From: a virus
Virus record (IMG/VR): IMGVR_UViG_3300025674_000166
Span: 1 to 35,005 of that record
DNA: 35,005 nt
Reading direction: 5' to 3' (one strand)
The notes beneath the pieces were generated by a model that saw only the letters and a list, made by a program, of their open reading frames with translations, was not told the DNA's origin and ran no database searches. The translations under genes were made by a program, and so were the position numbers. Below are positions 1 through 35,005 of this stretch, piece by piece. How positions within the stretch are numbered: position 1 is the stretch's first letter; every line of letters starts with the position of its first letter.

Positions 1-243
1 CTGACGTGGCATCTTACAAATATTAAATCTGTTATCATGGAAATTCTGAATAAGTTTTTCCTGAAACGGATACATATTAAAAGGCACTAGACCATGGTCA
101 AGAGAAACGATCTTGATATAATTTCTAGCGAAATAAACTGGGTCCTCTTTACATTTAAGGAACTCAAGGATTTGTTCCTCTGTAAACTCAATTTGTGTAT
201 TCGCCTTCTTAAGGTTTGGATTACCTAAGTAAACTTCACTCAT
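1..243 (-). CDS. gp17: Terminase large subunit gp17, N-terminal part only
   Basis: This is the first 81 codons of the packaging ATPase/nuclease that drives DNA into the prohead. The ATG is at 241-243 and the frame stays open to the window edge. The visible part reads MSEVYLGNPNLKK..., then a T4 gp17-like segment with PVYFARNYIKI, an aromatic MYPFQEKLIQNF stretch (adenine-binding Q-motif region), and NRFNICKMPRQ. In the family, that last stretch leads directly into the Walker A loop (SGKST type), which lies just outside the window. The gene starts 10 nt after the stop of the 451-aa gene. In T4, genes 16 and 17 overlap; here three genes separate them. The ATPase and nuclease motifs themselves are not visible, so the call rests on this N-terminal segment and on gene order. 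Confidence 0.9.
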   Translation of the reverse strand, partial: MSEVYLGNPNLKKANTQIEFTEEQILEFLKCKEDPVYFARNYIKIVSLDHGLVPFNMYPFQEKLIQNFHDNRFNICKMPRQ

Positions 244-253
244 AAAAAATTAC

Positions 254-1609
254 CTATCTAGTTTCTCGCCATTGAATAGTATTAAACACATCCGTTGTTG
301 TATTAGTATCTAGGTTGGTCACAATAACGGCAAAAATATTACTATCATTAGAGTCAATATTTTGTGCGATATAAGACCTTCTAGCAGTCGTTGGGTTAAA
401 TGCAACTTGAGCAGATGCTTGTTTACCTGATGGATTATTAGCAGCAATCAAAGATGCCTGTCTCAAATCTCCACCAGTTGTTGTGAAGTTAGTCCCTGCC
501 GTGACATTATACTCAACTGCTGAATCATCATCGGCACTTACCCAACTTCCACCAGTAATATTAGTATTGCTTGGAACTCTCCAAATTTCAATTCTACAAT
601 TTGTAGAATCACTCAAACATTCAATATCAGTCACTCTTACAGTTGTTCTGTTTGGAATTCCTTTAAATGTATCCTTACAACGAATAGCCATAACACATTG
701 TCTTGCAGTTGCACCACCAGCACTGGAAAAAGATATTGGACCATTAAAGGCACCAAACTCAACACCAGTCTCAACATATCCACCCTCACTCATTACAGTG
801 GAACAGATTTGTTCCATTGATGTAATGCCTACGGCAGCTCCAGTATTGGCGACCTCACAACGAATGGGAAGAGATGGGAGTGACCAATATGCGTGTTCTT
901 CAACATTGCCATGATTGAACTCATGAAAATAAACCATCTGCCCACCGATGACAAATCCACAACGAATTCTACCAACACCTAACCACTGAAAGTCTGCTGC
1001 GAATAGATGAGTTTTTGTGAAATCTATATTGATACCAGAAAGAGTTGTTCCGTCTAACTTATCCAGGTTCCAATCGGATTGATTGACAACTGTATCACTG
1101 GCAATTCCTGTGTTGTATGATCGTCTTACAACAGAAACAGTTCCGTCTCCCTCCTGTTGAACAAATACTCCGTTTCTATCGTCAAAATATCCAATCTTCT
1201 TCGTAGTATTTTCTCTTACATCAGTGAAGTTAAAACTGGTCAGCACAAATTGAGACTTACCAGGCATGTAGTGGTGATACATTCTGGACTGGTGAATCAC
1301 CTTATCTGTCGCACCAGTTCCAACAATCAAGGCAATAGATGCTGTATTTGGGTTTACCTCGGTTGTAGATGCTGCACCAACAGTCTTTGTAAGAAGTTCT
1401 ACCTCTTCACCATAAATGTGAGAATAGTCAGCAAGAGTGAAAGTATCAGATACTCTCATTCTACCAAAAGCATCTGATCCACCACTAGTGGGTCCAGAAG
1501 TTATTCCACAGTTTCCAATGTTGCCATATCTGTCGGCACACATGAAAACTTCGAAGAGTGTTCTCTCCTGGTTCAGGTAGTCCTGTTGATTTTTATTCCA
1601 CTGAGCCAT
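254..1609 (-). CDS. Conserved virion structural protein with DAFGRxRVS motif
   Basis: This is a 451-aa protein of a type common in cyanophages and other marine phages; I do not know its exact place in the particle. Near residues 40-60 it has SGGSDAFGRMRVSDTFTL, a signature I associate with this virion-protein family. The middle holds a beta-rich region ending in FHEFNHGN, YWSLPSLPIR and CEVANTG, also typical of the family. The C-terminal third is rich in Ser, Thr and Asn and looks like a beta-structured exposed domain. Its ATG overlaps the stop of the 102-aa gene (TAATG), so the two are probably translationally coupled. It lies directly before gp17, in the inserted cassette between the terminase genes. 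A role as a head-surface or fibre protein is inference; no enzymatic motif was seen. Confidence 0.85.
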   Translation of the reverse strand: MAQWNKNQQDYLNQERTLFEVFMCADRYGNIGNCGITSGPTSGGSDAFGRMRVSDTFTLADYSHIYGEEVELLTKTVGAASTTEVNPNTASIALIVGTGATDKVIHQSRMYHHYMPGKSQFVLTSFNFTDVRENTTKKIGYFDDRNGVFVQQEGDGTVSVVRRSYNTGIASDTVVNQSDWNLDKLDGTTLSGINIDFTKTHLFAADFQWLGVGRIRCGFVIGGQMVYFHEFNHGNVEEHAYWSLPSLPIRCEVANTGAAVGITSMEQICSTVMSEGGYVETGVEFGAFNGPISFSSAGGATARQCVMAIRCKDTFKGIPNRTTVRVTDIECLSDSTNCRIEIWRVPSNTNITGGSWVSADDDSAVEYNVTAGTNFTTTGGDLRQASLIAANNPSGKQASAQVAFNPTTARRSYIAQNIDSNDSNIFAVIVTNLDTNTTTDVFNTIQWRETR

Positions 1610-1917
1610 TAATCACTCCAACTTAATCTTTCTGGTCTATACCTTTGAGAACTTTTGATATTTAAGGAACTTGATGTTGCTGGATAAATGTTGTGAACAA
1701 CCGCTCCAGGATATTCTCCTTGAAGATTTTCTGCAAGTTCATTTTTAGAAGGCATAGAACCTTCAATCTCCATTCTATATATTTTTCCTTCCCAGACCAC
1801 ATCAGCGATATATGATTCGCTTGCTTGTTCTGGTGAAGACCCTCCTACATTGAGAGTTCCATTGAAATCGCCATTGATGGTGATATTTTCTTTTAGAAAC
1901 TGTTTGAAACTTTTCAT
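1609..1917 (-). CDS. Small protein with capsid-targeting-like N-terminus
   Basis: This is a 102-aa protein of unknown function. Its first residues, MKSFKQFLKE, resemble the T4 internal-protein capsid-targeting sequence (MKTYQEFIAE in IPIII). They also end in L-x-E, the cleavage consensus (L/I-x-E) of the T4-type prohead protease gp21. Cleavage after E10 would leave a mature protein of about 92 aa. The body carries VVWEGKIYRMEIEG followed by MPSKNELAENLQGEYPG and VVHNIYPA, which looks like one small alpha/beta domain. The ATG follows the TGA of the 642-aa gene by 1 nt, and the stop overlaps the next start, so all three genes form one translational unit. Packaging inside the head is inference from the N-terminus and position; a scaffold-associated or head protein is the alternative. 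Confidence 0.8.
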   Translation of the reverse strand: MKSFKQFLKENITINGDFNGTLNVGGSSPEQASESYIADVVWEGKIYRMEIEGSMPSKNELAENLQGEYPGAVVHNIYPATSSSLNIKSSQRYRPERLSWSD

Positions 1918-1918
1918 A

Positions 1919-3847
1919 TCAGCAATTCCAAGCTCTGAGGGACTTATTGATTCTGCTATCGGGATCGTTAGCAGTTTTCTTTGAGGTAAGTTTTTTCTTC
2001 ATACCTTTCATTCTTGCACAGAATGACTTGCGGCGTTTGTTTCCTTTCTCCTTACTTGGTGCCTTCAAATCAGAACCAGGATTTTCACGCTCATAAGACT
2101 TGCGTCCTTTTTCATTCAAACCTCCTTTAGGATTTTTTCCAGACTTTTTTGTCCAGGCAGCACCCTCAATGATTTCACCTTCTGGTTCGAAGTGTGCTAG
2201 TTGATTATCTTTCTTGGCAGACTTAGCAGATGCTCCCCTTACTGGTGGTACTGGTGGTGCCGTCTCCAGATGTTGTTTCCAAAAATCCATAGACTCTTTA
2301 CGCTTTTTTGGGTTAGAAATTTTAAGATATTCGGTTGGTTGATATCCCCCCTCACCCCTACCACGGGTACTATCATAACCACTTTCGGCAAGTTCTTCTC
2401 TCCAGTTTGAGTATCCTTCCTTCACACAGTTGGGAACCATTTTCTTTCCCTTCTTCTTCATACCCAGTTGCTTATAACCAACCCAACACTTCTCATCAAT
2501 TTTTTGCCCACCTTTAATTGGTTCTGGTTCAATAATATTTACAGTTTCAAACTCAAGTGCTTTAAAGTCCTCTTTCCAGTTTGAAGTATCATACTCTTCG
2601 TTCTTCTTCGACTTTCCGTAGTTAGCAGCACCTTTTTTACGGCACTGAACCAAACGACCTGATGCATATGCAGAAGGCCAAACTTTTGCACTTGCTTTTA
2701 CTTTTTTATAGCAAGCATCTTTCTTACCTTCTTGAAGGGGGTCTTTTGGACCTTCCAGACCAGTCTTGTCAACTTCAAAGTTAAACTTTCTTTTATTTGG
2801 TTTTGGCTCAGTTGCAGATGCTGGAATTTGTTCACCAACTTTATATGCATTATGTGGAATGCCTTCAAAAACTACTTTACCTTCTGGTTCGTAAGAATTG
2901 ATTTGGATTTCATTTCCTTTGATAGTGAATCCAGGTTTGACTTTTTTATTAAGTGCTCTTCTAATTCTTCCAGGAAGTTTTTCTACAAATTCACCAGCTT
3001 TAGGACCAGCCATGACACTGCCCTTGCCAATTTGACCTCCACCATCAGCATATTCTATCAGTTCACCTTCTGGTTCGAAGTGTGCATTTCTAACACTTGC
3101 AGATTTTTTAGGAGTTGATGGTACAACTACTGCCCCTGGTACAATCTTTCTAATTGCATCATCGGGATTTTTGAATTCAGTTCCTCGACCAGTGGGAATA
3201 CCAATTTTTTCTTGTAAGTCCTCTCTCCAGTTAGAATAAGATTCTTGTCTCACGTTTTTCGCCTTCCCTTTTCTGTTTGGATTTGGATCTTCTTTACGCT
3301 TTTTGCGTGCTCTCTTATTTCTTTCTTTCTTACTCATTGCAGCACGGTCATCTGCATCACGGCAATATGGTTTTGTTTTCTGTCCTGGTTGTTTCGCACA
3401 AGGTTTGCCATCATATTTACCTCCAGTTTGTACCCAACCACCACCTTTGAACCAATCGCGGAGTGAATACCCTTTATCTTTGGCAGATTTGCCATCACGC
3501 TTACCCTCACTTACATCACCACTTTCTTCATGCTCATCATCACTCATCAAGTTGCCATTAGGCATTATATGATGACCTTTGGGAATTTTTTTACACTTTT
3601 CATCAGTTTTGCACCAATATTCACCTTCACCACACTTTGATTTACCCTCAGACATATAACCCGCAGCAGCGTCCGTATTGTGCTCGGTGTCGGTAATCTT
3701 TGCTTGTAACCAAGCAGGTAAATTGTCATCATCAGACATTGTAGAGAGAACTTTTTGAACTCTCTTCAAGTTTATGATAGAGTTTCTTACCTGGCTTTTC
3801 GCCATCGAAACTTCATGGTCCTTTTCTTTAGAACCCATATTAGACAC
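1919..3847 (-). CDS. Mosaic basic protein with repeated YSNWREEL and FEPEG modules
   Basis: This is a 642-aa Lys-rich protein without recognisable catalytic residues. In order it holds: an N-terminal helix ending in NLPAWLQAKIT (about 25-65); a Cys-containing YWCKTDEKCKKIPKG (77-91); a segment with KPCAKQPGQ...KPYCRDADDRAAM (148-171), resembling a marine-virus DUF (DUF5872-like, from memory); SYSNWREDLQE (203-213); AHFEPEGELIE (255-265); a YEPEGK variant (319-324); DACYKKVKASAKVWPSAYAS (377-396); TSNWKEDF (421-428); CWVGYKQLGMKKKGKKM (454-470); YSNWREELAE (479-488); AHFEPEGEIIE (551-561); and a C-terminal GLNEKGRKSY...RRKSFCARM domain (DUF6321-like, from memory). The frame opens with GTG at 3847, which an AAGGA at 3861-3865 serves better than the ATG at 3838 (MGSKEKD). 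It follows gp16 by 9 nt. Several modules end in L/I-x-E, so processing by the prohead protease is possible. Confidence 0.85.
   Translation of the reverse strand: MSNMGSKEKDHEVSMAKSQVRNSIINLKRVQKVLSTMSDDDNLPAWLQAKITDTEHNTDAAAGYMSEGKSKCGEGEYWCKTDEKCKKIPKGHHIMPNGNLMSDDEHEESGDVSEGKRDGKSAKDKGYSLRDWFKGGGWVQTGGKYDGKPCAKQPGQKTKPYCRDADDRAAMSKKERNKRARKKRKEDPNPNRKGKAKNVRQESYSNWREDLQEKIGIPTGRGTEFKNPDDAIRKIVPGAVVVPSTPKKSASVRNAHFEPEGELIEYADGGGQIGKGSVMAGPKAGEFVEKLPGRIRRALNKKVKPGFTIKGNEIQINSYEPEGKVVFEGIPHNAYKVGEQIPASATEPKPNKRKFNFEVDKTGLEGPKDPLQEGKKDACYKKVKASAKVWPSAYASGRLVQCRKKGAANYGKSKKNEEYDTSNWKEDFKALEFETVNIIEPEPIKGGQKIDEKCWVGYKQLGMKKKGKKMVPNCVKEGYSNWREELAESGYDSTRGRGEGGYQPTEYLKISNPKKRKESMDFWKQHLETAPPVPPVRGASAKSAKKDNQLAHFEPEGEIIEGAAWTKKSGKNPKGGLNEKGRKSYERENPGSDLKAPSKEKGNKRRKSFCARMKGMKKKLTSKKTANDPDSRINKSLRAWNC
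2174..2197 (-). repeat. FEPEG repeat, copy 3 (24 bp identical to 3062-3085)
   Basis: These 24 bases are identical to 3062-3085 inside the same 642-aa gene and encode the AHFEPEGE core of the module. A third, diverged copy (13 bp shared, encoding YEPEGK) lies near 2880-2895. Identity at third codon positions suggests recent duplication or gene conversion. Confidence 0.85.
3062..3085 (-). repeat. FEPEG repeat, copy 1 (24 bp identical to 2174-2197)
   Basis: This is the partner of the copy at 2174-2197. It encodes AHFEPEGE at about residues 255-262 of the 642-aa protein and is followed by LIE, a match to the L/I-x-E prohead-protease consensus. Confidence 0.85.
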
Positions 3848-3856
3848 AATAATAAA

Positions 3857-4273
3857 CTATTCCTTATTATTTAGAAAACCTTGCTTTAGCATTTTTTGAA
3901 GATCTGTTGTTGAACCGACAAAAACTGCATTATTAGTAACCGTATTTGGACCTTTCTTGTCAGATTCTTCTTCAACATCTTTGAGTTTCTTCTGCAAATC
4001 AATCAATTTGTCTGTCGTATCAGCGACACTCTTAATTAATTGACCAGCAACTTCATATGCTCTAGGACTTCCACCTTCTCCAGCAAGTTCCATAATTCCA
4101 TTGATTGCTTCTTGACCCTTTTCAATCAATGAATATAAATTTGCCCTCGTATATTCATAATCCTTAGATATATCAGTCTTTTTTTCTGGTTTTTGTATTT
4201 TACCAGGTTTATTAGTTTCTACGATGCTACTATCGATGTCCAAAGCATCATCAATACTATCAAAATTTTGCAT
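3857..4273 (-). CDS. gp16: Terminase small subunit gp16
   Basis: This is the DNA-recognition subunit of the packaging motor and partner of gp17. The protein is 138 aa from ATG (T4 gp16 is about 164). It has an acidic N-terminus (MQNFDSIDDALDID), a basic linker with KPGKIQKPEKK, then two long helices (YEYTRANLYSLIEKGQEAI and YEVAGQLIKSVADTTDKL running into a Lys/Glu-rich coiled coil). This is the helical core expected of the oligomerising domain. The C-terminus ends in FVGSTTDLQKMLKQGF, a typical gp16 tail. The frame extends upstream to a TTG at 4282, but the ATG at 4273 gives the family-like start and lies 5 nt past the TGA of gp15. No good Shine-Dalgarno is visible, so coupling to gp15 is likely. 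Confidence 0.92.
   Translation of the reverse strand: MQNFDSIDDALDIDSSIVETNKPGKIQKPEKKTDISKDYEYTRANLYSLIEKGQEAINGIMELAGEGGSPRAYEVAGQLIKSVADTTDKLIDLQKKLKDVEEESDKKGPNTVTNNAVFVGSTTDLQKMLKQGFLNNKE
3868..3875 (-). promoter_or_regulatory. Candidate late promoter TCTAAATA before the 642-aa gene
   Basis: The minus strand reads TCTAAATAATAAGGA, one or two changes from the T4 late element TATAAATA. It sits in the last codons of gp16, about 20 nt before the GTG of the 642-aa gene, with AAGGA at 3861-3865 between them. It could give the cassette its own late transcript. The match is short and the DNA is AT-rich. Confidence 0.4.
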
Positions 4274-4278
4274 GAGAA

Positions 4279-5079
4279 TCAAATGTCTTGTTGACGAGTT
4301 GGGCTATAATTCTTACCATCCGAGAAATCTAACCATTCCTCAGTAAATCCAAAATCATCTCCTGGTTCTGCATCAATTGGATCGGGTACTGCAGTGTATC
4401 TAACCTCCCTTGTGGCAGTTTGAGTATCTGTATTTGTATACATATCAACTTGAACCTTACGAATGAGACCCTCAGTACTGTCAGCGACGGGACCAAACAG
4501 ATATGTTTTCGCAGTAAATCTGAGAGTATAAATTAATGCTCTTCTTGTACTAAAGTCTCCCTCATAATCATCTTGGAATGAAATGCTGTCAAGAACCATT
4601 GGAATATCTCTCTTTTCACCAATGGAATCTAGTAAATCAATCGTCAGATTAAATGAAGGTTGGAAAAAAGGTAGAATTTGTTCAATGATTTGTAGCGCAT
4701 CATCATTCAGTTTTGTTAAAATACTAAGTTCAAAACCAACATTATATGGTACAGGCATATAAACTTTTTTTATATTTCCACCATCATCACATGCCTTGAA
4801 GGTCTGAGTTACACTACTCTTTCTAGTTGGATCATAATTTAAAGAAACCATTTCAAATGACATTCTAGGCAATGTAATCTGAACAGCTTTGTTTAAATTT
4901 TCTTGCTGTTCAAGTCTAGCTAAAAACTTTTGAGTTGGTCCATATGCAATAGGAACCCTAATATCACTAAATGCAGTTCCATCTTGTTCAGTATGGCGTA
5001 TATTGATACCATTAAAAAGAGTACCAAAAGCTATGATAGTCTTCCTAATAATCTGATGATAGTAATAAGTTCCAAGCAT
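4279..5079 (-). CDS. gp15: Tail sheath stabiliser / tail completion protein gp15
   Basis: This 266-aa protein is close to T4 gp15 (272 aa). It caps the distal end of the tail tube and sheath and forms the joint to the neck. The N-terminus (MLGTYYYHQIIRKTIIAFGT, then LFNGINIRH) and the segment VPIAYGPTQKFLARLEQQ are characteristic of the family. The central VPYNVGFELSILTKLNDDALQIIEQILPFF and the beta-rich second half, with IPMVLDSISFQDDY, also fit. The ATG overlaps the stop of gp14 (TAATG) and the gene ends just before gp16, matching the T4 order 13-14-15-16. A GATAAATA at 5158-5165, inside gp14, might provide extra late transcription. Confidence 0.95.
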   Translation of the reverse strand: MLGTYYYHQIIRKTIIAFGTLFNGINIRHTEQDGTAFSDIRVPIAYGPTQKFLARLEQQENLNKAVQITLPRMSFEMVSLNYDPTRKSSVTQTFKACDDGGNIKKVYMPVPYNVGFELSILTKLNDDALQIIEQILPFFQPSFNLTIDLLDSIGEKRDIPMVLDSISFQDDYEGDFSTRRALIYTLRFTAKTYLFGPVADSTEGLIRKVQVDMYTNTDTQTATREVRYTAVPDPIDAEPGDDFGFTEEWLDFSDGKNYSPTRQQDI

Positions 5080-6485
5080 TAATAGTTACCAAAAGGATTT
5101 GATTCTGTGAAATCTAACAGTGCATCTGCCTCAAGTTCGATTTCGTCATTCTGAGCGTATTTATCATATAAGTCATCTATAACTACAGAACGAAGACTAA
5201 ATTCTGCACCAGAAGTCTGTCCAACAATAGTTTCACCAGGATAGAATCCAGTTATTGTTCCACCTATTCCTAAGTTGGAAATCTCAAGAATATAATTATC
5301 CAAGTTCCAATCCTTAACTCTTGCTGTAGTATAAGATCTGCTTCCTTGTACAACTTCATTGAATAAGTATGTTCCTATTCCAAGAATAACATCTGGGTCT
5401 GCTACAGTCACTGTAGGAATTCCAACGTATTCTGAACCAGAGTTTGTAATGTATATAGAATTTACATAAGAATTAGTTCCATCATATGCCATAGATGCAA
5501 TACCAGTGGCAACATCTGAACCAGTCGCTGGGTCTGAAACTGTTATTAGAGGTGCTGTTCCATATCCAGTTCCTCCATCATTAACAACAAATGCAACAAC
5601 TCCTTGAGAACCACTAGAATTGATGGAGCATGTCGCTGCTGCTCCACTTCCCCCTCCACCAACAAATGTGATGGTAGGAATTGTGGTATATCCAATACCA
5701 GCAAAAGTCAGATATACATGTTCAATGGAAGTAACTCCACCTTTAGTCGTTGTAATTGCAACTGCTCTAGCATCATTATTGGGTATTCCCGTTGGTGATG
5801 GTGTAATTGAAACTAGAGGATCTGACGTAAATCCATATCCATCATCATTCAGGTAAATTTCATCAACATATCCATTTCCGAGAACTGCCGTGACATCTGC
5901 AGTTCTTCCAACACCAATCAAATTCAATGTTGCAATATATCCAATATCTTCAACTAGAGTGTCAATTTCTTCAATATCAGTATCAATGATTTCGTCTTCA
6001 TATTCGAAGAGTTCACACTGCAACTCATAAACATATGTTTTACCTAACTGGTAAAATGGTTTTTCATGCTCAACAAATTTAATTTCAAATAACCTATTTC
6101 CCAATGGGAAATAAATCAAATCTCCTTCACTTGGTCTTGTTGCAACCTCTATCTGAGCATCTCCAACTAAAAATGGTGATATAAACTCTTCATATCTCTC
6201 CTTAGAGATAATTAAAGTTACGTCATCTCTCAAACTCATTCCAAATTTTGTGAGAATATCACCTGCACCAGTATACCCATCATATGTACCAACATATGCC
6301 TCTATTGAAAAGTTTTCATCAAATTTTGATGCTTGAACTTCTTCAATAATTGTCTTCTTATTGACAAACTTTCTTGGGATGTATGTAATCTCAACACCAT
6401 GCATCCTCAACTGTTCATTGATTAAATCTTGTATTAATCTTTGTTCAGTATTAGAACCGTGTAGAAAATAGGGATTAAGTGCCAT
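5079..6485 (-). CDS. gp14: Neck protein gp14 with an inserted repeat domain
   Basis: gp14 forms the head-tail connector neck with gp13. The first 190 residues match the family: MALNPYFLHGSNTEQRLIQD, VEITYIPRKFVNKKTIIEE, and FGMSLRDDVTLIISKERYEE. The protein is 468 aa, against about 256 in T4. The extra length is a beta-rich insertion at roughly residues 204-364 with four GxGY-type units (DDGYGFTSDPLVSI, FAGIGYTTIPTITF, DGGTGYGTAPLITV, NSGSEYVGIPTVTV). A short segment (FNEVVQGSRSYTTARVKDW...ETIVGQTSGA) follows, before the acidic C-terminus ESNPFGNY. The start overlaps the gp13 stop. The insertion probably makes a surface-exposed extension of the neck; this is inference. Confidence 0.93.
   Translation of the reverse strand: MALNPYFLHGSNTEQRLIQDLINEQLRMHGVEITYIPRKFVNKKTIIEEVQASKFDENFSIEAYVGTYDGYTGAGDILTKFGMSLRDDVTLIISKERYEEFISPFLVGDAQIEVATRPSEGDLIYFPLGNRLFEIKFVEHEKPFYQLGKTYVYELQCELFEYEDEIIDTDIEEIDTLVEDIGYIATLNLIGVGRTADVTAVLGNGYVDEIYLNDDGYGFTSDPLVSITPSPTGIPNNDARAVAITTTKGGVTSIEHVYLTFAGIGYTTIPTITFVGGGGSGAAATCSINSSGSQGVVAFVVNDGGTGYGTAPLITVSDPATGSDVATGIASMAYDGTNSYVNSIYITNSGSEYVGIPTVTVADPDVILGIGTYLFNEVVQGSRSYTTARVKDWNLDNYILEISNLGIGGTITGFYPGETIVGQTSGAEFSLRSVVIDDLYDKYAQNDEIELEADALLDFTESNPFGNY
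5158..5165 (-). promoter_or_regulatory. Possible late promoter GATAAATA upstream of gp15
   Basis: The minus strand reads GATAAATACG about 80 nt before the gp15 ATG, inside the gp14 coding sequence. It shares the ATAAATA core with the other candidates in this cluster. Chance matches are likely in DNA this AT-rich. Confidence 0.2.
5395..5875 (-). repeat. GxGY beta-repeat block inserted in gp14
   Basis: Four protein-level repeats of about 35-55 residues share the pattern (S/G)GxGYxxxPxVxI, often followed by GSGA. They lie at residues 204-364 of gp14 and explain most of its excess length. Similar units occur in gp8, the 2406-aa protein and the 4272-aa protein of this window. Confidence 0.75.
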
Positions 6486-7312
6486 TATCCTATAAAGTCA
6501 TATGGTGGAAGTTCGTACTCTGATGTCATTCTTGCTTTTATATCAGACAATTCTGATTCTGCTTGCTGAAGAATTTCTCCACCATTCATTTCAATTCCAC
6601 CTGGAAGTTTAACTCCTTTAAACTTGCTCAGATTTTGTCCCCACTGCTTTTTAATCAATGCTGTTAGATAGAGTTTTAAGAAACTATCATTATAGACATT
6701 TGTGAAAGTACTTGGATCTAATATACGATAACAATCTAAAACAATTGTATCGCCTGCGGTCTGTGCACCCCAATCTATATCCAAATAGAGTCTATTTTGT
6801 CTCTTGTTAAATCTCAATTGCTTATCTGTAGTCAATAAGAAATCAATGTCTTCCAAGTATGATTTGACCATTGCATATTGTAAAAGTTCAACTGAGTTGA
6901 AGTAATACAAATCATTCAGGAAAAGTTGATATTTGATACTAAACATTCCACCAGAAATAGAACTAGTATCAAACTTAAATACTTTTTCTACACCAATTAC
7001 AGAGTCTGGAACTTGGATGTAATTATTACTTTCATACCAAGTATAAGGATTTCCTGTAGTTGATGTCGCTGTAGTTGATGTTAATGCAACATTTCCAATT
7101 TCCGCACTTCCCCTATCAATATCATCTTGAGTAATAACATATTTCAAATACATCCTTTCGACACCATCAAAATGGCGTTCTTGGAAATATTGTAATGCAT
7201 CATCGACCAAATCATCGACTTGATCATCATCAACGTTAATTTCTAAAACAGGAGCACCTAACCGCCTCAGGCAGTAACTAACTAATTCTTGTCTTGATGC
7301 AGGTTTTGCCAT
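6485..7312 (-). CDS. gp13: Neck protein gp13 (head completion)
   Basis: This 275-aa protein (T4 gp13 is 309) completes the head vertex and binds gp14. Diagnostic segments are ELVSYCLRRLGAPVLEINVD, DDQVDDLVDDALQYFQERHFD and GVERMYLKYVITQDDIDRG at the N-terminus. FKFDTSSISGGMFSIKYQLFLNDLYYFNS follows in the middle. The C-terminal half has KLYLTALIKKQWGQNLSKF and the PGGIEMNGGEIL helix region, ending in YELPPYDFIG. It is preceded by a 46-nt spacer carrying a hairpin and an ATAAATA element, so it may head its own late transcript gp13-14-15-16. The stop overlaps the gp14 start. Confidence 0.95.
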   Translation of the reverse strand: MAKPASRQELVSYCLRRLGAPVLEINVDDDQVDDLVDDALQYFQERHFDGVERMYLKYVITQDDIDRGSAEIGNVALTSTTATSTTGNPYTWYESNNYIQVPDSVIGVEKVFKFDTSSISGGMFSIKYQLFLNDLYYFNSVELLQYAMVKSYLEDIDFLLTTDKQLRFNKRQNRLYLDIDWGAQTAGDTIVLDCYRILDPSTFTNVYNDSFLKLYLTALIKKQWGQNLSKFKGVKLPGGIEMNGGEILQQAESELSDIKARMTSEYELPPYDFIG

Positions 7313-7330
7313 TTGTTTCTTTCAACCTAT

Positions 7331-7362
7331 TCTCTAAAAATAGAGATTCTCAAAGTATTTAT
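7331..7362 (-). promoter_or_regulatory. Late-promoter-like ATAAATA plus leader hairpin before gp13
   Basis: The minus strand carries GGGATAAATAC (element at 7355-7362) across the stop codon of the 68-aa gene, 43 nt before the gp13 ATG. Downstream in the leader is a perfect 6-bp hairpin, TCTCTA/TAGAGA with a 4-nt loop, at 7331-7346. The arrangement suggests a late start point with a structured 5' leader. The promoter match is short. Confidence 0.45.
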
Positions 7363-7565
7363 CCCTTGAGAAATTCTTTCAATAGAGATTTAATCTCATC
7401 AATATCACTTCTCAATTGTTTAAGTTCAGACTCTTGATTTATCTTTCTGTTTTTATCGGCAAGATAATTTGAATAGTCTCTATCACTTAAATTAACAATT
7501 GCCCCAGTCTCATCATCACGGTACAGATGACTATGACCTTCGACTGGGATATATTTTCTCTTCAT
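7359..7565 (-). CDS. Small conserved protein with VEGHSHLYRD motif and C-terminal coiled coil
   Basis: This 68-aa protein of unknown function lies in the structural cluster between the 2406-aa gene and gp13. The N-terminal half, KYIPVEGHSHLYRDDETGAI, looks like a small beta hairpin and recurs in short cyanophage proteins. The C-terminal half (SELKQLRSDIDEIKSLLKEF) has a clean heptad pattern, suggesting oligomerisation. The ATG is 1 nt beyond the stop of the 2406-aa gene, indicating coupling. In T4 this slot, between the gp9-12/wac block and gp13, is occupied by the fibritin gene wac. The coiled coil is far too short to be fibritin, so no function is claimed. Confidence 0.8.
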   Translation of the reverse strand: MKRKYIPVEGHSHLYRDDETGAIVNLSDRDYSNYLADKNRKINQESELKQLRSDIDEIKSLLKEFLKG

Positions 7566-7566
7566 A

Positions 7567-10500
7567 TTATGACAATGCCAATGCTCTGTAGTTCTTCAGT
7601 TTAACAACATTACCCTCATTGGGTGAGGAGAATACAATTTTGATTGAGAATCCATTAAATTGTGGGAGATTATCAACGCTGAATTGATATTCATGATATG
7701 TTAACGAATCACCAGTTTCAACATAAGCATCTGGAAGTCCAGAATTATTTACGGGATTGATAACTGAATCTCCATATCCATCACCGTCAGTATCTATAAG
7801 ATTTTTATATCCTGGGAACAATTCATAATATTGTGTTATCTCTGTAGAATCGGCATTATAGAGTTTATATAAAACTCTGAAGTCTGCAGAATCTGTCTTA
7901 TTAGCATCAACAAGAACTTTCAAACTAGTTGCTGGTTTTTCTAAGAAAATTGGTTTGGTGACCATTGCCGAAGCATGTGGATCATCAGTACCATTTTTAA
8001 ATGAAGTTCCTTTAGTATAGTCTGATACTGGTTTATTGATTCTATTTCTACCTAGGATAAAGGTTGCATTTTTAATATCGAGTGCTGGAGAAACGTTTTC
8101 ATTCTCAGTTGACATATTAACTCTGAGAGTCAATGATTTATTTGAAGGTAAATCAGTTAAATATTGATTTTCATTAACTTGAGATGCAACCATTCTTGGT
8201 GTTTCAAAAAATACTGTATCGTTCAATGTTGATGGCGTATACCCAGAATCTAGGAATGATTTTTCGGAACCACCAGCACTTGTTCCTGTAATGGTTCTAA
8301 CATTGCATTTAATAGCAGTATCACCTGGAGTAATTGCATTAAACAATGGTTGAATAGAATTGAATTGTCTATTTTGAGAAACTTTAACATCATTTCCACC
8401 AACTGGAGACTCTTCATCAAAATTCAGTCCAGGTCTTGATCCTCTATCAAATTCAATATTATAAGAATCCATCGAATTTTGATTGGAAAGATTGGAAATT
8501 GTATGTTCGGTGTTAATCCTCATTAAGGATACTCCGTTTATCTCATATGGTGTAATCTTTGAACCAGAGTCATGTGTATATGCCGAAGTTCCATTCAATC
8601 CTCTTCCAGAAATCGTAATTGTCCCACTACCAATACTATTATACAATACAACTTCAGATTCAATTAAAGCATAACCAGCACTAGTGGTGATACCTTCAAA
8701 TCTTGCAAAAGGTGTTGTATTTGCAATTGAAATTACGGTATCGTTTAATCCAACATCTTGAGATAGAGTGGATGATTCTCTAGAAGGTGCTACGTCAACA
8801 ATTTTAATCTTATTGTTTTTTGAATGATGTGAATGATTATACTGATTTATTTTAAATACATTCCCTTCATAGAGTGGAGATAGTGTCGTAGAATCTGCTG
8901 ATACAGTTGCTGTTGTTGTTTCTCTTGTGGCACCATCATAATATACTAATGTTTGACCAGAATCAAATTTAGTATCAGAAACGGCAGTTAAGTATAATGT
9001 ATCGATATCAACAGAACCAAGATTTGTTATGCCAATAATAGCTCCAGTTCCCTTTTGACTTCCTGTTATGCTACTAGTAACAATCCCAAGTCTTTCACCA
9101 GAAATATATCCTTTACCAAATGAAGTTGCGGTTATTGAAACAATTTTATTTGATACTACTGAGATTGTAGCAGATGCTCCAGAACCATTCCCATCCAAAG
9201 ATATCAAATTCACACCAGTATGTGTTCCATTCGAATAACCTATACCTGGAGAAGTTATTGATAAACCAGCACCAGATAAAGATTTACCTGCTGCTTCAAT
9301 GATTCCTGTAATTGATGTTGGATTTGCAGGTGTTTGTCCAATTTTAACTCCAGGTGTAAAAGTATTAATTCCTGTTGTATTTGAAACTTCGAGAGATACC
9401 TTTCTAGGATAAGTTGAAATTGGATTATTAATCAAATTATCAGCATTATTTCCACCAGGTAAAATTGGTGTGTTATAGAAGGATACCGTACCACTACTGA
9501 CAAACTTTGCCTTATACAACTTGAATGTCATGTCCTGATACTGACTTGGTGTCCAAATAGTACCATTTTGAGACTTGAACAAACTACCACCAATATATTG
9601 CTTAGCAACAATAACATTTTCAACATCTGGTAATGATGAAGTATCCAATGTTTTTTGACCCATTGTGGCGACATACATCTCATATAAATCTGATGCGGGT
9701 GCCAGATAAACCAAAGCATACTCAGTATTTGGTTCCAAGTATATTGGAGATGGGAATTTAACATTTGTTGCTACTGGTTTATTGGGATCTTCTGGAATAT
9801 TAATATTAGATGGGTTTAATTCGACGGTAGCATAATCTTGTACAAGAAGATTTGTTGGAGTTCCAAGTTCTACAGTTCTAAGTTCTACAAATACTTTAGC
9901 ATTATCATCTTTGGATGCAAAGAATGCGTCAACTGAAGTCAAGTATGCCCCATCAGAATCTGTGGTAAAAGTCTGAGCTAAAGGATCTCTATGTACCGCT
10001 TGAGTTTGTACTTTTACGCTAGTAGGTTTATCTGCTGGTTTTGGTGGATTTCTAAGTTGCACCTTAGTTGTTTCTTGGAGGGTAATAACTCCAGAACCAC
10101 TAAATGTTCCTTCAGAATTACTTGCAAATTTTGAAGATCCTGGAAGAACTACAGTTCCTGGTGGAACAGCAGTAATTTTGAATGTTTTAGTTCCAGTCTT
10201 TACAAGTTTTGTTGGTTTTGGATTTGCTAATGGGTCTCTAAAATACCATGCACCAATTATATCTCCAAAATTGTCAGATATCAATTCAGATTTTGTTATT
10301 TGAGCAACCGCACTGCTAGTTTTTCCAACTACTTTACATCCCTCAGTAATATACCCAAACTGCTCATTATCAGTCAAAGAAATTTTCTTTACATCAAAGT
10401 TAATTAATGTAGATGTTGAAGAATAATTCTCTCCAGGAGGAGTTGCACCTTTATCGTAAATATTTACCGAATATGTTTCATATGCTACTTCTGAAGTATT

Positions 10501-13500
10501 ACTGTTTGAACCAAACTTATGATTTGGTGCTTTCAAACTACAAAGTGCAACTTTATCTCCAGCAGTGTCAAAAATTTCAACTTCTTCACCAACACTGAAA
10601 GTGCCGCTTGTCATTTCAATTTGATTTACTTTTGGAATAATATCAACTTTAACCTTATCCAAAACATGATAATGTTTCGTAAATGGTTTTAGTCCATTTG
10701 CTGCAAAGTATACGTTTCTTTCCCTCATGTAGGGGTCAACAGATGTAGTTATCTTAACACTTTCGACAAAATCAATTTCTGGAGACTTAGTTACAAGTTC
10801 ACTACCATAATTTGTTGCAGTTGTTGTCTCAGTGTATAACTTTTTACCTGATTGCCATCTCCTTTGCCTTGAAGTAGTATTTGAAGTCTGCCTCCAATAT
10901 GCTCCCGTACTTTCCTTTTTAATATTTTCTTCGTATACTGTTCTTGCCCAGTTGTCTGATGGTGGGTCTAATTTAATTCCACCAACAAATGCAATGACAT
11001 TGAAAGGATTTACATTTTCAACTCCAGTTGCATGAGGTTGATTTATCATTTCAACCTCAGTATAGTCTAATGTTAAAATATCACCAGTTTTTTTAATATT
11101 TGGATCTAAGAGTTTTAAATTAGCATTTAAATCTGCAGTTGTTTTATCGATAGAAGGATCTAATGCCAGTTCTGCAGCAATTGACCAGAAATCAATAGAT
11201 GACCTTAAACATCCTTCTTGACTATCAATATCATTGTTATTTTCTGCATCATTTGTATTCAATATTGTCTTATCTGAGAAGTTTGATACTATAAATCCAG
11301 ACTTAAACTTGTTCAGTCCAGTAGCATCCTTGACAACCAAAGATTTTGTGTCAACTTCCAATAGTGAAAGTGCAGTTGTCTCTTCAAGATTTTCGACTCT
11401 CTCAAATATATTACCAATGTCCCTCATTGTATATCTTTGATTGTCAATTAATCTAATTTTGGAGTCGGATGGATTGTACAGGTATGCTGGATGTCTAATT
11501 TGTGCAAGTTCCATCGTTCCATCTGGAAGTGCAGCAAATTGTGGGTTTTCGGAAGGGGTTCCTTGACTTACCTTTATATCACCAATAGAGTTTATAGAAA
11601 CTCTATCAAATCTGCCAAGATAATAATCATATGAAACCTGACATGCAGTATTTGGGGTTAAAGTAAATCCATATACAGATTCAAATGTCTTCTGTGAGAA
11701 TGCAAATGGTGATCCAGATGTACTTGTAAATGGTGCAACTCTTGGTCTGAAATCTAAAGTATCACTTATTCTTAATCCATCAATACTTGGAATATCATAT
11801 GTAAATCTATCCGCTGGATAAGAATTTACTGTGAATATATCACCAGTGCTTCCTGAAGTTTGTTCAACTTTGTAGTAGTTGAATATGATCAGTAATTCTT
11901 TTTTGGGGGATGCTAATCCAGAAGTTCTTACTAATTTTGAATAATCACAATATTGTTTTTTATGTCCCTTATCCAGTTTGTAATTTGAGGTTAAATTAAC
12001 ATAACTTCCTGGAATAATTTCTGTTGGTACTGCCTGAATATTAGACTCTTGGAAAACTACCGTTTCACCAGGAATAAATTGTACTGGACTCAATCTAACA
12101 TATTCCACTTCAGTTGGTGAAGTTGCAGAAATCAATTGTGCAGTTGCCTTACTTGTTTTGCCTACAATTTTTTCCCCAGGGATTGAATTTACGTCTAAAC
12201 TATATCCTGTGATAAACTTAAACTTATCTAAAACTGGAGTAGTAGAATTAGTGGACTCATATACTGCTACAACATCAACAACATCTGGAACATTGAGAGA
12301 AATCTCATTGTCTTCAACTCTAAGACCGTATTGAGTACTCTTTGTTAATGTAGAAGTATCTTTCTGAGACTTATTAACAGTCAACTTATTACTTCTAGAG
12401 TATATTTTAGACTTAGATGTTATGTCCGTCTTTCTTAATGTAACTGTTACATTAACGTTTGTTTGTGAAGCAGTCAAACCACTAATATTGACTGTTTTAT
12501 AATCCGATGTGAATGTGACCTGATCCGATGTTAAATCTTCAATCGTTCCATTACTATATGTAACAGAATACAATTCTGCATCATATGGTTCAAAGAATGC
12601 AGAAACTAATCCAGAAGAAGAATCGAGAACATCTGAAATTGTAATTGAGAGTTCTCCATTAGAATTTGTGGTATTTCCTAATGATTGTCTAGTAATAGTT
12701 AAAGATGCTTTAGATAAATCAATACTAGCGACATCACGCTTTGCTAATGGTGAATATAAAGCCCTTTTATCATAATTAAGAACTTCTGGATATCCAAGTT
12801 TGAAAGTAACAATTGCAGTAGAAGTTGGTAGAGTTCCTTTATTAACACCACTAATAGATGTTGTAGGTACAATTTGCATTATAGTTGAATCTGCATTAAC
12901 AGAATCTATTTTTGCATATGTCAGTGGATCTGTACTGCCTGCAGCTGGATCTTGAAACTTTATTATTGTTCCAATAGAAAATCCATTTTCTTTTGTGAAA
13001 AATTTTCCAGAAGATGTCACTTCTCCACTAGAAATTGTTATAGTATCTGTTGCAGAAAATCCTCCTGGAATAAAATCATATAGTATTGTATCTGCACCAA
13101 AGTCTGTTGGATATGAAGCATCAATTCCATTGGAATCTTGGAATACTGATTTTACATCTTCTATTGAATATACTATAACATCGGTAATATTTTTTGTTGT
13201 TGCTGGATCTTCATTAAAAATTATACTTTCACCTTTCAGGAATTTACCTGATGTGTTAATAATAGAGAGATTTACATTGGCATTAATATTATCAAGGTAT
13301 CCAGTTGCCCCACTAGTCAATCCTCTAACATATGAACCAATAGGTTCAGAAACTGTTGCAGTTGATTCTAATTCTGTATATGTTTGGATGTCATAAAGGT
13401 ATAAATCCCAGGAAGATGCTGCCCCAGAATAACTACCATCAGTTAATCCAAACCAATAAACTCTAGCACTACCTATTTTATTTCCAGTACCAATGGTTGG

Positions 13501-14787
13501 AATTGATGGATTTCTTCTTTCATCATATAAATCGATTGTGTTGTCGGACAAATTTATGACAGGAGCACCATAAACATTGTTGACTCTAATAAGACTTCCA
13601 GTATCGAATGGTATTAATGCTGAAGGTACATTGTTGGTTGTTCTTGGTTTTGGTACATCTACTGATGAATTGAATACCTGGACATCAAATCCTTTAACGT
13701 ATGCAGTCCCTGGAGAGACTGTAATGCTCATCAAATCATCTGAGGGTACATTCCCATTGTCAGTTAATTCATCGGCGCTATATAAACCATTGGGGGTTCT
13801 GCTGATATTATCATTTAAACTATTCTCTACAGAAATTTCAAAATTATCTAAGGCATAATTTCCAGACTCGTCAAAAGTTCTTTTTGCCAAATATTCTTTG
13901 ATATTAGAATATACACTCTTATCCTGAACCTTAAGAATTTTTCCGTTAACAATTCTTAAAAGTTCTATAAAGTTTATATCATTATTATCTGTTAATAATT
14001 TTTTAGATAGTAATGTATCAATTTTAAATCTATCTGCTCCAGGAGCTGCGTAATTTGTAAATCCCTTCGCGTTATCATTTAAACTATTATCTTCAGCACT
14101 AGTGATAATAGATTCATTAACAGACAGACCAATTCTATATGATACATTATTAGAATATGGATCTAATATCAAAGTATCTTTAGAAACTCTAGTAAAAGTT
14201 CCTCTAATAAAGTATACTCCTTCTGCAACATGTACAGCAGATCCAATATGTGATGCATCTGCCGAAACTAGAGTTATAACAGAATCTCCTGAATTTAAAG
14301 TTGTGTTTCCATAAGTCAAAGAAGATTCTAAAAGAAGAATCTCATTATCAGGTAATGCAACACTTTCATTTGATGAATCTGAAGATATATATTTTACAAA
14401 TAGAGTAATATCATCTACTTCACCACTACTTGGTAGAAGATATCCTCTTACTGATACTAAAATATCTGAGTTTTGACCTCTAAGTTGTATTTTATTCTCA
14501 ATTATGGCATCCAAATATAATTTGATGTTGAGACCCAAGTGCAAGTCATTTACCTTTACACTTGTATAATTTGGATCAAAGGTTACACCACCAGGTATAA
14601 CCATAGAACCTTCTTTGAATACATGAGACCCAAATTGCGCAACTTGGTCTTGCAGTATAGACTGAAGATTTGTTAGTTCTCTCGCCTGAATAGGAAATCC
14701 AGGTTTAAACAAAACCTTGTAGAAATTCTTTGCCCTATCAAAATCATCATGATATGGGCTTACGTTTAAGTTAGTTTTTTGTGGCAT
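7567..14787 (-). CDS. Giant DUF4815-type baseplate-periphery / fibre-like protein
   Basis: This 2406-aa structural protein occupies the position of T4 gp9-gp12 and wac. The N-terminal 80 residues (NLNVSPYHDDFDRAKNFYKV, FPIQARELTNLQSILQDQV, FKEGSMVIPGG) match the DUF4815 type, a likely particle-anchoring domain. At about 1595-1720 there is a DPLAQTFTTDSDGAYLTSVD...VFVELR...PNTEYALVYLAP domain seen in many marine phage tail proteins. GxGY units follow at about 1850-1900 (SPGIGYSNG, FGKGYISGERLG), then a RGLNGTSAYTHDSGSKI module near 2060-2100. Near residue 2330 is DTDGDGYGDS, a calcium-loop-like motif. The C-terminus (YHEYQFSVDNLPQFNGFSIK) looks like a jelly-roll ending. Attachment of fibres or receptor contact is inferred from position. 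It starts 3 nt after the gp8 stop. Confidence 0.9.
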   Translation of the reverse strand: MPQKTNLNVSPYHDDFDRAKNFYKVLFKPGFPIQARELTNLQSILQDQVAQFGSHVFKEGSMVIPGGVTFDPNYTSVKVNDLHLGLNIKLYLDAIIENKIQLRGQNSDILVSVRGYLLPSSGEVDDITLFVKYISSDSSNESVALPDNEILLLESSLTYGNTTLNSGDSVITLVSADASHIGSAVHVAEGVYFIRGTFTRVSKDTLILDPYSNNVSYRIGLSVNESIITSAEDNSLNDNAKGFTNYAAPGADRFKIDTLLSKKLLTDNNDINFIELLRIVNGKILKVQDKSVYSNIKEYLAKRTFDESGNYALDNFEISVENSLNDNISRTPNGLYSADELTDNGNVPSDDLMSITVSPGTAYVKGFDVQVFNSSVDVPKPRTTNNVPSALIPFDTGSLIRVNNVYGAPVINLSDNTIDLYDERRNPSIPTIGTGNKIGSARVYWFGLTDGSYSGAASSWDLYLYDIQTYTELESTATVSEPIGSYVRGLTSGATGYLDNINANVNLSIINTSGKFLKGESIIFNEDPATTKNITDVIVYSIEDVKSVFQDSNGIDASYPTDFGADTILYDFIPGGFSATDTITISSGEVTSSGKFFTKENGFSIGTIIKFQDPAAGSTDPLTYAKIDSVNADSTIMQIVPTTSISGVNKGTLPTSTAIVTFKLGYPEVLNYDKRALYSPLAKRDVASIDLSKASLTITRQSLGNTTNSNGELSITISDVLDSSSGLVSAFFEPYDAELYSVTYSNGTIEDLTSDQVTFTSDYKTVNISGLTASQTNVNVTVTLRKTDITSKSKIYSRSNKLTVNKSQKDTSTLTKSTQYGLRVEDNEISLNVPDVVDVVAVYESTNSTTPVLDKFKFITGYSLDVNSIPGEKIVGKTSKATAQLISATSPTEVEYVRLSPVQFIPGETVVFQESNIQAVPTEIIPGSYVNLTSNYKLDKGHKKQYCDYSKLVRTSGLASPKKELLIIFNYYKVEQTSGSTGDIFTVNSYPADRFTYDIPSIDGLRISDTLDFRPRVAPFTSTSGSPFAFSQKTFESVYGFTLTPNTACQVSYDYYLGRFDRVSINSIGDIKVSQGTPSENPQFAALPDGTMELAQIRHPAYLYNPSDSKIRLIDNQRYTMRDIGNIFERVENLEETTALSLLEVDTKSLVVKDATGLNKFKSGFIVSNFSDKTILNTNDAENNNDIDSQEGCLRSSIDFWSIAAELALDPSIDKTTADLNANLKLLDPNIKKTGDILTLDYTEVEMINQPHATGVENVNPFNVIAFVGGIKLDPPSDNWARTVYEENIKKESTGAYWRQTSNTTSRQRRWQSGKKLYTETTTATNYGSELVTKSPEIDFVESVKITTSVDPYMRERNVYFAANGLKPFTKHYHVLDKVKVDIIPKVNQIEMTSGTFSVGEEVEIFDTAGDKVALCSLKAPNHKFGSNSNTSEVAYETYSVNIYDKGATPPGENYSSTSTLINFDVKKISLTDNEQFGYITEGCKVVGKTSSAVAQITKSELISDNFGDIIGAWYFRDPLANPKPTKLVKTGTKTFKITAVPPGTVVLPGSSKFASNSEGTFSGSGVITLQETTKVQLRNPPKPADKPTSVKVQTQAVHRDPLAQTFTTDSDGAYLTSVDAFFASKDDNAKVFVELRTVELGTPTNLLVQDYATVELNPSNINIPEDPNKPVATNVKFPSPIYLEPNTEYALVYLAPASDLYEMYVATMGQKTLDTSSLPDVENVIVAKQYIGGSLFKSQNGTIWTPSQYQDMTFKLYKAKFVSSGTVSFYNTPILPGGNNADNLINNPISTYPRKVSLEVSNTTGINTFTPGVKIGQTPANPTSITGIIEAAGKSLSGAGLSITSPGIGYSNGTHTGVNLISLDGNGSGASATISVVSNKIVSITATSFGKGYISGERLGIVTSSITGSQKGTGAIIGITNLGSVDIDTLYLTAVSDTKFDSGQTLVYYDGATRETTTATVSADSTTLSPLYEGNVFKINQYNHSHHSKNNKIKIVDVAPSRESSTLSQDVGLNDTVISIANTTPFARFEGITTSAGYALIESEVVLYNSIGSGTITISGRGLNGTSAYTHDSGSKITPYEINGVSLMRINTEHTISNLSNQNSMDSYNIEFDRGSRPGLNFDEESPVGGNDVKVSQNRQFNSIQPLFNAITPGDTAIKCNVRTITGTSAGGSEKSFLDSGYTPSTLNDTVFFETPRMVASQVNENQYLTDLPSNKSLTLRVNMSTENENVSPALDIKNATFILGRNRINKPVSDYTKGTSFKNGTDDPHASAMVTKPIFLEKPATSLKVLVDANKTDSADFRVLYKLYNADSTEITQYYELFPGYKNLIDTDGDGYGDSVINPVNNSGLPDAYVETGDSLTYHEYQFSVDNLPQFNGFSIKIVFSSPNEGNVVKLKNYRALALS

Positions 14788-14790
14788 TTT

Positions 14791-16335
14791 TTAAAATTCC
14801 AGTACAATCTTAATGTCTTCTTTTTGGCGAGAGTTTCTAACAATTTCAGATCTATTGTCGATATACAATAAATCACCTGACCCTGTATTTATTTGAGGTT
14901 CAGCAAGTCCATTATTAAATGCAACACCCAAGTTTATAACTTTAGTTCCACTTGGATTTGTTGTAATACCACTGAATTCTTGGAAAATTTCTCCACTAAA
15001 ATTAGAGTCTAATCCAAAAATATTTGCGTTATCCGATCTAAACGTATTGAATTTTGCACCAGTTGAAACACCAGCATAATCTGACGTATCAGGTCTCAAA
15101 AATAATGACCTATCATAAAAATATTTTAATACTTTAGTTTCTTCATCGTATGAAGCGACATATCCAAAAATTTCCTCGTTATTTATTGATTGCCTAATTT
15201 TTTCACCAATTGTTGGAGTTCCAGAAACTGATTTAAATATGACAGAGTATAAGTTAGTAAAAGTGTTATCCTCATATAGAGATTCTGAACCAAAAGAAGT
15301 TGGATTTTTTACAATACCAACTTGGGCAAATCTAGTATTAGTTGGATAATTTTCAGTCGAATCATCAAATCTTGCATAAATTAGAACTCTATCAGCACCC
15401 AATTCTCTATAAACATCATATCCGTGTCCTAACGATGGTGGAATAATAGGAACCAAATTTGCATAATTTCCTGCAGCACTACCATTGATGCTGCCTAAGT
15501 CAACGATACCCCAACTATACCCTTTACCACCAGCAACTACTATAGTATCTGTAATTTGTGTGGATTCTACAGTAACTCTTACTCTTGCACCAGAACCATC
15601 TCCAAGTATATCAACTTCATGACTACCATTTTGATATCCGCTTCCCTTATCGGCAATATATACCTTTTTAATTTGATTTGAGTTAAGAGTTGAGTTTGCA
15701 GAATCTCTAACTGCCTTATTACCAAAATCACTACTATTTTCCCAATTATCGGGAACTGTGATATAATCTAAATCATCAAACTTAATTACATCTGATGGAG
15801 AAATTGTGAAAAGATATTTCCAAAGATATCCATCACCACTATCACCTGCCTTTGATGGTTCCAAGTCGGTAAACTTGGGTTCATCTATAGATATGTTTCC
15901 CGAAGGATTATCCTCATCAGAACCATTATCAATACAAACGTAAACTCTAAAATCAGAGTTCAGTACATAATAATTTGCATCATATAATCTTGTAGCATCT
16001 TTTATTGGAGATCTGTTTTTCAAACTGTAATCATGACGATACATTTCGTATCTATTTCCAGAAGCCCAATCTAATCTTCTTACAATCCTTCTAATATTTG
16101 AAGACGATATTTTTTTACCATACATGATGGTATCACCAAAATGTGCATTATACGAAAAACTATCTTCTGGATCGGGGGTATTTGTATCCCATTCCTCAGA
16201 TCTACCAAATCCAACAGCTGTTGATGAATTTGGCAATCCGATAACCACATAGTAAGAATTGTCAGATTGGTTTACTGAATCTACAAAATTACTAGCATTT
16301 AATATTCTAAATTGATCAGTAACAATTGCCGACAT
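14791..16335 (-). CDS. gp8: Baseplate wedge protein gp8
   Basis: gp8 is a structural subunit of the baseplate wedge. The N-terminal region, with DSVNQSDNSYYVVIGLPNSS, FGDTIMYGKKISSSNIRRIV and YEMYRHDYSLKN, followed by YYVLNSDFRVYVCIDNG and DGYLWKYLFTISPSDVIKF, is characteristic. The protein is 514 aa against 334 in T4. Part of the excess is a two-unit GxGY insertion near residues 225-285 (DKGSGYQNGSHEVDIL, GDGSGARV, AGGKGYSWGIV) of the kind also found in gp14. It lies between the gp7-position gene and the 2406-aa gene, as in T4. An ATAAATA element and an AAAGGA sequence precede the ATG at 16335. Confidence 0.93.
   Translation of the reverse strand: MSAIVTDQFRILNASNFVDSVNQSDNSYYVVIGLPNSSTAVGFGRSEEWDTNTPDPEDSFSYNAHFGDTIMYGKKISSSNIRRIVRRLDWASGNRYEMYRHDYSLKNRSPIKDATRLYDANYYVLNSDFRVYVCIDNGSDEDNPSGNISIDEPKFTDLEPSKAGDSGDGYLWKYLFTISPSDVIKFDDLDYITVPDNWENSSDFGNKAVRDSANSTLNSNQIKKVYIADKGSGYQNGSHEVDILGDGSGARVRVTVESTQITDTIVVAGGKGYSWGIVDLGSINGSAAGNYANLVPIIPPSLGHGYDVYRELGADRVLIYARFDDSTENYPTNTRFAQVGIVKNPTSFGSESLYEDNTFTNLYSVIFKSVSGTPTIGEKIRQSINNEEIFGYVASYDEETKVLKYFYDRSLFLRPDTSDYAGVSTGAKFNTFRSDNANIFGLDSNFSGEIFQEFSGITTNPSGTKVINLGVAFNNGLAEPQINTGSGDLLYIDNRSEIVRNSRQKEDIKIVLEF
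14886..14893 (-). promoter_or_regulatory. Possible late promoter AATAAATA before the 2406-aa gene
   Basis: The minus strand reads CAAATAAATACAGG about 100 nt before the start of the 2406-aa gene, within the 3' end of gp8. It shares the core seen before gp8, gp13 and gp25. It is weakly supported because the surrounding DNA is AT-rich. Confidence 0.25.
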
Positions 16336-16355
16336 CTTTATTAAACTTTTTCCTT

Positions 16356-16363
16356 TATTTATG
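16356..16363 (-). promoter_or_regulatory. Candidate late promoter CATAAATA before gp8
   Basis: In the 35-nt gap between the 4272-aa gene and gp8 the minus strand reads CATAAATAAAGGAAAAAG. The ATAAATA element ends 20 nt before the gp8 ATG, and the overlapping AAAGGA could serve as ribosome-binding site. An intergenic position next to a start makes this one of the better candidates. Confidence 0.5.
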
Positions 16364-16370
16364 TGTATTT

Positions 16371-19300
16371 TTAACTAATTGCTATTCCACCAGCATTTAA
16401 GAATCCATATCCACGTCTTTGTATTGTTGGGAAAGTTGACAATCCACTATCAACAGTAAGTCCAGTAACTGCAATAGAAACAGGATTTAATCTGTTTGAA
16501 TATTGATATAATCTACCCCAAGACATTTTACCAAGATAATCTCCAGTTATTCCAGTACCAACGATTGATACAACTGATGCTTCACTTGCTGCAGAAATAT
16601 TGCAAGTGATATCGCATATTGGACCAACATTGAATTTATCATTTACAACATATACATTATCAAAGAATGAAGTTCCAATACCAACAACATCAGATTCTGA
16701 AGAATTAATTGATATCACACCATCACCATGGGTAGTGTCATTAATTAATACTGGATATCCAATCTGTAAATCATTGGCATCAGAAATATCTGCCCTAAAG
16801 AAGAAGTTTAATGCCATTGGATTTCCACCTGTTCCTGCACTGGTAGTAATTCCAGTGATGATTCCTGAGAATCCTTGATATAACTCAATTCCATTAAATT
16901 GTTCAAACTTAAAGTCTGGAGATTTGATTAATACACTTGGTGGAGCACTTGGTGTATATCCAGCACCAACATTACCAATAGTAGCACCTATTACAATACC
17001 GTTAGAAATATTCAGAGTCGCTGTTGCCGTCGTTGTTCCAATTCCAACATCATTTCTAAATCCTGGATGTGCTATAGAAATAGTTTCATCACCAATGTAT
17101 CCAGAACCAGATTGTGTAATATCAATAGACTGTATTGTTCCAGCAGCACTGACAACTGCAGTTGCAGCTGCTGCAATGATTGGTGTATTGTCAACAACTA
17201 AAGCACTAACATTAGAAATTACCTCATTGAAAATATCTTCTTCGATGAAGAAATGTCTTGCCTCATCTACAAATATACTTGTAGATGAAGAATCTATACT
17301 TCCAATAACCTTTGCCGTTGGGAATATTCTTGGCTCATAAATTGGTCTAGCCTTTGATACATTTTCATTATTAATTACCAAATCGGATTTTTGCTTAATC
17401 CATTCAAGAGCTCTTTCGTTTACGTCATCTATACCAAAACCAGTATAGATATCAGTTTCTATAGTGTCTGATGTTGATAAATCAACTACAGTTCTATTTC
17501 TTTCTTGAGATTTAGTTCCTAATATTGTAGGATTTTTCTTGATGAATACTCCGTCACCTTTTTTAATAGTTTCTCTAATGTCTGATTGATCAATATCAAC
17601 ATTTCTATCGCCAACATAGAAAAATACATCTACTTTATCATCAACATCTGGTGCTCTATCAAAATTAATTGAGGTTCCACCTTCATAACGATATGCAACT
17701 CCAGGAGACTGAATAACACCATTAACAAATATGATTAATATTGAATCCAAATCAATTAGGGATGAGAGTTCACTCTCTTCTTCTTTTTCAAAACTTATAA
17801 GTTCGCCATTGTAGAATAATGGGAATCTTGTTCTGCTTCCATCCTGCAGATTCTTAAAACTATCAATATAATCAAGTTCTCCAAATTGCCAACCAGCAAA
17901 GAAATCATTGAATATTTCAACGACTTCTAATTCAAATTCAGAAATTGGTTCGGACAATCTAGCATCTGTGACCAATCCAACAACCGTAAACTTATCACCG
18001 ACATTGAATGAATGCCCTGGTCTTGCTATTGTAAAACCATTAACCTCATACAAAGAACCAGGTGCCACAGTTCTTTGAGATGGTAATGTTGAACTATCAA
18101 TCGCATTGGTAACAATTCCAACATAAGTTTCAATTGCAGATGCAACATTTGCACAAGAATTGGGATCTGTATTAAATCCAGTTTGTGGATCTGCAGTAAT
18201 ACTCAAGTCAAACACTTGGATTTTATTTGAGTATCCACCAATCGTTATTTGAACGTTGGTCATTGCTTCAATTGCCATACTCTTTGCTTCTTCATAGGCA
18301 TATACAGATTCTGCCTCTTCTCCAGCGACATGAGCACCTGTAATATAAAGATTTGCAGCATCATATACGAAGTCATTTCCACCATATCTCAAATTATATG
18401 CAATTGATTCTAATACATCTACAATATCATCAATGCAGTTTTGATTTCCATTAGGAATTGTGAATGATGGGAACGCTGCAAGCATTCTACCAACTGCAAC
18501 TTCTGCAATTAGTTCTTTATTTGCCTCAATTAAATTGGCAGCATCTGCAAATCTGTCATTAAAAATTGGATTACTATTTTGACCAACAGACAAATTTAAT
18601 AGTAAATTGCTTCCAGTATCAGTTGTAGTTCCAATTCCAAGTCTCGATTTTCCAACAATTTGCATATTTTCGTAGATTGGATTTGGAATATTGAGTATTG
18701 GATTCAAATATCCAGTTCCTGGTTGATCAATTGTAAACGTGAGTGTTCCTCCCGCACCAACAGTGGCAGATATTTCTGCACCAGAACCTGCATATGATGC
18801 ATCAGTAACTGCAACAGAAACTGGACCTCTATATCCAGAACCATTATTTAAATTATCTAAGTACTCATATGCAGTTCCAAATCCAACATAAGTGTGTGGG
18901 ATTGTAGAAACTCCAACGTTAATATCAAAGTTATTGTTAGAATACTTACTTTCAACAGAGAAGGTAAATCCTGATGGACTAGATCCGTCTGGGAAAATAG
19001 TTGTAGTAACACCAGCGTGTGGTGCAGCACAAGAAAATTCAAGTCCTTCTAGTTGAATTAAATCATTCTCTTCAAATGTGTTATTATCAACAGTGGTTAT
19101 ATTTAAAATACCTGAAACATTATCATAAGATGCTGTTTGGATTGCATAATCTCTATTTCTTGATGGTGAAGTAAGAATATCAATAATAGATCCAGATGAA
19201 TCTGTAATGAGACCAACTATAGATCCTGTCAATTGGGCATATCCCAGTCCAGTTGTGGATCCGAGAGAAACAATTAAACCACCTCTTGGTAATTGATTTT

Positions 19301-22300
19301 GGTTGATATCAAAATCTGATTTAATATATGAACCATCAACAGAGGTAATTCCAGTAAATCGGATACTAGAAATTCCAGCAGATTCATTTATATTCAATTC
19401 ATAATTATTTCCAATATTGTTATCTGTTGTTGGTGTTTGGAATACACCATTGATGAATACAATACCATTTCCATTCGATAATCCAGTTGTATTGATACCA
19501 TTGGAGGTTATTGTATAGGTTTGACCAATTCCAGTAAATGAATTTGAGATATCGTCAAAAACAATATTTTCATTGTAAGACGATCTTGTAAATATTCTTC
19601 CATTGAACGATGAAGTTGGGAATGGTAAATTACTGCTATCTCTTTCATTTCTTGCATTACCCTTTGGAGCATCCAAGAAGAAGATATCACTTTCTACAAT
19701 ATCGAATGCACCTCTGTAAACTCTGACTTCAGTTCCATCTGTGTGTGAAGATATTCCAGATCCTACTACACCTCTCTCAACTGCAACACATGGTATAGTT
19801 GCAGCAATTCCAGCGGCAACAAGACCAATTGGACCATTACTACTCGAACTAAGTCCAACCTCAACAACTTTCATATATTCATCATCTATCTTGAGAATAT
19901 CTCTTGGTTGTATTGAGGATATTCCACTCATAGCGAAGAATGTCGTTCCTACAGAGACGACATTGCTATCGTTGTAAAGAGTTTCATGAGAAACTGTTGT
20001 ATATGATATTGGTTGCTGAACAATTCCATCAAGAGATATAACTGCTTTTGACAGTTTTTTGGTCATTTCGAGTTTGTGAGCATTTCCAGTACCATAATTA
20101 GTGATTGTAATTGCTATTCCTGCAGATGCATAATCTGGTCTGGTTGATAATTTAAATGTATCTTGCGTAAGAACAATTGGATAAACTTTTTCTGGAAGTA
20201 AAGTAGTTGTGACACCAAGATAATCTGCGGTCAATCCTATTCCGATAGCACTGAAGACATTATCAAAAGATGATGTAGGAGTGTATGTTAACTCTTCTCC
20301 AGTATTGAAGAAGTGATTTGGAATATTGAATGTTGCAACTCCATCTCCATCGAGACTAATTGTTGTTGCATTAGGTTTAAATGTTTTTTGATATATTGGA
20401 GTTCCTTTATAATTTAATGGGAATTGTTTTTTATCAGATCTAGAACCATTAACTCCATCATAAGAAGTTTGGAATAGTTTGGTAGTATTTGAACCATAAT
20501 TAAGTTCATCTGGAATATTGAGAAGATCTAACTGATTGAAGTAAATTTCATGGAAACCTTGAATTGTAACTCCCGCCCCAACATATTCTAAATCAGGATA
20601 GAAATTCAAATTGACTGAGGAACCTACTATTTCTCCACCAAAAGTACCAATTCCTGCTTCGGATATATCGTCATTTGAGAAGAATGGGAATTGTGTTGTG
20701 TATACTTTTTCAGTATCATGAACTAGAAGCAATCTATGCAACGCAAAAGTTGAACCAGTGGAAACTTTTATGTATGAATTTGCAGATGATGAATCAATGT
20801 TGGTAGAAACTATACCTATAGAATTTCCACTAGAAGTGATTTCACTTGATTCAAATCTTACAGTTCTAACAGATTCTGGAGTTTGACCTGGTATATCAAA
20901 ATAATAGGTTGAAATTCCTGGAGTATTTGTGAGAGATACAATTTGTGAACGAACTGTTAAAGGACTTGTTTCATCATTTATAACTCTAATTTCAATTTTA
21001 TTTGAACCAACAAGTCTTGTGGTGACAATACCAATCTGATTAATCGAATAATTAAATGAATCATTATCTAAGAAAAATTCTGCTTCGTAAATTTCTCCAT
21101 CGTGATATATTGCCGAATAATCTACAACACTATGTTCTTGAGTCTCATTGTTTTCTACAAATAATGTTGCAAATACTGCTCCAAAATTAGATCTATCAAA
21201 GGTAGCGATAGCATTTTCGAGTGGAATTAGAGTTGTTGTTCCAACCCCAACGTTAGAAGCAATTAAATCAACACTACCGATAGTTTGTTTCTGTACAGTT
21301 CCAATTCCTAATTGTTGGAAATTAAACAGACTCGTTAATACCTTAATATCAAAATCAGAATCATATTGATCTGTAGGTGCAAAAACTATTTTCTTAGTAT
21401 CTTCTGGAGAATCAAATATTCCATAGATATCTCCTAATTCCGCACCTTCAGATGTTCCAAAATTTGTATCACTATTTAAAGTTGCCCTCTTAGTTGTAAA
21501 TATGTTATTAGTACTATTAGTTGCAATAACTTCCGTTAACTGAATTTCATTTGTATCTGGGTTTATAATTTGTACCAAATATCTTGCATAATCTTCTTGC
21601 ATTTCATCAAGTATTGTAAATCCAAGACTAGAATCTTTGCTTGTAAACAATGAACTGATATTATCAATTTGTAGTGCTCTATTAGTTTTACAAATTACAT
21701 AATCGGTAAACTTTTTATTCTTTGTTCTTATGTACTTGGATTTTTGGGGATTGGTATTGAGAATATCAACTTCTGTAACTATATCAAAAATGTTTATAGT
21801 ATCAACTCGTCTTTCAGACTTAACATCCAATACAATATTAGCCTCGGACTGTAATGTGGAATCTTTACCAAGGAGTACTGAGGATGTTATTCCAACATCA
21901 ACAAAATTCTTAAGTCCGACTGGATGAACAATGCTATTAACAGGATCAATACAGTCTTCAAATGGTATGGAAGTCTTAATGGCATATGCCATGTTCTGAT
22001 AATAATCATTATCAGGAATAACCTGATATTCTTCACTTAACTTACCAATATCATTTGCCCATCCATAATATTCTACGTTGGAGAAGTTAATTTCATACTT
22101 TGCTCTATTTGTAGTAGTATTTTCTATTGTCCCTTTATATCCAGTAATTTCACCCCTTATAACATATCCCTTGACGAGTTCATATGAACCACTTACTTTG
22201 ATGAAATCTTTTCTTGAAGAAGTGACTTTCAAGTCAGTCTTAACAAAAGAATTTCCACCATCTTCACTAACAAACAAGACTTCACCAACCTTGAATAATG

Positions 22301-25300
22301 GTCTCTCCTGTATAAATTCGAATGTTGGGTAGTTTTTGGATGATATTATTTGTGCGTATCCGAGTTGGAATGTTTTTGCAAGTCCTGGATTAGTTGCAGT
22401 CTCTGGCAACTTATACTTTAATACTGCTGGATTTGTGTTTATATAATCCAAAACCTCAAAGAACTGATATCCATAATTTGAAGAGTTATATCCCTCTCCA
22501 GTATCTCCTACTTGATTCTCAATATTTTCCACAAATACTTTCTCACCAACTGAGAATATTGAAGTGCTAAATCCAATAAATGGTGTTACTAAACTACATG
22601 TCACAACACCAGTTGGACCACCAACAATACTACTAATTCCAACACCATTGGAGTTGTTTACTGCAAATAACGTGTGTGTTGTGTCTGCCAACCCATTCAA
22701 ATTTTGAATTAAAGAAATATTCGTTATTTTTCCTGAAGGAGCCGTTGCTTCAAATGATTCTGTGTCTACAACTTCTCTGGTGTCATTGTTGATAAGAACT
22801 AAATCTGGACTACTCAAATATTGAGAACCACCATCAATTATATCTACTCTAACTCCAGAATCTGCATTTAATAGAGTTATTGGATATGGAGTAGAAGATT
22901 CTGGTCTGAGAGTCTTATCTGGTGAATAGTCAAATCCAGGATCAATGATACGAACCTCATTTACTCTACCAATATCATCAGATTCTACTAAAATAGAAGC
23001 ATTTTTTCCATTTTCAGTTTCTATCTTATCTAAGAAAGGAAGTGTTTTATATCCAAATCCCTTTGATAAAATTTTAAAGTCTGCAATTGGTCCAGAAACG
23101 TTAGTAGAAGAAGTAGTATATTCTAGAGTTGAAGTATTAGATTCGGTAAGTGATAATAATGGTGGTGTGAATACTGGTGAAACTTGGAAAGTTCTTCCTG
23201 CACTTACATTAACGACTGGATACGTACCGTCAAACTTATTAGATTTTACATATTTTATTTGATTATAGTTTCTTACACTAACATCAGAAGTATTAATAAA
23301 TCCAGATTTTCTAACGTTATAATAAAGTATTGGTAAAGAATCTGTATAAGATAATACATAAGAAGACAGAGTAAGTCCAATTCCTATACCAAGTTCCTCA
23401 ACGTTATATTCAAAAGCATCATTGGTAGATGTAAATTCACTATTGAATTCATGATCATAGTAGAATCCAAACTCATATCCAGATAAAGATTCATCTCCCA
23501 AATTGAATACAAGTTTATTATTTTTAGCAACCTCAATGGGGGGATTAATTAAAGATAATGACTGACTAGAACCTCCAGTACTACCAAAATCTACATCAAT
23601 ATTGCCAAAAATTAAATCGTAAGTTGACTTACATAATTTAATCTTATCTCTTGTAAAGTATCTGATATAATACTCCCCTTCTTCTACCCCAGAAATTAGA
23701 GAATTGCCAGCATAATAAACTTTATCGCCATCATTATATCCATGCTCAGATATTGTAATGGTATTTTCGGATGTATTTACATCGGAAGAACTGAAGGTAG
23801 TCTTATTGACCAACAATCTACTTCCATCAATATGAAGTCGTACCTGTGTAGATCCGATTCCAACTCCAGCATTTACTTCTGGAACTACACTCAATGTTAT
23901 TTCATCACCTTCCACTAAACCGTGTTCAAATTCGGTTTCTATTTCAGAAACAATTTTTGAAATAGAACCTGTAAGTTGGTCATAGTTAGTTCTCAGACCA
24001 TATTCATAATTATCACTTCCATCAGTATAGAAATACAAACCATTTCCAGTTGTTAATCCAACCTGAGTTGTCAATCCAATATGATTTGGACCCTTATTGA
24101 TTGCATAGACAGTATCAGAATTGGTTACCAAGTTTGGTAAACCAAAGGTATTGAGAGTAGTTTCATCATTACCTACAATTAATGCTGCTACACCTACTGT
24201 ACTATCTTTTGTAAAAATTAACTCCTGACCAGTGGTAAATCCGTGATTTGGGATGTATATAGTTCTAATAGGAACTCCTATTGCTTCCGTCTTTATCCCA
24301 ACAGAATATATTTTCTCTTCAAATAATCCAGCAGTTGTTCCTACACCAACCGAACGTTTGGCATTAAAATATGTGAAGGTATTGTGCTTAGAAATGAAGT
24401 CTTCGGATACTTTTGTGTTAACTTTTATTCTATCTGGAATAAAAGTTATTGCAGATGTTTCAGAATGTGCAGATCCTACCGTAAATCTTCTCAGTTTTAG
24501 TAAATTGAAGTCTTCATAAACATTCAAAATTCTGAATGATTCTCCATTAATTATGCAAGAAGAACCAGCAGATACAAATGAAGGTATCGTTGTGACATAA
24601 GCATTCTCAAAACTTCCATTTGGATCTAAATTTTCAGGAATAGTCTTTGCAATTGAAATAGGTCCAGACTGCTTCTCTACAGAACACTGGAAAGGTAAAT
24701 TATTTAACTTTGATACATTAGTGCTTAATCCAGATACCGTAATATAATCGCCATCATCTATGTCAAGATTGGTATAAGGAATATTTGCTATTGTGATTGA
24801 TTTGTCGGAATTCCATTCAAAAGACAAATTGGAATACTCTTCAATCGTTGTATTTACATTGAGAATATTTTTTCCAAAAACCTTAGAGATAAAGGCACTA
24901 AATCCTGTTCCCCCTCTTTGGTCTAAAACTAAATTTTCATTTACTTTATAATCATCTCCAGGATTGATTATCTTAATATTATCAATTTTGCCAATAGACG
25001 TTGATACTACTTCACTAACTTGTCTATAAGTTTCGTAAGATTCATCAATGTAATCATTTTCTGCATTTGGATCTCCAAGTTTATGTGGGAAAACGTTTCT
25101 AACAAGATTTGAAGAATTGAAGTCAAAAGAATGATCTAAGAAATTATTTTCCGAAAGAACTTCATTCCTAAAAGTTTTTCCGATGAAGTATGGATATTTT
25201 CCTGATAATTGACCAGTTTGGGGATTAATTTGCACTGTTGCAAAATATGCATATATTCCACTTGGGAATTCTGGTGTTCTGCAGTATCTTCCATTATGCT

Positions 25301-28300
25301 CATCTAAATCACCACTACCCTTAACATACTTGTAGTCTTCTATAAATGTTCCAAATGCAAAATCCGAATCTACTGGTCTATTTTCAATATTTGATTGATC
25401 AATTACATAACTTGGAGACAACTGCTTAATATCTGATCCAAATGTATTTGGGTCTTCAAATCCATATGGACCATATATTGGATTTCCATCATATGCCCAT
25501 CCAATTATAGGGGAGTGATTAGTTCCATCATCTAAGAAATTGGAAGATAAGTCTTGACCATAATGATATGCACTCAGTGTTAGTACATCTCTATTTCTTC
25601 TATCACTTAACTTATATTGTCCGAATCTTGGAATATCATTCAGTTTTATTGACCTTACATTTGCATCTATAAGTGCATTAATACCTTTATCGGCAATATT
25701 GATTGTTGTTGTGTTTTCATTATATCCAATTCCCCCCTGTATTACTAATACATTGATAACCTTCCCATCAGAAACTATCGGTCTTAAAATAGCACCTGTT
25801 CCAATGTTTTTACTATCAACTACAGAAATTTCTGGATTTTTACCATATCCAGAACCAGTACTAAGAACTTGGACAGTTCTAATAGATCCATTTTCTATAA
25901 TCGGTCTTAACTGACAATTAGAACCTTTAAGTATGGAAATTTTTGGTTTTCTGTGGAAATTTAATGTACTACTTCCATATCCGACACCAGATTCATACAT
26001 ATAACCATCGACTATTCCTCCAGTAATGATAGGAGTAAACGTCAAACTTCCCTGAACAGTTCCAGCATATCCAACTGAAGCAGATACGACAATATCAGGA
26101 TACTTGAAAATGTGGTATCCAGAACCAAAATCGGTTAAGTTTGTAATTATATCTCTTTCAACATTTTCTTTTATAGTTGCACCAATTCCAACATCATACA
26201 ATTTAAATGAATCATTATTTACTTTTTTAATTGAGTATTGGTTCGAAGTTGAAAGACCAGAAATTGGAGTTTGATCATTTAAGTATTCTACAATATCACC
26301 AGTATTAAAACCGTGATTATTCCAATTTATTGTATTCTCAACTGTAGAAATTCCAGTTGGTTTTACGATAAGTTTTCTATTTTGGTATTCACTACCAGAA
26401 TTTACAACTCTAATTCTTCCAATGTTCTTCAGAGGAAGTGTTTTTAATGCATGAATTCCAGCACTAGGTGTATTTGAAATTCCAATGGTGTTTATTCCTA
26501 AAATAGAATCATTTTTTGTGTTGAATAATTTAACTGTACTAGTATTAACAACCCTAACAAAATACGAAGAACTATCTACAAGATTATTTGGACCATCAGT
26601 AATAACAGGAGATGAATTACTTAGTTGATCATATACTATTTCATCTCCACTTGATAAGTTATGAACATCTAAAAATGTAATTGTGTTATCTACTGAATCA
26701 AGTCCGCCACCATTTGTGATGGATCTAGCGTCAAAATTTAATTGAGTTACTTTTTCTGTAAAAATTGGTTCTAAAATACATCCAGATCCATTACCACCAC
26801 TCAAAGTCAATGAAAATACCTTATCAATACCAAATTCTTGAGGATCTACTAAAACTTCTTTTACAGATCCACTAATAACTGGTTGAAACAGTGCTGTTGT
26901 ACCAGCTCCTGCAGATAAGATTACCTCTGGGGGGTTAACAACATCATAGTCTTGTCCAGGATTTAATATATCAATAGAACTTAAAGGACCATAATAGATT
27001 TTATCCCTAGAAACTGGAGAACTTATTTCTAATCCATTTATTAATAATCCAGATTCTCCAATATCATTTTTAGATTGATTTTTTCCACTTAAATCTTGAG
27101 TTAATGGGAATTTGCGAAGAATTGGATTATATGAAAGAGTTTCTCCAGAATGTCTAGAAATAATAAACTTATGAATACCCAAAGATTCTGCAACATTGAA
27201 TCTCAAATATGAATCTTCCGCACCTGTTATTATATAAGATGCATAAAGTCTAATGCTGTTGGGAGATACTATGCGTATAAAGTACTCTCTTCCATTTTCT
27301 AAACCCAGAAGTGGAGATTCTGCTTTATATGTTATCTTATCACCATCAATAAATTCTGGAATAGTAGTTGGAAATACTATAGTTGTATATCTATCGGTAT
27401 TTTGATCATATCCACCCAAATATGTCGTGGTTCCATTGGGGATTTGGTATGAAATTATATTTTTTTGAATATTATATTCTGGCAATGAGTTTGATGCTAC
27501 ATATGAAAACTCTAACTCATCGTCAACGTAGAGATTAGTTACATTTGCAGTATAAACATTATTACCATTATCAATACTGACTCCAGTGCTATTGGATTTT
27601 TCTAATACGCGCTTTATGTCATATAATATTCCAGTTTCGGATACAAATCCAGGAATATTAATTTCTACAGTATTATTTTCTACATCAACTGCTAATATGG
27701 TTCCGTTTGATGCATATGGAACATTATCATTTCTTTGATAGATGTTTACAGTATCGTTTACTTTTAAACTAGACTTATCAATTTTACTTGAAAGTTTAAA
27801 AATAGTATTGTTGTCTATTTCACTTACTCTATATCTTGTAGAAGTATTGTAAATCCAAGAATTGCCAAAAATTTCGGCATATGTCTTATCAGTCTCAGGA
27901 TTTTGAATTTTATATCCAGAATTTCTTATAAAAATTTGATCTCCCTTTTCTGAAGATATAATCTCATCAATTTGCTTGTATGACGATACTATTGCGGAGA
28001 GTCTTAAATCAACTTTTCTATTAATATCTCCACCAACATAACCAAATACTATATCATCCTCAATAATCAAATCTCCATCAATAATATTTTCAGATACACC
28101 AGAGCATCCAAAGAATTGGTTGATTGATTTTGATGTATATGTAATCGTATTATTTCCACATGATAATTGTCCAGAATCTGGGTATCCAATAGTCGTATCT
28201 ACTGTAATTACAGTACTGCCGACATAAACGTCACCAATTACTCTCGATTTTCCTGGAAGAGTAAAATTATTTTCTAATAAAATATCATCACTATATCCAA

Positions 28301-29189
28301 TAAACAGACCAATTCTGTAGTAAACCTTAGCATTTCTTGTGATAATATCAACAGATGATATTGATCCTGCTACATCTGGATTCTTTTGACTGAATAAACT
28401 TTCCCCAACCAAGAGGGATGGATTATCTCCATCTAATTTTTCACAAACAAGGACTTGTCTACGAACGTAATTTGTACTCGATGGTTTTATTAAGAATTTT
28501 TCTGTATCAACAACTTTTGCAGAGGTTCCATACAGTACTTTAAACAGAATATTGATTGATTCTTCGATACCCTTTGACTGGAAGAAACTTCTGGCGTTTG
28601 AAAGAAAAAGACTTACATCAATATCATTAGATAAATCTAAATTCTCAAGTCCTGGAGCAATAAGATATTTAATCTTCTTATAAAATTCATTCAAGAATAA
28701 TGAAGACAAATTTTCTACAGTCTTTCCAGAACTATGTACTGCAGATTCAGTAGATTTAAATATTAAATTGTTATTTCTGTTCGAAATGACCGATCTATCT
28801 TTATATTCTGTTACTCCACTAAATCCACGAATACATCCAGTAAAAGAAGTTGATGTTTTACCTGTGTAAGTGATAATTTCATCATCAATCTTCAATAAAC
28901 CATATTCATCTGGAAATGCTTTTGTATTGGATACAGTAATCGTTGTATCATCTTCACTTACATCTGCAGACAGAACTGCAGAACTATTCAATGCGTCTGG
29001 TACAAGACTCTTAACGTTCAAATATTGATCAAAATTATCAATTAAGTCAATATTTCCACCTTGATACTCTTGTGAGATATAATATTGTTTTAAAAACTCT
29101 ATCGCCTTAGGAAAATCTGCGAGAACAAACTCTGGTACCTGATTCTTAACAATCTGGTGTACTTTTATTCTTTTCTCAAAATGAGACAT
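16371..29189 (-). CDS. gp7: Giant baseplate wedge protein in the gp7 position
   Basis: This 4272-aa protein lies exactly between gp6 and gp8, where T4 has gp7 (1032 aa). The N-terminal 250 residues look like the assembly-specific part: FEKRIKVHQIVKNQVPEFVL, FPKAIEFLKQYYISQEYQGG, then FFQSKGIEESINILFKVLYG near 200. The rest is modular. RGxSG-type beta modules lie at about 70-130, 313-370 and 3076-3160, and a cluster of GxGY repeats at about 740-1165. A YHYH-like domain at about 1200-1330 contains SAYHYGQDL and GWAYDGNPIYGPYG. NHGFxTG modules lie near 830, 950, 1645, 1810 and 2950, a CIDDIVDVLESIAYNLRYGG helical module near 3580, and FVNGVIQSPGVAYRYEGG near 3820. The C-terminus is FPTIQRRGYGF. 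The gp7 assignment rests on position and the N-terminal part; the modules suggest added fibre-like functions. Confidence 0.85.
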   Translation of the reverse strand: MSHFEKRIKVHQIVKNQVPEFVLADFPKAIEFLKQYYISQEYQGGNIDLIDNFDQYLNVKSLVPDALNSSAVLSADVSEDDTTITVSNTKAFPDEYGLLKIDDEIITYTGKTSTSFTGCIRGFSGVTEYKDRSVISNRNNNLIFKSTESAVHSSGKTVENLSSLFLNEFYKKIKYLIAPGLENLDLSNDIDVSLFLSNARSFFQSKGIEESINILFKVLYGTSAKVVDTEKFLIKPSSTNYVRRQVLVCEKLDGDNPSLLVGESLFSQKNPDVAGSISSVDIITRNAKVYYRIGLFIGYSDDILLENNFTLPGKSRVIGDVYVGSTVITVDTTIGYPDSGQLSCGNNTITYTSKSINQFFGCSGVSENIIDGDLIIEDDIVFGYVGGDINRKVDLRLSAIVSSYKQIDEIISSEKGDQIFIRNSGYKIQNPETDKTYAEIFGNSWIYNTSTRYRVSEIDNNTIFKLSSKIDKSSLKVNDTVNIYQRNDNVPYASNGTILAVDVENNTVEINIPGFVSETGILYDIKRVLEKSNSTGVSIDNGNNVYTANVTNLYVDDELEFSYVASNSLPEYNIQKNIISYQIPNGTTTYLGGYDQNTDRYTTIVFPTTIPEFIDGDKITYKAESPLLGLENGREYFIRIVSPNSIRLYASYIITGAEDSYLRFNVAESLGIHKFIISRHSGETLSYNPILRKFPLTQDLSGKNQSKNDIGESGLLINGLEISSPVSRDKIYYGPLSSIDILNPGQDYDVVNPPEVILSAGAGTTALFQPVISGSVKEVLVDPQEFGIDKVFSLTLSGGNGSGCILEPIFTEKVTQLNFDARSITNGGGLDSVDNTITFLDVHNLSSGDEIVYDQLSNSSPVITDGPNNLVDSSSYFVRVVNTSTVKLFNTKNDSILGINTIGISNTPSAGIHALKTLPLKNIGRIRVVNSGSEYQNRKLIVKPTGISTVENTINWNNHGFNTGDIVEYLNDQTPISGLSTSNQYSIKKVNNDSFKLYDVGIGATIKENVERDIITNLTDFGSGYHIFKYPDIVVSASVGYAGTVQGSLTFTPIITGGIVDGYMYESGVGYGSSTLNFHRKPKISILKGSNCQLRPIIENGSIRTVQVLSTGSGYGKNPEISVVDSKNIGTGAILRPIVSDGKVINVLVIQGGIGYNENTTTINIADKGINALIDANVRSIKLNDIPRFGQYKLSDRRNRDVLTLSAYHYGQDLSSNFLDDGTNHSPIIGWAYDGNPIYGPYGFEDPNTFGSDIKQLSPSYVIDQSNIENRPVDSDFAFGTFIEDYKYVKGSGDLDEHNGRYCRTPEFPSGIYAYFATVQINPQTGQLSGKYPYFIGKTFRNEVLSENNFLDHSFDFNSSNLVRNVFPHKLGDPNAENDYIDESYETYRQVSEVVSTSIGKIDNIKIINPGDDYKVNENLVLDQRGGTGFSAFISKVFGKNILNVNTTIEEYSNLSFEWNSDKSITIANIPYTNLDIDDGDYITVSGLSTNVSKLNNLPFQCSVEKQSGPISIAKTIPENLDPNGSFENAYVTTIPSFVSAGSSCIINGESFRILNVYEDFNLLKLRRFTVGSAHSETSAITFIPDRIKVNTKVSEDFISKHNTFTYFNAKRSVGVGTTAGLFEEKIYSVGIKTEAIGVPIRTIYIPNHGFTTGQELIFTKDSTVGVAALIVGNDETTLNTFGLPNLVTNSDTVYAINKGPNHIGLTTQVGLTTGNGLYFYTDGSDNYEYGLRTNYDQLTGSISKIVSEIETEFEHGLVEGDEITLSVVPEVNAGVGIGSTQVRLHIDGSRLLVNKTTFSSSDVNTSENTITISEHGYNDGDKVYYAGNSLISGVEEGEYYIRYFTRDKIKLCKSTYDLIFGNIDVDFGSTGGSSQSLSLINPPIEVAKNNKLVFNLGDESLSGYEFGFYYDHEFNSEFTSTNDAFEYNVEELGIGIGLTLSSYVLSYTDSLPILYYNVRKSGFINTSDVSVRNYNQIKYVKSNKFDGTYPVVNVSAGRTFQVSPVFTPPLLSLTESNTSTLEYTTSSTNVSGPIADFKILSKGFGYKTLPFLDKIETENGKNASILVESDDIGRVNEVRIIDPGFDYSPDKTLRPESSTPYPITLLNADSGVRVDIIDGGSQYLSSPDLVLINNDTREVVDTESFEATAPSGKITNISLIQNLNGLADTTHTLFAVNNSNGVGISSIVGGPTGVVTCSLVTPFIGFSTSIFSVGEKVFVENIENQVGDTGEGYNSSNYGYQFFEVLDYINTNPAVLKYKLPETATNPGLAKTFQLGYAQIISSKNYPTFEFIQERPLFKVGEVLFVSEDGGNSFVKTDLKVTSSRKDFIKVSGSYELVKGYVIRGEITGYKGTIENTTTNRAKYEINFSNVEYYGWANDIGKLSEEYQVIPDNDYYQNMAYAIKTSIPFEDCIDPVNSIVHPVGLKNFVDVGITSSVLLGKDSTLQSEANIVLDVKSERRVDTINIFDIVTEVDILNTNPQKSKYIRTKNKKFTDYVICKTNRALQIDNISSLFTSKDSSLGFTILDEMQEDYARYLVQIINPDTNEIQLTEVIATNSTNNIFTTKRATLNSDTNFGTSEGAELGDIYGIFDSPEDTKKIVFAPTDQYDSDFDIKVLTSLFNFQQLGIGTVQKQTIGSVDLIASNVGVGTTTLIPLENAIATFDRSNFGAVFATLFVENNETQEHSVVDYSAIYHDGEIYEAEFFLDNDSFNYSINQIGIVTTRLVGSNKIEIRVINDETSPLTVRSQIVSLTNTPGISTYYFDIPGQTPESVRTVRFESSEITSSGNSIGIVSTNIDSSSANSYIKVSTGSTFALHRLLLVHDTEKVYTTQFPFFSNDDISEAGIGTFGGEIVGSSVNLNFYPDLEYVGAGVTIQGFHEIYFNQLDLLNIPDELNYGSNTTKLFQTSYDGVNGSRSDKKQFPLNYKGTPIYQKTFKPNATTISLDGDGVATFNIPNHFFNTGEELTYTPTSSFDNVFSAIGIGLTADYLGVTTTLLPEKVYPIVLTQDTFKLSTRPDYASAGIAITITNYGTGNAHKLEMTKKLSKAVISLDGIVQQPISYTTVSHETLYNDSNVVSVGTTFFAMSGISSIQPRDILKIDDEYMKVVEVGLSSSSNGPIGLVAAGIAATIPCVAVERGVVGSGISSHTDGTEVRVYRGAFDIVESDIFFLDAPKGNARNERDSSNLPFPTSSFNGRIFTRSSYNENIVFDDISNSFTGIGQTYTITSNGINTTGLSNGNGIVFINGVFQTPTTDNNIGNNYELNINESAGISSIRFTGITSVDGSYIKSDFDINQNQLPRGGLIVSLGSTTGLGYAQLTGSIVGLITDSSGSIIDILTSPSRNRDYAIQTASYDNVSGILNITTVDNNTFEENDLIQLEGLEFSCAAPHAGVTTTIFPDGSSPSGFTFSVESKYSNNNFDINVGVSTIPHTYVGFGTAYEYLDNLNNGSGYRGPVSVAVTDASYAGSGAEISATVGAGGTLTFTIDQPGTGYLNPILNIPNPIYENMQIVGKSRLGIGTTTDTGSNLLLNLSVGQNSNPIFNDRFADAANLIEANKELIAEVAVGRMLAAFPSFTIPNGNQNCIDDIVDVLESIAYNLRYGGNDFVYDAANLYITGAHVAGEEAESVYAYEEAKSMAIEAMTNVQITIGGYSNKIQVFDLSITADPQTGFNTDPNSCANVASAIETYVGIVTNAIDSSTLPSQRTVAPGSLYEVNGFTIARPGHSFNVGDKFTVVGLVTDARLSEPISEFELEVVEIFNDFFAGWQFGELDYIDSFKNLQDGSRTRFPLFYNGELISFEKEEESELSSLIDLDSILIIFVNGVIQSPGVAYRYEGGTSINFDRAPDVDDKVDVFFYVGDRNVDIDQSDIRETIKKGDGVFIKKNPTILGTKSQERNRTVVDLSTSDTIETDIYTGFGIDDVNERALEWIKQKSDLVINNENVSKARPIYEPRIFPTAKVIGSIDSSSTSIFVDEARHFFIEEDIFNEVISNVSALVVDNTPIIAAAATAVVSAAGTIQSIDITQSGSGYIGDETISIAHPGFRNDVGIGTTTATATLNISNGIVIGATIGNVGAGYTPSAPPSVLIKSPDFKFEQFNGIELYQGFSGIITGITTSAGTGGNPMALNFFFRADISDANDLQIGYPVLINDTTHGDGVISINSSESDVVGIGTSFFDNVYVVNDKFNVGPICDITCNISAASEASVVSIVGTGITGDYLGKMSWGRLYQYSNRLNPVSIAVTGLTVDSGLSTFPTIQRRGYGFLNAGGIAIS
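25700..26970 (-). repeat. Cluster of GxGY beta-repeats in the gp7-position protein
   Basis: At least five units of the (S/P)GxGY / GxxY...P(E/K)I type follow each other at about residues 740-1165: NPGQDYDVVNPPEVIL, NSGSEYQNRKLIVKP, SGVGYGSSTLNF, STGSGYGKNPEISVV, and QGGIGYNENTTTINI. The cluster ends just before the YHYH-like domain. Further units are scattered near 24960, 23050, 22840, 18830, 18720, 17100 and 16960. Confidence 0.7.
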
Positions 29190-29192
29190 ATT

Positions 29193-31160
29193 TTATTTCC
29201 TCTCTAAGACCCCGTTTGAATAACTTGAAGTGAAGTAATTATTTGAGAATACAACTCCAGAGATGTCTTCTCCAGAAGCAATAACATCCTTAAGCATATT
29301 TATCCGACTATTCGAAACGTCAAAGTTTAAATACAAATCTTTTAGTCCGATAACATCGTTTGATTCTGGGAATGCTTGAATTTCCACAACATTATTTGGT
29401 TTTTCTGTCCCAGTAATTTCGATTGTATTGATCAAAATTTCACCTTTAACATAATCAACAGTACCAACTGACTTGAGTAAGACTGTATACTGATTATCAG
29501 TGGTTAAATTCTTAGAGACAACCGATAAAATACCCTTTCCACTACCATCCAGTGCCCCTGTAGAGGTCTTATTTGGCACATCTGTGAAGTAGCACTTGTC
29601 ATCAAATCCACTGATGTTAAACGCCGTGCTCTTGATGTTAAATCCTTCTGGTTTTACATGGAATCTATTACCAAAACACAGTTCGTACTGTGTTGGATTC
29701 TCAAAAATGCAGTTTAAATTTCTACGAATGATGACTCTAGTGATGTTTGAGGTGATTCCATCATCAACACGGTCGATTAATTGACATATTTTACTATATT
29801 TGAACCTTCCACCAAAACTATTCATCTTAACAGTCTTGGCATAATTGCTTAAATTAGTAGTAATTGTTGATTTGAGGTCTGATGATGAAGAAACTTGGTT
29901 GCTATTGTAGTAAACAGACGAATCAATCTCAACATAAAGAATCTTGAGATCAACAATTTCCTGATTTATACCAGCGACAGTGTAATTTTTGAGTTTCGAC
30001 AGTATATTTTGCTTATCAAAGTCCGAAACATACGTTCCATTAACTGGTTTTATGCTCAAAAGCACTGTTCCATATCTTGGTGGGGACAATTCTTCGCCAC
30101 CAACGACCGAAACACTCTCTGCCTTAGGGTAAATTTGGTTAATTATTGCTTCATAATCAGTTGATGTCACTGCTCTGTGTTGAGATGAGTAAACACGAGG
30201 TGCAAAATACTTAATTGACGATAAATTTTCAATTTCTGCGCCATTTTTTGATGATTCTAGGGTTGTAACTGAGACAGTATCTGAAGGAACTAACTTTGTA
30301 ATGCTATTTGCTTCAGGATTTGTCGTTAAAGTGCCCTGGAAATTGAATCTTGCAGCACCATTACCAGTTTCACCGTCCGTCACGATGTATTTTGCGGTAA
30401 TTACTGACCCAGTTTGTAGTTTTCTGCCAAAAACACCATCACCAAAGATTATTTCATACTTCTCATCTTGGACTTCTTGTAAGAAATAGACATCTGAGTC
30501 CTTATCAATGTTTAAAATATTATCAACTCTCCTGATTTCACGTCCTAAATCACTTCCATCATCCGAAACATAGACAACCATGTTCTCAGTATCGACATCT
30601 GAGTTATTAATTACAAATTTTTGGTCCTGTGAGAGGTCAACAGTCCACTTCTTAGTAAGTAATGATCCCTGATACACATAAATTGGAGCACTTTCCGTTC
30701 CAAAATGTGCAACACGTGTCGATGCAATGCTTGAATCAGTGTTATCTACAATTGAAGATGTAATATTTTCAGCAACTGAGAAGATATATGATGAATTATC
30801 CGATACTCCTACACAAACCAGACCCGCTAATAAGGTCATATTAGAGTCTGTGCTTTCCGTTGGTATAGAAAAGGTAATTGCTGCCCTTGCAGCACGTTTT
30901 GAGCGGGGTACATAACCAATATTACGTGCCAGAGAGACTACATTTTCTCTCAGTGTCGCTGAATCCAAGAAGGATTCATTGGCAACCATATTGGCATTAA
31001 ATGCATTAATGTAAGTATTGTATGCTAACGTATCAATTAGGATTGAAAAGTTAGATCCTTCGAAATCGAAGTCAGTAAAATTCGAATTCGCACGTAAATA
31101 ATCCTTTATAGAAGTTCGAATCTGGTCGTAATCTAGGTTGGTAAATTGCGTAAATGGCAT
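29193..31160 (-). CDS. gp6: Baseplate wedge protein gp6 (baseplate J-like)
   Basis: gp6 forms the inner ring connecting baseplate wedges. At 655 aa it is almost the T4 length (660). The N-terminus (YDQIRTSIKDYLRANSNFTD, FDFEGSNFSILIDTLAYNTY, then ANMVANESFLDSATLRENV and ARNIGYVPRSKRAARAAI) is the classic gp6/baseplate-J signature. The middle has YEIIFGDGVFGRKLQTGSVI and APRVYSSQHRAVTSTDYEAI, and the C-terminal half carries the FGGRFKYSKICQLIDRVDD segment. Unlike gp7, gp8 and gp14 it shows no inserted GxGY repeats. It starts 5 nt after the gp25 stop, and its own stop is 3 nt before the 4272-aa gene. That gene has a GAGG ribosome-binding site within the end of gp6. Confidence 0.96.
   Translation of the reverse strand: MPFTQFTNLDYDQIRTSIKDYLRANSNFTDFDFEGSNFSILIDTLAYNTYINAFNANMVANESFLDSATLRENVVSLARNIGYVPRSKRAARAAITFSIPTESTDSNMTLLAGLVCVGVSDNSSYIFSVAENITSSIVDNTDSSIASTRVAHFGTESAPIYVYQGSLLTKKWTVDLSQDQKFVINNSDVDTENMVVYVSDDGSDLGREIRRVDNILNIDKDSDVYFLQEVQDEKYEIIFGDGVFGRKLQTGSVITAKYIVTDGETGNGAARFNFQGTLTTNPEANSITKLVPSDTVSVTTLESSKNGAEIENLSSIKYFAPRVYSSQHRAVTSTDYEAIINQIYPKAESVSVVGGEELSPPRYGTVLLSIKPVNGTYVSDFDKQNILSKLKNYTVAGINQEIVDLKILYVEIDSSVYYNSNQVSSSSDLKSTITTNLSNYAKTVKMNSFGGRFKYSKICQLIDRVDDGITSNITRVIIRRNLNCIFENPTQYELCFGNRFHVKPEGFNIKSTAFNISGFDDKCYFTDVPNKTSTGALDGSGKGILSVVSKNLTTDNQYTVLLKSVGTVDYVKGEILINTIEITGTEKPNNVVEIQAFPESNDVIGLKDLYLNFDVSNSRINMLKDVIASGEDISGVVFSNNYFTSSYSNGVLERK
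29297..29304 (-). promoter_or_regulatory. Possible late promoter GATAAATA before the gp7-position gene
   Basis: The minus strand reads GGATAAATATGC about 110 nt before the start of the 4272-aa gene, inside gp6. It is the same GATAAATA variant as seen near gp13 and gp15. Low confidence, since it is coding DNA and AT-rich. Confidence 0.25.
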
Positions 31161-31165
31161 TTGGA

Positions 31166-31564
31166 TTATCTAGTAGCTTCGAGTAAGAAATTAAACTGCT
31201 GCGTTGGTAAATCTTGTCCTACAATATCAAATGTAACTGTCGCCTCAAAGGTATTGAGGTCTGGATTTGGAATGACTTCTACAATTAAATTATCAACTCT
31301 TGGTTCAAAATTCTCAATGGCAGTCTTAATTTGATCTGCAATTACCAGGGCGGTTGAATAATCAACAAAATCAAATAAAGAAGAGCGTACATCAGATCCG
31401 AATAAAGAATTGAAGAACTTTTCCGTTGGAATCGTTTCAACAATGTTTCTTACGGACCTTATGATTGCACGCTCATTTGTAAGCACTGTAATATCATTCG
31501 TCACTGGATGGCGATCAAAAGACAAACTAATATCCTTAAATGCTTGTGATACTCTAGACGCCAT
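31166..31564 (-). CDS. gp25: Baseplate wedge protein gp25
   Basis: At 132 aa it has the length of T4 gp25. It belongs to the GPW/gp25 family, which primes sheath assembly at the baseplate and is shared with type VI secretion (TssE). Diagnostic parts are ISLSFDRHPVTNDITVLTNE, AIIRSVRNIVETIPTEKFF, then FGSDVRSSLFDFVD (the family's conserved region before the ALVIADQIKTAIENFEPRV helix), and a C-terminal beta sheet. It is the first recognised morphogenesis gene of the cluster. An exact T4-type late promoter TATAAATA ends 27 nt before its ATG. No strong Shine-Dalgarno is visible. Confidence 0.96.
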   Translation of the reverse strand: MASRVSQAFKDISLSFDRHPVTNDITVLTNERAIIRSVRNIVETIPTEKFFNSLFGSDVRSSLFDFVDYSTALVIADQIKTAIENFEPRVDNLIVEVIPNPDLNTFEATVTFDIVGQDLPTQQFNFLLEATR

Positions 31565-31591
31565 TAATAATTGGAGATTTTTTTCTTGATT

Positions 31592-31599
31592 TATTTATA
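31592..31599 (-). promoter_or_regulatory. T4-type late promoter TATAAATA before gp25
   Basis: The minus strand contains the exact T4 late consensus TATAAATA in TTAAATATAAATAAATC. It lies between the stop of the 72-aa gene and the gp25 ATG, 27 nt upstream of the latter. T4-like cyanophages carry homologues of the gp55/gp33/gp45 late machinery, none of which is encoded in this window. This is the best promoter match in the cluster. Confidence 0.65.
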
Positions 31600-31600
31600 T

Positions 31601-31819
31601 TTAATACCAAGGATTTCCATATGTAGGCTCTGTTCCATATTCCCAATCGTCATAATCATCATCATTTCGAATGGTTTCATGAAGTTGATTTTGAGTCTTA
31701 AGATTATGCTTCTTTGGTTTATCCAAAAATCTTAATGACCCATAATCAGTTATAAGAGTTGTGGTACCCCACATTTCTTTCATGTAAGATTGGTTCCTAT
31801 CTGTCTTTAAGTTCGACAT
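31601..31819 (-). CDS. Small hypothetical protein upstream of gp25
   Basis: This 72-aa protein of unknown function begins MSNLKTDRNQSYMKEMWG, has YGSLRFLDKPKKHNLKTQNQ in the middle and an acidic, Tyr-rich tail (DDDYDDWEYGTEPTYGNPWY). A good ribosome-binding site AGGAGC (31826-31831) sits 6 nt before the ATG, which supports translation. An AATAAATA late-promoter-like element at 31881-31888 precedes it, and a perfect 21-bp palindrome overlaps its leader. It is separated from the genes to the right by a terminator. It therefore appears to be the first gene of the late structural transcript. No domain was recognised. Confidence 0.78.
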   Translation of the reverse strand: MSNLKTDRNQSYMKEMWGTTTLITDYGSLRFLDKPKKHNLKTQNQLHETIRNDDDYDDWEYGTEPTYGNPWY

Positions 31820-31829
31820 GGTTGCGCTC

Positions 31830-31850
31830 CTGTTTTGATAATCAAAACAG
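31830..31850 (-). repeat. Perfect 21-bp palindrome in the leader of the 72-aa gene
   Basis: CTGTTTTGAT and ATCAAAACAG are exact inverted complements around one central base. In RNA this gives an 8-bp stem with a 5-nt loop, abutting the AGGAGC ribosome-binding site. It could be an mRNA-stabilising or translation-limiting hairpin, or a protein-binding operator. Confidence 0.75.
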
Positions 31851-31880
31851 AACTTTTAAAGGGGTTGCTATCCCTAGTAG

Positions 31881-31888
31881 TATTTATT
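31881..31888 (-). promoter_or_regulatory. Candidate late promoter AATAAATA before the 72-aa gene
   Basis: The minus strand reads AAAATAAATACTAC just downstream of the terminator and about 60 nt before the 72-aa ATG. Position after a terminator and before a gene with a good ribosome-binding site makes it a plausible start of the late transcript. Confidence 0.5.
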
Positions 31889-31896
31889 TTCGAGAT

Positions 31897-31927
31897 AAAA
31901 AAAAGAGGTCCCTTAAGAACCCCTCTT
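31897..31927 (-). terminator. Rho-independent terminator after the 49-aa gene
   Basis: On the minus strand, AAGAGG (31922-31927) and CCTCTT (31903-31908) form a stem around a 13-nt loop, followed by a run of eight T (31897-31904). It begins 7 nt past the stop of the 49-aa gene. It would end the transcript of the glycosyltransferase group before the structural cluster. Confidence 0.8.
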
Positions 31928-31933
31928 GTAATA

Positions 31934-32083
31934 TTACTTACCCTGACCCCTATATTTCTTACGAGCAGGATTACGAGACGTAGCTGCGTATTTCGTACCT
32001 CCCCCTGCTCCTTGACGAGTCTTCTTCGGTGGTCCAGGATTATAAGAAGTCTTGCCGTATGCACCAGTCTTTGCTTTTGCCAT
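31934..32083 (-). CDS. Tiny basic protein, 49 aa
   Basis: This gene starts at the ATG at 32083 and reads MAKAKTGAYGKTSYNPGPP, then KKTRQGAGGGTKYAATSRNP and ARKKYRGQGK before TAA. It is strongly basic (Lys/Arg rich), Gly-rich and without an acidic patch, so nucleic-acid or head contact is conceivable, but no family was recognised. It starts 2 nt after the stop of the 52-aa gene and ends 7 nt before a terminator. That context argues that it is a real gene at the end of a small operon. Longer overlapping frames at 31807-32064 (minus) and 31835-32089 (plus) look like shadows. Confidence 0.75.
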   Translation of the reverse strand: MAKAKTGAYGKTSYNPGPPKKTRQGAGGGTKYAATSRNPARKKYRGQGK

Positions 32084-32085
32084 AA

Positions 32086-32244
32086 TTAATACTTAATAAT
32101 CTTAGTTTCAAGTTTGTTTGGATTTGGAGAGCCTGTCTGATAATACTCTATCGACAGGTTCTCCATTATATCAAAGTACTCTTCCTCGGTCAAGTTCTTA
32201 TAAAGTACTTTACCATCTAAAATAATTTGATAATTTTCTGTCAT
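32086..32244 (-). CDS. Small conserved-looking protein, 52 aa
   Basis: The frame from the ATG at 32244 reads MTENYQIILDGKVLYKNLTE, then EEYFDIMENLSIEYYQTGSP and NPNKLETKIIKY. The pattern (short beta strand, helix with EEYFDIMENL, then YQTGSP and a final strand) looks like a compact beta-alpha-beta domain, and I associate this type with T4-like cyanophages. It follows the glycosyltransferase gene by 15 nt and precedes the 49-aa gene by 2 nt, so the three probably share one transcript. Function is unknown. Confidence 0.75.
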   Translation of the reverse strand: MTENYQIILDGKVLYKNLTEEEYFDIMENLSIEYYQTGSPNPNKLETKIIKY

Positions 32245-32259
32245 CGTCTGCCAGATAAA

Positions 32260-33036
32260 TCAGATAACTCTTGTCTTCTCGTGACCAACTCGAACACGAG
32301 GATCGCACCAAATCTCAAAACCTGCTGCTTTTGCATCCAGGCAGAATGAGACATCTTCTCCACACATATCCTGAACTTCTCCAGATTCGAAGATTTGCAT
32401 CTTCGGTGCAAACCATGGATACTTCATTTCTTCGTGCTCAAAGACTCCGTGCTTAATCAATAACCATCCGAATCCTGTGTAGTCAACCGTGAAAGGCTTA
32501 CGACGCTTTGAAATTGTCTCAATACTTTCATGATTCATGACTCCACCATTGCTACGGAAGTCCTCTTCCTCCAACCAGTGTGCAACAGAAGTTGTTATAC
32601 CATCCTCAGTACAATACCATCCTGCTGCAATGTCCTTGTCCATCAATACCAATTGTAAGAATTTGGCAGTGTTGAAAATAATATCACTGTCAATCCACAA
32701 TTGATAATCATAAGGCAGTTTACCATCCCATGGCAATTGGTCGGGTCCTCGCAGTACATTTGCCCCAAGACACTTGCAGCGTGCGAAATTCACCATTGAT
32801 GAATAATCTTGAGAGATTTGAATCGCAGCTCCACACTGTACAAGGTCAAAACACAATTGTACAAAATTTTTCAAATATGTGTACGATACTCCACGTCCTG
32901 GAAGACAGAATACTATGGTCTTGCCTTTAATCATTTCTTTTGCAAGATCATAGTCGAATTCTTCCTTCTTCTTGGAAGTAGTATCGACTTTTGGCGCTAG
33001 CGGCGTTTTTGCTTTTAGTGTAAATCCTTTAGCCAT
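32260..33036 (-). CDS. Predicted GT-A-fold glycosyltransferase
   Basis: This 258-aa protein appears to transfer a sugar from a nucleotide sugar. After a Lys-rich N-terminus it has KTIVFCLPGRGVSYTYLKNF (39-58) as the first strand. The metal- and nucleotide-binding DxD follows as WIDSDIIF (D116-S-D118). Then come AAGWYC (137-142), YTGFGWLLIKHGVFE (186-200), the likely acceptor-side acidic motif GEDVSFC (226-232) and GHEK (251-254), whose His could be a metal ligand. The order DxD...ED...H fits GT-A enzymes. There is no signal or membrane segment, so it should act in the cytoplasm. The substrate is unknown: virion proteins, phage DNA or a host molecule are all possible. It has a sigma70-like promoter, suggesting expression earlier than the structural genes. 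Confidence 0.85.
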   Translation of the reverse strand: MAKGFTLKAKTPLAPKVDTTSKKKEEFDYDLAKEMIKGKTIVFCLPGRGVSYTYLKNFVQLCFDLVQCGAAIQISQDYSSMVNFARCKCLGANVLRGPDQLPWDGKLPYDYQLWIDSDIIFNTAKFLQLVLMDKDIAAGWYCTEDGITTSVAHWLEEEDFRSNGGVMNHESIETISKRRKPFTVDYTGFGWLLIKHGVFEHEEMKYPWFAPKMQIFESGEVQDMCGEDVSFCLDAKAAGFEIWCDPRVRVGHEKTRVI

Positions 33037-33059
33037 AATAGAGTGTAATTACATCATTG

Positions 33060-33088
33060 ATCATACAGTATTATCTATGTGAAGTCAA
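33060..33088 (-). promoter_or_regulatory. Sigma70-type promoter for the glycosyltransferase
   Basis: The minus strand has TTGACT (33083-33088), a 17-bp spacer and TATGAT (33060-33065). A start near 33053 would leave a leader of about 17 nt before the ATG at 33036. This is the best host-type promoter in the window. It overlaps no coding region, lying between the AbrB-like gene and the glycosyltransferase. Confidence 0.7.
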
Positions 33089-33099
33089 GGTCTACGCTC

Positions 33100-33282
33100 T
33101 CAGTCTTTACCGACCTCGGTAATTACAATCGCGTCTCCATCGACTTCCATATTCACTTCGGTCCCCTCATACCATCCGTATTCGTTTAATACCCACTCGG
33201 GCAAATTAATAAAATACTCCCCAGTAATTGGATCGACCTCTACAGTCGTAAAATTTTCCTGCGGATTTTTTTGCATTTCCAT
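33100..33282 (-). CDS. AbrB/MazE-like (SpoVT-AbrB fold) small DNA-binding protein
   Basis: This 60-aa protein has a swapped-hairpin AbrB-type pattern: GEYFINLPEWVLNEYGWYEG (residues 21-40) followed by TEVNMEVDGDAIVITEV. In AbrB and MazE the equivalent positions read G-x-I-x-I-P-x-x-I-x-x-x-L-G-x-x-x-G-D-x-V. AAGGAA lies 9 nt before the ATG, a good ribosome-binding site. No toxin gene is adjacent, so an antitoxin role is not indicated. Short AbrB-like proteins occur in many cyanophages. Upstream is a noncoding region with tandem and inverted repeats, which could be its own operator by analogy with AbrB/MazE autoregulation. That last point is inference. Confidence 0.78.
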   Translation of the reverse strand: MEMQKNPQENFTTVEVDPITGEYFINLPEWVLNEYGWYEGTEVNMEVDGDAIVITEVGKD

Positions 33283-33306
33283 GTTTTCGTTCCTTGATTT
33301 TATATA

Positions 33307-33349
33307 GAAAAGTTGTGAGTCTTATAACGAAAAGTTGTGAGTCTTATAA
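33307..33349 (-). repeat. Perfect 22-bp tandem repeat upstream of the AbrB-like gene
   Basis: Two identical 21-base copies (33307-33327 and 33329-33349) are spaced by one base, giving a 22-bp period. On the minus strand each begins TTATAAGACTCACAAC. They end 24 nt before the AbrB-like start codon, next to a TATATAAA sequence that could be a -10 element. A period of two helical turns puts the copies on one DNA face, as expected for a paired operator. Confidence 0.85.
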
Positions 33350-33375
33350 AGAGCTAGCGAAAGCAAGACTTTATA
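33345..33375. repeat. Inverted repeat TATAAAG/CTTTATA with inner GC-GAAA-GC
   Basis: TATAAAG (33345-33351) and CTTTATA (33369-33375) are exact inverted complements. Inside the 17-base interval the plus strand reads GCGAAAGC, a GNRA-type tetraloop on two GC pairs. The right-hand part of the second 22-bp repeat copy overlaps the left arm. It could be a stem in RNA of either strand or a symmetric DNA site. Confidence 0.5.
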
Positions 33376-33408
33376 GCTTATGGGGACCCATGGGTTTTAT
33401 ATACATAA

Positions 33409-33423
33409 GGGCGCACATCGCCC
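33409..33423. repeat. Small inverted repeat GGGCG/CGCCC
   Basis: This is a 5-bp GC stem with a 5-base loop in the noncoding region between the MutH-like and AbrB-like genes. A 10-bp palindrome ACCCATGGGT lies nearby at 33386-33395. Neither has a T-run, so termination is unlikely. They add to an unusually dense set of symmetric elements in about 200 bp. Confidence 0.4.
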
Positions 33424-33465
33424 CAACTGTGTATAACGAACGAACGCACAATGATATAAGATAAG

Positions 33466-33494
33466 GGGGGCACTGTTTTATACTTAGTGCCCCT
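33466..33494 (-). terminator. Terminator-like hairpin after the MutH-like gene
   Basis: GGGGCACT (33467-33474) and AGTGCCCC (33486-33493) form a perfect 8-bp GC-rich stem with an 11-base loop. On the minus strand the stem starts 7 nt past the stop of the nuclease gene and is followed by CCTTATCTTAT. That tract is only weakly T-rich, so termination may be partial. Confidence 0.6.
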
Positions 33495-33500
33495 ACCTAT

Positions 33501-34094
33501 TCACATCAGATTGCGCCCGAACTTACCACAGAGGTAGAATGCCATGCCCTTATCTTTGAGTTGAATACCTGCAAACGTAAGGGGGACATATGCACCGTTA
33601 GTCTTACTCGCTTTTGTACGAATTTGAAGCAGACCGTTAGGACCAGTGAACGTAGAAAGTTCCATGTCGTTATAGAACGAATCACGAATCTGCTCACAAA
33701 TATAATCGTAATCTTCACGAAGTTCCTGATAGTGCTCAGGGTGAGTTTCCTCGTTGAGTACCTCAGTGCCCACGTAATCGTTGGAGCGGGTGAAACCAAC
33801 GTAGATGGTTTGCTTTAGTTTCTCACCAACTTTGGAGTTATCAAAGTCTGCCTCATCTTCAATGATTTCTGTTAGACAGTGCTTAAGTTGAGTTATAGCG
33901 ATGGACTCTCCAACGGTGAAAGTTTTAATCTCACCGTCTGCCAGGTCGGTGAGGTCAGAGGAGTTAGGCACGCCCAGGGCGACCTCCAACAGTTGACCCC
34001 GTGCCCCTTTGTTCTGGGCGGGTTTGTGGAAGGCGGAGAAGTCGGTGGTCTTGAGTTTGGCGGCGACCTGCAGGGTGGTGAGTTTGGCGGTCAT
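33501..34094 (-). CDS. MutH/Sau3AI-family endonuclease
   Basis: This 197-aa protein aligns by eye along its length with E. coli MutH (229 aa). NKGARGQLLEVALG (28-41) corresponds to MutH DKGWIGVLLEIWLG, with E37 as the first catalytic Glu. DLADGEIKTFTV (50-61) corresponds to DFAALGVELKTIPV and supplies the D...E-x-K core (D50, E55, K57). LREDYDYICEQI corresponds to LREDWEELMDMI, GLLQIRTKAS to EYLQIRPKAA, and AFYLCGKF to GFYLKKNF. Known members cleave at GATC. The frame is open for 39 more codons, but ATG 34094 gives the family-like length and sits about 25 nt after a TACAAT -10 element, so I chose it. No methylase or MutS/MutL is in the window. GC falls from about 65% in the 5' half to about 40% in the 3' half. 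Confidence 0.85.
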   Translation of the reverse strand: MTAKLTTLQVAAKLKTTDFSAFHKPAQNKGARGQLLEVALGVPNSSDLTDLADGEIKTFTVGESIAITQLKHCLTEIIEDEADFDNSKVGEKLKQTIYVGFTRSNDYVGTEVLNEETHPEHYQELREDYDYICEQIRDSFYNDMELSTFTGPNGLLQIRTKASKTNGAYVPLTFAGIQLKDKGMAFYLCGKFGRNLM

Positions 34095-34120
34095 GATGTG
34101 GGGTCGGTTGACTTGAGAGT

Positions 34121-34150
34121 ATTGTAGCACGGATGGGGGCGAACCCTCAA
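34121..34150 (-). promoter_or_regulatory. Sigma70-type promoter for the MutH-like gene
   Basis: TTGAGG (34145-34150), an 18-bp spacer and TACAAT (34121-34126) preceded by TG form an extended -10 promoter. It overlaps the end of the 83-aa gene, whose stop codon lies inside the -35. The 14-base segment around the -10 recurs almost unchanged before the 95-aa gene. Confidence 0.6.
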
Positions 34151-34398
34151 AGGTCCGCCAGCATCTCATCCAGGGCAGCGGTGTCGATTCTGCCATCCAT
34201 CCAGCGGGCACCGTCAGGGGTCATCTGCCCCCACATCATCTCAAGGCGGGGAATCAGGCGGTCATAGGAGTCATAATGCTGGGCGACCTTGTAGGTCGTC
34301 TCATCATTCTGAATCCAGAGGGCGACGTTCCAGGTCTCCCAGTTTGCCCAACCGTTGTAATCGGTACGCTCAGGAATCATGGAGGTCAGTGCTTGCAT
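34147..34398 (-). CDS. YNGWxNxETWNVALWI-type conserved protein
   Basis: This 83-aa protein carries YNGWANWETWNVALWIQND near residues 14-32, a signature of short proteins shared by cyanophages and other phages (possibly Pfam DUF7249, from memory). The C-terminal part is helical, with ARWMDGRIDTAALDEMLADL. No catalytic residues are evident. The first ATG (34398) lies about 17 nt after the start predicted from a TATACT -10 element; an internal Met at residue 7 is the alternative. There is no Shine-Dalgarno. The gene is GC-rich like its neighbours in this corner of the window. Confidence 0.75.
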   Translation of the reverse strand: MQALTSMIPERTDYNGWANWETWNVALWIQNDETTYKVAQHYDSYDRLIPRLEMMWGQMTPDGARWMDGRIDTAALDEMLADL

Positions 34399-34421
34399 TT
34401 GGTTTCGTTTGAACTGAAGTC

Positions 34422-34427
34422 AGTATA
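34422..34427 (-). promoter_or_regulatory. Possible -10 element TATACT before the 83-aa gene
   Basis: The minus strand reads CCTTATACTGACTTC in the gap between the 95-aa and 83-aa genes. No convincing -35 is seen 16-18 bp upstream, so only the -10 supports it. An extra GCCC-loop-GGGC inverted repeat at 34441-34452 overlaps the 95-aa stop codon. Confidence 0.4.
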
Positions 34428-34444
34428 AGGGGTCAGGAGTGCCC

Positions 34445-34732
34445 TTAGGGGCGGATGGTGGACAGTTGCTGAATTGCCATCTCCTCCAGAACGGGACGCC
34501 AGTTCAGACGCTTAGAGTCGGACTTCTCAAGGCAGTGGCGGTTGACCCATCCCCCTTTGCTGGTCTTGCCAGAATACCAGAGCATACCCAGGATGGCACG
34601 ACGCGACACCCCAGTGTGGCGGTATTCAGTAAGAGGGGAGTTGAACCAGCGGACGCGGGCAGTCCCCGTGATAGGGTTAAGGCGGAGAGTCCAGACGCTT
34701 TGGGAGTCGTTGCAGTTGATGGGGTAGCGCAT
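34445..34732 (-). CDS. Hypothetical protein, 95 aa
   Basis: This protein of unknown function begins MRYPINCNDSQSVWTLRLNP, followed by ITGTARVRWFNSPLTEYRHT, SRRAILGMLWYSGKTSKGGW and VNRHCLEKSDSK. The TGTARVRWxNSxLxEY...VSRRAIL pattern and the KTSKGGWVN segment look like a compact folded domain, and similar small proteins occur in cyanophages as far as I recall. A TAGAAT -10 element ends about 21 nt before the ATG, within a promoter segment duplicated from the MutH-like gene. The overlapping plus-strand frame (34439-34807) is regarded as a shadow. Confidence 0.65.
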   Translation of the reverse strand: MRYPINCNDSQSVWTLRLNPITGTARVRWFNSPLTEYRHTGVSRRAILGMLWYSGKTSKGGWVNRHCLEKSDSKRLNWRPVLEEMAIQQLSTIRP

Positions 34733-34753
34733 CGGTCGTTTGTGGTTGAGAGT

Positions 34754-34759
34754 ATTCTA
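34754..34759 (-). promoter_or_regulatory. -10 element TAGAAT before the 95-aa gene
   Basis: The minus strand reads CTGTAGAATACTCTCAACC. The 14 bases TAGAATACTCTCAA differ at one position from the promoter of the MutH-like gene, and similarity continues into the leader (34734-34759 versus 34102-34126). The -35 region is poor. Confidence 0.5.
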
Positions 34760-34773
34760 CAGGGTCGCCGCGC

Positions 34774-34959
34774 TCAGTCGCGGTCGGAGATGTTCCAGGT
34801 CCCATAGGTTCCCTGAGGGCGGGTTGCTTCCCACTTGCTGAACCACTCCTGAGTGCCAGCAGCGGCAGCGTTGCGGATTGCCTGACGGCGGCGATTCTCA
34901 GCGATGACCTGCTGAGTGTAGTCTGCCATGATGGCGTTGAGGTCGGGTGTTTTGTTCAT
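34774..34959 (-). CDS. Hypothetical small protein, 61 aa
   Basis: This protein begins MNKTPDLNAIMADYTQQVIA, followed by an Arg/Ala-rich helix (ENRRRQAIRNAAAAGTQEWF) and a tail ending WNISDRD. No family was recognised. A perfect TATAAT lies at 34966-34971, so transcription would start at or within a few bases of the ATG, implying a leaderless or near-leaderless mRNA. Translation could instead begin at the internal Met (MADYTQQ, 34929). The gene is GC-rich and ends 41 nt before the next start. Whether it is coding rests on this context only. Confidence 0.5.
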   Translation of the reverse strand: MNKTPDLNAIMADYTQQVIAENRRRQAIRNAAAAGTQEWFSKWEATRPQGTYGTWNISDRD

Positions 34960-34965
34960 GCTGTC

Positions 34966-34971
34966 ATTATA
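34966..34971 (-). promoter_or_regulatory. Consensus -10 TATAAT directly before the 61-aa gene
   Basis: The minus strand reads GTGCCTATAATGACAGCATG. The hexamer is a perfect sigma70 -10, but no TTGACA-like -35 is visible before the window edge. The predicted start coincides with the ATG at 34959. Confidence 0.5.
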
Positions 34972-35005
34972 GGCACGGGGTCTGGCGGTTTGGGGGGTTT
35001 GGTGG

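Follow-up and report, generated by a model that had tools for sequence, protein, structure and literature searches.

Head-directed proteins of T4 and the locus between the terminase genes

In phage T4 the internal protein IPIII is targeted to the head through its first ten residues, with positions 4 and 7 needed for targeting and positions 8 and 10 for processing, and the protease gp21 cuts after L/I-x-E; with Asp at position 10, IPIII is still targeted but no longer processed (PMC9026906). The T4 prohead core proteins gp22 and gp67 are cut by gp21 at L/I-x-E into several fragments, and in the phiKZ-like phages and SPN3US head-interior proteins are cut after a short Glu-ending motif by a gp21-related protease (PMC9026906). 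The polyvalent proteins, including Dar of phage P1, are mosaic multidomain proteins that are packaged in the virion and in some cases processed (Iyer et al., 2017; PMC5512222). In the literature searched we found no paper describing capsid targeting in cyanophages.

The window analyzed here is a 35-kb IMG/VR virus record (35,005 nucleotides) from a T4-like marine cyanophage, and all features of the locus described below lie on its minus strand. The gene order is gp13, gp14, gp15, gp16, P0001, a 102-aa gene, the gene for a 451-aa virion structural protein and the start of gp17. P0001 is a multi-module basic protein of 642 aa (3847..1919, GTG start). Upstream of it lies gp16, the terminase small subunit (TerS; 3857..4282; Pfam DNA_Packaging and phrog_445). 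Two further genes, the 102-aa gene (1609..1917; phrog_1742) and the 451-aa gene (254..1609; phrog_1645), separate it from gp17, the terminase large subunit (TerL), of which the 5′ end is present (1..243; compared by eye with the S-CREM2 TerL) and the rest is lost at the contig end. The original prediction had thus rightly placed the gene between the two terminase genes.

P0001 belongs to phrog_727, the cyanophage T4-GC119 family (E 8e-117), which is found in the same position between gp16 and gp17 in S-SM2, S-SKS1 and S-SCSM1. Relatives were found in 487 phage records, nearly throughout from cyanophages. The protein has a pI of 9.6 and is, as previously described, rich in Lys (15.6%). The only Pfam match is DUF6321, with 82.5 bits against a gathering cut-off of 28.5, and a search of NCBIfam gave no match.

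Elsewhere in the window, the neck protein gp14 (5079-6485) has a long extension beyond residue 180, which resembles repeats in tail-fibre, baseplate and other virion protein families (phrog_701, 5342, and 2885). Two huge proteins of 2406 and 4272 aa (7567-14787 and 16371-29189) are encoded in the tail/baseplate gene region. The last part of the window (32000-35005) has a raised G+C content (0.42 over 32-34 kb) and short ORFs beside phage structural genes, and is possibly a variable or early-gene region.

Folded modules on a disordered chain

Homologue conservation and AlphaFold2 agree in dividing P0001 into small folded modules, at residues ∼5-67, 68-105, 115-202, 374-415, 453-476, and 562-642, that are joined by disordered linkers. 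As the confidence of the whole AlphaFold2 model is low (mean pLDDT 55, pTM 0.26), the local picture alone was used. Segments with pLDDT below 50 are notably residues 106-119, 239-374, 414-450, and 532-577.

Module 1 (residues 5-67; 3647..3835) is a helical hairpin (HEVSMA...LPAW) that ends in YMSE67 and has a pLDDT of ∼79-88 across residues 11-60. It is followed by Module 2 (residues 68-105; 3533..3646), a beta module here called YWC, which has three Cys and starts with G directly after MSE67. The VSE114 junction (3506..3514; pLDDT below 50), followed by GKRDGKS, lies ahead of the Lys/Arg-rich Module 3 or DWF module (residues 115-202; 3242..3505; SLRDWFKGGGW...C...C). The long stretch behind this module contains the first YSNWR motif copy, YSNWREDLQE213 (3209..3238), the sequence FEPEGELIE265 (3053..3079), which is weakly conserved there, and a YEPEG copy at residues 319-323 (2879..2893).

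The next junction is LQE373 (2729..2737), followed by GKKDAC, ahead of Module 4 or CYKKV (residues 374-415; 2603..2728; CYKKVKASAKVWPSAYASGRLVQC). The second motif copy, TSNWKEDF (2564..2587), is of an F-type without L-x-E at the motif. Module 5 or CW (residues 453-476; 2420..2491), a beta hairpin with the sequence CWVGYKQLGMKKKGKKMVPNC, is preceded by the IDE452 junction (2492..2500) with KCW behind it and is followed by the third motif copy, YSNWREELAE488 (2384..2413). Finally, the FEPEGEIIE561 junction (2165..2191), in which E561 is at least 90% conserved, lies ahead of Module 6, the basic DUF6321 domain with two Cys (PF19846; residues 562-642; 1922..2164). In S-SKS1 the homologue (L002, 6013-7340) is annotated as two genes, of which the second consists of SDWRNELDE, then GAAW, and DUF6321 alone; either a true gene split or a frameshift may lie behind this.

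AlphaFold2 places E114, E373, and E561 within stretches of pLDDT below 50, and E452 and E488 at the edges of such stretches. Each of Modules 2 to 6 has two or three cysteines. The predicted fragments with Modules 3, 4, 5, and 6 have a pI of 9.2-10.5, while the first two predicted fragments are acidic (pI 5.6 and 5.2). Folded by itself, DUF6321 reached a mean pLDDT of 80. No convincing PDB relatives of P0001 were found by sequence, and comparing either the whole model or DUF6321 with solved structures by fold gave nothing convincing.

The repeats noticed earlier were recovered at the same places, with SNW[RK]E at residues 205, 422, and 480 and [FY]EPEG at residues 257, 319, and 553 of the minus-strand ORF. 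They also exceed what is expected by chance, as the best two self-repeats score 60 and 57 (BLOSUM62, ungapped) compared with maxima of 33-49 in 20 shuffles. FEPEG is represented by 12 non-redundant instances in total.

Candidate cleavage sites at the module starts

The original prediction was that P0001 is cut into several pieces after L/I-x-E, namely at E213, E265, E488, and E561, and all four glutamates are located as claimed. The plain number of L/I-x-E in the protein is above the shuffled expectation (8 versus 4.19 ± 1.87), but with a marginal P value of 0.047 the count alone gives weak support. In homologues the exact L/I-x-E is seldom kept (8/27 at E213, 0/16 at E265, 4/49 at E440, and 8/59 at E488), and this site-by-site conservation at first spoke against the cleavage idea. 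The junctions viewed module by module reversed that.

We searched for [LIVM]xE at most 15 residues ahead of each module in non-redundant sets and compared the counts with composition-matched shuffles. The motif is present ahead of DUF6321 in 33/42 cases (shuffled 13.4), ahead of CYKKV in 47/57 (shuffled 15.3), ahead of CW in 90/101 (shuffled 32.1), and ahead of DWF in 32/33 (shuffled 7.1), whereas the YWC module has two non-redundant instances; the P values of these comparisons are indicative only, since sequences within the sets share ancestry. With the Glu held fixed, L, I, V, or M occupies P3 at the main junction positions in 71% (25/35), 89% (47/53), 94% (16/17), 73% (16/22), and 88% (14/16) of sequences, compared with 20.9% at the 8950 Glu found elsewhere in these proteins. 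The remaining junction positions have lower shares (38-71%).

Seen in this way, [LIVM]xE is kept in the homologues of P0001 in 38/56 cases at E373, 45/64 at E452, and 51/64 at E561, and in 11/26 at E67 and 28/64 at E114. It is not conserved at E265 (2/16) or E440 (4/49). From the site list first proposed E213, E488, and E561 thus stay plausible, E265 drops out, and E67, E114, E373, and E452 are to be added. The sites LQE213, LQE373, IDE452, LAE488, and IIE561 are all of the gp21 type (L/I-x-E). P3 is M at E67 and V at E114, which goes beyond the L/I published for T4; judged by the sequence pattern, both are likely to be extra cut sites. E579 is conserved in 63/73 homologues but lies within DUF6321, and its conservation is probably structural.

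The YSNWR motif follows a widespread consensus, KE[SG][FY]S[ND]WRx[DE]LxE. Among 128 non-redundant instances, 105 are L-type, in which the acidic residue is followed by L or, in rare cases, by M or V, and 23 are F-type; copies 1 and 3 of P0001 are L-type and copy 2 is F-type. An L/I-x-E starting at +4 to +13 accompanies 98 of the 105 L-type instances (shuffled 33 ± 4.4) and is found exactly at the motif in 72 (shuffled 16), whereas L-x-E is found at the motif in 0/23 F-type instances. The spacing at the L-type motifs mostly drifts by 0-3 residues. Since L-x-E is retained despite the drifting distance, a cleavage site is favored over a rigid docking motif. An aromatic residue stands six positions ahead of the glutamate in both the YSNWR and the capsid-targeting motif, and it is our guess that YSNWR replaces an N-terminal targeting signal.

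Capsid-targeting tags, virion proteins and known systems

A short N-terminal tag, MKxFxxF[LI]xE, matches the T4 capsid-targeting sequence (CTS) that is removed by gp21. No N-terminal CTS was found on P0001, which starts with MSNMGSKEKDHEVSMAK, but one is present on the 102-aa next gene of the window (MKSFKQFLKE; 1888..1917) and on S-SZBM1_192, a syntenic gene consisting of a CTS and DUF6321. The pattern MKTFxxF[LF]xE opens ORFs of at least 60 aa in 111 of the 126 IMG/VR matches listed, compared with 14 of the 120 matches listed for a control pattern with Lys at position 10. In tag-independent loci with N-termini of the form M[KRNQ]x[FY]xx[FY] (n = 96), position 8 is L/I in 71/96 and position 10 is E in 80/96, in line with the determinants of the T4 CTS (PMC9026906).

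Modules of the P0001 type are also found directly behind the tag in IMG/VR loci: DUF6321 in L182, L151, L146, and L187, CW in L173 and L206, DWF in L203 and L196, YWC in L190 and, by eye, a Module 1-like unit in L152. In L182 and L151 the CTS Glu10 aligns with E561 of P0001. Dedicated scans found the tag with a DUF6321 start on 28 contigs (12 distinct proteins parsed) and the tag with CW on at least 120 contigs (105 distinct proteins parsed, 21 of which have DUF6321 too). The distance between Glu10 and DUF6321 was set by the search pattern and is therefore no evidence. The CW scan let the distance vary within a range, and the values at which it peaks, 3 and 1 residues, are common at internal junctions as well.

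The same tag (MKTFxxF[LF]xE) is found in IMG/VR loci L094-L213 on many unrelated proteins, including NMNAT-like proteins, P-loop kinases and many unknowns, and a scan for it could catalogue T4-like phage head cargo. The C-terminal third of SSZBM1_194 (L701), a 707-aa basic protein, has an internal TYREFIAE, followed by G, that is near-identical to the T4 IPIII tag.

Related proteins have been detected in virions. The gap between TerS and TerL in S-CREM2 contains gp136 and gp137, both detected by mass spectrometry, the latter with four unique peptides and 4.1% coverage (PMC10665884). The C-terminal end of gp137 is a DUF6321-type domain, and gp160 (DWF, CW, and CYKKV modules) and gp155 (YSWREELSE) are on the virion list as well. 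So are 6/6 clearly tagged S-CREM2 proteins, comprising a SAM hydrolase, a Cas9-like protein, gp13, an APH-like kinase, gp136, and a cytidylyltransferase, and the CTS could explain their entry into the virion. A looser tag motif is found in 7/52 virion proteins versus 4/167 other proteins of this phage (Fisher P = 0.0045). The tagged set (L085-L087) is gp6, gp12, gp13, gp14, gp136, and gp154, two of which are small proteins.

The S-SCSM1 record gives a virion protein label to the homologue SSCSM1_29 and to SSCSM1_92, which bears the motif. We take these labels as approximate because 48 proteins are labelled in the record versus 45 in the paper; tag enrichment was not significant in this phage (P = 0.31-0.43), which has too few CTS proteins. 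SSZBM1_191, 192, and 194, from the same gap in S-SZBM1, are absent from its mass spectrometry list of 30 proteins. Taken with the modules behind T4-type tags, the S-CREM2 proteins gp137, gp155, and gp160 and the S-SCSM1 labels give good support to the predicted head entry, and we consider it likely that P0001 enters the head.

How the protein behaves inside the head can be read in more than one way. It might stay uncleaved and be present in the virion as an intact chain, with YSNWRxDLxE and [LIVM]xE acting as short helices for docking to the shell or the scaffold. AlphaFold2 does predict a helix at residues 207-214, the YSNWR core persists where L-x-E is lost in the F-type, and cleavage is inferred rather than directly observed. 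Yet a rigid docking motif would have no need of an L-x-E that is kept while its spacing drifts, and the same modules start where a CTS of the type removed in T4 ends; we regard an intact docking protein as unlikely.

A role at the DNA level, with the junctions as recombination linkers at whose short shared sequences modules are shuffled and the motif without a role in the protein, would fit the strongly mosaic module order among relatives and the position of the gp16-gp17 region among the gene-variability hot spots of cyanophages (PMC3037559). However, linkers that are otherwise unrelated share a residue class at P3 and a Glu at P1, and many synonymous differences separate the two YSNWRE copies, so that this seems most improbable. 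We see equally slight prospects for a DNA-binding or packaging accessory that works beside the terminases in the infected cell and reaches the virion by carry-over. The TerS-TerL synteny, the basic Cys modules and the sparse detection of gp137 would agree with it, but the virion lists of two phages and the modules on CTS-tagged proteins speak against it.

We therefore favor P0001 as a head-interior polyprotein that is probably cut by gp21 at its module starts, and cutting at the module junctions is itself probable from sequence comparison. The chain, in which six folded modules are strung along mostly disordered sequence, would enter the prohead core; five of the modules have two or three Cys and four are clearly basic. 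There a T4-type gp21 would probably cut behind [LIVM]-x-E where a module begins (E67, E114, E373, E452, and E561) and also after the YSNWRx[DE]LxE motifs (E213 and E488). Several mostly basic proteins of 4-17 kDa would thereby be set free in the maturing head, much as T4 gp21 frees the internal proteins from their capsid-targeting sequences. The proposed cutting into pieces finds comparative backing in [LIVM]-x-E at nearly all module starts and in L/I-x-E at, or displaced by 0-3 residues from, almost all L-type YSNWR cores; the cleavage of P0001, the enzyme responsible and what becomes of the pieces are our inference. A gp21-type protease is annotated in S-CREM2, S-SCSM1, and S-SZBM1, while none was found on the 35-kb record, a genome fragment. 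The presence of gp21 on 10/13 CTS-bearing contigs of at least 100 kb is uninformative, since 8/12 control contigs have it too.

It is an evenly balanced question whether T4-like phages of marine waters have a single portable code, made up of a T4-type N-terminal tag and related [LIVM]xE junctions inside mosaic chains, that loads and releases head cargo for delivery at infection. This cargo might, with about the same chance of being right or wrong, comprise the Cys modules, NMNAT, SAM hydrolase, kinase, and Cas9-like nuclease, with polyproteins providing several factors per chain. If so, the virion cargo of these abundant phages could be predicted from sequence, with head-entering unknown proteins and their cut points recognizable by a short tag and a junction rule. 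The T4 capsid-targeting system would extend to cyanophages, with a polyprotein form added, and the presence in virions of NMNAT, SAM hydrolase, the Cas9-like protein and similar enzymes would have a testable explanation.

Among known systems, P0001 resembles T4 IPI, IPII, and IPIII as a protein carried in the head, and the IPIII determinants at positions 4, 7, 8, and 10 (PMC9026906) are matched by MKxFxxF[LI]xE on relatives of P0001 and on the next gene. Unlike these proteins, P0001 is multi-module, has no N-terminal CTS and has its predicted cleavages at internal junctions. Family searches gave no similarity to the T4 internal proteins, and since the N-terminal tag is lacking it cannot be classified as one of them. 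The predicted multiple cutting at L/I-x-E-type sites is shared with gp22 and gp67, but gp22 serves as a scaffold and most of its fragments leave, whereas conserved Cys modules are a feature of P0001, and relatives have a gp22-type scaffold annotated separately. Polyvalent proteins bear domains for enzymatic functions or conflict, and many bring a peptidase of their own; Pfam and NCBIfam showed nothing of this kind in P0001. The cuts in phiKZ-like phages and SPN3US mostly remove propeptides, while P0001 is a string of separate modules. By sequence, P0001 is a direct member of DUF6321 (PF19846) and phrog_727, two families listed without an assigned function. By analogy, the best explanation is that it works like the T4 internal proteins and the core substrates of gp21.
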